Assembly (NCBI GenBank): GCA_030280995.1
Contig: JASXTE010000004.1
Location: 17,871,185-17,935,184 of the forward strand
From: Hemileia vastatrix
Taxonomy: Eukaryota; Basidiomycota; Pucciniomycetes; Pucciniales; Zaghouaniaceae
DNA length: 64,000 nt
Direction: 5' to 3'
Positions within the stretch are counted from its first letter, which is position 1. Every line of letters begins with the position of its first letter. The translations under genes and the position numbers were made by a program. The notes under the pieces are model-generated. The model ran no database searches and had not been told where the DNA came from. It saw only the letters and a list, made by a program, of their open reading frames with translations. This document shows positions 1-64,000 of this stretch, piece by piece.

Positions 1-2
1 AT

Positions 3-63
3 CCTCATTGCGGAGGAATCCATATAATTTCATAAATGTCATAGTTTATCCTCATTGCGGAGG
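3..63 (-). repeat. Two stem-loop/TAAACT motifs, element 2 pol end and 3' UTR
   Basis: Read on the minus strand, 63-42 is CCTC-CGCAAT-GAGG followed by ATAAACTA, and 16-3 is the same hairpin, with its tail running out of the window. The plus-strand element has the equivalent copies at 8793-8911. Stem of 4 bp, loop of 6 nt beginning with C and with A at position 5, as in every copy. Confidence 0.85.
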
Positions 64-1696
64 AAGACTTTGGCACTCCTGGTGCCTCTAGGATAGAACC
101 GTTTCACTTGATCGGCTGCTACCCTCTTCTTCAATACTACTCCATCCAACTCTTTTAGCACATATGAACTGCCAGAAACTTGCTCCTTGATTTTATACGG
201 TCCATTCCACCAATCTGCAAACATCTTTCCCCATTGACTCTCTAGACTTCTATTATACACCAGGACCATATCACCTGGGTTCAAAGGTTTCCTTAATCGA
301 TGTGCCAACCGCTCATCCCAATATCTGACTGATTGATTTTAAATCTTCATCATCCGTGAATATGCCTTTTCTAAATATTCTTCTTTCTTTTCTAGCTGCA
401 TCATTCTTGCACACAATAATTATTCAGTAGTTTTGACCGTGTCCCAGTCAACTCCAAGATATGATTCAGCTTCTAAATCAACCGGTAAAACTGCTTTCTG
501 TCCAAAAACAAGTTCATAAGGTGAAAATCCGGTCGTCCTTTTGGCAGTGATTCGATCAGCAAATAAAACTAAAGGTAAATAGTGCCTCCACTTTTCGGCA
601 CATGTCCCACACATTTTAACTAAAGCATCCTTAATAACTTGATGCCCTCTTTCAACCATGCCTTCAGATTCAGGATAATATGGGGTTGCTACCCTAACCT
701 TTGATCCAACTTTCAATACGGCCTCTTTAAACTCTGTCCCAAATTCAGAACCTCCATCTACCGTTACCAACTTCATCACCCCATACCTATATACCCAATT
801 ATTCAAAAAAAATTCTGCCACATTTTTGGCAGTTAAATTAATAAGAGGCACTGCCTCTACCCAACCAGATAAATCATCTCTGGCCACAATTAAATATTTA
901 TAACTTCCCTCTTTTATATGAACGGCATCTAAACTAACTCTCCCAAAGAGCGTATATTCACTGGTCGCGCGTCCAGGTTCTTTTGGCCTTAAATAAATTC
1001 GTCTTTGACATTCTTCGCATGACTGAACCCACTGTTTAACAGCAATCTTCATGCCAGGCCACCAAAATCGATCAGAAATTCTTCTAAATGTTTCTCCAAT
1101 GCCTCTATGCCCGAGATCTTCATGCAGTGATTTCAAAACTAATTCTTGCCCCTTCTGTTGAGTTATAACTACTTGAGGATTTGGATACATTCTCCTCATT
1201 AAACGTCGACCAGATAGGTAAAACGTAGATGACTTCCTCTTGATAGCCACCCATTCATCGTCTTTACAATCTTCTGGCCTCTCTAAAGTCAACAAATATT
1301 TGACTAACAAAAAATAAAAACCAGTCTGACCCCAGACTTTATCTTGAAAATCGATTAATATAACATCAATAGGGACTTCTCTATCACCAATATCACCTGC
1401 ACATGAATGAGCCAATAATCTTTGACCCCTAAATAAATCTTTAATCGAGCTATGTCGACGTTTTTCTTCTGAACCTTTGGATCCTTCATAAACCGTATTT
1501 GAAAATACCTCTTTCTCTTTATCCACCTTTTTATTTAAATTCTCTAATTCTCCAACATATACACCATTCCTTAACTTACTACTATCCCACACTACCAATC
1601 CATCTTCCTCTACATACACCACATCTTCTTCTACCTCCTCTCTGCCGAATTTATCTACACCTTTTTCAACACCTTTATTAACATAAAAACTATTTT

Positions 1697-1776
1697 CCAG
1701 TTTATCCTCTTGGTGGAGGTCATCATCACCATAATCTAAACACAATAGTCCTGCCAGTTTAACCTCATGGGGGAGG
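1697..1776 (-). repeat. Two in-frame stem-loop/TAAACTGG motifs in element 2 pol
   Basis: Minus-strand copies at 1776-1754 (CCTC-CCCCAT-GAGG-TTAAACTGG) and 1719-1697 (CCTC-CACCAA-GAGG-ATAAACTGG). Both lie inside the pol frame and are translated as LPHEVKL and LHQEDKL. They match the copies at 7078-7157 in element 1. Loops differ while the stem and the TAAACTGG tail stay. Confidence 0.85.
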
Positions 1777-2074
1777 TATGGAAAGTCTTCAGCTCCTTTA
1801 GCACTGGCTTTGATAATAGGTATATCTTCATCGAACTCTTCTGAGTCTGAATCTTCTTCAGTGGGTGGTCTCCTTGATAAACCATCTGGCATAGTAAAAG
1901 TTTTGCCAGGCTTATGAACTAAATCAAACAAAAAATGTTGAATAAAAGCTACCCATCTCGTCATGGGTGCGTTTGGTAAACTTGGGGAATTAATCATCTG
2001 GATTAACGATTTCGCATCCACTTGCAACTCAAAATGTTGCCCCCACAAAATATGCTGAATTTTCTTCAGTATTT

Positions 2075-2078
2075 TTGC
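2075..2078. other. Target site duplication, left side of element 1
   Basis: TTGC immediately precedes the LTR start TGTGGTAG. The partner at 13389-13392 is TCGC. The uninterrupted family sequence has TTGC at this place, so the right copy mutated. A 4-bp duplication is supported by the two solo LTRs of the family in this window. Confidence 0.75.
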
Positions 2079-3200
2079 TGTGGTAGCCTAAAGTTTAGTA
2101 TGGCACCTAAGTACGTAAATGGAGTTATTACGGCGTGCAAGATTGGCGTTATTATTTTTTTTATATAAGGGTTTTATTTAATTTATTGGAGTTTAAAATA
2201 TGAAGAAATTGGTCACGAGCGAATGCCTATACAAATACAATTTATTTTACGGAGAAAACTTATTTTTACCGTCTGAAAAATTTATAAGTATCAAGTCAAG
2301 TCACTCAAGAACCTTGGGAAATTTTCCCAGAATTTTTACTATTTTTCCTATAAATTTAAATGAATTTTAAAGTTTTATAGAAATATTTACGTTTTCAAAA
2401 ATTACTTAACTTTGATGAATTTTCACGGGGTAATTAGAGCTGCGCAGACTACGAAAATTAGTTTGGTATGTAAAGGGGAAGTAGCTCTATTATGTGTAAT
2501 TTTTCTAGATTTTTAATTATAGTTTTAAGGTTCTAATTGAGTCCAGAAGTCTGTACGGACTCCGCTTTGACTCCGTAAGGAGTCCGTACGGAGTCCGTAT
2601 GGGCTCCGGATTGACTCTGGAAGAGCTCTGGAGGGGAAAACTTAGGCACGTGACTAGGAATACTTAAGCGCTTCTCAAACTCGAAATTGAGAGGGGGGGA
2701 CAGAACATACAGCTTAATCATTAACCACCACAGTCTCATTTTTTATTACTCAACAAATTAAATAAATTTGTAATACCCTTATAAAGTTAAATTTTATATA
2801 TAACATTTTAGAAATACTACACAACAATTTAAATCACACTTCATACAGGGTATCTTTAGAAAGGTCTTCCTCACTGGGACTTGATTATTGCTGTCTCATA
2901 AAAATTTAAATTATTATAAAAACATAAAAGTCAATCTTTTCAGATCTTTCACTGGTACACCTTAATTGTTGTTATCAGTATTTCTTTATCAACAGCCACT
3001 TTTATTAAAATCTCAATAAGCGTTAATTATTTTAGAGTTTCATTATTTTTATCAATCAGATCCAAGTAGATTGGTTAGCTTAGTGATTTAGAATTCCCAT
3101 TTTGTTATTTTATTGGAAGGACGGGGTTTTCAGCTAAATCCACACATCTCCTCCGGATTCTGCTTACAGCAAGGCGACTGTAAGAGTTTTCCTTACCATA
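2079..3200 (+). repeat. 5' LTR of element 1
   Basis: About 1.12 kb, starting TGTGGTAGCC and ending CTTACCATA. The ends form a short imperfect inverted repeat (TGTGGTA / TACCATA), giving TG...TA rather than the usual TG...CA termini. Contains a GAGTCCGTACG minisatellite (about 2539-2625) and near its 3' end a hairpin CTTACAG-8 nt-CTGTAAG (3163-3184) shared by all LTR copies of the family. Confidence 0.93.
2539..2625 (+). repeat. GAGTCCGTACG minisatellite in the 5' LTR
   Basis: Several imperfect tandem units built on GTCCGTACGGA, which contains the palindrome CCGTACGG. Copy number differs between LTRs: the 3' LTR of the same element has lost about 44 bp here, while the solo LTR at 53745-54902 has the longest run (about 54331-54440). 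This length polymorphism is the main difference between the two LTRs of element 1. Confidence 0.8.
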
Positions 3201-3202
3201 GT

Positions 3203-3219
3203 TGGCGCCCAACGTGGGG
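3203..3219 (+). other. Primer binding site of element 1
   Basis: TGGCGCCCAACGTGGGG starts 2 nt after the LTR. Its complement ends in CCA and, extended, contains a TTCGA T-loop, as expected for a tRNA 3' end. The same site is present in element 2 at 18247-18263 (minus). The tRNA species was not identified. Confidence 0.85.
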
Positions 3220-3269
3220 TCTCGAAATCTCTAGCTTTTTCTAGGACTTAATTGGATCTAGGACTTTCT

Positions 3270-3333
3270 AAGCCTGCAAGAGGCTTATTCTCTGGAACTC
3301 TAATTGGATTTTTGTTATTGGCCTGCAAGAGGC
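3270..3333 (+). repeat. Two leader hairpins GCCT-GCAAG-AGGC
   Basis: Between primer binding site and gag, two hairpins with the same 5-nt loop GCAAG: AAGCCT-GCAAG-AGGCTT (3270-3286) and GCCT-GCAAG-AGGC (3321-3333). They recur in element 2 (18133-18195). Position and structure resemble retroviral packaging or dimerisation stem-loops (inference). GCAAGAGG is also shared with the internal hairpins. Confidence 0.75.
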
Positions 3334-3375
3334 TTGTTATTTTAACGGTTGTTAACGCTTTTCTTATGTTTTGGG

Positions 3376-4556
3376 ATGTTTTCTACTAGTGGAACTTTGT
3401 GTTGGCTGCTGGTGTACCTGTTAGGGCATCAGTAAGGATTGTATCTTGGGCTGGGCCCAAGTTTTCTGCAGATGATTTAGAAGGATTTTTACATAGGTAT
3501 GAAACTGCAGCAGCGATTGATGGTGCTTTACCTTTGGATATGGTGAAGCAGATTAGGTTCTTTATTTTGGACAGAGAGGTGGAAAAGGAGGTTATTTCTA
3601 TGGATGGTTATAAAGATCAAGATTGGAGAAAGCTCAAGATGGAAATGGAAAAAAGGTGGCCAAAAGTTTATTCATTGGAGGATCTAAAGGATATAGCTAG
3701 GAAATGGGAATCAAAAGGTGGTGTAACATCTCTGCATCAGTATCATCAGTTTATGGTTGAATTTCAGGTGGTTCTGGATTATTTGTTGGAGTATGAAATT
3801 TTATTTCATGATAATGCATCAAAGTATGTTTTTTGGGATGCTATGGGGGAAAAGGTTAAGAAAGATGTTTTGATGGTACTTATTAATGCGAATTTAATGA
3901 AGGATCTCCCAGATGGAGAAACTAGGATTCCTGGTATGGAGGTGCTAAAGAAGGCTATTTTAGAACATCTGGATACTCAAAATTCTGTTGATTTGGACTC
4001 TGGAAAAGAGGTTTTTCTTGCTCAAGAGATAGAAGAGGGCGGTTTAGAAGAATTAGCTTCTGTTAAATTTTTGGAATCAGCCATTCCTGAAGATTTTGTC
4101 CAGCCTGAAGATATTATTTTTGTTAACAATTCTGTTGGTAAAGAAGAGATTTTTGAAGATGAAGATATTGTTGTCATTAATGACAAAATTTTGGATGATG
4201 GGGATAATTTTGTGTCGAATGATTCGAAATCGGATTTAGAGGATTTTTTGCCTCAGGTTTTGTCTTCAGAAGCAGAGACTGTCTGCAATGAAGATATGGA
4301 TATGGTGGATTTGTTACAATCTCAGGGAGAGATTGTTAAGGAGGATATGGTTTTCCCTGCACTAATAAAGAGTGTAGTGGCATTTGATAATAGAGTGCAT
4401 AAATTGGATGCACTCATGTTTTGGAAAAGGGTTGTTTATTTTTTATGTCCAATGGTAGGACAAATAATGGGGGTTTATTTTTGGTGTTTATGGAATTGGT
4501 GGATAAGCCCTTGCGGCAAAATTATGGATTATCTCCAGGGGATATCAAGAATTTAA
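3376..4556 (+). CDS. Gag of element 1 (start frame damaged)
   Basis: Capsid-type Gag. The N-terminal region is clearly homologous to the element 2 Gag (VRIVSW-GPKF, RYE-AAA-DGA, DREVEKEVI). The open frame runs from about 3399 to the stop near 4556 (385 codons). The expected ATG at 3376 is in another frame, so a small indel has damaged the start. Unlike element 2, there is no CCHC zinc knuckle. The C-terminal third is acidic and then tryptophan/phenylalanine-rich and has no counterpart in element 2. Protease is also missing downstream. This looks like a chimeric or internally deleted copy. Confidence 0.8.
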
Positions 4557-4558
4557 TT

Positions 4559-4580
4559 CCTCCGAAATGAGGATAAACTA
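4559..4580 (+). repeat. Stem-loop/TAAACT motif at the gag-pol junction
   Basis: CCTC-CGAAAT-GAGG followed by ATAAACTA, right after the gag stop. This loop and tail type otherwise occurs downstream of pol (8793-8911), so a 3'-UTR-type copy sits at the point where element 1 has lost the zinc knuckle and protease relative to element 2. Confidence 0.82.
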
Positions 4581-4664
4581 CCTAAACTCGGCTGAAATTT
4601 TTTTTATCGTTATGTCTTCAATTTATTCAGGATTCAAATTATTATGGAAGCCCTCATTTTTTTG

Positions 4665-5125
4665 GGGTAGCAGGGGCTGATCACTCTAATGTTGTAATCT
4701 CTCCTCAGGATGAGATCCCGGATTGCAATAGGTCAGCTCACTTGGAGATAATTCAAGTGGATTCTCAATTATTTTCTGTTAACATTACTTTGGAGTGCAA
4801 ATACGTTTTGGACTTTATTATATGTTTATTGGATTTACCTGGTTTTTCTATTAAATTTAAAAACGGTGAAAAAGGCAAAATGGGCCAAATTAGGTTGGAT
4901 GAAAATTGGAAGGGTATGTTTTTGGACCTCCAGCAAGAGGTTAAACTGCAATTATAACCTTCTATTACGGACCTCCAGCAAGAGGGTAAACTGCGAAAAT
5001 CATATCTAAATCTGATTAAAAATCTCAGTATAATTAAAACTCAAAAAAATAATTTTTGTGAAAATTCAATTCCGGTCCTCCAGCAAGAGGTTAAACTGCT
5101 GGCTTTCTTTACGGGCAATTTACTG
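4665..5125 (+). pseudogene. Remnant of the protease-to-RT linker in element 1
   Basis: Homologous to the C-terminal part of the element 2 protease ORF, but the protease active site region itself is absent. An ORF from about 4742 ends at a TAA near 4955, where element 2 has a sense codon. The stretch contains LQQEVKL/LQQEGKL peptides encoded by three hairpin motifs (4927-5099). Confidence 0.75.
4925..5099 (+). repeat. Three stem-loop/TAAACTGC motifs before RT
   Basis: CCTC-CAGCAA-GAGG stems at 4927-4940, 4972-4985 and 5077-5090, followed by TTAAACTGC, GTAAACTGC and TTAAACTGC. The first has two further pairs outside the stem (A-T and a G-T wobble). Element 2 has the same three at 15050-15222 with one changed loop (CAGAAA). 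Spacing is 45 and 105 bp. Confidence 0.88.
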
Positions 5126-7399
5126 TTGGATAAGGGAAGCAAAGGTGTTGGAAAATCTGTTTATAAATTAGACGAGGGAAAGGAGAAAAGGGTAAAATTT
5201 AAAAATGAAATAAAATATTTTTCTAATTTTTCTTATTCCGATTCTGGCGATGAAGAAGATTCATTTGATGAAAGTTTTAATGGCAATACAAAAGAAAATG
5301 TTTTACCTCAAGTTAATTTAGATGTGGACGCAGCCAAATATAAGAAAGTAGCAAATAAAGTTCGACCTATTAATGAACCGCTACCTGCTGAATTAAATCC
5401 ACCATTGAGAAGACCAAGGTTATCAAGAGATCCTTATGAAAGTCCCTTGGTAAAGAATCCGCCCGAATTTTCTGAGACGTCAAGAATCACTTTTGAGAGA
5501 CTGGGTGTTGTTAATTTTGGACCTGATGGTTGGTTGTCTGGAGAAGAGAAGAAGTTGTTGTTGGATGTGATGGTCAAGCGAGAGAAGGCCATTGCTTTTG
5601 TAGAAGAGGAGAGGGGTGTGTTGAAGCATTCCTATGGGGAGCCTTACAAGATTCCTGTGGTATGTCATGAACCATGGCAGCAGAAACCGATTCCTATTCT
5701 GGCTGCATTGAAAGAAGCTTATATCAAAGTTGTCAGAGATCGGATACGCACTGGACTGTATGAGCAATCAACGTCAAGTTATTCTAGTCCGGTATTTTGT
5801 ATCAAGAAACCGAATGGAAAGCTTAGAGTTGTTCATGATCTTAGGGAATTAAATAGGGTTACAATAAAGGATGCTGGGATACCGCCTAGTGCTGAGGAGT
5901 TTGTTGAAGCGTTTGCAGGGAGAGTGTGTTATGGTTTGGGAGATATTATGGGAGGATATGATGAGAGAGAGTTACATCCGGACTCAAGGCCTCTCACTAC
6001 ATTCGATACACCACTTGGACGTTTACAGTTAACAAGATTACCTCAAGGAGCAACAAATTCGGTTGCAGTTTATCAAGCTCAGATGGCTTGGATCCTTCAA
6101 GACAAAATTCCACAATATGCTGGAATCTTTATAGATGATGGAGGAATTAAGGGACCAACAACCGACTATGATAACCAGGTGTTGGAAGAGAATCCCGGGA
6201 TACGCAAATTCATTTGGGAGTTTGCAATTACTTTAGAAAGAATCTTGTTTTGAATTGAAGAGGCTGGCTTAACTATTTCAGGTTCAAAATTTTCATGTTG
6301 TGTGCCAGCCTTAGAAATATTAGGTCATGTGGTATGTAGAGAGGGTAGGATTATGTCCAAGAAGAAAGTTAACAAAATTCAGTCCTGGCCAAGACCCAAG
6401 AATACAACCGAAGTTAGAGGGTTTTTAGGCGTTTGCGTATATGTTAGAATTTTTATCAAGGACTTTTCTTCATTGGAAGCTCCATTGAGACGGTTAACTA
6501 GAAAGGATGCAGACTGGGAGTGGGATGAAGAGTGTGAGAAGGCGTTTGTGAAGTTGAAGGAGGTTGTGGGGAAGGATTTAGTCCTGCACAAGTTGGATTA
6601 TGGAAAAGATTCTGGCAGAATTTATTTAGCAGTTGATTCAAGTCAGGTTGCAGCTGGGGCAGTTTTGTCTCAGATGGATAAAGCTGGTTACATCAGGCCA
6701 GTTAGGTATGAATCTGTAGTATTTACTGAGGTCGAATCAAGATATTCTCAACCAAAATTGGAATTATGTGGTGTGGCAAAAATACTGAAGAAACTTCAGC
6801 ATATTTTGTGGGGGCAACATTTTGAGTTGCAAGTGGATGCGAAATCGTTAATCCAGATGATTAATTCCCCAAGTTTACCAAACACACCCATGACGAGATG
6901 GGTAGCTTTTATTCAACATTTTTTGTTTGATTTAGTTCATAAGCCTGGAAAGACTTTTACTATGCCAGATGGTTTATCAAGAAGACCACCCACTGAAGAA
7001 GATTCAGACTCAGAAGAGTTTGATGAAGATATACCTATTATCAAAGCCAGCACTAAAGGAGCTGAAGACTTTCCATACCTCCCCCATGAGGTTAAACTGG
7101 CAGGACTATTTTGTTTAGATTATGGTGTTGATGGCCTCCACCAAGAGGATAAACTGGAAAATAGTTTTTATGTTAATAAAGGTGTTGGAAAAGGTGTAGA
7201 TAAATTCGGTAGAAAGGAGGTAGAAGAAGATGTGGTGTATGTAGAGGAAGATGGATTGGTAGTGTGGGATAGTAGTAAATTAAGGAATGGTGTATATGTT
7301 GGAGAATTAGAGAATTTAAATAAAAGGGTGGATAAAGAGAAAGAGGTATTTTCAAATACAGTTTACGAAGGATCCAAAGGTTCAGAAGAAAAACGTTGA
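5126..7399 (+). pseudogene. Element 1 pol: reverse transcriptase and RNase H
   Basis: RT of Gypsy type: KPNGKLRVVHDLRELN, LTRLPQGATNS and the catalytic FIDDGG (about 6128-6145). RNase H follows (6600-7000: LAVDSSQVAAGAVL, ESRYSQPKLELCG), then a linker with two in-frame hairpin motifs. Element 2 lacks six codons just before RNase H that are present here. Breaks: TGA at 6251 where element 2 has CAA, and TGA at 7397 where element 2 has CGA (a C-to-T change at a CpG). Confidence 0.88.
7078..7157 (+). repeat. Two in-frame stem-loop/TAAACTGG motifs in pol
   Basis: CCTC-CCCCAT-GAGG-TTAAACTGG (7078-7100) and CCTC-CACCAA-GAGG-ATAAACTGG (7135-7157), translated as LPHEVKL and LHQEDKL. The same motif outside coding sequence keeps its stem with other bases, so the peptide is probably secondary to the nucleic-acid structure. 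Confidence 0.88.
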
Positions 7400-8792
7400 C
7401 ATAGCTCGATTAAAGATTTATTTAGGGGTCAAAGATTATTGGCTCATTCATGTGCAGGTGATATTGGTGATAGAGAAGTCCCTATTGATGTTATATTAAT
7501 CGATTTTCAAGATGAAGTCTGGGGTCAGACTGGTTTTTATTTTTTGTTAGTCAAATATTTGTTGACTTTAGAAAGGCCAGAAGATTGTGAAGACGATAAA
7601 TGGGTGGCTATCAAGAGGAAGTCATCTACGTTTTACCTATCTGGTCGACGTTTAATGAGGAGAAAGTATCCAAATCCTCAAGTAGTTATAACTCAACAGA
7701 AGGGGCAAGAATTAGTTTTGAAATCACTGCATGAAGATCTCGGGCATAGAGGCGTTGGAGAAACGTTTAGAAGAATTTCTGATCGATTTTGGTGGCCTGG
7801 CATGAATATGGCTGTTAAACAGTGGGTTCAGTCATGTGAAGAATGTCAAAGACGAAGTTATTTAAGGCCAAAAGAACCTGGACGCGCAACCAGTGAATAT
7901 ACGCTCTTTGGAAGAGTTAGTTTAGATGCCGTTCATATAAAAGAGGGACGGTATAAATATTTAATTGTGGCCAGAGATGATTTATCTGGTTGGGTAGAGG
8001 CAGTGCCTCTTATTAATTTAACTGCCAAAAATGTGGCAGAATTTTTTTTTGAATAATTGGGTATATAGGTATGGGGTGATGAAGTTGGTAATGGTAGATG
8101 GAGGTCCTGAATTTGGGACAGAGTTTAAAGAGGCCGTATTGAAAGTTGGATCAAAGGTTAGGGTAGCAACCCCATATTATCCTGAATCTGAAGGCATGGT
8201 TGAAAGAGGGCATCAAGTTATTAAGGATGCTTTAGTTAAAATGTGTGGGACATGTGCCGAAAAGTGGAGGCACTATTAACCTTTAGTTTTATTTGCTGAT
8301 CGAATCACTGCCAAAAGGACGACCGGATTTTCACCTTATGAACTTGTTTTTGGACAGAAAGCAGTTTTACTGGTTGATTTAGAAGCTGAATCATATCTTG
8401 GAGTTGACTGGGACACGGTCAAAACTACTGAAGAATTATTGTGTGCAAGAATGATGCAGCTAGAAAAGAAAGAAGAATATTTAGAAAAGGCATATTCACG
8501 GATGATGAAGATCCAAAATCAATCAGTTAGATATTGGGATGAGCGGTTGGCACATCGATTAAGGAAACCTTTGAACCCAGGTGATATGGTCCTGGTGTAT
8601 AATAGGAGTTTGGAAAGTCAGTGGAGAAAGATGTTTGCAGATAGGTGGAATGGACCGTATAAAATCAAGGAGCAAGTTTCTGGCGGTTCATATGTGCTAG
8701 AAGAGTTGGATGGAGTAGTATTAAAGAAGAGGGTAGCAGCCGATCAAGTGAAACGTTTCTATCCTAGAGGCACCAGGAGTGCCGAAGTCTAA
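7400..8792 (+). pseudogene. Element 1 pol: integrase and C-terminus
   Basis: HHCC domain (LHEDLGHRG ... CEECQRR) and DDE core with D (SLDAVH), D (VDGGPEF) and E (PESEGMVERG), then a C-terminal GPY-like domain (WNGPYKI) ending near 8792. Broken by one extra T in a T9 run at about 8042-8050 (T8 in element 2) and by a TAA near 8277 where element 2 has TTA. No chromodomain is present, which separates this family from elements 3/4. Confidence 0.88.
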
Positions 8793-8911
8793 CTCCGAAA
8801 TGAGGATAAACTACAATTTTAATGACTTTTATTAAATTTATACCTCCGCAATGAGGATAAACTATGATATCAATGAAATTTTATGGATACCTCCGCAACG
8901 AGGATAAACTA
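8793..8911 (+). repeat. Three stem-loop/TAAACT motifs after pol
   Basis: Copies at 8793-8813 (CTC-CGAAAT-GAG, outer pair lost), 8843-8864 (CCTC-CGCAAT-GAGG) and 8890-8911 (CCTC-CGCAAC-GAGG), each followed by ATAAACTA. Spacing is about 47-50 bp. Confidence 0.88.
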
Positions 8912-10011
8912 TCTTCTTTTTTATCAAAATACTTTACTATCGTTATATTGTATATGGTCAACAAAACTGTGATGAAACTTTACGAAATTCAAGAAAACCT
9001 TCTTTGAAATTTTCAAAACTTAAAATTCTTTAAATATGGGTGAAGATAGTTTTGGAAAAATTTTTTTAAAAATTTATTGGAAGAAGTGTTCACAGGGGAA
9101 CCTTCTTAATTTAATATTGGCAAGTGTGGGGGTAATTGATGGGCTGGCTGCTCTATACACAATTACCCCATAATGTTCGTTTCCAAAATTTTCCCTGTTT
9201 CTAGTTTAATCCTGGCTTTGTCTTTTAATTTTAGGAAGTCCACTAAGACTATAAACTGGAACGAATCAAGAGACACAGCTCTCAATGCCGGATTCAAGAT
9301 TTTTTTATTTTATTTTTGATTTTTTTTTATGTTAGATTGTGATTTCTTTTCTTTAATATATATTATGAATTATTGTAAAGATGATGCTCACTGGTGGTCT
9401 CTAATCATTTTTATAAATTGGAGGGAGCCCACCCAGTTATCATCATTATAAAAATTATCTTCTAAAAACTTTCATTTATTTTCTTTTGTTTTCAATTTCT
9501 CAAAATTGTGTAACCACATCAAGTTGCACTTGGATGTGGGTATGATGTCAAGGGTACGGCTCATCAAATGGCCGGGGGGCATCTTTTCAAAATTTTATTT
9601 TGAAATTTTATTATTATTATTACTTTTTTTATCTTTCTTTTCACATTCATTTATCTTTCTTTAAAAATTAAAATTTAACTTTTATTTCAAAACTATCTTT
9701 TCTAAAATCATTTATTTTAAATTAAAAAAAAAAAATTAAAAATTAAAATTAAAAATAAATAAAATAAAAATAAAAATAAAAATGAAAAATAAAAAAATAA
9801 AATAGATAAATAAAAATAAAATAAAATAATTATAAAAAAATAAAAATAATAAAATAAAAAAAAAAAAATTAATTAATTAAACCAAAATTATTATATTTCT
9901 TAGTTTTATTTTTCAGTCTTCATTCTTTTTAGTTTTATTGATTTAGTTTAGACAGGAAACAGGGTCTAGGGGAACTCAATACCTATGGGATTTTACTTCT
10001 AGACATCTGTT
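8912..10011 (+). other. Element 1 3' region: hairpins and T-rich/A-rich block
   Basis: No gene on the sense strand. It holds a 10-bp-stem hairpin GGGGTAATTG-21 nt-CAATTACCCC (9129-9169), a single repeat-family hairpin AGTC-CACTAA-GACT-ATAAACTGG (9237-9259) and a hairpin CCACATC...GATGTGG (9514-9539). A T-rich block (about 9590-9720) is followed by an A-rich block (9720-9875). The same order of T/C-rich then A-rich sequence follows pol in elements 3/4. Confidence 0.7.
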
Positions 10012-10909
10012 AGTCCTCCAAGACTTTAAACTGGCTACTGTTCAAGACATTCTTTAAGGTTTTTATACATATTTTGGATCTTCTAGTCCTCCAAGACTTT
10101 AATCTGGCTACTGTTCAAGACGTTCTTTAAGGTTTTTTATACATATTTTGGATCTTTTAGTCCTCCAAGACTTTAAACTGGCTACTCTCAAGACTTTCCT
10201 TAAGGTTTTTATACAAATTTTGGTGCTGTTAGTTCTCCAAGACTTTAAACTGGCTAATTTTCAAGACTGTCATTAAAGATTTTATATTGGAGCTATTAGT
10301 CCTTCAAGACTTTAAACTGAATCTCAAGAATGTTCAAGATTTTATGGATATTTATGGGAGACGGATTTTTTATATTTTTTATTTTATCAATCAAATGTTA
10401 GGTCCACCAAGACCTTAAACTGGAGCGTATCAAATGATAGGTCCACCAAGACCTTAAACTGGACTGTTATCAAGCTGTTGGGTCCACCATGACCTTAAAC
10501 TGGATTTCTTATCGATTAAATGTTTGGTCCACCATGACTTTAAACTGGCAGTTCATTCATTGTTTTAGTCCACTATGACTTTAAACTGGAAAATTAATAT
10601 CTGCAGGATAATTCAACATTTATTGGACCACTATGGCCTTATACTGGATTACTTGTCGATCAAATGTTTGGTCCACTATGACATTAAACTGGATTATCAA
10701 ATTTATTCAATCTTCGGTCAAGCCTAGGCCTTACTTAGGAATTTATCAAGTTATTTATGCACCTAAACGATATTTGGTCCACCAAGACCATAAACTGGCA
10801 ATCGATTATATGTTTGGTCCACCAAGACTTTAAACTGGAATGTCAATCTTGTTTGGATAACTCAATTCAATCTTTTAATTTATCACTGTCCACTAAGACT
10901 CTAAACTGG
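10012..10909 (+). repeat. Array of 15 covarying stem-loops with TTAAACTGG tail
   Basis: Stems start at 10012, 10085, 10159, 10231, 10298 (AGTC/GACT or AGTT/GACT), 10401, 10440, 10481 (GGTC/GACC), 10526 (GGTC/GACT), 10567 (AGTC/GACT), 10625 (GGAC/GGCC), 10670 (GGTC/GACA), 10776 (GGTC/GACC), 10816 (GGTC/GACT) and 10887 (TGTC/GACT). Every loop is 6 nt, starts with C and has A at position 5 (CTCCAA, CTTCAA, CACCAA, CACCAT, CACTAT, CACTAA). Tail is TTAAACTGG with few changes. Spacing is 39-106 bp with unrelated spacers. A decayed copy may sit at 10716. None is translated in any recognised gene. Confidence 0.9.
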
Positions 10910-11495
10910 TTATTCAATTATTTCTGGAATTGGGTGCTGATAGCTTTAGGAGGTTAAAATTTTAGGTGGTGATGATGCTAAAGAAAGCATAATGGTTAAT
11001 TAGGTGAAATTTGTGTCGCTTTAACATGGTCTAAAGTTAAAATTATTATTGGAAGCCTGGCAAAAGTATTTTATGGGTTTGCTGTATAGCAAAGTTTGAA
11101 AATTGTGATGAAGGAATCAGAAGTTAGGATGGTAGTTGGATTTTAAGGGAATGATTTTTTTTAGTGCCTCAGTGTTAGGCCATTTTTGGTGTGAAGCTTG
11201 GAGGACCTTATGGCGAGATTGGAATCATAGAATTCGGCTCAGTGGGGGGCCCTATGAGGTTGGAATCAGGAGTATTCGGCTCATAGGAAGATCCACTCTC
11301 TCAATGCTGTGACAAGAAGGAAGACTGGTATATGGGAGTCTGAAGGGATTCAAACCTTGCTCTCAGTAGTGGAATCATCACAAGATTTATATTATATTAT
11401 TTTATGTTATATCAAGCCAGAGAAGAAAGAAAACATCATTTATGTTGAAAGTTTAAGAAGACCAAGCAAAAACAAAATTTTATCAAGTTATACTG
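10910..11495 (+). other. Element 1 3' non-coding sequence, no gene seen
   Basis: Lies between the hairpin array and the end of the antisense gene. No repeat of the stem-loop family and no protein motif recognised. A short duplicated phrase (TTGGAATCA... ATTCGGCTCA) appears near 11220-11285. Confidence 0.5.
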
Positions 11496-12125
11496 TTAGA
11501 AAAGATAATTTCTTTGAAATTGTTCAACATCATTATCAAAGCTTTGCATTAAAATTCTTCTTTTCATGAGGTCTTCATGGTTATTAGCTGGAGTTTCATG
11601 AAAATAGGCCAGCATTTTTCGTTTCAACTCATTAGTAAAGTCCAGAAAAAGATAGCGATGAAAATTTGGGTAATGATTGATATAGTCCGTCTTCACTCTA
11701 CCAACATCATCAGTGTTGGTTATTTTGACAGCTAGAAGTTCAAATATGTTATTAAGTCATAGGTTTAGTCAATTTTTATTAAATGTTTTTTTTAGTAAGA
11801 TAAATAGGGTCTTACATTTAGAGCCAGGAAACATAGTCTCAACAAAGTTAGTTGGGGGTACTGGCATTATAGGATTAGGATCTTGTGAAGGCAAAATTAG
11901 GCCGGGATCCGCTGATGAAGATTGAACTTTTGAAGCTGTTTTTGATCTTATTCGTTTTAAGAAGACAGGAATTTTGGATCGCTTTTTAGAAGTTGAGGGA
12001 TCAGGGAGAGCTGCTGGTCCTAAATATACGTTTGTTTTAGAAGGAACTATTGGCCGGTTGCATTTGAATTTTTTCACACGGCATAAGTCGCAAGCTGTCC
12101 TGCCAGGAAGATTAGGGTTGGACAT
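11496..12125 (-). CDS. Antisense two-exon gene with half zinc cluster in element 1
   Basis: Runs against the retroelement, starting 186 bp inside the 3' LTR. Exon 1 is 12125-11816 with a true ATG, intron 11815-11732 (84 bp, GTAAGA...TTCTAG), exon 2 11731-11496. Spliced length is 546 nt, 181 aa, without stops. Residues C12, C15 and C22 form C-x2-C-x6-C with basic residues between (CDLCRVKKFKCNR), as in the first half of fungal Zn(II)2Cys6 DNA-binding clusters. No second Cys triplet follows. The middle is Ser/Pro-rich and the C-terminus charged and helical. The intron can only be spliced from the antisense RNA, which would explain why it survives in a retroelement. Function unknown; a DNA- or RNA-binding role is inference. 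Confidence 0.72.
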
Positions 12126-12296
12126 TAAACAAGGTACCTGGTATCAAGCGCAGAGTTCACATGGAGCGACAAGTTCTTTGGAAGACATATTGATGAAGAT
12201 GAATTTTATAGTTGATTAAAGGGATGGTGGTTGAAGGTTAAAGATGAATATTGTGTTCGACCACTTATGCAAAGTTTTAAGAATGGGGAAATTCTC

Positions 12297-12310
12297 GATT
12301 GGAGGGAGGA
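12297..12310 (+). other. Polypurine tract of element 1
   Basis: GATTGGAGGGAGGA directly before the 3' LTR start TGTGGTAG, the expected plus-strand primer position for a Gypsy element. Confidence 0.88.
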
Positions 12311-13388
12311 TGTGGTAGCCTAAAGTTTAGTATGGCACCTAAGTACGTAAATGGAGTTATTACGGCGTGCAAGATTGGCGTTATTATTTTTTTTATATAA
12401 GGGTTTTATTTAATTTATTGGAGTTTAAAATATGAAGAAATGGGTCACGAGCGAATGCCTATACAAATACAATTTATTTTACGGAGAAAACTTATTTTTA
12501 CGGTCTGAAAAATTCATAAGTATCAAGTCAAGTCACTCAAGAACCTTGGGAAATTTTCCCAGATTTTTTACTATTTTTCTTATATTTTTAAATGAATTTT
12601 AAAGTTTTATAGAAATATTTACGTTTTCAAAAATTACTTAACTTTGATGAATATTCACGGGGTAATTAGAGCTGCGCAGACTACGAAAATTAGTTTGGTA
12701 TGTAAAGGGGAAGTAGCTCTATTATGTGTAATTTTTCTAGATTTTTTATTATAGTTATAAGTTTCTAATTGAGTCTGGAAATCCGTACGGGCTCCGGATT
12801 GACTCTGGAAGAGCTCTGGAGGGGAAAACTTAGGCACGTGACTAGGAATACTTAAGCGCTTCTCAAACTCGAAATTGAGAGGGGGGGACAGAACATACAG
12901 CTTAATCATTAACCACCACAGTCTCATTTTTTATTACTCAACAAATTAAATAAATTTGTAATACCCTTATAACGTTAAATTTTATATATAACATTTTAGA
13001 AATACTACACAACAATTTAAATCACACTTCATACAGGGTATCTTTAGAAAGGTCTTCCTCACTGGGACTTGATTATTGCTGTCTCATAAAAATTTAAATT
13101 ATTATAAAAAAATAAAAGTCAATCTTTTCAGATCTTTCACTGGTACACCTTAATTGTTGTTATCAGTATTTCTTTATCAACAGCCACTTTTATTAAAATC
13201 TCAATAAGCGTTAATTATTTTAGAGTTTCATTATTTTCATCAATCAGATCCAAGTAGATTGGTTAGCTTAGTGATTTAGAATTCCCATTTTGTTATTTTA
13301 TTGGAAGGACGGGGTTTTCAGCTAAATCCACACATCTCCTCCGGATTCTGCTTACAGCAAGGCGACTGTAAGATTTTTCCTTACCATA
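12311..13388 (+). repeat. 3' LTR of element 1
   Basis: About 1.08 kb, the same ends as the 5' LTR. The GAGTCCGTACG minisatellite is shorter by about 44 bp than in the 5' LTR. Elsewhere the two differ by scattered single bases. Confidence 0.93.
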
Positions 13389-13392
13389 TCGC

Positions 13393-14978
13393 CACACCAC
13401 ATAATTCCAATTTTGGTGGTGAATATCTTGATTCGACCTCAGTAAATACTACAGATTCATACCTAACTGGCCTGATGTAACCAGCTTTATCCATCTGAGA
13501 CAAAACCGCCCCAGCTGCAACCTGACTTGAATCAACTGCTAAATAAATTCTGCCAGCATCTTTTCCATAATCCAACTTGTGCAGGACTAAATCCTTCCTC
13601 ACAACCTCCTTCTCACACTCTTCATCCCACTCCCAGTCTGCATCCTTTCTTGTTAACCGTCTCAATGGAGCTTCCAATGAAGAAAAGTCCTTAATAAACA
13701 TTCTAACATATATGCAAACGCCTAAAAACCCTCTGACTTTGGTCGTATTCTTGGGTCTTGGCCAGGACTGAATTTTGTTAACTTTCTTCTTGGACATAAT
13801 CCTACCCTCTCTACATACCACATGGCCTAATATTTCTAAGGCTGGCACACAACAGGAAAATTTTGAACCTGAAATAGTTAAACCAGCCTCTTCAATTTGA
13901 AACAAGATTCTTTCTAAAGTAATTTCAAACTCCCAAATGAATTTGTGTATCGCGGGATTCTCTTCCAACACCTGGTTATCATAGTCGGTTGTTGGTCTTT
14001 TAATTCCTCCATCATCTATAAAGATTCCAGCATATTGTGGAATTTTGTCTTGAAGGATCCAAGCCATCTGAGCTTGATAAACTGCAACCGAATTTGTTGC
14101 TCCTTGAGGTAATCTTGTTAACTGTAAACGTCCAAGTGGCGTATCGAATGTAGTGAGAGGCCTTGAGTCCAGATGTAACTCTCTCTCATCATATCCACCC
14201 ATAATATCTCCCAAACCATAACACACTCTCCCTGCAAACGCTTCAACAAACTCCTCAGCGATAGGTGGTATCCCTGCATCCTTTATTGTAACCCTATTTA
14301 ATTCCCTAAGATCATGAACAACTCTAAGCTTGCCATTTGGTTTCTTGATACAAAATACCGGACTAGAATAACTTGAAGTTGATTGCTCATACAGTCCAGT
14401 GCGTATCCGTTCTCTGACAACTTCAATATAGGCTTCTTTTAATGCAGCCGGAATAGGAATCGGTTTCTGCTGCCACGGTTAATGACATACCACAGGAATC
14501 TTGTAAGGCTCCCCATAGGAATGCTTCAACACACCCCTCTCCTCTTCTACAAAAGCAATGGCCTTCTCTCGCTTGACCATCACATCCAACAACAACTTCT
14601 TCTCTTCACCAGACAACCAACCATCAGGTCCAAAATTAACAACACCCAGTCTCTCAAAAGTGATTCTTGACGTCACAAAAAATTCAGGCGGATTCTTTAC
14701 CAAGGGAATTTCATAAGGATCTCTTGATACCCTTGGTCTTCTCAAAGGTGGATTTAATTCAACAGGTAGCGGTTCATTAATAGGTCGAACTTTATTTGCT
14801 ACCTTCTTATATTTGGCTGCGTCCACATCTAAATAAACTTGAGGTAAAAAATTAACTTTTGTATCGCCATTACAAGTTTCATCAAGTGAATCTTCTTCAT
14901 TGTCAGAATTTGAATAAGAAAAATTAGAAAAATATTTTATTTCATTTTTAAATTTTACCCTTTTTTCCTTTCCCTCGT
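13393..14978 (-). pseudogene. Element 2 pol: reverse transcriptase and start of RNase H
   Basis: RT with LTRLPQGATNS and the catalytic FIDDGG near 14020, and the start of RNase H (LAVDSSQVAAGAVL). A TAA near 14480 replaces a GAA of element 1, and one lost G near 15014 shifts the frame between the protease ORF and pol. Six codons present in element 1 before RNase H are missing in frame. The end at 13392 is the insertion point of element 1. Confidence 0.87.
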
Positions 14979-16067
14979 CTAATTTATAAACAGATTTTCC
15001 AACACCTTTGCTTCCTTATCCAACAGTAAATCGCCCGTAAAGAAAGTCGGCAGTTTAACCTCTTGCTGGAGGACCGGAATTGAATTTTCACAAAAATTAT
15101 TTTTTTGTGTTTTAATTATACTGAGATTTTTTATTGGATTTTGATGTGATTTTTGCAGTTTACCCTCTTGCTGGAGGTCCGGAATAGAAGGAGATACTTG
15201 CAGTTTAACCTCTTTCTGGAGGTGATCAAACATACCCTTCCAATTTTTATCCAACCTAATTTGGCCCATTTTTCCTTTTTCACCGTTTTTAAATTTAATA
15301 GAAAAACCGGGTAAATCCAATAAACATATAGAAAAGTCCAAAACGTATTTGCACTCCAAAGTAATGTTAACAGAAAATAATTGAGAATCCACTTGAATTA
15401 TCTCCAAGTGAGCTGACCTATTGCAATCCGGGATCTCATCCTGAGGAGAGACTTCAACATTAGAGTGATCTGCTCCTGCTACCCCAAAAAAATGAGGGCA
15501 TCCATCCCTTTCCAACAAACATAATTCACCAGGAGCCGTCAGTTTTATATGCCTCTTCTTGGAGCAAACACAACACTGGCACAGAGTAGTAATCCCTGGC
15601 CTTGTTTCCCCACCTTCATCTCCAGGAGGCGCTAACCGCATATGTAACCTCCGCATATCTTCACCAGTTATCTCCAAACTAATCCCCATGCCAGCTTGAT
15701 ACCCTATCCTGGCCTCAAAATCCATCAAAAAAGGACCACCAAGAACAGTTTTGACTGCTTCTCTGGCCACATAAAAGTGAACCTTACCAACAGATCCACC
15801 AATGCCTAACCTGACATGCTCAGCTGTACCCATCAGCTCGGTTGCATGCCCTCCAATGCCTCTGAGGTTTCCCCCAGTTCCACTTTTAATTGGCAAGCCT
15901 ATACTCGTCGCTTGCTCCAATGAAATTAAATTAATTTGAGACCCTGAATCGACCAAGGCCTTTACTTCTTTACCATTAAGAGTTACCACCAAGTAACCCA
16001 GGGGAGCGGAAAAATGCGTATCTACATCTTCCCCAAACTTTTCAGCATTTTCACAAATATATTCCAC
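14979..16067 (-). CDS. Aspartic protease region of element 2
   Basis: Retroviral-type aspartic protease: VKALVDSGSQINLIS carries the catalytic DSG with flanking hydrophobics, and VLGGPFLMDFEARIGY is the typical second half. It is in the same frame as the upstream ORF (16754-16071), separated by a single TGA followed by GAG. TGA could come from CGA by a C-to-T change or be a readthrough stop. The C-terminal half carries two LQQE[VG]KL and one LQKEVKL peptides encoded by the hairpin motifs. The frame is lost at its end by a 1-nt deletion. Confidence 0.82.
   Translation of the reverse strand: MEYICENAEKFGEDVDTHFSAPLGYLVVTLNGKEVKALVDSGSQINLISLEQATSIGLPIKSGTGGNLRGIGGHATELMGTAEHVRLGIGGSVGKVHFYVAREAVKTVLGGPFLMDFEARIGYQAGMGISLEITGEDMRRLHMRLAPPGDEGGETRPGITTLCQCCVCSKKRHIKLTAPGELCLLERDGCPHFFGVAGADHSNVEVSPQDEIPDCNRSAHLEIIQVDSQLFSVNITLECKYVLDFSICLLDLPGFSIKFKNGEKGKMGQIRLDKNWKGMFDHLQKEVKLQVSPSIPDLQQEGKLQKSHQNPIKNLSIIKTQKNNFCENSIPVLQQEVKLPTFFTGDLLLDKEAKVLENLFIN
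15050..15222 (-). repeat. Three stem-loop/TAAACTGC motifs in element 2
   Basis: Minus-strand copies at 15222-15200 (CCTC-CAGAAA-GAGG), 15177-15155 and 15072-15050 (CCTC-CAGCAA-GAGG), each followed by [TG]TAAACTGC. They correspond one to one with 4927-5099 in element 1. Confidence 0.87.
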
Positions 16068-16070
16068 CTC

Positions 16071-16754
16071 TCAAGTGGAAACCAGACGCCTCGTCAAATG
16101 CTTCTTTTGCTTTTCAGCAAGCGCCGGACTAATCGTAAATAACTCCCCCAAAGATAAGGGAATCTGAAGTTGATTCACCCTATTCAAAACTGCGTCCATC
16201 GCATTAGCTTGACCAGAAACTACTGGCCGCTCATACTGGACCTTTGATTTAACAACCTTGGCCCTGGGTACCTCTTGAGGTCCAACCGAGCCATCTTCAC
16301 CCGCCATTATAACATCTTCACTTTCTATAACCCTAACTCTGTCACCAGCTTCTTGCACTAATCCTGATCCATCGCTAGTCCTTCTTACACCCTCCATTGG
16401 GATGGGACCGCTAAAACTTGGTCTGGGTAGAGACGCCAACGGTACGTCCTCCTCAGAATCCGAATCATCCTCTGGAATAGGCTCACCATTTAAATCAAAC
16501 TTGCCATAACTAGGGGGCCCCATATCAGCAATCCCCTTCAGCATTTTATATAATTTGTCCTTAGAGTAAGGGTTCAATTTGTTGGCGGCAGTTTGAGCAC
16601 TAGAATTCTTGTCCTTAGAGTAAGGGTTCACTTTGTTATTGGCCTTGCCAGGATTAGCCCTCAATTGGCTCTGAATGCTACTTTTCGCCTTAGTAGCGGC
16701 TGCTCTTCTAGCAGCATTAACATCGTATTCTCCAGCCATACAGCTACCCTCCAC
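16071..16754 (-). CDS. Linker ORF between gag and protease, element 2
   Basis: A 227-aa frame with Asn/Lys-rich repeats near the start (NPYSKDK occurs twice), an acidic stretch (DDSDSEED) and no recognised domain. It lies just downstream of the gag stop (16821) in another frame and runs in frame into the protease. Probably the N-terminal part of the pol polyprotein, or a Gag extension reached by frameshift. Confidence 0.6.
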   Translation of the reverse strand: MEGSCMAGEYDVNAARRAAATKAKSSIQSQLRANPGKANNKVNPYSKDKNSSAQTAANKLNPYSKDKLYKMLKGIADMGPPSYGKFDLNGEPIPEDDSDSEEDVPLASLPRPSFSGPIPMEGVRRTSDGSGLVQEAGDRVRVIESEDVIMAGEDGSVGPQEVPRAKVVKSKVQYERPVVSGQANAMDAVLNRVNQLQIPLSLGELFTISPALAEKQKKHLTRRLVST

Positions 16755-16820
16755 CTGGGCAACCGTTGCAAGATCTAAACCACCAAAAGAAGTAGAAAAC
16801 GTGGCTTTACCGACCTCTTT

Positions 16821-18089
16821 CTATTTACCTTTGTCAGCTTTTCCACCATTACCATTACCATTTTTGCCACCCTTGGCATTAACATCTTCATCCGTCACCT
16901 CTTCAAATCTGGCTCTCCTTTCAGCCGTTAAATTTCTTCTGACCAAATCAGAAGGAGACTGTCCATCACTGGGCTTGATGAACGAACCATCAGGAAATTT
17001 ATAAACTTTACCATCAAATAAAACTCGCCCAGCATCCATATCCTTATCAAGAGCAAAACAAACTGTTGCTCTGTGCCCCCTCCTATTACAATAGGAGCAC
17101 ACCTTTGGCTCATCATAGCCACCTCTATAACTACTACCACCATTCCCATCATTTCTCCCATTGCCTGGGAAGCGGTTACCATTAATATTGCCATTATAAT
17201 TTCGACGTTCATAACCCCTGGACTGATAAGAAGTCGAAATCGACGAAGAAGCGATTGGGGCCTTTTTGGCCTTCTGAGTCTCTTGAACAAATATTTTTAA
17301 CTGTTTAGTTAAATCGGCCAAATGATCAACCATCTTATTATCCACATTGCCCTCAACTTTAGCAGCAGGTAATCCCATTTGTGCCTTCTTGGCCTCCTGG
17401 GCTTTGAACATAATATCATTGTTTTCGGCCAAACCTTCACTAACCTTGCTAACATATTGAGTGCAGGACTCTTGATATTTGTCCAATGCTAATAACTTTA
17501 GATGGGCTTGAATGTTCTCTTTGATAACCTCCAGAGCCGGAAGTTTCTGCTCACCATTAGGCAGTTCCTTCATAAAATCATTTCTTGAAAGATCCTTCAA
17601 GACGTCCATATGAATATCCCTGCTGCATGCTGTCCAAAACAAATCTTTTGCTTGATTCTCATGCACTAACTCATCCACCAATATGAGATATTCCACCACT
17701 TCATCAAACTGAACACAGAGCTTTTTGAAGTCAGCCATAGAAGAAACTCCACCTTTTGCTTGCCAGTCTCCAACAATTTTATTGAGGTCCATCATAGTAA
17801 ACCTAACACCCCATCTATCAACCATAGCTTTAGAAAGCTTAACCCAATCCTTGTCCTTGAATGCCTGCATAGCAATAACCTCTTTTTCCACCTCCCTATC
17901 AGCAATAAAAAATCTAACTTGCTTCACCATGTCCACATGAGAAGCACCATCAACAGCAGCAGCAGCTTCATACCTGCTAATGAACCATTTAACCTCCTCC
18001 CCATCAAACTTTGGGCCATCCCAAGAAACAATTCTAACTGAGGGAGTAAGAGGGTTAGAAGATCCAGAAGCAACAGCAGAAGAAGACAT
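16821..18089 (-). CDS. Gag of element 2 with CCHC zinc knuckle
   Basis: A 422-aa frame with a true ATG. N-terminal capsid-like part (VRIVSWDGPKF, RYEAAAAVDGA, DREVEKEVIAM), a Gln/Lys-rich middle, an Asn/Gly-rich stretch, and a knuckle CSYCNRRGHRATVC (C-x2-C-x4-H-x4-C) at about residues 330-345. A basic Gly/Asn-rich tail follows. It binds and packages element RNA by family analogy. Apparently intact. Confidence 0.87.
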   Translation of the reverse strand: MSSSAVASGSSNPLTPSVRIVSWDGPKFDGEEVKWFISRYEAAAAVDGASHVDMVKQVRFFIADREVEKEVIAMQAFKDKDWVKLSKAMVDRWGVRFTMMDLNKIVGDWQAKGGVSSMADFKKLCVQFDEVVEYLILVDELVHENQAKDLFWTACSRDIHMDVLKDLSRNDFMKELPNGEQKLPALEVIKENIQAHLKLLALDKYQESCTQYVSKVSEGLAENNDIMFKAQEAKKAQMGLPAAKVEGNVDNKMVDHLADLTKQLKIFVQETQKAKKAPIASSSISTSYQSRGYERRNYNGNINGNRFPGNGRNDGNGGSSYRGGYDEPKVCSYCNRRGHRATVCFALDKDMDAGRVLFDGKVYKFPDGSFIKPSDGQSPSDLVRRNLTAERRARFEEVTDEDVNAKGGKNGNGNGGKADKGK

Positions 18090-18132
18090 CCCAATAAGTA
18101 ATGAAAATCGTTAACAATCAATAAAATAACAA

Positions 18133-18195
18133 GCCTCTTGCAGGCCAATAACAAAAATCCAATTAGAGTTCCAGAAAATAAGCCTCTTGCAGGCT
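18133..18195 (-). repeat. Two leader hairpins GCCT-GCAAG-AGGC in element 2
   Basis: Minus-strand hairpins at 18195-18181 (AGCCT-GCAAG-AGGCT) and 18145-18133 (GCCT-GCAAG-AGGC), between primer binding site and gag. Same loop and spacing as in element 1. Confidence 0.75.
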
Positions 18196-18246
18196 AATAA
18201 TGTTCTTGATCCAAGTAAATCTTTAAAGAAAGCTAGAGAATTCGAA

Positions 18247-18263
18247 CCCCACGTTGGGCGCCA
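18247..18263 (-). other. Primer binding site of element 2
   Basis: Minus-strand TGGCGCCCAACGTGGGG, 2 nt from the LTR end, continued by TTCGAA. Identical to element 1 over 17 nt. Confidence 0.85.
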
Positions 18264-18265
18264 AC

Positions 18266-19405
18266 TATGGTAAGGTAAACTCTTACATTCGCCTTGCTGT
18301 AAGCAGAATCCGGAGGAGATGTGTGGATTTAGCTGAAAACCCCGTCCTTCCAATAAAAATAACAAAATGGTAATTCTAAATCACTAAGCTAACCAGTATA
18401 CTTAGATCTGATTGATAAAAATAATGAAACTCTTAAATATTTAACGCTTATTGAGATTTAAATAAAAGTGGCTGTTGAGAAAAGAAATACTGATAACAAC
18501 AATTAAGGTGTACCAGTGAAAGATCTGAAAAGATTGACTTTTATGTTTTTATAATAATTTGAATTTTTATGAGACAGCAATAATCAAGTCCCAGTGATGA
18601 AGACCTTTCTAAAGATACCCTATATGAAGTGTGATTTAAATTGTTGAGTAGTATTTCTAAAATGTTATGTAAAAAATAATAAATGTTATAAGGGTATTAT
18701 AACTTATTTAATTTGTTGAGTAATAAAAAATGAGACCGTGGTGGTTAAAGATTAAGCTGTATGATGTATCCCCCCTCTCAATTTCGAGTTTGAGAAGCGC
18801 TTAAGTATTCCTAGTCACGTGCCTAAGTTTTCCCCTCCAGAGCTCTTCCAGAGTCAATCCGGAGCCCGTACAGAGTCAAAGCAGAGTCCGTACGGAGTCG
18901 AAACGGAGTCCATACGGAGTCCGTCCGGACTTCCGGACTCAATTAGAACCTTAAAACTATAATAAAAAATCTAGAAAAATTACACATAATAGAGCTACTT
19001 CCCCTTTACATACCAAAATAAATTTTCGTATTCTGCACAGCTCTAATTACCCCGTGAAAATTCATCAAAGTTAAGTAATTTCTGAAAACGTAAATATTTC
19101 TATAAAACTTTAAAATTCATTTAAAAATATAAGAAAAATAGTAAAAATTCTGGGAAAATTTCCCAAGGTTCTTGAGTGACTTGACTTGATACTGATTAAT
19201 TTTTCAGACCGTAAAAATAAGTTTTCTCTGTAAAATAAATTGTTTTTGTGTAGGCATTCGCTCATGACCAATTTCCTCATATTTAAAACTCAAATAAATT
19301 AAATAAAACCCTTTTATATATAAAAAAAATAATAACGCCAATCTTGAATGCTGTAATAACTCCATTTACGTACTTAGGTGCCGTACTAAACTTTAGGCTA
19401 CCACA
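18266..19405 (-). repeat. 5' LTR of element 2
   Basis: About 1.14 kb; read on plus it begins TATGGTAAGG and ends GGCTACCACA. Same minisatellite (about 18851-18945) and terminal hairpin as the other LTRs of the family. Confidence 0.92.
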
Positions 19406-19578
19406 ACGTCTTTTTTATAGTTATCTTTTTTAAGAGGGCGTCCGTTTCCTCTATACTGATGCTTTCTGCCTGGGGGTATTGTTGATCCTCCATGGTGATG
19501 TACTGGAAAGTTTTTGTTAGCTTTAGACCTGGTATTATAAGCAGGCTTTTCACTTACACTGTCCTGGGGAGCACTCAT
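19406..19578 (-). pseudogene. N-terminus of a gag-like ORF cut by element 2
   Basis: A true ATG at 19578 opens MSAPQDSVSEKPAYNTRSKA and continues for 57 codons (Lys, Arg, Gly and His rich) until the LTR of element 2 interrupts it at ACGT. A YNTRSK phrase near the N-terminus is common in fungal retroelement Gag proteins as I recall, so this is probably a third, older retroelement. The remainder would lie left of the window. Confidence 0.5.
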
Positions 19579-20642
19579 ATTGTTAAAAATGACAATATTT
19601 TATGTCTACAAAAGGAAAAATTCTATGGAATTAGTAGACAAAAGATATTAGCAATTTTATTACTAATAAAAAGCAATGGAGCTTACCCTGAATTTATATC
19701 TTTATTTATTTAAATAAATTATAAGAAAAATTTGAAAAAATCTGTTAAAAATATAATAATAAGTTCAACTAGACCTTTATAAGGGTGAATAAGTAGCTTA
19801 CCAAGCTTTAACCAAATACCAATTTAATTGGGTGTTATATTGGTGTCCAAATACCAAGTGAAATTGGGTTTATATTGGGTACAGTTACTACTGTAAATAA
19901 CTAATTTTTATTATAAAAAATTAGTACAATAATTATAAGGATTCTTTTCCGCAACCACTGAGTTATGATGACCCACTTATATGCAGCAGACCCAAATATT
20001 TGGTTTTTTTTGAGCTATACTAAGTAAAAATCACGTCCTAAGGCTTATACCAAAAAATCAACAATAATCAAGGAAAGACCCCCGATTGTCAGTGTATCTA
20101 GTATTTAAGTATGATATAAAAGTATTTATTTATGGTCCTACTACTTATTGATAAATTTTTAGTGATTAAAACTCAGGGGAAGACTAATAAATTAGTTATA
20201 CTCAAATAAAACTCACAATACTTGGATTTAAATGCGTGCTAGTGGTGGAAAATAGATGAATAGAATATAGTTATAGCTTATATAAAGATAATATCAATTT
20301 ATAATGTCTTTATAATATATCTTTGAATAATAATAATTGTATTATAATGTTTGTTTGAATTGTAGTAAGTGAATGATGATATATAACCGTCAAAATCCCT
20401 CCTTACTTATACCCAAATCCACTGGAGTGCACAGACCTTCAATCCAGATGATGTCACTGCTATCCCCAGCAATTACAGCACTGTGAGGGCCCATCACCTC
20501 CCCATGGCGTCCAATTCAAGCAGATTCACTACCCAGACCTCCAGTAAGGACCCTCCATCACAATTAATAATAACACAGACCTATACCATATATAGAAAAT
20601 CCAGATGAAAGCGGATACCATAAAGAAACAGGTAAAATAAAC
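19579..20642. other. AT-rich intergenic stretch, no gene seen
   Basis: Only a short local duplication of CCAAATACCAA...AATTGGG around 19813-19880 stands out. No open frame with recognisable homology. Confidence 0.5.
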
Positions 20643-20645
20643 AAT

Positions 20646-20906
20646 CACCACACAATATGGGGGGCGGACTTGCTAGCAAGTCCGCAACCTTGGACCCAAA
20701 CTCACCATAGATTGAACACACATTGAGCTATTGATAAAGGAGCCATACAATCAGGAATGAACACCACTCAGAAGAACAGTTTTAGGTGGGTGTTCAAGTA
20801 GAGTTCAGTATGGGTTCAGTATGAGTTCAGTCTGAGTTCCATCTGAGTTCCATCTGAGTTCAGGTTGAGGACTTGCTAGCAAGTCCACCCCCTATATTGC
20901 GTAGTG
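20646..20906 (+). mobile_element. CACTA-type MITE with 3-bp target duplication
   Basis: 261 bp with terminal inverted repeats: left CACCACACAATATGGGGGG, right (reverse complement) CACTACGCAATATAGGGGG. Each TIR continues into a palindrome with core GGACTTGCTAGCAAGTCC (20664-20685 extended, and 20869-20886). AAT is duplicated at 20643-20645 and 20907-20909. A CACTA start and a 3-bp duplication are hallmarks of EnSpm/CACTA elements. The interior has direct repeats of GAGTTCAGTATG-like units (about 20800-20865), typical of subterminal repeats. No coding capacity. Confidence 0.85.
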
Positions 20907-20909
20907 AAT

Positions 20910-22516
20910 AAAAAAGAGATTTAATGAAACCAAAAACATATAAAGGAAACAAATAAAATGTCCAAGCCCCCAATAACATCCCCAAGCATCCATATTAACC
21001 CAGAAATATCCTCCCAACCCATAAATCCGTGAATAATCATCCAAAGAAGTAAATTAAGTTGTCCAAACTGGGTGTATGCGCCTGATATAGGTGTCTATGC
21101 TTCTGTAGGTGTTTTGAGTCCACTGATTTCGTCCATATGACCTAAAATAAGCATAAAAACAAAGGTTATAGGCTATTAAGAGGCTAAAACCCACTTATAG
21201 ACCTAAATATACATAATATACTACATATTTCACTGAATATGAGATTTATGTATACATATAAGCTTATATATGTCAATAATTACTTCATATCACTTAAGAT
21301 AAGTATATTATGACTCCATTGACACCTTAATAAGTATTATTAGGCTATGGATAAGCTATTTAAACTACTATAAGTTATATAATAGTGTAATAAATAAATA
21401 AATATATATAATAATCATATATATAATTGTTTTAACCTTATTTTTAAGATATAAGCTTAATTTACTTAAGGTTATCTTATTTTAAGCATAAGAGATACTC
21501 AGTCCTAGGGATATCTAGGCTGAAAATATCCAAGGTTGATTTAGGAGAGGTTCAATTGTTCTTTATTCTTGTGTTTTATTATAGAGAATTAAATTTACCT
21601 TCCTGATTTTAATAAAATCTTCACATTCAATAGTTGTTCTTTTAAAGAATCCTCATTTTTCCTATTAGTTTTGTTGTTAGCCTTTTATTTCTTCTCATTT
21701 TTCTTTTTTTCTTCTTCTTTCCCATCTGTATTTTCCTTTAATATTTCTAGACAACACACCATAAAGTTTATTTTGTTAATATCCTACAATTCATGATTCT
21801 ATGAGTTAGAAAAAGACTATTTCATATCTTTATTGCAAGTATTTTGGTGAGGTTCTAGAGAAAATAGGTGGTTTTTCTATCCTTCTCACTTTAAAATTTC
21901 TGGGAAAGTAGAATAGCCTATTTTTATGCATAATTATTTTTCTCCATTTAAACTTTTTCTTTTTTCAATTCCATCACAGATAAATATTGGAAATTTGAAT
22001 CCCAGGAGCTCTGGATCTTGACTTTCAATCTTGCAAGTTTTACATGTTTCTCAAAGTAAGAAATTTTAGCTTTTTTTGGCTTCTTTTTGTTACTTTTGCA
22101 CCACTGAAATTCCCCCTACCTTCCACTTAAAAGGTCTTGAGCACCAGTATGAAACTTTCTGATTCCACTGCAATAAAATTTCAGCCCACTTCAAGACTTC
22201 TTGAACCACTTTATTCCAAATTATTTCCACGTAAAGCCATGAAAGTATACTTGAAATTTATCCCAAGCCCAGAAGTCTTCATAAGACTATGCCTAGGGGC
22301 CTGTAGGAAAAATAAAAAAAATTTCAGCTAAATGTAAGAATACAATGTGTGAAATAACCAACAGTCCCAGCTCCAGCTTGTCCACCCACATAATCTGCTG
22401 CTGTAGAGGTACTATATAAGAAGTTATAGACACAGAATGAGATGTGTAAAAGCTCTTAAATAAAAAAGATAGCCTTTCACTCTAACATTAACTAAAGATA
22501 GATCACAAAGTTGGTA
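20910..22516. other. AT-rich stretch without a gene
   Basis: No supported ORF, no RNA gene and no repeat family shared with the rest of the window was seen. Confidence 0.5.
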
Positions 22517-24578
22517 GCACAGGGGGGGGGAAAGAGGACTTGTAGGCAAGTCATTTTTCAGGTTTCCTGGAGTAATCATTTGAATGATCTTGTAGGGGAT
22601 GGTGTGAATGAAAATCTCTCAAGTGAAAATTTTAAAAATTATTTTGTCCTTTTTCCTCATTTAATGTTTTGAAATAGTGACATAAAGCAGTAAAATATAT
22701 ACTTTATATCATTTTCAATTTCGACACATACTTCATATTTTTACAAAGACATTCTCCATGTTAAATCAACATCCATAATGAATAATCAAAATAAATACAA
22801 TATGAATATAATTCATGGATGAAGGAAGAATATTTAATTTATAAATGTAATTTTCATATTTAACATGGATGCATATTTTGTCTTCAATATTAATTTCTCA
22901 TGTGTATCAAACATGAATTTGAATTTCTAATCTACCATATTTCATAGGAAATATATTATAAGGAATTATGGTCAACATGAGTAACTGAAACACAAAATTT
23001 TAGTTCTTATAAAGATTTACTTTTTATATATTTAATTCCATTATATTCTGAAAATATACTACTGTTATATCTGCTATTACAGAGGTAGACAAATAAATAA
23101 AGCTTTGATTTACCCAATAGGCATTTTTACTAAAAATATTTTTTCTGTGGGATTTTATATCTAAGCTACTTCAGATTATAAAAAAAAGATTGACTTGAAA
23201 ATTTATTTTTTTCAGAAAAAAACACATAAGCTAATCATTTTTTTAAATGACAAAAACAATATGCTTTGCAACTTTAAAATTATTATTATTCTGTTTTTTT
23301 TAAATTTTTCAAATGATTCACAGATCTAACAATCAAAATCTCATACCACATTAAAATTATTGAATTTCATGGCCTGTTATAAAGTGAGTTTTATAAGGCA
23401 TTGAATATCATTAACCTTTTCCATGTTCAATACTTCTTTTTGCTCCTTTATTTTTTATTTTTCTCTTTCTATGTAATCTTAAATTTTTAATTCTTCACTG
23501 TATTTAAGTTTTATTTGTGTTTTTTCTCAAAATATCAAGTCTAAAAGTAATTTAACAAGTGATTTTGAAGATATGATAGTAAAAAGTTGATTGATCTAAT
23601 TTTTTTGTGCCTGTTTTGGAGGGTTTGAGTTAGTAATCGGCAGTTTTTTCCTCAGATATTTATTTAGTGCCTTCTTTCTCTTTCTCCATTCAACTTGAAT
23701 TCACTAAAAAAATTCTTATCAGATTTTACAAGCTCTAATATTTCTTAAATATAAATTATGGTTTGAGGCTTCTTGGTGGGGTATATGTATCATATTTTGT
23801 TTCTTCCAATTGATTGGTTTACTAATAAGGTTTATTAATCAACTTCCTGGAGGTGATTTACCACATCAATTAATTTAAATTTTTAAAAGATGTAACAAGA
23901 TGGAATGTAGGGTGTTAAATTATAGAAAGTTAAGTCTGAAAATTTTCTCTACTTTTGAGTCAGCTTATATGAATTTCAATTAAATTATAGGCTTGCATTT
24001 AATTTTTTACAAGTTAAATTATTTTTTTTAAAGTAATCATTTATATAGAGCATTTCATTTGTTGTATTTTTTGGTAGAAATCAGAAATTGGGAGATACTG
24101 CCTTTATTACTGAACTTAAAGATTCAGTGGATAAAATAAGATCTATAATTATTTCAAAAGATTCTATATTTTCTATTTTTTATCCCTGTGAGTCCCTTCT
24201 TTTACCCCTCTGGGGCCCTCCCTACTGGCCCTTGGCTACTCAGTAGGGTGCTGAATTCCTTACACATACATATCTTGTTTCACTTCTTGAATCCCCTAAT
24301 TCACCATTAATTTTCCTTTTCATTTCTCTGAACACCCCCTTTTTATATTTATTTATAGACACAATGCTCTGATCTCTCATCCTTCTAGCTTCCTCATCAC
24401 ATCTTCAAGCCCCTTTATAAACTAAATTCCTTACCCTTCTTCCTAACTCTCTTCCTTAGTCCCTCACACCCCCAAATTTCATGATAAAATTGTTTCTGAA
24501 ACAACTTTTTTATGTGACTTGGAGGTTTGAGAAACCAAGTGAAATAGGGGCAGTATGAGCAAGGAAAAGACTGAGGTC

Positions 24579-24582
24579 ACGT
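24579..24582. other. Target duplication ACGT, left of solo LTR
   Basis: ACGT precedes TGTGGTAG and is repeated at 25672-25675 after ACCATA. It fixes the LTR termini and the 4-bp size. Confidence 0.88.
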
Positions 24583-25671
24583 TGTGGTAGCCTAAAGTTT
24601 AGTACAGCACCTAAATTTGTAAATGGAGCTATTACGTTGTAAAGATTGACAATGTTAATATTTTTAAAAGGGTTTTATTTAATTTATTTAAGTTTTAAAT
24701 ATGAAGAAATTGGTCAAAAGCAAATGCCTACACGAAAATAATTTATTTTACAGAGAAAACTTATTTTTACGGTCTGAAAAGCTTATAAGTATCAAGTCGA
24801 GTCACTTAAGAACCTTGGGAAATTTTTCCAGAATTTTCACTATTTTTCTTATATTTTTAAATGAATTTTAAAGATTTATAGAAATATTTACGTTTTTAGA
24901 AATTACTTAACTTTGACAAATTTTCACGGGGTGATTAGAGCTGCGCAGACTACGAAAAATAGTTTTGAATGTAAAGAGGAAGAGGCTCTATCATGTGTAA
25001 TTTTTCAGATTTTTTATTATAGTTTTAAGGTTCTAATTGAGTCCGGAGGTCCGGACAAGCTCCAGACGGGCTCCAGATAGGCTCTGGCTGAGTTCTGGAG
25101 AAGTATCTTAGACAAGTGACTAGGTATACTTAAGAGCCTCTCAGACTCAAAATTGGGCATCATACAGACATCATGCAGCTTAATCTTTAACCAGCACGGT
25201 CTCACTTTTTTTATTACTCAACAAATTAAATAAAATTGTAATACCCTTAAAACTTTATATTTTATATATAACATTTTAGAAATACTACTCAACAATTTAA
25301 ATCACACATCATACAGGGTATCTTTAGAAAGGTCTTCATCACTGGGACTTGATTATTGCTGTCTCATAAAAATTCAAATTATTATAAAAACATAAAATTC
25401 AATCTTTTCAGATCTTTCACTGGTACACCTTAATTGTTGATATCAGTATTTCTTTCTCAACAGCCACTTTTATTTAAATCTAAATAAGCGTTAAATATTT
25501 CAGGGTTTCATAATTTCATTTTACATCAGATCTAAATAGACTGGGTAGCTTAGCGATTTAGAACACCTACTTTGTTATTTTTGTTGGAAGGACGGGGTTT
25601 TCCACTAAATCCACATATCTCCTCCGGATTCTGCTTACAGCAAGGCGACTGTAAGAGTTTACCATACCATA
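24583..25671 (+). repeat. Solo LTR of the element 1/2 family
   Basis: About 1.09 kb, TGTGGTAGCC...ACCATA, flanked by ACGT on both sides. More diverged than the element 1 LTRs. The minisatellite is reduced to a few degenerate GCTCC units. It lies inside the non-coding TIR element. Confidence 0.92.
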
Positions 25672-27032
25672 ACGTGAAGAAAAATTTCATAGAGACACTT
25701 TTCTTCACATGACTTGTGGGTTCATGTGCCTCAGTCAATTAATTCAAGGAAGGGAAGTGCAAATACTGAGTTCACTTGCAGCAAAGTGTCTCTGCAAACT
25801 TTGCTGCACATGACTTCAGTCTTTTATTTGCTCAACCTTCACCTCTTCCACTTAGTCATTTGAAGCCTAAAGTCACATGAAAAAAATTGTTTCAGAGATA
25901 CTTTTCTTCATGTTACTTAAGGGCTCAAGGGTGTAATTATGTGAGTAGCAGGATGAGTGGGAGAGCAAAGAGGTCAAGTCTATGGAGGGGGGGAAGCAAA
26001 AAATATAGGTGTGTGATGGGGGTCCTGGGAGTGGAATAAGAGAGTGTTAAAGTGGTGAATGAGGGATTTTTTTTAGTAGGGGGTAAATTCTTCCAGAATA
26101 TATAGAGTTTGGGTGGTATGATGGGGAATTTAGCACAGTGCAAAATTGGGCAAAAGTGAGCTGGGAAAACAAGGATTGTGAGACTCTCACAACTTTCAAA
26201 TGACACAATTTTGTATGATTAAAAAATTTACACAACAGGAAGGTAGAAGGTTAGGGAATAGGATTGAAGGTATCCATGCAAGGCAATTTTGGGGTCAATG
26301 GAAAGTGGGAGACAAAGTTTGAATTACAGAAGACGGTATAACTCTGAAGGGTATATTTTCCACTATATATCTCACTGAGTGTTAGAATTTAAAGAATGAG
26401 CATTGAAGAACACATAATAAATCATTAAATCTTAATTAAAATTTAATATGTAAATTAAATGAATATAAAATATTATTTTACTATTCCTATAGAATATGGC
26501 CAATATGTAATTTTATAATTCATGAATGATGGATATGAAATTTAGATCAAAGATACATATTTATTAACCACCAAATTTGAGCATGAATTTATATTGTGTA
26601 ATAATTATGGGTTATTTTTTAAATATTAAATATTTCATTATGAAGAAGTGTATTAAAGTGGATAGAGATCTGAAATGTGATCCAGATAATGTTTGTAACA
26701 AAATAAGATGAACACATGAAATGGTTTTGAAGCTGTAGAGGTTTAGAATTATCAACATAAATTTGTGTTGAATTCAAGGAAGATGAGAAAAAAATGGATA
26801 AGGTGGTCCATCAGAGAGAATTTTAAGAGATTAAAATTAATTTTTTAATCTTGGTCTATTATAGAAATCTCAAAGAAACTTATCTTTTTGTTGTGATTCT
26901 GGCTTTTATACAGACCCAAAATTAAAAAAAGGTGATCTTCAGCCTACCCAAATATATAAGAAGGTTACAGAAAGGTTAGTCAGAAGAGAAAAAATACAAC
27001 TTGCCTACCAGTCCTCCTTTTTCCCCCTGTGC

Positions 27033-28123
27033 AGTGACACAGTATTCTGGTGTTTTGAAATAAAACAGTAATAAAAACCTCTAGTAGAGACTTGTACCTT
27101 CTTCATAAATTTCCTGAATAAATGGTTCCTATAATCTAGATATATAGATAAATACTAAAAGACATAATTGTAATTATAGTGGAATACAACACACACACAA
27201 AGAGACTTGACTTTAAAAATATAGGTTTGTTAGATACACATTAATACAAATTGTGGTTCTAATAAACTTAGATTTTTAAAAATTTTGGAATTACTCAATG
27301 GATAATTTAAAAATAAAATTTCCTAAACTTCTAATTCACTTATTATATAGTGATTAATATTAAATAATGCTCTTTAAAATATTTATTACTATAATTTTTT
27401 TCATTTTTACTTCCTAAACTCTCTTCCATGTATGGACTACCAAATTACTATGTATATTGATGATCTAAATTTTTATATGTGTCTCCTCTTCTCTCTTTTA
27501 TCTCCTTCCCTACACTCAAGTATAGAAGCTTTCTTTTTAGCTCATCCTTTGGCAATGTTTCATGATCAATATTTATAATAATCTTTTGAAAATATAATTT
27601 CACTTCTTTTGCTTGCAATAAGTAACTAATATAATTTTAAATGCTTAGATAATCCAATTATAACCTCCTTCTTTTTCTTCCTAATTTTCTATTTATGAAG
27701 CTTGTAACTAACCTTATAATTTTATTTCTCCTTGCACTAACAATAGAACTAAGCTTCAGAATTAATGTGAAAAAAACATCCCCTTACCAATTTATTTCTA
27801 TCTTATTTTTTGCTTCAACTGCTAATGCCTGGCACTGTCAGATCCTACATTATACGTAACTTTTACCTAAATATTTATGCACCTACAGAACTTTCCTTAC
27901 TAATTTCAGTGCTTCCATAAACTGGAAATGTTTCCTTAACTGATCCATTTCTTCCTTCAAACACATACCTTCTCTATATGCATAACACAAAATTCTAATT
28001 TAAATATACATTTGTATAATTATAATCCATAGTCTTTTGTGCTTCTTCAGTCATTTTATTAAGTAGGATATGATACACAAAGGTATAAAAACTTCTGTGA
28101 TTCCATAAAATTTTACTTTGTGT
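27033..28123. other. AT-rich stretch, nothing recognised
   Basis: No gene, RNA or shared repeat found between the TIR element and the CACTA-like end at 28124. Confidence 0.5.
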
Positions 28124-28358
28124 CACCACAGGAAATTGGGGGGGTCTTTTTAGCAATACCATTTATTTAAAAATTTTGTTAAAATTTTGGGAAGCAGTTG
28201 AGAAACTAGATTCAAACAAGCAGAACCTGCATTCCGTTAGAGATTGGACCCAGGGTGGTCCTTATTTGATTACAACTTGATCAGAGCTTGAGCATCACTT
28301 GACCAACAGTTGAACTCAGTTGTTGGTTTTTAATTAACAACTAACAACTGAGTTCAAC
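28124..28358 (+). mobile_element. CACTA-like left terminus with subterminal inverted repeat
   Basis: CACCACAGGAAATTGGGGGG (28124-28143) matches the MITE and the terminus at 44706. The adjoining GGTCTTTTTAGCAATACC is a decayed form of the palindrome at 44706. A hairpin with 16-bp perfect arms (28309-28324 and 28343-28358, beginning GTTGAACTCAGTTGTT) lies just inside, and GTTGAACTC also occurs near the 44706 end. No matching right end was found. Confidence 0.65.
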
Positions 28359-28627
28359 ATCAACAGGAAAAGGTGTAAATTTCAAAATGGCAGTGTGACT
28401 GGCTCAAAACTCAGTGGGACTCTCTCAAAGCTCAAAAAATGCAAAAATCTCCTCAGGCAGGTCCCTCCAGACCTCAACAATTCAACCCAAATCCTCCTCA
28501 CCCTTACCTAGGAGGAAGAAGAAGGAAAAAATCACTTCCAAGTTTTTTCAAAACCATGGTAAAGCCCTCCATTTAATCTCAAGCTCCCTTTCTGGTTACT
28601 GATATAGTTCCTTCAGTTAATTCTTGA

Positions 28628-30298
28628 ATGGGAGATGATACCTTGAGACTAGTAGAGGCTGGTTCTAGTAGGAATATTAATCAACATTCTAATGTAACTA
28701 CTCCTTTATTCTTGATTGCTACTTCAATTATAAACCCTGATAGGGCTATTATATATGAAACAATTGATTCTGAAGTTTATGAGACTCTGGAAAATTACTC
28801 TGTCTCTATTGAGAAATGCCACTGATGTAGCTACTATTAATGATGAATATTTGAGAGATATTATTACCAAAAGAAATAAAATAGTGAACAAACTACAATT
28901 GACTTAAAAATTTAATAGTTTTTTAACTGAACAAGGTTACCAAGCAGTGAGAAGTGAATTGCAGAGGGTTTCTGATGGTTTTTATAATTACAAAGTAACT
29001 CATGAAAAGAAAGTTTCTTTTTGGAAAAATATCAAGAACTATTTGTCCAAGTTAAAAGAATCTGTTTCTATCTGTTGCCAGGAACTAGAAGGACATAAGT
29101 TTAACTTGAAAAGACTGAGTAACCATCATTCATCTCTGCAAAACAAGAATCAACTATTTTTTGCAACTATCAATGAGACATTATTCAGTATTCCTAGAGA
29201 GAAGAATAGGCTAAAAAACATTGAAGAACATTTGAACTCATTTTTACTTGACCTAAAATATTCTTCCATCTCCTTGAAAGAACCTGTTGCGCAATCTACT
29301 TCAATTGTACCTGAGACAAATTAATCAGAAGTAAAATAAGTGCAAGAAATTCCTGTAGATATTCCTGAGTTTCCATCATAAATGGATTATGCACCCTGTT
29401 CATCTACAGAAGGGTTAAAAAATGAGATTACTGCGCAGTTAAAGAAATTACAAGTTCTTACACAGAAACAATTATGTAACAAGGAAATTGCCTCAAATTG
29501 AAAGAATTGGCCCAAATTGATCAATACCCATCATTTGATGGTGATTCTTCTTCTAATTGGCAGCAATTTATTTGTAGAATTGATAACCTTAAGAGATCTT
29601 ATAACCTTCCAGATGAATAATTTGTGTCTAAATTGATTTCTTTATTTTCCAATGTTTCCCTGATGTGGTATGAATATGTCCTTTTAGATAAAAATAACTA
29701 CTCCTGGGAGGATGTGAAGAAATTGATTAAAGCATAGTTTGGTGGTTGAAAGTTTAGGTTAGCCCAACAAAGGCAGTATGAGGAAGCTACATATAGCTCA
29801 TATTCTGCAGGAAAACCTATTGAGTTCCTTATGAAACTAGTACAGATCCTGAGAGCAATGGATCCAAACATGGACTTTGAATTATGGAAGGACAGGATCC
29901 TTTATAAATCGCCTATGTCTCTGAGAGACTTAATAGTTGCTAGGACTGAATTCTCAAGGGAACCTCCTTCTTTTATTAATAATTTTAATGAGGTCCTTTT
30001 AAATAAAAATTATGATTCTAGAAGGTTCACTCCTATACCTTCATTGGAGAAGACCTCCAATTACCAACAAAAAATTTCTGAAAATGTTAGTAAACCTTCT
30101 GCCCCTGTTTCATCTAAAAAGTATGCAAAAAAAACTTGCTTTAAATGCAGCAAGCCTTGGCAGAAAGGCCATGTTTGTGACAATAAAAAAATCTTGATGA
30201 AAAAACAGAGGGACCTGCTGAACACACAGTTGTACTGGATTATACTTCAAGTGATTGTGCCAGCAACATTTCTTATGAGTCTAACCAGGAAATCTTGA
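28628..30298 (+). pseudogene. Gag of Gypsy element 5 (fragmented)
   Basis: Pieces in changing frames (28628-28825, 28947-29324, 29340-29830, 29831-30298). The middle reads YPSFDGDSSSNWQQF...LISLFSN, like Ty3 capsids. The last piece has a knuckle CFKCSKPWQKGHVC (C-x2-C-x7-H-x-C), the variant seen in many plant and fungal Gypsy Gags. Several stops and shifts. No LTR recognised upstream; the nearest landmark is the CACTA-like end. Confidence 0.72.
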
Positions 30299-30876
30299 TG
30301 CTGGAAGAAGATATTCAATATTTAAATATTATTGACATTAAGAAAAATGACTTATCTACAGTTGAGGATTCTGAAATAATAAGAAACCTTGATAACAGCT
30401 CAATAATTATTGCCCCTCTCAAGGCACCTGTCTTGATTAATGGAAAGAAAATTGAGGTTTTTTTGGCTTTTGGAGCTGGAGGAAGTGTTGTATCTGAAAA
30501 AGCACTTGCCTCAGTGGATCAGGATTATAAATCAAAACTTATGCCTATCACTTGTGAGAACTGGAGAGGTTATGGCTCTGTTTTTTCCCACATTGGTAAA
30601 TAAAAAGCTACAGTATTTTACAAATATAACTATGACTTTGTAGGAGCTATGTGTGACTTTTGAGTTATGAAAAATGATAACTAAAGTAATTGGTTTATTG
30701 AGGGAAGTGATATTTTAACCAAATATGGCATCAAATTGGATCCCTCAAACCAATTCTTCACAAAGGGGTTGAATATGAAGAGAAAATTTAAAATTTATTC
30801 CCCAAAAAAGTTATTAAAACCAGGATTGAACATATGTAATTCTGTGGTTAAATATAAAGGAAGATCTACAAAATAA
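30299..30876 (+). pseudogene. Protease region of element 5 (active site lost)
   Basis: The frame 30295-30603 carries APVLINGKKIEVFLAFGAGG then SVVSEKAL. At the position of the retroviral D-S/T-G triad it reads F-G-A, so the catalytic Asp is missing. The following 270 bp are out of frame. Confidence 0.62.
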
Positions 30877-31631
30877 ATGTCTTCCCTATTTTCTGAAATT
30901 CACACAGATTCTTTTGGAGAAAAACTTTCTGGTATGGAGAAAGATTCCATCATTCAGTTGATAAAATCTTTTCCTATGGCCTTTGCTCAAGCGCTTCATG
31001 AACTAGGACTGGTTAAAGAAGAGATGAATCTTTCATTATCTTTCCCATCAACTGAAATACCATTTATTTCAAAGAAGAAGCCTTATCCTGCCTCTCCCAC
31101 AAAGATAAAAGATATTGAGGACAATTTCTCTACCCTTTTGAAAATGAATATTGTTGAAAAGGTAGTTGAAAAACCTAAATATTGTATTATCTCACCTGTC
31201 TTTATAATTTATGAGAAAGCCAAAGCCAGGTTATGTGGTGATTATAGAGCATTAAATACTTATACTGTAGATTATATCTATCCCTTACCAAGAAATAGTT
31301 CTATCCATTCTACCTTACAGGGTGCTAAATATATCAGCTGTCTAGATGGTAATAAAGGATATCACCAGGTACCTGTTGAGAAGAATTCCCAGAATTTTCT
31401 GATGATTGCTAATCATATGGGTATATATAAGTATATTAGAATGCCATTTGGCCCCAAAAGTACCCCTTCAGTTTTTCAAAAAGTTATGGATAACACATTC
31501 CATCAAGAAATAATTGCGGAATGGCTGATGGTTTACATTGATGATATCATCATATTCTCCAAAACATTTGAGGACCACCTTAACCACCTATGTAAAGTTT
31601 TCCATAAAATGGATGAGATAAATATGACAAT
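30877..31631 (+). pseudogene. Reverse transcriptase of element 5, truncated
   Basis: A 250-aa open stretch: ISPVFIIYEKAKARLCGDYR, RALNTYTVDYIYPLPR, IRMPFGPKSTPSVFQ and the catalytic VYIDDIIIFSK. All are standard Gypsy RT blocks. The homology stops abruptly near 31630, and RNase H and integrase are absent. Confidence 0.85.
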
Positions 31632-32048
31632 GTGGCATTCCACATCTGGGTATTCCACTTAGGTGAAAATTTGATTGAATATTTCTTGAAAGGAAAATTT
31701 TGGTGTTACCAGGTGTTAATTGGGTTACTATGGATATTTTTGGGATGATTTGTGGCATTTTGGAATGGTTATATGATGGTATTTTTCTTGTGATTGATTT
31801 GATGGGTTTATGGATTAAGAAATGGTCATATTGGATTTTTGGGGTGATTCTCCAACTTTGGGTATTCTTTGGGGCTTTTTAGGTTTATTTTTGAAGATTA
31901 GTAGCAATTTTCTGGATTATAAGGCTGTATATTTGGAATTTTGGAAGGTGATTATTATCATTGGATAGCCCAGATTTTTCTCTATCTTTTATGTCTTGAT
32001 GGTTTTTTATCATATTTTATTGTTTTCTTAGTGTTTTACTTGATTTAG
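31632..32048. other. Unidentified G/T-rich filler between elements 5 and 3
   Basis: Begins with a small hairpin TGTGG-CATT-CCACA (31630-31643) where the RT homology ends. The phrase GTGGCATT recurs at 31751. No gene or known repeat recognised. It may be a fragment of another transposon. Confidence 0.45.
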
Positions 32049-32852
32049 TGTCACGTGCCATGTGACACTTGAGGCAAAAGCAGCTCATTAAATAAATAAA
32101 ACAGAGGTCTAAATCCATACTAAAAGCGCAGAAAGCGTCTCTACCTCGCCACGGTGACTTCCCTTTGTGTGCTCACTATTCAACTGCGCTAATCTAAACC
32201 TTAAATCTAAATTAGTCAATTCTCAAAAGTGTGTTTAGGCTTTTCTTCGATAAGCAATGAATAGCGCAATAGTCAATGCAATATTCCACTAAAGGATTTT
32301 ATTAAATATCTGTGGGTTATTAAAAAGGGGTAGTGAGCATAGATGGAATGGTTAGTGGAGGATTAAGGGGTTAAAAGATGTCAGTGAGGAGGGTCCAGGT
32401 GTAACAGGTGTAACTGTGGTGGTCTGTGGTTTGTGGAATGATGGATGGGTATGAGGTCAATGCGAGGAGGAGTAATAGATATAAAAGGGGTTGGATTTTT
32501 GGTTCAACTTTTCTTTAGAATTAAATTATAAAACTTATTTATAGTTAATAGTGGTAAAACTGCAAGTAAAATAATTGTTATTATACATTTCCCTTTTCCC
32601 TCAATAATCATTTCTAAATTTAAATCTTTGATTGATGAGTGTTACAACCCTTTGTGAGATTCTAAGAATATTAGTATTACCTTTAGATATATTAAGATTC
32701 TTCTTGAATATAATTCAAAGCAGTAGCTCTTCCTTTGAGTCATCTTTGAATCACTTCCTCAAACATTTCCTCTGTGCTTTGAAGAAGTCTCTAAACTCCT
32801 CATCTCACTTTCAGGAACACCCTTCACCTTGTGCGTAGGTCATCCAGTGACA
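32049..32852 (+). repeat. 5' LTR of element 3
   Basis: 804 bp, TGTCACGTG...CCAGTGACA, with perfect terminal TGTCAC/GTGACA. The reverse complement matches 38149-38927 along its length. No TGG-type primer site follows directly, so the priming mechanism is unclear (self-priming is known in some Gypsy elements). Confidence 0.85.
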
Positions 32853-32927
32853 GTATAATTTAATTCTCTGTAGTTCTCATTCTTTGCACTACTACATCCT
32901 ATTTCAGGTGCTTTATAAATTATTAAA

Positions 32928-34115
32928 ATGGTACCTGTTCAATGCACTCCTCCTACCGGCGCTACTACTAGAGCTCGCACCGGAGGCAGGCCAACAGCCA
33001 CACGGCCTGTTTCCTGCACTCACTCCCTGGAACCTCTCAACCTTAGGGAACGTCAACATTCAGTCCAATCTGTACAAGATATCCCACAGGATTTTGATGA
33101 TTCTAGTGATGATGAAGAAGGAGAGGATACGATGCACGAGGCACCATCTGCCCCTGCTACTCACCCTTTTGGTCAACCTTTGGATCCTGGGCCATCTAAT
33201 TCACTGGAAGACTTCATGAGGCTTTTCATGAAGATCCTTTCAAATCAAGCGTCTTCAGATGGATCAAAATTTAAAACTCCTTCCATGAAATCTCCTGATA
33301 AATTTGATGGAGAACATCCAGAAAGACTGCGACCCTTCTTGCAAACATGCAAGCTCCTGTTCCATAATGAACCTCAAACCTTTAATAACAGCCAATCAAA
33401 GGTTGTTTACGCTTCCTCATTCCTAGCCATAAAGTCAGAAAGATGTTTCAAAACTTATCTTCTCATGCTCTCTTTGACAGAGACTCACTTACTCATCAAT
33501 AACTGGAAAAAATTTGAAGACCAACTTTTTACCTTGTTTGGTGACCCTAATGAAACTGAAAACACAGAAATTGAACTGGACTTCCTCCACATGAGTGATA
33601 ATGGGAAAGGTTCTGAATACATCTCGAACTTCAGAGCACTTCAAACTCAAGTAGGTTGGAATGATGCTGCCCTCAAGTATCATTTCAAAAAGGGACTTCC
33701 TTCAAGGATTCTAGATCAATTAAATCTTCATGGTCAGAAGATGACTACTATAACGGATTTGATGGATCAAACCCTCAAACTTGACGGCGTTTACCAAGGA
33801 CAATTACAACATCATTGATACGCCAACAAATCTCAAGGCCTAAATTTTAAATTGGAACCTTCTTCACACCCACAACCAACTCAATCCTCCTCAACTCAAT
33901 CTAAACCATATAAAGGAAAGTAAAACCTTGACCAAAAAGCTTGACCCCAGGGGACATCAGTAAAGTACTGGATCCTGAAGGGGAACTTAAAGAAGCTGAG
34001 AGGAAGAGACGAGCAGATAATCGGTTATGTATGTATTGTGAGGGGAAGCACAAGCTAAAAGATTGCGTAAAGTTGAAGGAAAGAGAAGTTACTAGTTCGA
34101 AGTCAAAAAACTAGT
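32928..34115 (+). pseudogene. Gag of element 3
   Basis: Open from 32928 to 33818 (296 aa): acidic N-terminal region, then the capsid block SPDKFDGEHPERLRPFLQTC, EDQLFTLFGDPNE and YISNFRALQTQVGW typical of chromovirus Gags. After a stop near 33816 a frame at about 34020-34110 encodes the zinc knuckle LCMYCEGKHKLKDC (C-x2-C-x3-H-x4-C). Confidence 0.82.
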
Positions 34116-34128
34116 AGATATTTTACTT

Positions 34129-35500
34129 GTGTGCAAAGCAAACTATCTTATCTCTCCCAGTGCACAGAACCTCCATGTCTTAAGGACTGGAGTTGCCTTA
34201 AACCACTTGAGATTCATTCTTTTTAAGGAGGATACCCCTTTCAGTTGTCTTATAGACTCTGAAGCTACAATTTCTTTTGCCAAGAAGTTACAACCGTCAT
34301 TTACAGATATCAATTGAACTCCAATTTATTTGGTCAAATCAGATGAACCCAAATATTGGGTAAGTAAGAAAGTTTTATATGTTTTCATCTTTCTGAAATT
34401 TCCCCCCTTTGAGTGGAAATTATCAGTCTTGGACGCCCAAACGATAGACAATACCATTCTTGGCCATGAATTTTTAATGCATTGGAATCTGGAAATTGAT
34501 TGGACACGGGGATTGATCACCCCACGAACTAAGTATATTTCTGATTCTTCAATGCAGGTCAATAGGGAGTTTAACAACCCGCTGGACAGTGTCCTTCTAG
34601 AGGAAAAATCTCTGCCAGATGACTTGCAAGTATCTGATCTTTCTCTAAATGAGCAATTGGCTAACCCTTCTAGCTCAATGACTTCACTCAAAGAGGATTT
34701 AAATTGCTTCAAAGTAATCAAATTATGCTCTCTCAATTCTTGTCTTCCCTCGACTGATTATCTCAAAAATGATGAGGATGACCAAATCAACATTGAAGCC
34801 ATTAAATTAACTATACCTGAAATCTATCACGATTTCCTCAATGTTTTCTCAATCTGCGAGGCCAATAAGTTACCACCTCATCAACCCTACAACCATCAAA
34901 TAGAGTTAATAGGTCCAGTAACTCCGGCAGGTCTCGTCTATTCTTTGTCGAAGTAAGAATCTTAATTTCTTCAAGACTACATTGCAGAGAATGTAGCCAA
35001 AGGTTTCATCAGAGCCAGTAAATCTCCAACCAGCTCCCCTGTTCTTTTTGTAAAGAAAAAGGATGGTAGCCTTAGGTTGGGTTTTGACTATAGAAAGCTC
35101 AACACAGTCACTAAAAAGAATGCATATCCTGTTCCTCCTATGTCATTGTTTCTTACCCTTTTCAATAGTGCTAATTTCATTTATAAAATTGATCTGAGAG
35201 GCACTTATAATCTTATTCGCATTGCAGAAGGTCATGTACCACTGATTGCAATGCACACTAGATTTGGTAGTTTTGAATATTTAGTCATGACTTTTGGATT
35301 GTGTAACGCACCATCTACTTTTCAAACCTTTGTTAATGAAATCTTTCAAGATTTTGTCTAACAATTTGTTGTTGTCTATTTAGATAATATTTAATTTTCT
35401 TGAAGACACTAAATGAACATATTCATCATGTTTGACAGGTTCTAAATTGACTTTGAGATCACAGTCTCTACGCCAAGCACAATAATTGAAAATTCCATCT
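34129..35500 (+). pseudogene. Protease and reverse transcriptase of element 3
   Basis: Protease block CLIDSEATISF has DSE where element 4 keeps DSGAS, so the active site is changed. RT blocks from about 34980: [55 protein letters not shown]. The catalytic box reads YLDN where element 4 has YLDD. Stops near 34315, 34953 and 35358. Confidence 0.84.
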
Positions 35501-36228
35501 TAAATAAATCAATTTTTTGGGTTTTACTTTATCCAATGATGGTTTAGTCATGGACGACAAAAAGGTCCAAAAAGTCCTGGAATGGCCTGAGCCCAAAACC
35601 GTTAAATCCCTACAAGGATTTTTGGGTTTTGCAAATTTCTATAAAAGATTTATTAAAGATTACTCTAAAACTATTTCCAATCTTAATTCTCTTCTTAGAA
35701 AAGATATTCTTTTTTTTTACTTCTACAGCACAAAAGACATTTGAAGCATTGAAGACTGCATTCACCACAACACCAATTCTTCGTCACTTTGATCCTTCTG
35801 CTTTGACAATAGTCAAAACAAATGCGAGCAATTATGCTATTTCAGGGGTAATTTCTCAATTAAATCCTGAAACAAAATTGTTTCATCCTGTTGCTTTTGA
35901 GTCACGCAAACTCATTGAAGAAGAATTAAATTATGAAATTCCTGACAAAGAACTTTTAGCTATTATTCACTGTCTTAAAAAATGGCCCTCTTTTCTTCTC
36001 AGCCTAGATAGTCCTTCTCAAATTCTAACAGACCATAATGCTTTGAAATACTTTATGTCTTCTAAAGTGTTAACCAGGTGTCAAGCCAGGTGGGATGAAT
36101 TTCTGTCTGAAATTCCTTTTTCTATTTCCTATTTCCCAGGTAAGAACTGCATTGTCCCAGATATCTTGTCACATCGGGAAGACGTTTACCCACAGCGGGG
36201 GAATGCATTTGCTGACAAGAACCCATAA
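35501..36228 (+). pseudogene. RNase H region of element 3
   Basis: Connection and RNase H domains: EWPEPKTVKSLQGFLGFANF, then LNPETKLFHPVAFESRKL, NYEIPDKELLAIIHCLKKW and [14 protein letters not shown]. The connection and RNase H pieces lie in two frames, shifted within a T-rich run near 35705. Confidence 0.84.
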
Positions 36229-37740
36229 AATGTGAAATCAATTTTCAACAAATCAATGTTAACAACTCATCAACTTAATTTGATGACAATTCACTCTTTT
36301 CAAAATCCACTATCCAACATCCTCAAAGCTCAGTTGAAGGAGAATTATTGTTTAGGGTTAAAAGACAAAATACTCTTGAAGAAAGGGGCCAAAAGATTTA
36401 GTATAGAATCAGGTCTATCAGTTTTCAAAGCTAGAGTAGTCATACCCAACGACAATGAAATAAAATTATGGATTTTCAATAGTCGACATGATTCTCCATT
36501 ATTTGGTCATTTTGGGGTTGATAAAACCTACAAGTTAATAGCAAGGGATTACTTCTGGCCAGAAATGACCAGAGAAATCAAGGCCTATATAAGAGCTTGT
36601 TAAGAATGTAATAGGAATAAGGCTCCCCGTCACTGGAAGCATGGGTTGCTTCAACCACTTCCTATTCCCTCTAAACCTTGGGAATCTTTATTGATGGATT
36701 TCATTTCTCAACTTCCTCTTTCTAATAATTTTGAATCTATATTAGTAATAGAAGATAGATTTTCAAAAATGTCTATTTTTATTAAAACCACTACTACTGC
36801 TACAGAAGAAGATTTGTCAAAATTGTTTCTAGTTTATGTATTTTCCAAACATGGCTTACCTAATGATAATATTTCAGATAGAGGCTCATTGTTGGTATCC
36901 ACATTCTGAACTCAACTGTTTTGACAACTCAATATCACGAGGAATCTCTCCATGGCATATCATCCTGGAACCGATGGGCAAACGGAAAGGGTTAACCAAG
37001 TCCTCAAACAATACCTTCGAATGTATGTCAGTTACCAACAAGACGATTGGACCACATGGTTACCATTGGCCGAATTTGCTTATAATAACTTGACTCATTC
37101 TTTGACATGAAAATCTCCTTTCTAAACCGTTTATGGAAGACATCCTTGATTCAACTCAATCCATGTAGGAACTAATCATCCTGCGGAACATTATCTTTGA
37201 ACCATATCACAACTCCAAGAAGAACTTAAATCAAATTTGGAATTAGCAAATTGAAGGTTCAAGGAACAGGCCGACAAACATTGACAATTTGCTCCTCCCT
37301 TTAAACCAGGAGACAAAGTATGGCTCAACGCACAAACATTCAAACAACTCGACCATCAAATAAACTAGCCAAAAGGCGCTTGGGACCATTTTAAATCAAC
37401 TCCGAAGTCTCTAAAACTGCATTTCAACTCAAGCTACCTCCTAAATGGCAGGCTATTCACCCTGTTTTTCACATATCTCTCCTGGAACTGGCTCGAGAAA
37501 CATACCCAGGCAGGAACCAACCTCCTCTGGAACCGGTCGAAGTAGAAGAACATCTAGAGTGGGAAGTAAGCCGTATCCTTGATTCAAGAATGCGCAAGGG
37601 GAAACTTCAATACCTCGTGGAATGGGAAGGCTTCCTCAATGATTCAGTCAAAACATCCTGGGAACCAGCCATCAATGTTTCTAATGCCCCTGAACTCCTA
37701 AAATCTTTTCATCTTAAATATCCTTTAAAACCAAAACCTT
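36229..37740 (+). pseudogene. Integrase with chromodomain, element 3
   Basis: HHCC domain (HFGVDKTYKLIARDYFWPEM...), start of the core (MDFISQLPLSNNFE), then decayed frames. At about 37530-37710 the sequence encodes EWEVSRILDSRMRKGKLQYL then VEWEGFLNDSVKTSWEPA and ELLKSFHLKYP, a clear chromodomain. This places elements 3/4 among the chromoviruses. Such domains direct integration to particular chromatin in related elements. Confidence 0.87.
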
Positions 37741-38148
37741 AAAACTCTCTTTATTTTATTTTATTTTATTTTTCTTCTCTCTTTTTTCTTTTCTTTCTCT
37801 TTTTCTTTCTTCTCTCTAAAAATCTAAAACATCTTTACTTCTAAAAATTTCCTTATTTTGTTTTCTTTTCAAAAGTTTTTAAACCTTCTTTAAAATAAAT
37901 AAATAAAATAATATTAAAATAAAAATGAATTAACATAAAAAAATAAAATAAAAAAAATTAAAATAAAATTAAAAATAAAAATAAAAATAAAATAAAATAA
38001 AAATAAAACAAATAAAAATTTCATAAAAACCTTTTAAAATTTCTTTAAATTTTTTCTTTTCTTTTTCTTTTTCAATTTTCTATATACATTCTTTCCTTAA
38101 AATTTCTTTTTCTTCAAACTATCAAAATTTTTCACAAACGCAACATGA
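37741..38148 (+). other. Element 3 3' region: T/C-rich then A-rich
   Basis: A pyrimidine-rich stretch (about 37741-37880) is followed by A-rich sequence (about 37885-38030), matching the reverse complement of 40600-40985 in element 4. It ends at the inverted LTR. Confidence 0.65.
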
Positions 38149-38927
38149 TGTCACCAGACAACCTACCCACAAGGTCGAGGATGTTCCTGTAAGTGAGATG
38201 AGAAGTTTTGAGACTTCTTCAAAGCACATAGGGATAATTCGAGGAAGTGATTTGAAGATGACTCAAAGGAAGAACTACTGCTTCGAGTTATGTTCGAGAA
38301 GGATTCTAATATAATTGAAAGGTAATATTAAAATTCTTAAGATCTCACAAAGGTTTGGAAACTCAACAATCAAAGATTTAGGATTTAGAAATGATTATTG
38401 AGAAAATAGAGAAAGATACAATAATAATGATTTAACTTAAAAGCTTTTACAACTATTAACTATGAATACATTTTTTAATTTAATTCTAAAGAATATCGAA
38501 CCGAAAACCCAACCCCTTTTATATCCTTTACTCCTCCTTGCATTGACCTCATACCCATCCACTATTCCACACACCACAGACCATTAATATACATCCATTA
38601 CACCTGGACCCTCCTCACTAACATCCATTAACCCCTTAATCCTCCACTAACCATTCCGTCCATGCTCACTACCCCTTAATAACCCACAGACATTTCATAA
38701 ACCTTTTAATGTACTATTATATTAACTATTGCGCTGTGCGTCCCTTATTGAGAAAAAGACTAAGACACACTATTGAGAGATTGACTAATTTAGATTTAGA
38801 GTTTAGGCTAGCGCGGTTGAATAGCGAGTACACAAAGGAAAGTCGCAGTTGCTATGGAGAATTGCTTTCTGCACTTTGAGTATGGATTTGAGCTGCTTTT
38901 GTCTCAAGTGTCACATTGAGCGTGACA
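38149..38927 (-). repeat. 3' LTR of element 4 (minus orientation)
   Basis: 779 bp, reverse complement of the element 3 LTR, with TGTCAC/GTGACA ends. It lies between the truncated 3' region of element 3 and the antisense gene and 3' region of element 4. Flanks (ACATGA / GATTCC) show no duplication, as expected if the right side is internal element 4 sequence. Confidence 0.82.
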
Positions 38928-39024
38928 GATTCCCAGGTATAAGAATGCAAGCTCTGTTGAGCGTAAAACATACTTCCCATACTAGTTTCCCTTCTCTCTA
39001 TTTTTAATTATTTTTTAGTTTACT

Positions 39025-40129
39025 ATGACGGATTTTCCTACCCCAACTCCCACGCCTCCACACCCTAAAGCAGATGGGGGCATCATTACACTACAATATT
39101 TCAAGACTTGCACGGCCTGGGAGTTGATGGAATACTTTTGCGTAGAAAGCATGGTCACACAAGGTCCTTGCCAGAAGTGCAAATTTTGCCAATGGAGAAG
39201 GGTGGCATGTGACGCCTTGTCAAAGAATGTCGACATTGAGAGTCAGTTCACTAAGACAAAATATTGGGTGATTCCCAAGACAAAGGAAGTAGTTGAAGAC
39301 ATTTGGGATGTGTCAATTGGGGATGATCAATTGGTTGTAGAAAATGAGGAAGAAGCTGAAGCTGATGTAGCAACATGGGTGACTTGGGCTACAAGCAAGA
39401 GGTGAGTGGTCAAAGATGAAGTCGACGAGTTAGTTTAGGAGGAAGAGGAAGTCTCCATCTCAAGACAGACCCCAAAGAAGCGACGGGTGGTCATTGAGAA
39501 TGATTAAGAGGAGAAGAAAGTGGCAGTGGAGGTAACTCCAAAATTATTTTTAGAAGCAGACCCTATTTTTGAAGTAAGTCCATTCCCTGATATTTAAGAA
39601 ATTTAGTGACTTTTGATCTTGTTTTTAGAATACAGATGTCATTGCAGAAGTCCCTACGGTGGAATCTTCAAATGTAGAAGCAACCATTGTGGAACCCACT
39701 GCTGTGGAATTGGCGGTGTCAATCGAAGATAGATTACCGGCAATTACCTCGAGGGAGGAGATTGAAGAAACCCTGAATCAGGTATGGTTGAAGAAGCCTC
39801 GTCAGGTTCGAAGAGTGAGATTTATTGAAGACTTGAGCGGAGAAATCGATAAGATTGTCAATGCCGCTTCCTTCAACGTAGCTGAGGAGCTACTGGAAAT
39901 TGGAGAAGTGATTCCGGTAGGAGAGGGGGAAGTCTTTGAGAAATGTAGGAAGGAGATAAGGGAAATTTTGGAGAGGATGAAGGGATTAGTTCGGGATAAA
40001 ATAAAAGAGAAAATTTTAAATGGGAAAAGAAAAGAAAGAAAAGAAGATAGAAATAATTTGTATTTAGTTATGTTTATTTTGTTGTTTTATTTAAAAATTT
40101 TAATATTTTATTCATTTATTTTTTTATAA
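39025..40129 (+). pseudogene. Antisense two-exon gene with half zinc cluster in element 4
   Basis: Reads against element 4, starting 98 bp inside its 3' LTR. Exon 1 is 39025-39573 (true ATG), intron 39574-39628 (55 bp, GTAAGT...TTTTAG), exon 2 39629-40129; together 350 codons in one frame. Exon 1 has three stops (39403 TGA, 39436 TAG, 39505 TAA), each one C-to-T step from a sense codon (CGA, CAG, CAA). Residues C52, C55 and C62 give C-x2-C-x6-C (CKFCQWRRVACD), with an extra C49, as in the antisense gene of element 1. Acidic middle, Lys-rich C-terminus, hydrophobic tail from the low-complexity DNA. Function unknown. Confidence 0.65.
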
Positions 40130-40985
40130 GATTTTGAGAGAAAAAGGAAAAGACACAAAAAAGATTTAAATGAATGTTTGTTTTAAAATTTTGAAAGAAG
40201 AAGTTTAAATGAGAGAAGAAAAGAAAGAATATTTGATTGAAGGAGTTTTAGTTTTAAGTTTGAAAAGAAAAGAATTAAGTAGGAAGAAAGAAAGAAGAAA
40301 GAAATAATTTTGTTGTAAATAAAATTTAATGAAAAGAAACAATTTATTATTTATGAAAGTTTGTTAGATTTGAGGATTTTAATTATTTGAAAAAAGAAAA
40401 GAAAGAAAAGAAAAGAAGAAATAAATTTTTTAAAAAGTTTTGAAAGAAAAGAAGTAATTTGCTTGAAGGATTTAAAAGAGAGATTTAGAGGTTGAAGTGA
40501 GGTTCGAGAAGATGATTGTGTTGCATTTGTGAAGAATTCTGATAGTTCAAGGAAAAGAAATTTTTAATGATAGAATGTATATAGAAATTTGAAAAGAAAA
40601 AAAAGAAAAAGAAGTAAATTTTTAAAAGAAAAAAGATTTTAATTTTATTTGTTTTATTTTATTTTATTTTAATTTGGTTTATTTTATTTTATTTTATTTT
40701 ATTTATTTTAATTTTGAGTTTTTGTTATTTATTTTCATTTGAATTTTATTTCATTTTTTTTATTTTTATTTTTATTTTAATTTTAATTTATTTTTTTTAA
40801 AGAAGGTTGAAAAATTTTGAAAAGAAAAAAGAATAAAGAAGAAAACAAAATTAATGGATTTTTTAGAAGTAAAGATGTTTTAAATCTTAAAAAAGAAGAA
40901 AAAAGAAAAGAAAAGAAAGAAAAAGAAAAAAAAAGAAAGGAAAAATAAAAGAGAGTTTTAAGGTTTTGGTTTTAAAGGATATTTA
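40130..40985 (-). other. Purine-rich tract of element 4 3' region
   Basis: About 850 bp dominated by A and G on the plus strand (AAAGAAAAG-type runs), with a T-rich part near 40630-40800. In the sense direction of element 4 it is pyrimidine-rich then A-rich, as in element 3. No gene on the minus strand. Confidence 0.65.
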
Positions 40986-42404
40986 AGATGAAAAGATTTT
41001 AGGAGTTCAAGGGCGTTAGAAACATTGATGGCTGGTTCCCAGGATGTTTTGTCTGAGTCATTGAAGAAGCCTTCCCATTCCACAAGGTATTGAAGTTTCC
41101 CCTTGCGCATTCTTGAATCAAGGATGCAGCTTACTTCCCACTCTAGATAGTCTTCTACTTTGACCAGTTCCGGAGGAGGTTGGTTCTTGCCCGGGTATGT
41201 TTCTTGAGCCAGTTACAGGAGAGATACATGAAAAACAGGGTGAATAGCCTGCCATTTAGGAGGTAGCTTGAGTCGAAATGCAGTTTTAGAGACCTCAGAG
41301 TCGATTTCAAATGGTCCCAAGCATTTTTCAGCCAGTTTATTTGATGGTTGAGTTGTTCGAATGTTTTGTGCGTCAAGCCATACTTTGTCACCAGGTTTAA
41401 AAGAAGGAGCAGTTTGTCAATGTTTTTCGGCCTTTAGTTCCTACGTGAATTGTATTGAATCGAAGATCTCTTCCGTAAACAGTTTTGAAAGGAGATTGTT
41501 ATGTCGAAGAATAAGTCGAGTTATTATAAGCAAATTCCGCCAATGGTAACCATGTGGTCAAATCGTCTTGTTGGTAGCTGACAAAAATTCGAAGGTATTG
41601 TTTGAGGATTTGGTTGACCCTTTCTGTTTGCCCATCAGTTTCAGGATGATAGGCTGTGGAGAGGTTCCTCGTGATATTGAGTTGTCGACACAGTTGAGTC
41701 CAGAATGTGGATACAAGCAATGAGCCTCTATCTGAAATAATATCATTAAATAAGCCATGTTTGGAAAATACACATTCTAGAAACAACATTGACAAATCAT
41801 CTGCTGTAGCAGTAGTAGTGGTTTTAATAAAAATAGACATTTTTGAAAATCTATCTACTATTACTAATATAGCATCAAAATTATTAGAAAGATGAAGTTG
41901 AGAAATTAAATCCATCAATAAAGATTTCTAAGGTTTAGAGGGAATAGGAAGTGGTTGAAGAAACCCATACTTCCAGTGACAGGGAGCCTTATTCCTATTA
42001 CATTTGTAACAAGCTTTTATATTTGCCTTGATTTCTCTGGTCATACCTGGCCAGAAAAAATCCCTTGCTATTAACTGGTAGGTTTTATCAACCCCAAAAT
42101 GACCAGCTAATGGAGAATCATGTCGACTATTGAAAATCCATAATTTTATTTCATTTTTGTCGGGTATGACTACTCTTCCCTCGAAAAATAATAGACCTGA
42201 TTCAATACCAAATCTTTTGGCCCCTTTCTTCAAGAGTATTTTGTCTTTTAACCCTAAATAATACTTGTCCTTTGACTGAGCTTTGAGGATGTTGGATAGT
42301 CGATTTTGAAAAGATTGAATTGTCATTGAATTAAGTTGATGATTCGTTAACATTGATTCGTTGAAGATTGATTTGACATTGGATGGGTTCTTGTCAGCAA
42401 ACAC
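40986..42404 (-). pseudogene. Integrase with chromodomain, element 4
   Basis: Chromodomain at about 41150-40990 (EWEVSCILDSRMRKGKLQYL..., WEPAINVSNALELL). The core has MDLISQLHLSNNFD, a SDRGSLLVSTFW block and [15 protein letters not shown] with the catalytic Glu. The HHCC domain carries HFGVDKTYQLIARDFFWPGM and CYKCNRNKAP. One TAA near 41213 (GAA in element 3) interrupts the C-terminal part. Confidence 0.85.
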
Positions 42405-43670
42405 ATCCCCCTGCTATGGGTAAACTTCATCCCGATGTGACAAGATATCTGAGACAAAGCAGTTTCTACCAGGGCAATAGGAAATAGAAAAAGGAAATTC
42501 AGACATAAATTCAGCCCACCTGGCTTGACGCGTGGTTAACACTTTGGAAGACATAAAGTATTTCAAAGCATTATGGTCTGTTAAAATTTGAAAAGGACTT
42601 TCTAAGCTGAGAAGAAAAGAGAGTCATTTTTTAAGACAATGAATAATAGCTAAAAGCTCTTTGTCATGAATTTCATAATTTAATTCTGCTGCAATGAGTT
42701 TGCGTGACTCAAAAGCAACAGGATGAAACAACTTGGTTTCAGGATTTAATTGAGAAATGACCCCTGCGATAGCATAACGCCTTGCATCTGTCTCGACTAT
42801 TGTCAAAGCAGAAGGATCAAAGTGTCGAAGAATTGGAGCTGTGGTGAACGCCGTCTTCAATGCTTTGAATTCCTTTTGTGCTGTTGAAGTAAAAACAAAG
42901 GGAATATCTTAGCTAAGAAGAGAGGTAAGATTGGAAATAGTTTTAGAGTAATCTTTAATAAATCTTCTATAGAAATTTGCAAAACCCAAAAATCCCTGGA
43001 GGGATTTGACGGATTTGGGCTCAGGCCATTCCAGGACTTTTTGGACCTTTTTCTCATCCATGACTAAAACATCAGTGGATAACGTAAAACCCAAAAAATA
43101 AATAGATTTTAGGTGGAATTTGCATTTATTATGCTTGGCATAGAAATGGTGATCTCGAAGTTGATTTAGAACCTGTCAAACATGATGAATATGTTTATCT
43201 AGTGTCTTTGAGAAAATTAAAATATCATCTAAATAGACGATAACAAATTGTTTGACAAAATCTTAAAAGATGTCATTGACAAAAGTTTTAAAAGTTGATG
43301 GTGCGTTACACAATCCAAAAGGCATTACTAAATATTCAAAACTACCAAATCTAATGCGCATTGCAGTCAGTGGTTCATGACCTTCCGCAATGCAAATAAG
43401 ATTGTAAGCGCCTCTAAGATCAATTTTAGAAAAGAAATTAGCACTATCAAAAAGGGTAAGAAGCAATGACATAGGAGGAACAGGATATTTATTCTTCTTA
43501 GTGACTGTGTTGAGATTTCTATAGTCAACACCCAACCTAAGACTTCCATCCTTCTTTTTTACAAATAGAAAAGGGGATCCGGTTAGAGATTTACTGGCTT
43601 TGATGAAAACTTTGGCTACATTCTCTGCAATGTACTCTTGAGGAACTTGAGATTTGTCCTTTGACAAAGA
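42405..43670 (-). pseudogene. RT and RNase H of element 4
   Basis: RT blocks [43 protein letters not shown] and an intact VYLDDILIFSKT near 43230, then connection and RNase H (ALTIVETDARRYAIAGVISQ, KELLAIIHCLKK). Stops occur at about 43262 and 42630 and in the connection domain. Confidence 0.84.
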
Positions 43671-44705
43671 ATAGACAGGACCTGCCGGAGGTACTGGACC
43701 TATTAACTCTATCTGATAGTCGTAGGGTCAATGAGGTGGTAACTTATCGGCCTTTCAGATTGAAAAAACATCAAGGAAATCATGATAGATTTTTGGTAGA
43801 GTTGATTTAATGGCTTCAACGTCGATTTGGTTGTACTCATCATCTTTGAGGGAATCTGTCGAGGGAAGCCCCAAATTGAGAGAGCAGAATTCAATTTCTT
43901 CGAGGCAATTTAAATCCTCTTTGAGTGAAGTCATCAAGATAGAAGGGTTAGCCAATTGCTCATTTAAAGAAAGATCAGATGCTTGCAAGTCATCTGGCAG
44001 AGATTTGTCCTCTAGTAGGACGTTGTCAGGCAGGTTGTTTAACTCCCTATTGACCTGCATTGAAGAATTAGAAATATACTTAGTGCGTGGGGTGATCGAT
44101 CCCCGTTTCCAATCAATTTCAGGACTCCAATGCTTTAAAAAGTCATGGCCAAGAATGGTATTGTCCATCCTTGGGGCATCCAAAATTGATAATTCCTACT
44201 CAAAGGGGGGAAAGTTTGGAAAGTTGAAAACCCATAAAATTTTCTTACTGACTCAATATTTGGATTCCTCTGATTCGACCAAATAAATTGGAGTTCAATT
44301 GATATCTGTAAATGTCAGCTGTAACTTCTCAGAAAAAGATAAACTGACAAACGAAATTGAAGCTCCAGAGTCTATAAGACAACTGAAGGGGATATCCCCC
44401 TTAAAAAGAATGAATCTCAAGCGATTTAAGGCAACTCCAGTCCTTAAGACATGGAGGTTCTGTGCACTGGGAGAGATAAGATAGTTTGCTTTGCACACAA
44501 GTAAACTATCTACTAGTTTTTTGACTTCGAACTAGTAACTTCTCTTTCCTCAATTTCACACAATCTTCCAGCTTGTGCTTACCCCCACAATACATACATA
44601 ACCGATTATCTGCTTGTCTCTTCTTCTCAGCTTCTTTAAATTCCCCTTTAGGATCCAGTACTTTACTGATATTGCCTGGGGTCAAGATTTTTCCTTGTCC
44701 TTATT
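43671..44705 (-). pseudogene. Zinc knuckle, protease and linker of element 4
   Basis: The zinc knuckle LCMYCGGKHKLEDC (C-x2-C-x3-H-x4-C) lies near 44600-44560 and the protease CLIDSGASISF with an intact DSG near 44380. A linker up to the RT follows. The upstream sequence is cut at 44705. Confidence 0.82.
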
Positions 44706-44960
44706 CACCACAGAAAAAATGGGGGGGTATTGCTAGCAATACCCCTTGATTGAACTCCATTGAGCCACAAATCTATGCTTGAATTATGCACACATCATCA
44801 CCATGTAGGAAATTGTTTGGCCTTACATTTAGTCAGATATTTGTCACAAATTGTGCTCAAGATGAACCTACATTGATCACCGTTTGATCTTGTAAAATCC
44901 TAATTTGATCATCAGTTGAACTCCCTTTGATCTCACTTTGATCTAACATAAGCTTTTGCA
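44706..44960 (+). mobile_element. CACTA-like left terminus cutting element 4
   Basis: CACCACAGAAAAAATGGGGG (44706-44725) followed by a perfect palindrome GGTATTGCTAGCAATACC. Subterminal TTGATC and GTTGAACTC repeats follow (about 44750-44950). ATT (44703-44705) would be the 3-bp target duplication. It shares its start and palindrome core with the MITE at 20646. No right end (GTGGTG or GTAGTG then ATT) was found up to 64000. Confidence 0.72.
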
Positions 44961-47900
44961 TATCCAATATGTCAACTATTCACTTTCAAAAAGATTCGTA
45001 ATGAATTTCACATGGAATATTAGAAAAGAAACCAGTAATTTTGAGTAAATGGCTCATCAAAATGATTAATCTACAACAAAATACCATCAAAATTCAATCT
45101 GATTACTGAAAACTTTTGGTAAAATGACTAATAGATATTTAAATTGGAAAATAATTTTCCATTTCTCAATTTCAAATTCAAAATATAAATCCTCGTTTGA
45201 AATGTGAATTTTGTAGATTCCTTGCCTTCCTATATTATGAGTAATATTTGAGGTATTTTACACCTTTGTAAATATGGTGTTGTGCTGCTAGAAATTATCT
45301 CTGTTTCAATTCAACTTTATTGAAGCTTGATTCCAGAATGATACATATTTTATAACTATTTTGAGAAAAAAGTCACTAGTAATGAATTTAGCCTTTTATC
45401 TGTTCTTTATTAAACCTCACTTAATCCTACTTAAATCCAAATTGACCCACAAAAACCTTATTTGGGATATTTTTTAGCCCAGGATGATTCAAGATTGGAG
45501 AAAAATATTATTTTAAATATCCAATATGCCTATTGATTAAATTTCTTCAAGCTTACTTTAAATTCACATTAACATTAACTTTCACAGGAAATATTAAAAA
45601 AAAATCTTGAAAATATAGTATTTAAAATCATAATAAATATAATATAATATGCTTACAACAAAATTTTCTTTGTGGATTAATTGAAACAAAAAATTGTTCA
45701 TTTGTGAAAATAGAAAAAATACTATCCATCCTGAATTTAGAACTCATTTTTAAAAATTTAATGCCCCCTCACTTTCAAGTTTATCATGTATTTCGAAAAT
45801 TATATTTTTAATAATTTTGTGAATAGTACACCTGAGATATAAACTTGGGGATATCAAAAACTAAAACATCAGCAAATTGAAATGTTTTTTATTGTTATGA
45901 ATGGAAATAATAATTGAAAAACACCATTAGAGCAAGTTTGATTTTGAATAATAGGCATACTTTCTCATGTAAATTCAATAAAAATAATTTTTATTCTTAC
46001 ATAAGTTGCGGTGGATACATTTGAGCTCAAAAAGAATTAAAATTGAAAAAATAAGACTTCTATAATTCATATTCAAAAATGAAATCACCCTTCATTATCT
46101 ACCTGTAAACTATTTTAAATTGAATAATTTCAAAGTCAGTATATACTGATGTTATTTTTTCTTCTAAAAAATTTATTATATAGATTAATAGTCATAAACA
46201 GTTGACATAGATGTTAAATTTATATAAGCAATCTTTAATTCATAAAATGATAAAACTATCTTTTATGTAAAAAGTGATGAAGGAAAAAAATATTATTAAA
46301 TTTTTGATGCACTATCAATAAAATTGAAGATAGAGCATATCAAAAGTTTAAACTTAATTTTAATTTTGATATCATCATTTTATTTTATTTTACTTGAGTA
46401 GAAAACAGATTTTAAATCTCAATATAATTTTAAACCCCATTAGTTTGTAGATTTCAACATTTGAAACTATGAAATAAATATTTATGAAAGAATTTCACAA
46501 TATTTGCCCTTTTAAAAACTCATAAATCCAACTTCAAATCTTCTAACCTTCACAAGTAACCACAATGCATTCTGAAAATACTCTATATTTAAATAATTAA
46601 AGGTAAATAAAATTATGTTTTTATTCTTTATTTCAATTTTTGATAAATAATATATATATATACATATATATATATATATGATTTCTTAAAAAGTCTAAGA
46701 GGGAACTTAATAGTGGTTTTGGCATTAGATATATAGATTCAACCTTCAAAAAATTTGTTTGGAATAAATTACAAAGACAAAAAGGATATATTTTGATGAA
46801 AGAATACTGATTTAGGTTCTCTTAAAATATTATTAACCATTTTTATGGAATATTAATCCATGGTTATCATTCTTTATGATATTATCATAGAATTTTTTCC
46901 TTTTTTAATATAATGATTTTCTATTGTGTGGTATGTAGGCTAAGATAAGTTTAAAAGATTTATTGAAGATATATATACCAGGAACAGTATAATCTGTAGA
47001 TTTATAACTATAACTTACTTTTCTGATGTTTTACATCATTGATAAGTAGCTCATGCATTACACAAGTAAATAATTATAGTCTCTGGAAATAATTCCTTGT
47101 GAATTTTAAATTTTTTGTTATTCTTAAAATCATTACTCAAATAAACTAAAAATTTCTTCAAATATTGATTGAAAGAAGGAGTTACAAAATCTTATTTTGT
47201 AGTTATAAAAGTTTGAGTTATTTTTCATATTATCAAGTATAATGAACATTTGTAAATTTTAACTTGAAAACTAGTGATCATAGCAAAGTAATACTGGAAG
47301 AATCAGATAAAAAGGGTGGAATAAAGTCATAGCACAACAGGAAATGATACAAAATTGTTGATTTTTATCTCATAAAATTCAACATATTTTTAACATATTT
47401 TACCACCTTTAGATAATGTTTAGTGGATTTTAACATTATTATAACAAGCAAACTTAACAATGTTTTGATTTTTTAACAAAAATAAATATTGTTAGATCAT
47501 TTTTTTAAAAAATATGACTTATTTTTATGCTTTATCTACAATAGTTAGTAGTTTTTTTTGCAGAAATTACTTGTTTTGATATTCTATTTTTGAATTTTTT
47601 AAGAGACTTCATTGCATTAAAGTTTTGTAATAATTTGTCATTAAAGCATCATATTTTAAATCTAGAGAATTGGTTTTGAAATAATATATATTTTCATGTT
47701 AATTGACTCATTATTTTTGGATTGATAAATTATGTTAAAATTGGGATTGCTTATTTCTAGTGAGTGTACATCATAGTTTGTTTTCAAATCAAAGATTAAT
47801 AAATGGTGAAATTTGGTAAAATTCTAAATATCTTTTAAACCTTTTTGATTTAAATAATGTTTAATGTTATGTAATCATTCTATAAGTAGAACACAGTTAA

Positions 47901-48388
47901 AATCTGATAATGGTACATTGCTTTCAATTTCTAATACTAAAATTCTATTTTACTTGAAACAATGTAAACTAAAGCTTGGTATCTCATAAGAAACTCACAA
48001 TTTTCAAAAATCATATTTCCAACTTTTTAAACATGATACACATTAAAATATATTTTTAGAATAATTTCCTAATTAGTTTCAAATACTAGAAAATAATGAC
48101 CTCAATTTATTTTAATACCTAAACCATTCTGATGAGTGAATTTCACAATCCTCTAAGTAACATATGGTTACCATTTATACACATATGCATAATTTCTCCT
48201 TTTGTTTAATTTTAGCTGAATCTAAAAAGTAAAATCACATGTTGAATATCATCTACAGATAAACTTCTTATATTAGAAGCTAATATTTCATATGAGAAAT
48301 TTGTTATTGAGTTTGGGAAACATTAATAAGTGTTGGGTATTATAATTGAGCCATTTATTCAAGTAAATAAAAAAGGATGACCTTCTAA

Positions 48389-48437
<49 letters not shown>

Positions 48438-50590
48438 AAAATTAATTATATAGTAGCATTTAACCATGTTTTTATACTAATGTCATATAAAAAAAGGGAT
48501 TGAACTAAAACTTTCAGTAAAGAAAATAAAAATAAGATAAGTTAAAATTCTTGTTTATATTCTCATATTTTTGAAATGGCTTACTTAAGGGAGAAAATTA
48601 TTTGGTTTTAGAGTACAAGAATTTCTAGATAAAAATCTTCACAATATAGTTTGACCCTCTCAAAAAGAAAATTCCTCAAATTTTACTATCACATTTTATA
48701 TATTTGTTAATTAATAGAAAATGGAGTTGTGTCTTTGACAATGAAGCTTTAGAAAATGAAATAAATGATTTAAATTTATAATATAATTTTTGAAACAATA
48801 AATCATGTATTCAAAAAAAATTATATATCTTACAATCAAGATAACAGTATTAATTAAGCAACTCTAACAACTTTGGAAAGAAAACAAGAAAAAAATAATT
48901 AGTAAAATGCATAAGTTATTTTTAGAATTTAAGGAAACTTAATAGCTCTACCTGTAAACTAGCCTTAAAGCAGGTTTGGATTTAACATGTGGAAATTCAT
49001 ACATAGTACCCTTCCATCATTAGAGCAGAATAAAATTTATGTAGTTTTATTTTTTTAATTTATAATAGTATTTTTATTTTTGGCTTTTTCATTAGTATAA
49101 TTATATATTTTTTAACTTTTTTGTTTTTCATAACATAAGTTCAAAGCTGCACATCACTACTTCAAGATGAAACTCCATATAATGTAATCAAGGAATGATA
49201 TATTATAATGAATTTTACTAGAGACTTTTCAAAAATGGTGATTAAGAATACTTATTATAATTTTTTAAATTTTTATTATTATTCTATCTCTTGAAAGGAG
49301 ATGGCCATATCTCAATTTAATTAGTTTTTCCTCAGAAAAATTTATTCTTGATCTAAATAAAATTGCATCACTATTAACTAGATGTTATTATACAATTTTA
49401 ACAATTTTTTTATCTGAACATAGTTGAAAGTATGTATAAATTAAATTGTTTCCACATAGTCTTACTATTATCCCACCATTATTTTCACATTTAGATTTCA
49501 TTATAACTGTAAAATAAGTTTTTCAATAATTTTAATAATACCTTAATATTTAATAATTTAGTTACATAGTAGATTTTTTATCCTTTTTTTATATGAGGCT
49601 TATTATATAAACACCACTTTTAGATTTTATCCATTTTGATGTCTGATAATTTAAATTTTCATTTAACTACCCAAATTATATCAAAAAAAATTCAAAAGTA
49701 TATTTTTTTAATGTACTCTTTTTGATAAACTTATCATTTCTTATAGGTTATTCTTCAACTATTTATTGTAATTAATTACCCACTCATTTATGGTCTGTTA
49801 TTGTTGTTCATTACATACAGACAAAATAAGGATACTCTCATATTATATTGGAGTTTTAAATTAAAAAGTAAATACTAGTGGCTGGTATTAATATGAAGTT
49901 GTTATAACTAAGTTGAACATTAACTAATTATTAAATGGCATTTTATATTACAAATTTTATTGAATGTATATAAAAATAACACTCAAGAAATATATATAAG
50001 ATATATATATAACCATTGTATATCAAAAATGAAGTACTTATCAACATGGTCTTTTTAAATGATTTTCAAATTTACTTAAAGAGACATTAATATTACCAAT
50101 TCAAATTTTATATTAAATACAAAAATATTGTTATTTCATTTTTAATTATTTTACAAAAAATTTGAGTTTCAAAGTAATTTAATTCAGTATTTAATGAATT
50201 TTTTTGAAAAATATTTTTAAAAATAGAAATAACCCCTCACAAAAAAAATATAATTTTTTTTACTTACAATTTGCACCATATTTCTACCCTTAAAATATTT
50301 ATATTCTTCTAACAAAAATATTTTTTAAATAAATTTAAAATTTTTTTCATTATTCAATTACAAAATGTCAAATTTATAATTTATTTTACCTTACTAAAAA
50401 ATTAAGTTGAAAATTTAGTTTTGTATTTCCAAAAAATAAACTTAAATGTCAAAAATTAAAAAAAAAAAATTATAAATATAATTATGAGAAAGAGGTAGAT
50501 TAAATTTATAATATTCATATAAAAAAAATTCATATATTTTATGGTGTTTGAATTTTAAATTTAATGTATTAAAAAATAATTATTAAATAA
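44961..50590. other. AT-rich desert without genes
   Basis: About 5.6 kb of very AT-rich sequence with no supported ORF, RNA gene or shared repeat. Includes a (TA)n run at about 48396-48434 and a shorter one near 46650-46678. Confidence 0.6.
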
Positions 50591-51332
50591 CCAAGCCAAA
50601 TGAAATTGGCTTGGATTTTTGGTATCACTAGCACTTATTTTTTTTCTTATACTCACATTTTAATTTTTAATTTTTTTTTTTCTACATTTCTCATTTTTTT
50701 TTTATGATTTTTAATGTTTTTAAGACCGAAGTTGCTTTCAAACAACTTCGGTCTAACGTTTCTCTCACTTTCCCACCAGATTGCACCTGGTAGGGAAAGT
50801 CGCTTCCATTTTAGAGACCAAAGTCCCTTGCAGGGACTTTGGTTTCTCTGTGTGCATTGCACAGCCAGAAAAAAACTGGCTGTGCAATGCACTGCATGCA
50901 GCACATGCAACACGCATCGCTGCTGCAAGTAATGCGCATTGCATGCAGCAGAAATGCGCGTTGCATGCAGCAGCAATGCAGGCTGCATGCAACGCGCATT
51001 TCATATGCTGCGCATATCTCATGCAGCTGACTTGATATCAGCTGCATGAGATATGGTAGCGATTGTGCAACGCGCGTTACTTGCAGCAGCAACGCGCATT
51101 GCACACTGCTTTGGCCACCTCCCAGCCTAGTTAATTAGCTGGGAGGGTAGCAAACATTACAGCAAGTAATCGAAGTCGCTTTTAGCGACTTCGATTGCTT
51201 GAAAGATACACTTCCAGCCAGGTTTCCCCAGGCTGGAAGTACTAAATTGCAATGTAAGGGACCCAAGCCAATTTCAAAGGCTTGGTTCAAAAATTAAGGT
51301 TTCTAAAAAGCAGCCAGTATAAATCTGGCTGC
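50591..51332. repeat. Cluster of consecutive perfect hairpins, GC-richer island
   Basis: Hairpins (arm / arm): 50591-50599/50606-50614; 50724-50734/50743-50753; 50767-50779/50787-50800; 50813-50828/50832-50849; 50853-50868/50876-50891 (16 bp perfect, A7 loop); 51014-51030/51038-51054 (17 bp perfect); 51064-51078/51091-51105; 51118-51126/51138-51146; 51168-51180/51184-51196; 51210-51219/51231-51240; 51263-51269/51279-51285; 51310-51317/51325-51332. Between 50892 and 51013, GCATGCAGCAG- and TGCAACGCGC-type units repeat. The arms are unrelated to each other yet almost perfectly paired. No long ORF is convincing here. Confidence 0.85.
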
Positions 51333-52376
51333 AATAAAAAGTAAATTTTTTAAATAAAATACATAAAAAAATAAAAATTTGTTCAAATAAAATATACAAC
51401 ACTCTTCAGCCAGTAAGAAACAGCCTTCCATTGTTACACATAGAAACAAAATCAAATGTTTCTTTCATCAACATTGGCCATGTTTCAATATTTTGAACCA
51501 AGTAAGATCAGGAAAAAGGTCACGGCAAAAAAATTGCATAATTAAAAGTCTCCCAATTTAATATGGTGCGGAGGTTCATATTTTAGAAATAGGTGGTGCA
51601 CATTATAGTTCCCTTTAAAAAAATTCAAAAATGAATTAATTTTGGTGCAATGTAAATTTAAATGTGATGAGTGTATGTTTTTTAGCTACGTGAAACATGG
51701 TAGCTAGAATTATGTGGCGTCAATTTTTTTTAGATGTGAAACTCAGTGTTCCACAAATGTGCATCTGTACAACATGCAGCCAAGTAAATTCTAGCTGGAA
51801 TTGGTATATGCATAGGAAAAAATGATCATGCTGTGTACAGTGCCTTGGAAACATCATTCTTGGAATTTAGATGAAGTTTATCATATGACTTGGAGAGCTG
51901 CATTTTTTTGAAAATGTGATCAGTGAAAATTCATGATATATACATCTGTTTGCCACCCAATTTATTTTTCCTTTCTCTTTCTCACTTACCTTTTTCAAAA
52001 ATTATCAATCATATTTTTGCTTTATCATTTTGAGTTATTGGTACTATTTTCTTGACCTTATCTGATTACCGGTAAGCAAATTTTTCTTGCTATTGCATTT
52101 CATATCATTTTGGTTTGTTACACTTTTTTACACTTTTGACAAGTTAATCTAATGATTCTAATTCTGAATTTATTTTTATGGTATCTTTTACTGTAGCCTT
52201 TTGATTCATTATAAAATAATTCTTTTTCAGTTAACTTAAAGTTTTTTTATTTGTTTGTCAATTTACTTTTCTTTATTCCTTATCAAAAATGTTCAATTTA
52301 TTTATCTAACCATTTATTTTTTAAAACAGTGATTATAAAATAAACTTTATAATTAATTTTGATCAATCAGCTACAA
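51333..52376. other. Upstream region of the TET/JBP-like gene
   Basis: AT-rich, no ORF. It presumably holds the promoter of the gene starting at 52377, but no distinct element could be called. Confidence 0.45.
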
Positions 52377-52459
52377 ATGGAAGAAGATTTTATAGACATG
52401 TAAGTTCATGTTTTGCTTATCATTTTTCTATATTTCTTTAATACTTTCTCAACCATTAT

Positions 52460-52540
52460 ATTATTAATATGAAAAGTAAAACATCATCTCGTACTTGCTG
52501 AAAGCATACAGGATAATGTTTTGCTTTTCATAATAATAAT
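52460..52540 (+). repeat. Intronic long hairpin 1 with conserved core
   Basis: 25-nt arms (52460-52484 and 52516-52540, two mismatches) enclose a 31-nt core containing CTCGTACTTGCTG and AAGCATACAGGAT. The core has an inner TGCT-GAA-AGCA hairpin. Confidence 0.82.
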
Positions 52541-52562
52541 TAGATTGTTTTTACTTTACCTT

Positions 52563-52650
52563 TAATTTATTGATTTTTAAGTTGTTTTAAATTCTCGTAC
52601 TTGCTGAAAGCATACAGGACAATGCTACAATTTAAAAATTAATAATTTAT
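52563..52650 (+). repeat. Intronic long hairpin 2 with conserved core
   Basis: Same core (about 52593-52619) with arms of different sequence: the left arm TTTATTGATTTTTAAGTTGT pairs with sequence around 52627-52650 over about 22 nt with three mismatches. Confidence 0.75.
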
Positions 52651-52756
52651 TGAAGTATAACTTTCTAAGTCAATATATTGATCAGAGCAAGATTTTTCAT
52701 TTTATATATGTGGATATCATAATTCCGTAAATTTTTTAATATTACTAGTGTATTGG

Positions 52757-52868
52757 AGTTATACTTTCATTATATTATTAATATTAAGTGTAGAGCCAAA
52801 TCTCGTACTTGCTGAATGCATACAGGATAAAGCTATACTCTTTATATGTATAATTTAATAAAGTATAC
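52757..52868 (+). repeat. Intronic long hairpin 3 with conserved core
   Basis: Same core with one change (TGCTGAATGCA), at about 52801-52827. Arms of roughly 40 nt pair imperfectly (TTATACTTT...GTGTAGAGC against GCTATACTC...AAAGTATAC). Arms are unrelated to those of hairpins 1 and 2. Confidence 0.7.
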
Positions 52869-53740
52869 CTTTAAAACGCTTTCTTAATATTTGAAATAAA
52901 GAAAAAGTATATAAATTTACTAATATGTAGATATGCTAACTTTTGTATTTCTAATATTGAAGATATGATAAAGTTAAAGGTATCATTGACTGATAATTGA
53001 AATTATGTTACTATTTTCTAATTTTTGATTTTTTTCTATTTTAAATCAAAATTGAATTCTCTTAGGATTGAACCATCAATGAGTAACAATTTGAAAAAAA
53101 AACGGCCAGGGAAGAACTCTAACAATAGGTGGGCTAAAGACATTGCTACTGGAATGAAACTTGTAAATGCTCTTGGAATGGATACAAACGGGAAGAAGCC
53201 ACATTTCTATGCACGATCTTATGCAAATAATATGACAGATTGCAATAATTATTACAATTTTTTTCCTGGATGTAGTATTTATAAACCAAAAGGTGTCTTA
53301 ATACCTAATGTTCTTGTGCAGACTTTTGAAATTCATGAGCTCAAAGAACTAGATATGTTAGAAGCTACGGTGCGATGCATTAAGGATCTTTCTTACTGCG
53401 AACATGAAATTAAAAATAATGGTTATCATCAAAGAGCTGGTGGTTTTGGAAAAATGTTTGGTGGTGGCTTTATTTTAGATAGAAAGAAATCTTTACATAT
53501 TCGTAAGTATCACTTTTTTTAATTTAAATACTGAATTTTTGAATGCTTTTCCTTGCAGATGAATACACTGATGATATTGTAAAAACGGATGAATATAAAA
53601 AACGAATGAAGAGGATTGCAATGTACTTTGAATATTTTTTTAAAAAAATATCATATGTAAAGTACAATGAGGCAACTAATCTTTGCGCAAAACTTGGTAT
53701 TCCTGGATTTTCAAAAGTTTCTAGTGAAGAAGAGGGTGCA

Positions 53741-53744
53741 CCGT
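53741..53744. other. Target duplication CCGT, left of solo LTR
   Basis: CCGT is repeated at 54903-54906, a perfect 4-bp duplication around the solo LTR within the TET/JBP-like gene. Confidence 0.9.
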
Positions 53745-54902
53745 TATGGTAAGGTAAACTCTTACAGTCGCCTTGCTGTAAGCAGAATCCGGAGGAGATA
53801 TGTGGATTTAGCTGAAAACCCCGTCCTTCCAATAAAAATATTAAAGTAGGTGTTCTAAATCACTAAGCTAACCAATCTACTTAGATCTGATTGATAAAAA
53901 TAATGAAACTCTAAAATAATTAACGCTTATTGAGATTTAATGAAAGTGGCTGTTGATAAAGAAATACTGATAACAACAATTAAGGTGTACCAGTGAAAGA
54001 TCTGAAAAGATTGACTTTTATGTTTTTATAATAATTTTAATTTTTATGAGACAGCAATAATCAAGTCCCAGCGATGAAGACCTTTCTAAAGATACCCTGT
54101 ATGAAGTGTTATTTAAACTGTTGAATTGTATTTCTAAAATGTTATGTAAAAAATAATAATGTTATAAGGGTATTACAAGTTATTTTAATTTGTTGAGTAA
54201 TAAAAAATGAGACCGTGGTGGTTAAAGATTAGGCTGTATGATGTATCCCCCCTCTCAATTTCGAGTTTGAGAGTCGCTTAAGTATTCCTAGTCACGTGCC
54301 TAAGTTTTCCCCTCCAGAGCTCTTCCAGAGTCAATCCGGAGCCCGTACGGAGTCCGTACGGAGCCGGAACGGAGTCTGTACGGAGTCCGTACGGAGTCAA
54401 AGCGGAGTCCGTACGGAGTCCGTCCGGACTTCCGGACTCAATTTAGAACCTTAAAACCATAATAAAAAATCTAGAAAAATTACACATAATAGAGCTACTT
54501 CCCCTTTACATACCAAACTAATTTTCGTAGTCTGCGCAGCTCTAATTACCCCGTGAAAATTCATCAAAGTTAAGTAATTTTTGAAAACGTAAATATTCCT
54601 ATAAAACTTTAAAATTCATTTAAAAATATAAGAAAAATAGTAAAAATTCTGGGAAAATTTCCCAAGGTTCTTGAGTGACTCGACTTAATACTTATAAACT
54701 TTCCAGACCGTAAAAATAAGTTTTCTCCGTAAAATAAATTGTTTTCGTGTAGGCATTCGCTCGTGACCAATTTCTTCATATTTAAAACTTAAATAAATTA
54801 AATAAACCCTTTTATATATAAAAAAATAATAACGCCAATCTTGCATGCTGTAATAACTCCATTTACATACTTAGGTGCCGTACTAAACTTTAGGCTACCA
54901 CA
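53745..54902 (-). repeat. Solo LTR inserted in the TET/JBP-like gene
   Basis: 1158 bp, TATGGTAAGG...GGCTACCACA on plus, i.e. the element 1/2 LTR in minus orientation. It carries the longest GAGTCCGTACG minisatellite of the window (about 54331-54440). It sits within exon 3, one residue after GA of EEGAPF, between the N-terminal part and the catalytic domain. Confidence 0.93.
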
Positions 54903-55448
54903 CCGTTTGCTAGTAATTTAACTTGGACATCTGGAGGGAATGGTAATGGGTTCTCTAATGAGGTTCATCTCGATAAGGATGCAAGTGAGTATACTTTAGG
55001 AATATTTTTTCCTAAAGATACAGAAAAAAACACCATTCATATGAAGTATGATAAGACCCAACCACGACAAATAGGTGGATAACTTATGTTTCCCGAAATT
55101 CGAAGTAAAATCAACTTTGAAGCAACTAATGGAATAACAGTGACATTATGGCCTGCCAATCAACTAAGGCATTTTACCTCAAGATGTCATGAAATTCCTG
55201 GCTTCACTAGGATAGGTTCTTCTATTCAAATCAGCACTAGACTTTTCCATGCTATAGAAAAGCTTAATGTTTTTGATATTGATATTTCAGAATACTTAAA
55301 AATTAAAAAAGAAAAATTTAGGTTAGAATATTTGATTAGTGCTTTGAGAGTTTTTTTGAAAAGAGATGACTTAATAGAGGAAGAAATAGAATCAGCAAAG
55401 TATTATTTATCTAATGTTAAGACAAATCTAAAAAATCTAGATATATAA

Positions 55449-56247
55449 ATATTAAAAATTTATATTATATATACACAACTTAATGCAAATTTAAAAATGA
55501 TAAATACTGGGAGTAGCTGTAACATTTTCAGTTTTGATAATTATAGTATTATCTATTTTTTTTATTTGTGAAATAAAATAATTTTTTTTCATAATATTAT
55601 AAGAAAATTTGATTTACTTTTGAGGAAATATATAAGTTGTGAAATCTTTAAATGTCATTTTTATTAAATTGGTAGCAAAGGTTCTAAAATAAAAAAAACT
55701 ATAATAAAGAATTTGAAATATATTAGCCATAAAAATGTGCTTTTAATGCTACCAAATTAACTGTATAGTATTTTATGTCAAACAGGCTTATTAATAAAAA
55801 AGTTAAAAATAAAGAGTTGAAGAAAGAATTTTGAATCAATAATAGATTAAATTGTATTTTTTTAAGAATGTACTCATTTAATTATTTAAATTGTTCTACT
55901 TCTGATTAAAAATGTTACAATCAACAAAAATATTTGTAATAATTAATAGATTATATAATATTAAAGGTAAAGTAACAAAACTAGAGCAGTTATCATATTT
56001 TTATATAAACAATAAAATATTTAAGAATTTAATACAAGTATTTGAAATCATATAAGTAGATTTTAAAATCTTTGTTATTGCTGGACTTACAATAATTTTT
56101 TTTAATAATTAATTTAGAAAATCATGTCAAAGGTTACTTAATAAATTTCAAAGATGGTCACATTTTTGACGTATTTGAAGGAAAATAATTTGAATTATAC
56201 AAGATATATCATATAGACAGAACTTTATCTATTTACATGTTTAAATA
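55449..56247. other. AT-rich spacer between convergent genes
   Basis: No gene or repeat recognised. It separates the ends of the TET/JBP-like gene (plus) and the unknown gene at 56248-58677 (minus). Confidence 0.5.
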
Positions 56248-58677
56248 TTAATTTATTGAAAGGCTATGTTTAGCAAAAAAAGGTGATAATGGCTGAATGG
56301 AGCTCCAGTGATTAAGAAAATCTGCAGAAATAGCCCTAGCAATTCCCAGAGGACTTGGGGTATCAAATTTTAAAGGAAATGGATCACACTTGCCTATAAA
56401 AGGTTTTATTAATGTTAAAATATAGTTATTTAAATTTTTCCAAATTATTTCTTCCATCAAATGATTTTTTTTTTCATGTAAATTAAGAAACTTAACTTCT
56501 GATATTACCTCCAAGCAATCAGCTGCTGAAGCCAATCTATGATCTTGAGAGCTCAGAAATAAACCACGGACACCATCGATTATATAGAATGTGAAAGATT
56601 GATATCGGTGGTGGGAGTATTCAGAATTTATTTTGTTTAGTGCAGCCTTTTGTTTCTCTCTCATTATAGTCAGTTCAGTATTTTCGTTTTTCTCACTTGA
56701 TTTTTGAGCTTCACTAGTCTTGCCACTTGATATTGTTGCAGCACAATATTTTGATTTAAGAATGATAATTGACATAATTATATCAATGATAATATTGCTG
56801 ATTTGAAGAAGAGTTGAAATTGATATATCACGGGTTTGAAGTGCAGTGGGACCAACTTCTAAGCCATCAGAAATTGGACTCTTCAGATTTGAAAGGTGAG
56901 CTAGAAGCTGAAGACCACGTTCAATTGGACAATCTGAGTTAATGTTTTGATGTGATGGAAGCTGGCTGAATTCATGTGCAGTCAGATAAAGTGAAGATGA
57001 TATAAGAGATACCCATGAAGAACGGCAGTGGTCACTTGGGATCATTAATCTCATGAGCATTCGGATAAGATTGGATTCAGGGTGATCTGTTTTCTTTGTT
57101 GAGGAAAGAATTTCAGTATTTAAACAATCAGGATCACATAAATCTTCCATTTTTTTGAAATCAATATTATCGAGTACCCATAGCTGTGAGCTATCAATCT
57201 CTAAAAAAATATTTGCTACAAAAGGAAAAAAAAATAAGTAAAAGAACAAAAGTCAAGACTAAAAATTATGGTAACTTACATAACTCAGTAAGTTTTGAAA
57301 GCCAATCTTCTCCACAAGATTTTTCCCAATGAAAAGTAAACATTGGAATATTTGACATGGGTTCTTGGGAAGAAGTAGAAGAGCGTAATTCGAGGAGAGT
57401 AACAATTTCCAACCACGACCTGAGGACCTTTGCCGTGCTGATTCTACCTTTATAAAAATTATGAATTTTACAGAATTCCTCCTGCAAATCAGATTCTTTT
57501 AGAACTGAGGGTGAATAAGTTAGAGGTTTTTTCGATATCTTGATTGGAGTTGATTTCATTGGTAGAGAAGCTTTCAAAGAGGTCAAAGTAGGTAATTTAG
57601 GAGGTGATGGGTATTGCTTCTTAGAAATGAAGGAATTTGGTGATGAGCTGTTTGAATCATCATCTTTATCAAACATATCAACATGTCTTGAAGAAGATTT
57701 TAAACTTTGCTTTTTTTGATGAACAAGCATAGCTTCATATTCTGACAGTTGATCATCGCTATTTTCATTGCTCTTTTCATCATCTTCATCAGGGAGAGGG
57801 TGTTTATGGATGGAACAATCTACAGCAGGTGAGTTTCTGGTACAAAATATCAAAAGAAAGATAAAAAGTACAATATGTAAGCAATAAAAGAGATATATGA
57901 TAGAATTTTAAAGATAAAAGAATAACAATAAAAAAAAAGGAAACAAGAATATACTCATTATCAAAACCTTTGCTTTTTTTTGAGATTTATTATTTGATAC
58001 ATCAGAAAATTCATTAGCAGAAGCCGGTTTAATATGTCGAACAAAAGATGAGCCTTGGGATAATCTCTTTTTCTTGGAGCGGATAACAGGTGTTTCAAGA
58101 TTTTCTATAGAAGTTGAAGCATGAGTTGAAGCTGATGGTTCATCTGTCTCATCATCATCCCTAATGACAATGACTTCATCAGGAGGAATCATACCCTCCT
58201 CATAAGCTACAAATATATATGAAGAAAAAAAAATATTAATAATCTAATCTACTAATTTAAAAGGAGACAAAAAAGGTGATGAACATACATTTTTCAAGGC
58301 TTTTCACATATTGGAGTAAGTCATTACAAGGGTTAGATAAATATGAAGGAGAAGGATTATTGTTAAGGATCTTGACAAGCTCTTCTGCTTTATCTCTAGC
58401 CAATTCAAGTAAATTGCGATACTGAACTCTTGTTATTTCCTGCCTCTCATTGCTAAGTACAGGAGGGTTAGGTCCCATGCCATGTGGCAGACATGGTGCA
58501 AGCTCAAAAGCTTCAAAGCGAGTATCAATCAGAGAGTGGGATGAAACACATTTGGGTGCTGGAAAATCAATTTTTTGAAAAAAAAAAGATATAGAACATA
58601 AGTGAAATATATAAATTAAGAGAGAGGAACATGATATACATACAAAGTGGAGGTGTAGGATTTTGTATACTAGACAT
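56248..58677 (-). CDS. Five-exon gene of unknown function (687 aa)
   Basis: Proposed exons: 58677-58644, 58558-58289, 58206-57955, 57819-57280, 57215-56248; all introns are GT-AG (donors GTATGT, GTATGT, GTATAT, GTAAGT). The spliced length of 2064 nt is one open frame, which supports the model. N-terminal 90 residues are helical, then an acidic, Ser-rich and basic low-complexity region (DDDETDEPSAS, SKKKRLSQGSS), then a longer folded, mostly helical part with a hydrophobic segment (ISNIIIDIIMSIIIL). No known domain recognised. It looks intact, unlike the retroelements. Neighbours are the TET/JBP-like gene (convergent) and the unknown gene at 61863 (same strand), so it may be cargo of a large transposon (inference). 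Confidence 0.68.
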
Positions 58678-59710
58678 ATTGATTAATGAATATTAAAAAA
58701 AAGTATTTGATATCAAAAAATTATGATGTAATATGATGAATAATTATAAGAAACTCTATTCTAGAAAATTGAAGTTGATAATTTAATAGGATAAAAAATT
58801 GAATAAGATTAAAATTAAAGTGAGGATGAAAGAAACAGAAAACATAAAGAGGGGGATTTTATATTATTTGAGCTTTTTTTAACATGTATTATTCATAGTG
58901 GGGTAAACTGAGTAACATGCTAAATCACAATCTGTTTATATTGAAGCAAAATTTGATGTAGCTAACAGAAAATACTAGTAATTCTTTGGGGACTTTTAGT
59001 GTGAAAAACAAATAATAACAAATGTATATCCCATATGCAAATTGCCACGGGTAAATACAAAATTTTTTAAATTAGAATTTACTCCTAAACAATGGAGATA
59101 CACTTAATTAGTATATTATATGAAAAAAAAGGATAATCCTTTATGAATATTTGTTAAATTTACTTTCAGATGACAATGCGAGATTCACATATATACTGAT
59201 ATGCCTCATCAAACAAGAAATGAATTATAAATATAAAATTGGTAACATTAGAATTTAAGATAAGAATTTGTTTTTTAAGTGACAGGAGGAGTGTCAGGCT
59301 AGGGTGTGGGCACCATTACCAAACCTTTGATAAACTTGGATACAACTAAGGGAAAAAAAATTAAATAGTTTTATTTTGCAATATATCTTAGTCTGCACAA
59401 GATATTTCATTGTTGTCCCTAACTATACCAATATTGTTACTTTTCAAAAGTTATAGGACTACTAAGTTGATAAAATATTATTATGAATCACCCAATGAAA
59501 TACCTTAAGCAACATTCAAAATTATTAAAATATTAATATTCAATTTGAGATTTGGATTAGCTAATTTTTCACAACTTACCACAGTTTTGATTAATATAAT
59601 AAAACTTGAAAAAAATTGTTGAGATAACCTAGAAATGGGTGCAAGAAAATGATGAAACATATGACTTGAAACTTAACTCATACACTATTGATAAACTTCA
59701 TGGATCCTGA
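58678..59710. other. AT-rich region upstream of the 687-aa gene
   Basis: No ORF or repeat called. It must contain the promoter of the minus-strand gene that starts at 58677. Confidence 0.45.
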
Positions 59711-61646
59711 TTAATTTCTATTGAAATTAATTTTGAGACTAGCATATTGAATTTTAGCTATGACCAAGTACTGTAAGTGCCATGGTTTGTATTCAATATA
59801 TTGGTGTTGAAATTAATTTTGATAGGAATCAATAAGTATCATATGGCACCATGCATGAAACACTGAAAGAAACCATCAAATTTATGAGGCAATGAACCTC
59901 ATAATTTCGATCGAAATTAATATAGACCCCTGCATATTGAATACAAGCCATTTCACATGGACTACACAGACATAGATAAAATTCAACATGCATGGCTTAA
60001 AATTAATTTTGATCGAAATTAACCAAGGCATTAAAACATCAATTTTTATATGGTGTACTTGATCAAACCAGTTTATCTAACTGCTTAGCTTACCTATACT
60101 TATAGGAATTTTATGCATAGTCCATGTCCATATTAATTTCGATCGAAATTAAGGTTGACTAGTACATAATGAATACATGCTATGCCACTTACACTTGCCA
60201 GGCATAGCTACCATTAAATATGCCAGTATCAAAAATTAATTTCAATCAAAATTAATGAGCATGATAATCATGAATTTCTGGAGTCAACTGCTTATTTTTA
60301 TGCATGGTGCCTTGCCAACATTAATTTCAATCGAAATTACTTTTGATACTGGCATATTGCATGTATATATGCCTGGAAAGTGTAAGTGGCATAGTGTGTA
60401 TTCATTATGTATTGGTCAACATTAATTTCGATCGGATTTAATGTTGACATTTGTATATTGAACCCAAGCCAGAAAACAACCCAGAAGATTCTTCATAAAA
60501 CTTCCCATTAATTTCGATCGAAATTAAGGCTGACCATATACATATTGAATGGTAGTTATATCTGGTCTGAGTAAGCAGAGATTACTTATATTCAATATGT
60601 ATTGGTCAACATTAATTTTGATCAAAATTAATGAGCATTTTGATCATGAACTTTTTCAGTCAGTTAGTTGTTTCAATGCATAATGGCATGCCAACATTAA
60701 TTTTGATCAAAATTAATGTTGAAATGATATAATGCTTTTTTGCATGACATGTAAAGGACGGCAAGTATTTTTAAGTATTGAAATTTACTATACATGTTGA
60801 GGGTAAATATAAAATTTACATATCCATATTCATTTCTATAAAAATTAATGTTGACCAATACATAATAAATAGTAGATATGCCTGGCTAGTGTAAGTGGCA
60901 TAGCTTTTTTTCAATCTGCACTTGGCAACATTAATTTTGATCGAAATTAAGGTTCATGATTATCATTAATTTATTCAGTCAGTTGCTTACTGTTATGCAT
61001 GGTAACATGTCAACATTAATTTTAATAAAAATTGAATTTGAAATGCCACCAAGCATTTTTATGTAAGATGAAAAGTAGGGCACTCTATTCTTAAGTAAAC
61101 ACATTACAATGCATATTGAGCATGTAAATATCATTTACACATTAATATTAATTTCAATCAAAATTAATGTTGACCAATAAACATTGAACACAAGCTTTAC
61201 AACTTACACACACCAGATATAACTACCATTCAATATGTATATGGTGCTCACTAATTTCGATCGAAATTAATGAGCAGTTTTATGAAGAATTTTTTGGGTC
61301 GTTTGCTGGTTTGGGTTCAATATGAAAATGTCAATATTAAATTCTATTGAAATTAATGTTGACCAATACGTAATAAATACACACTATGCCACTTACACTT
61401 TCCAGGAATAGACACCATGCAATATGCCAGTATCAAAAGTAATTTCGATCAAAATTAATGTTGGCAAGGCACCATGCATAAAAATAAGCAGTTGACTCCA
61501 GAAATTCATGATTATCATGCTCATTAATTTCGATCGAAATTAATTTTTGATACTGGCATATTTAATGGTAGCAATGCCTGGCAAGTATAAGTGGCATAGC
61601 GTGTATTCACTATGTATTGGTCAACATTAAATTCGATTGAAATTAA
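59711..61646. repeat. Palindrome-punctuated array with spacers in both orientations
   Basis: About 20 copies of TTAATTTCGATCGAAATTAA or variants, at 59711, 59813, 59901, 60003, 60133, 60236, 60321, 60422, 60508, 60612, 60697, 60829, 60931, 61016, 61148, 61251, 61337, 61439, 61524 and 61627 (each 20 bp). Those at 60133, 60508, 60612, 60697 and 61524 are perfect palindromes. Central changes are often paired (CGATCG, TGATCA, TATT). Spacers of about 65-110 bp fall into two types. Type A (GTTGACCAATACATAATGAA ... GCCAGTATC) is forward after 60152, 61167 and 61356 and reversed after 60340 and 61543. Type B (GAGCATGATAATCATGAATT ... CTTGCCAACA) is forward after 60255 and reversed after 61458. Confidence 0.88.
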
Positions 61647-61862
61647 TATGGATACATAAATGTGACATAAATAGGTATGGACCATCAATTTGTTGAAAAT
61701 ACATTTTTATATCTCATACATTATTTGTTTTTCTTAAATAAAATGGTACTCTCTCTCAATATCACTTTATAACATTTACCAAGCTGCTTTGAAAAAAAAC
61801 AGAATACATAAAATTCAATATAAGATAGCTATATTACACAGAAGATCACCTTTATACCTAAG

Positions 61863-63540
61863 TTATGATGATGTTGATGCTCTATTAATTGATTCCCGAA
61901 TCTTTACCAGATCAATATCAGCTCCAACCCCAAGTGACTCACGTTCATTCACAGATAATCCTTGCAAAAATGTTGCTGAATAGCAAATCTTGCGGAGGTA
62001 TTTGGGAACATTGAATATACCATTTTGTGCAACTGTCCTTTCTGATGACCGTGAATATGTTTTTAATGCTGATTTTTTTTGAGCTGGTGTATGGGCTAAG
62101 TCCTTTGTCATCTTATCCATTTTTTTAAACAAATCATTGAGTTCAGGATTTCGCCATCCAGGAATAGCTCGGATAGGTGCAGTTGGGGCTGGTGCTGGGC
62201 CTTCCTCGATATCAGAGATGCACCTAGTATCATGAAAAAGCACATCAAAACATGGCACATCACTGCAGAGATCTCTTGCTAACTTGTAGCGTGCACTAGC
62301 AATCTGAATTCCAACTAAATCAGCTTCATAATAACAAAAAGCAAAGTAAAATAAAAAACTTACCTTGGTCCGATAACGTTTTACTTGTGCCCTTGCCCTC
62401 TTTTCAATCTTTTCTCTTGCTACCCTTTCCTCTTCTTGCTCAAACAACCTTATCATCTCCTTCCCCTTATTAACTACCCATTTCTCAATAACACATTGAG
62501 TGAACTGAAGCTTTGACTGATCGATTGTATTCAAGGTGGTGAGCCATCTGGTACAGTGGTCACATACTATGCTTCCCATGACTTGATTCCAAGTTGATTC
62601 TGAAAAATCACGGCAAGTCCAATCAAACGCAAATTTCCGAAAACCTTTTTCTTGCAATTCACGCTCTAAGTTTCTTTTGACAGAAAGTGGTATCGGTGCT
62701 CCTCCTTTTAGTCCTCGAGGCTCAGGTGCTGGAAAAAATTTGGGTAGTCGAATTTTGGATCGCAAGAAGGCTATAGAATTGGTTATCAGAAATTGTCGAT
62801 CAGCTGCAGAATTGGCACGGTTAGAAGATTGGACTTGGGTTAGGACAGTTTGAATGGTTTTTAGTTTGAATTGGCTCCAATCTTTCCAATTTTCAATCTC
62901 CAAAGGTGTTGGGCTCGCAGGATATTTTGATATTTGTGTTGGTCCCCCAAGACAATACTTCAGAAAGTGGTAAATATTTCTATTTAGACTGTCCGAGCTC
63001 CTGGGAACATCATTCCTTCTAACTAAGCCTCTTACAGCCCTTAACCCCCGTTCTCGCTCATGAGACTCTGCTGAATTGAGTCTGTGGTAATCACTGATAC
63101 CCATAATGATTGAGGGATTCACTAACAATTCAAATAAGTTAATTAAATTGGTTATTTTTCAATAAAAGAATACACTACAAATTTGACTTACCTGCTCCAC
63201 TTGTGCTTGCTCCTTGGTTAGGCTGAGCAGATGATGATTGGTCTCCGAAAAATTCCCTCAATACTTCACTAGCCCAATCTCTTCCTAGCTGATCAGCTTG
63301 CTGATTAGCACTTTCAGAAGCAGAAGGATGATTGGGATTAAAATTTCTGGGTTCTGAATGAGACTCTTGGCCTGGATTGGGATTAGGTGGTGGGTTAGGA
63401 TTAGGTGGTACAGATTGAGATGCATCTGGAGGTGGATCAGCAGAGGGTGGTGGAGGAGTATTTCCAGTATTAGTATGTTGAGGCGGAAAACAATCAGAAT
63501 CGGTTGGGTCAACAGACATCCCTTCAAAATTATCATCCAT
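61863..63540 (-). CDS. Three-exon gene of unknown function (515 aa)
   Basis: Proposed exons 63540-63192, 63121-62364 and 62303-61863; introns GTAAGT...TTAG (70 bp) and GTAAGT...TTCAG (60 bp). Total 1548 nt, one frame. The second intron can also be read through in frame, giving an aromatic insert, so its use needs RNA. The N-terminus is Pro-rich (PPNPNPPPNPNPGQ), followed by a basic region RGLRAVRGLVRRNDVPRSS and a coiled-coil-like basic/acidic stretch (EQEEERVAREKIEKRARAQ). The Cys/His content (DHCTRW) is too sparse for a clear zinc site. Apparently intact. Not recognised; the basic segments would suit nucleic-acid binding (inference). Confidence 0.68.
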
Positions 63541-64000
63541 AATGAACTGTAATAAAATAAAATAAAATAAAAATAATCAGTTGTTAAAATTTATACCTAT
63601 CAAAGCTAAAGTAAAAAAAGATACTATGTATATAGTCTTGTAAACGTGTATGTTCTCTTGTCGAAAAATAAAGTGAATAATATATAGCTATCAGCTAAAG
63701 TTGGAAGGTCAAACTATTTATAGTAGATGAATGAGCAAGAAGATCATTCATTAAGTAAAAATTTTATCATATTTCTCATTATCATGATTTTATTTCTTTC
63801 ATTCTTACATTTAAGATAAAAATGACTCATTGAAAGCATGGGTTCTCTTGCAATAAAAGCAACCAAAGTAATTGTTCACTGGTTTATGATAAGGTAAGTT
63901 GGATGCATTGCATTTTTTAATCGAGCATTGAATTATTTCTTTCACCATTTACAAATATCACCAATCCTACAAATTTCCCCAATCCCAAATTAACACAAAG
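63541..64000. other. AT-rich region upstream of the 515-aa gene
   Basis: No gene or repeat seen up to the edge of the window. Confidence 0.45.

What the first reader, a model, noticed from the sequence alone, without database searches (positions are those of the whole stretch)
4559..10909. Covarying stem-loop family spread through a Gypsy element
About 25 copies in element 1, and at least seven in the visible part of element 2, share one design: a 4-bp stem N-N-T-C/G-A-N'-N', a 6-nt loop starting with C and with A at position 5, then [AT]TAAACT(GG). The two outer stem pairs occur in three compensatory states (CC/GG, GG/CC, AG/CT), and spacers are unrelated. Such covariation points to selection on a folded RNA (or cruciform DNA). 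The array spans coding parts, the gag-pol junction and the 3' region, and ends in 15 tandem copies. It could be a multivalent binding platform for Gag (packaging) or a host protein. I know of no described retrotransposon module with this form.
Basis: partly seen in the sequence, partly recalled or inferred. Interest (0 to 1): 0.92.

Follow-up and report, generated by a model that had tools for sequence, protein, structure and literature searches.

The report
Repeated RNA hairpin in a retrotransposon
A fungal genome resembling those of rusts carries a jumping element whose RNA is studded with some 25 copies of one small hairpin, kept by selection even inside its protein-coding parts and probably serving as repeated docking sites for a protein; what binds it is not known.

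Summary
Element 1 (Ty3/Gypsy type, window 2079-13388, +) holds 25 copies of a 23-nt hairpin; element 2 (-), which element 1 has split, holds six plus one cut by the window edge. In the 747.6-Mb source genome the core pattern occurs 117,465 times, against 45 for the reversed control. Of 11 sampled loci with the motif, nine also match the family's proteins; none of 17 loci without it does.

Selection acts on nucleotides: coding copies fix rare codons whatever the residue, and the motif is 80-91% identical between subfamilies whose linker DNA is 41-52% alike. Outer stem bases covary; a fourth stem state has 506 copies. Two covariation measures do not exceed shuffles, the outermost pair is imperfect, and most copies are related by duplication.

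Most likely it is a multivalent RNA binding platform, perhaps for Gag during packaging; partner and function are inferred, not shown. Searches listed no description of it.

The parts
2079..13388 (+). Element 1, Ty3/Gypsy-type LTR element inserted into element 2; coding frames interrupted
   Evidence: self-BLAST, ORFs, Pfam RVT_1, RNase H, integrase H2C2
2079..3200 (+). 5' LTR of element 1, primer-binding-like site at 3203
12311..13388 (+). 3' LTR of element 1, 94.4% identical to the 5' LTR
13389..19409 (-). Element 2, 5' part (LTR, gag, protease, RT)
1..2078 (-). Element 2, RNase H-integrase part, continuing left of the window
   Evidence: continuation in L047
4559..4581 (+). hairpin copy just after the gag-like stop codon, CCTC/GAGG
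4927..5099 (+). three hairpin copies (4927, 4972, 5077) in the coding protease-RT linker, CCTC/GAGG
7078..7157 (+). two hairpin copies (7078, 7135) in the coding RNase H-integrase linker, CCTC/GAGG
8792..8912 (+). three hairpin copies (8792, 8843, 8890) at and after the integrase stop
9237..9259 (+). single hairpin copy, AGTC/GACT
10012..10320 (+). array A, five copies, AGTC/GACT (one AGTT), 67-74 nt apart
10401..10909 (+). array B, ten copies, mostly GGTC/GACC with G-U, A-T and broken variants, 39-106 nt apart; 10625 is the most degenerate
15050..15222 (-). element 2: three copies in the coding protease-RT linker
1697..1776 (-). element 2: two copies in the coding RNase H-integrase linker
41..63 (-). 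element 2: copy at the integrase C-terminus
1..16 (-). element 2: copy cut by the window edge
   Evidence: E 0.66 as a partial match

Best explanation
The 23-nt unit is a cis-acting RNA site of this Gypsy family: a 4-bp stem (outer two pairs free in sequence but mostly paired, inner U-A and C-G nearly fixed), a 6-nt loop with C at 1 and A at 5, and a tail [A/U]UAAACU(G/A). Shown: it is abundant in the genome, in the sampled loci it goes with this family, it is sense-oriented where pol lies beside it, it recurs at homologous element positions, it is kept at the nucleotide level, and its outer stem bases covary. Inferred: it acts in the element's RNA, and about 25 copies per RNA give multivalent binding to one protein. 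Inferred further: the partner is most likely the family's Gag, so that the sites mark and condense genomic RNA during particle assembly and let broken copies such as element 1 be carried in trans.
For: 117,465 exact core matches against 45 control matches. Of 28 loci given to the model, 11 hold 103 matches at E<=1; 9 of the 11 have a tblastn hit to the family's proteins (L047 only a weak one, but it continues element 2), L042 lies just downstream of L041 on the same strand, and L051 has none; 17 of 17 loci without matches have no hit at E<=1e-3. Coding copies: the codon before the conserved Leu always ends in C (10% of codons), Leu is always CTC (8%), Glu always GAG (40%), for six element 2 sites with preceding residues H, D, V, Y, D, F; log10 product -13.9 under independent choice. 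Motif 80-91% against 41-52% for the rest of the protease-RT linker, between the window, L020 or L048 elements and L029 or L039. Copies 7135 and 10401 differ only at the four outer stem bases and one tail base. Second pair: C-G 42,863, C-C 314. TGTC/GACA: 506, reversed control 0, also in the RNase H-integrase linker of L050. Paired cells and both-side changes together were reached in 0 of 12,000 and 0 of 6,000 simulations. Restriction to the family in the sample favours an element-encoded partner.
Against: No binding or packaging data. The outermost pair is unpaired in 11 of 87 distinct copies and the second in 5 of 87. The number of pairs with both-side change (2) and of further pair types (5; 7) does not exceed shuffles, and the tool names these as the measures least inflated by relatedness. 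Most copies descend from each other by element replication and tandem duplication; stem-weighted trees reach the observed pairing alone in 42 of 6,000 and 99 of 2,000. Isolated folding is weak: five of seven copies gave the hairpin as minimum-energy structure, and two of seven z-scores were positive. Between the close relatives L020 and L048 the motif is less conserved than its surroundings (89% against 94%, and 91% against 98%). Element 1's gag-like ORF has no zinc knuckle that I can see by eye. A host protein fits equally well on most points.
Confidence: 0.42

Rival explanations
1. Same RNA site, but read by a host RNA-binding protein that the element uses for nuclear export, localisation, translation or stability of its long RNA.
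For: Arrays downstream of the integrase stop are typical places for host-read signals (general knowledge); loop-plus-tail recognition with a free stem is common for hairpin binders (recalled). Host-read retrotransposon stem-loops appear in the listing (listing and abstract starts only).
Against: In the 28 loci sampled the motif went with this family's proteins in 9 of 11 loci and was absent from 17 of 17 loci without them; but host mRNAs were not searched as such.
Confidence: 0.33
2. DNA-level site: arrayed binding sites for a DNA-binding protein (insulator-like), or cruciform DNA.
For: Arrays of protein sites in a retrotransposon are known for Drosophila gypsy (recalled; listing).
Against: Sense strand wherever pol lay beside the copies; outer bases covary rather than being conserved. 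G-U against A-C among single non-Watson-Crick pairs is 9 to 6 raw and 8 to 2 after I set aside rows outside the family: inconclusive.
Confidence: 0.1
3. A peptide motif (L/V..E/D.KL) is what is selected, and the hairpin is a by-product.
For: The coding copies of both window elements share one reading frame and read L..E.KL; in L050 the linker copies read V..D.KL by my reading of the frame.
Against: Motif kept in non-coding arrays with spacings that do not keep frame; rare synonymous codons fixed at stem positions; absent from the 13 of 15 aligned relatives that cover the RNase H-integrase linker. Seven of 120 database proteins have a loose [LV]xx[ED]xKL match whose place I did not check.
Confidence: 0.02
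4. Passive duplication: copies are similar only because they were duplicated recently.
For: Arrays contain tandem duplications and spacer homology.
Against: Motif conserved while spacers and, between subfamilies, linkers have decayed; other stem states stay mostly paired.
Confidence: 0.03
5. The tail acts by base pairing or modification: AAACU fits an m6A consensus that I recall, and UUAAACUG is complementary to a stretch of U2 snRNA that I recall.
For: Tail nearly invariant. Both resemblances are recalled and come from no call.
Against: Does not explain the covarying stem or the fixed loop bases.
Confidence: 0.05

Closest known systems
Dispersed packaging signals of single-stranded RNA viruses (MS2, STNV, parechovirus)
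   Same: Many degenerate stem-loops with shared loop features spread through the RNA, proposed to act together
   Different: Those are reported to contact capsid proteins; here the partner is unknown, the loop rule is different and the carrier is an LTR retrotransposon. Papers seen as search listing with abstract starts only
Su(Hw) site array of Drosophila gypsy
   Same: A Gypsy element with an array of one short protein-binding motif
   Different: A DNA motif bound by a zinc-finger protein and near the 5' end (recalled; listing only); here copies covary as hairpins and lie in pol and the 3' region
Retrotransposon RNA localisation hairpins read by Egl-BicD in Drosophila
   Same: Stem-loop in a retrotransposon RNA read by a host protein
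   Different: Recalled as one or few signals, not 25 copies with a fixed tail (listing only)
Retrozymes with hammerhead ribozymes
   Same: Structured RNA repeated in a retroelement
   Different: No Rfam match at E<=1 in window 1-20000; the paper was seen in a listing only

Membership tests
Ty3/Gypsy-type LTR retrotransposon (the carrier) | LTR pair and pol order protease-RT-RNase H-integrase | tested here: met
   LTR pair of element 1; protease in element 2, RT, RNase H and integrase in element 1; relatives in Puccinia and Austropuccinia at 45-63% identity
Dispersed packaging signals | several stem-loops with shared recognition bases across the RNA | tested here: met
   that they fold in the RNA is inferred
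Dispersed packaging signals | contact with the particle protein and effect on packaging | not testable with these tools
   needs binding or packaging assays
Su(Hw)-like DNA insulator array | conserved duplex DNA motif without base-paired covariation | tested here: not met
   outer positions vary and covary
Su(Hw)-like DNA insulator array | bound by a DNA-binding protein | not testable with these tools
   no binding data
Any Rfam family | covariance-model match | tested here: not met
   no match at E<=1 in window 1-20000
Peptide repeat | conservation at the amino-acid level only | tested here: not met

The most novel reading that the evidence does not exclude
An LTR retrotransposon family has evolved a distributed RNA code: one hairpin-plus-tail site multiplied to about 25 per genome RNA, with pol linkers enlarged to carry it in frame, which works as a multivalent assembly signal and, through more than 100,000 genomic copies, makes up a large reservoir of binding sites for its partner.
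Probability: 0.3. Interest if true: 0.88.

Novelty: new variant of a known kind. Interest (0 to 1): 0.74.

Why it matters
How LTR retrotransposons select and package their own RNA is poorly defined outside a few yeast and retroviral models (general knowledge). A short hairpin with fixed loop and tail bases, 25 copies in element 1 and more than 100,000 in the genome, gives a ready natural library for finding the partner. It also shows protein-coding linkers bent to the needs of a nucleic-acid signal.

Tried and rejected
Related DNA was sought in viral contigs with the integrase ORF (none), a DNA pattern (17 stretches with one match each, taken as chance and not examined) and the alignment A1 (none), and in genome contigs (one distant relative at 35%, not used). 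The protease and gag proteins found no relatives. No Rfam family matched window 1-20000. The LTR element at 32-39 kb was checked for a similar dispersed motif and showed only low-complexity repeats and three two-copy families. Two short identical hairpins in the 5' leader of both window elements looked like a related signal but are absent from L029, so they were set aside. A fifth stem pair was considered and dropped, because the flanking bases pair only in some copies. The G-U against A-C test was inconclusive. Genome-wide counts for the G-C state of the second pair and the G-G state were asked for and never answered, so that table is half complete.

Papers: searches (3 of 3 listed; 20 of 23; 10 of 40; 6 of 41; 6 of 16; 12 of 18; 12 of 114) were seen as listings with abstract starts; no paper was opened. 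One search failed on a character and was not repeated in that form.

Full report
What is there. The window holds two related LTR elements. Self-comparison shows window 1-2078 matching the reverse complement of 8858-6776, and 15505-13391 matching 4644-6777, so element 1 (2079-13388, +) was inserted into element 2 (-), which is split into 19409-13389 and 2078-1 and continues left of the window. The LTRs of element 1 are 94.4% identical. Pfam finds aspartic protease in element 2, and RT, RNase H and integrase H2C2 in element 1. Element 1's gag-like ORF matches element 2's Gag over 185 residues at 48%, then departs; by eye it has no zinc knuckle, whereas element 2's Gag has a CX2CX4HX4C sequence; Pfam matched neither. 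Element 1's pol falls into several ORFs.

The motif. 31 full copies (25 in element 1, 6 in element 2) align without gaps over 23 nt. Invariant or at least 90% conserved: T-C and G-A of the inner stem, loop C1 and A5, and the tail TAAACT. A covariance model of these copies finds all 31 again at E<=0.002 (by construction), a 16-nt partial copy at the window edge (E 0.66), and otherwise only matches with E>=0.85. All 31 lie on the sense strand of their element.

Genome scale. The source genome has 747,610,610 bases. The pattern TCCNNNANGANNWTAAACT has 58,593 forward and 58,872 reverse matches; the same pattern read backwards has 28 and 17. The tool warns that such counts can be lower bounds. The 10 kb left of the window (L047) holds 13 copies by the pattern (14 by the model), in the order seen in element 1's 3' region. 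Of the first 10 kb of 20 contigs, 3 held clear copies (two more had single weak look-alikes that the model did not list). Of 28 loci given to the model (L040 and L043-L046 were left out because they overlap others), 11 had matches, 103 in all at E<=1. Nine of these 11 have tblastn matches to the family's proteins; in L047 the only one is a weak 30% match away from the motif copies, but that locus is the continuation of element 2; L042 lies about 0.6 kb downstream of L041 on the same strand, and L051 has motif copies without pol. None of the 17 other loci has a match to the family's proteins at E<=1e-3. In L036 a second set of copies on the - strand has no pol beside it in the stretch read. Wherever pol lay beside the copies, the copies were on its sense strand.

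Position and the protein. Coding copies lie in two linkers, protease-RT and RNase H-integrase, and at the integrase C-terminus in element 2. An alignment with 15 of the 162 relatives found (120 listed) shows that in the 13 that cover it, from Puccinia, Austropuccinia and metagenomes, the RNase H-integrase linker lacks a long stretch that in this family includes both hairpins. Seven of the 120 listed proteins hold a loose [LV]xx[ED]xKL match; their places were not checked. So these two hairpins sit in a lineage-specific addition to pol.

Selection on nucleotides. In the element 2 coding copies the residue before the conserved Leu is H, D, V, Y, D or F, yet its codon ends in C each time; C-ending codons are 10% in these ORFs. 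Leu is always CTC (8%) and Glu always GAG (40%). The product of these synonymous choices over six sites is 10 to the -13.9. This treats the six sites as independent, which tandem duplication makes too generous; the usage table includes the motif codons. In the protease-RT linker, motif columns are 80-91% identical between the window, L020 or L048 elements and L029 or L039, where the rest of the alignment is 41-52%. Between close relatives the contrast is small or reversed: the two window elements 99% against 89%, L020 and L048 89% against 94%. In the RNase H-integrase linker the contrast is weaker (for example window and L029 84% against 56%, L036 and L041 63% against 62%, L020 and L048 91% against 98%) and for L050 it is 49-53% against 39-48%, partly because the alignment places the L036 and L050 copies poorly. 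In array B motif identity is 87% and spacer identity 19%, gaps counted as differences; in array A 93% and 64%.

Covariation. Window copies: 95.7% of 92 cells paired (23 distinct rows), covariation score 0.528 against 0.169 for shuffles and 0.320 for the best slid control. In the 103 model matches (78 distinct), 94.2% paired; pair 1: AU 34, CG 23, GC 6, GU 3, UA 2, other 10; pair 2: GC 46, CG 27, other 5; this set was gathered with a model that rewards pairing. In both sets two measures do not exceed shuffles: pairs with both-side change (2 against 2.0) and further pair types (5 against 6.2; 7 against 7.3). With only two variable pairs the first cannot exceed. Because shuffles ignore relatedness, I simulated independent change of the two sides on trees: trees from non-stem columns gave the observed pairing in 0 of 10,000; trees from all columns or weighted to the stem gave it in 12 and 42 of 6,000 each, but never together with the observed number of both-side changes. 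On 87 distinct copies the figures were 0, 26 and 99 of 2,000 for pairing, and 0 of 6,000 jointly. These are home-made nulls, not R-scape. Genome-wide, with C on the 5' side of pair 2, the 3' side is G 42,863 times (repeated) and C 314 times (reversed control 2); the listed part of the 314 is mostly scattered, with a few local repeats. The contrast counts copies, not events. The fourth state TGTC/GACA occurs 506 times (reversed control 0), with several loops such as CGTGAT, CATGAT, CTCTAT and CCCCAA in the listed part, which suggests more than one origin. In L050, whose pol segments are 50-73% identical, hairpins TGTC/GACA (3935, and 4001 with a varied tail) and one CGTC/GACA with a broken outer pair (3968) lie in the RNase H-integrase linker; by my reading of the frame they change Leu to Val and Glu to Asp.

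Against a perfect stem. Of 87 distinct copies, pair 1 is unpaired in 11 and pair 2 in 5. ACTC/GAGG after the integrase stop recurs in the window, L048 and L049. Folding of seven copies in short context gave the hairpin as minimum-energy structure in five; z-scores ranged from -2.41 to 0.80. The stem is short and would probably need a partner to be stable.

RNA or DNA. Sense-only orientation favours RNA. In one search the raw counts of single non-Watson-Crick pairs were G-U 9, A-C 6, other 26; setting aside rows that by eye are not family members leaves 8 and 2, which is suggestive only.

Mechanism. The simplest reading is a repeated RNA site for one protein. Restriction to the family in the sample points to an element-encoded partner, first of all Gag; multivalency would favour selective condensation of the RNA. 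A host protein for export, localisation or stability is nearly as likely. Which protein binds is not shown by any search.

Known or new. Conceptually closest are dispersed packaging signals of RNA viruses (listing). The listed parts of searches showed no description of such a hairpin family in LTR retrotransposons; the library holds open-licence papers only, so absence there is weak evidence.

Noticed in passing
3272-3284 and 3321-3333 (+); 18194-18182 and 18145-18133 (-): Two identical short hairpins GCCTGCAAGAGGC in the 5' leader of both window elements, not found in the leader of relative L029.
   Followed up: partly
3399-4556: Element 1's gag-like ORF keeps the N-terminal part of Gag but has a different acidic and then hydrophobic C-terminal part, and I see no protease between it and the RT, unlike element 2.
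   Followed up: partly
16555-16637 (-): Element 2 ORF after gag holds a duplicated stretch coding for NKxNPYSKDK.
   Followed up: no
11900-12250 (-): The 3' region of element 1 has on the antisense strand a cysteine-rich stretch that looks by eye like a Zn2Cys6-type piece, perhaps a captured host fragment.
   Followed up: no
32049-38927 and 40519-44692: A second LTR element family with an inverted partner copy (about 83-89% identical) and long A/T-rich repeats; no hairpin family of this kind in 32040-38940.
   Followed up: partly
59700-61660: Cluster of short direct and inverted repeats (pieces of about 0.1-0.5 kb, 65-90% identical) of unknown nature.
   Followed up: no
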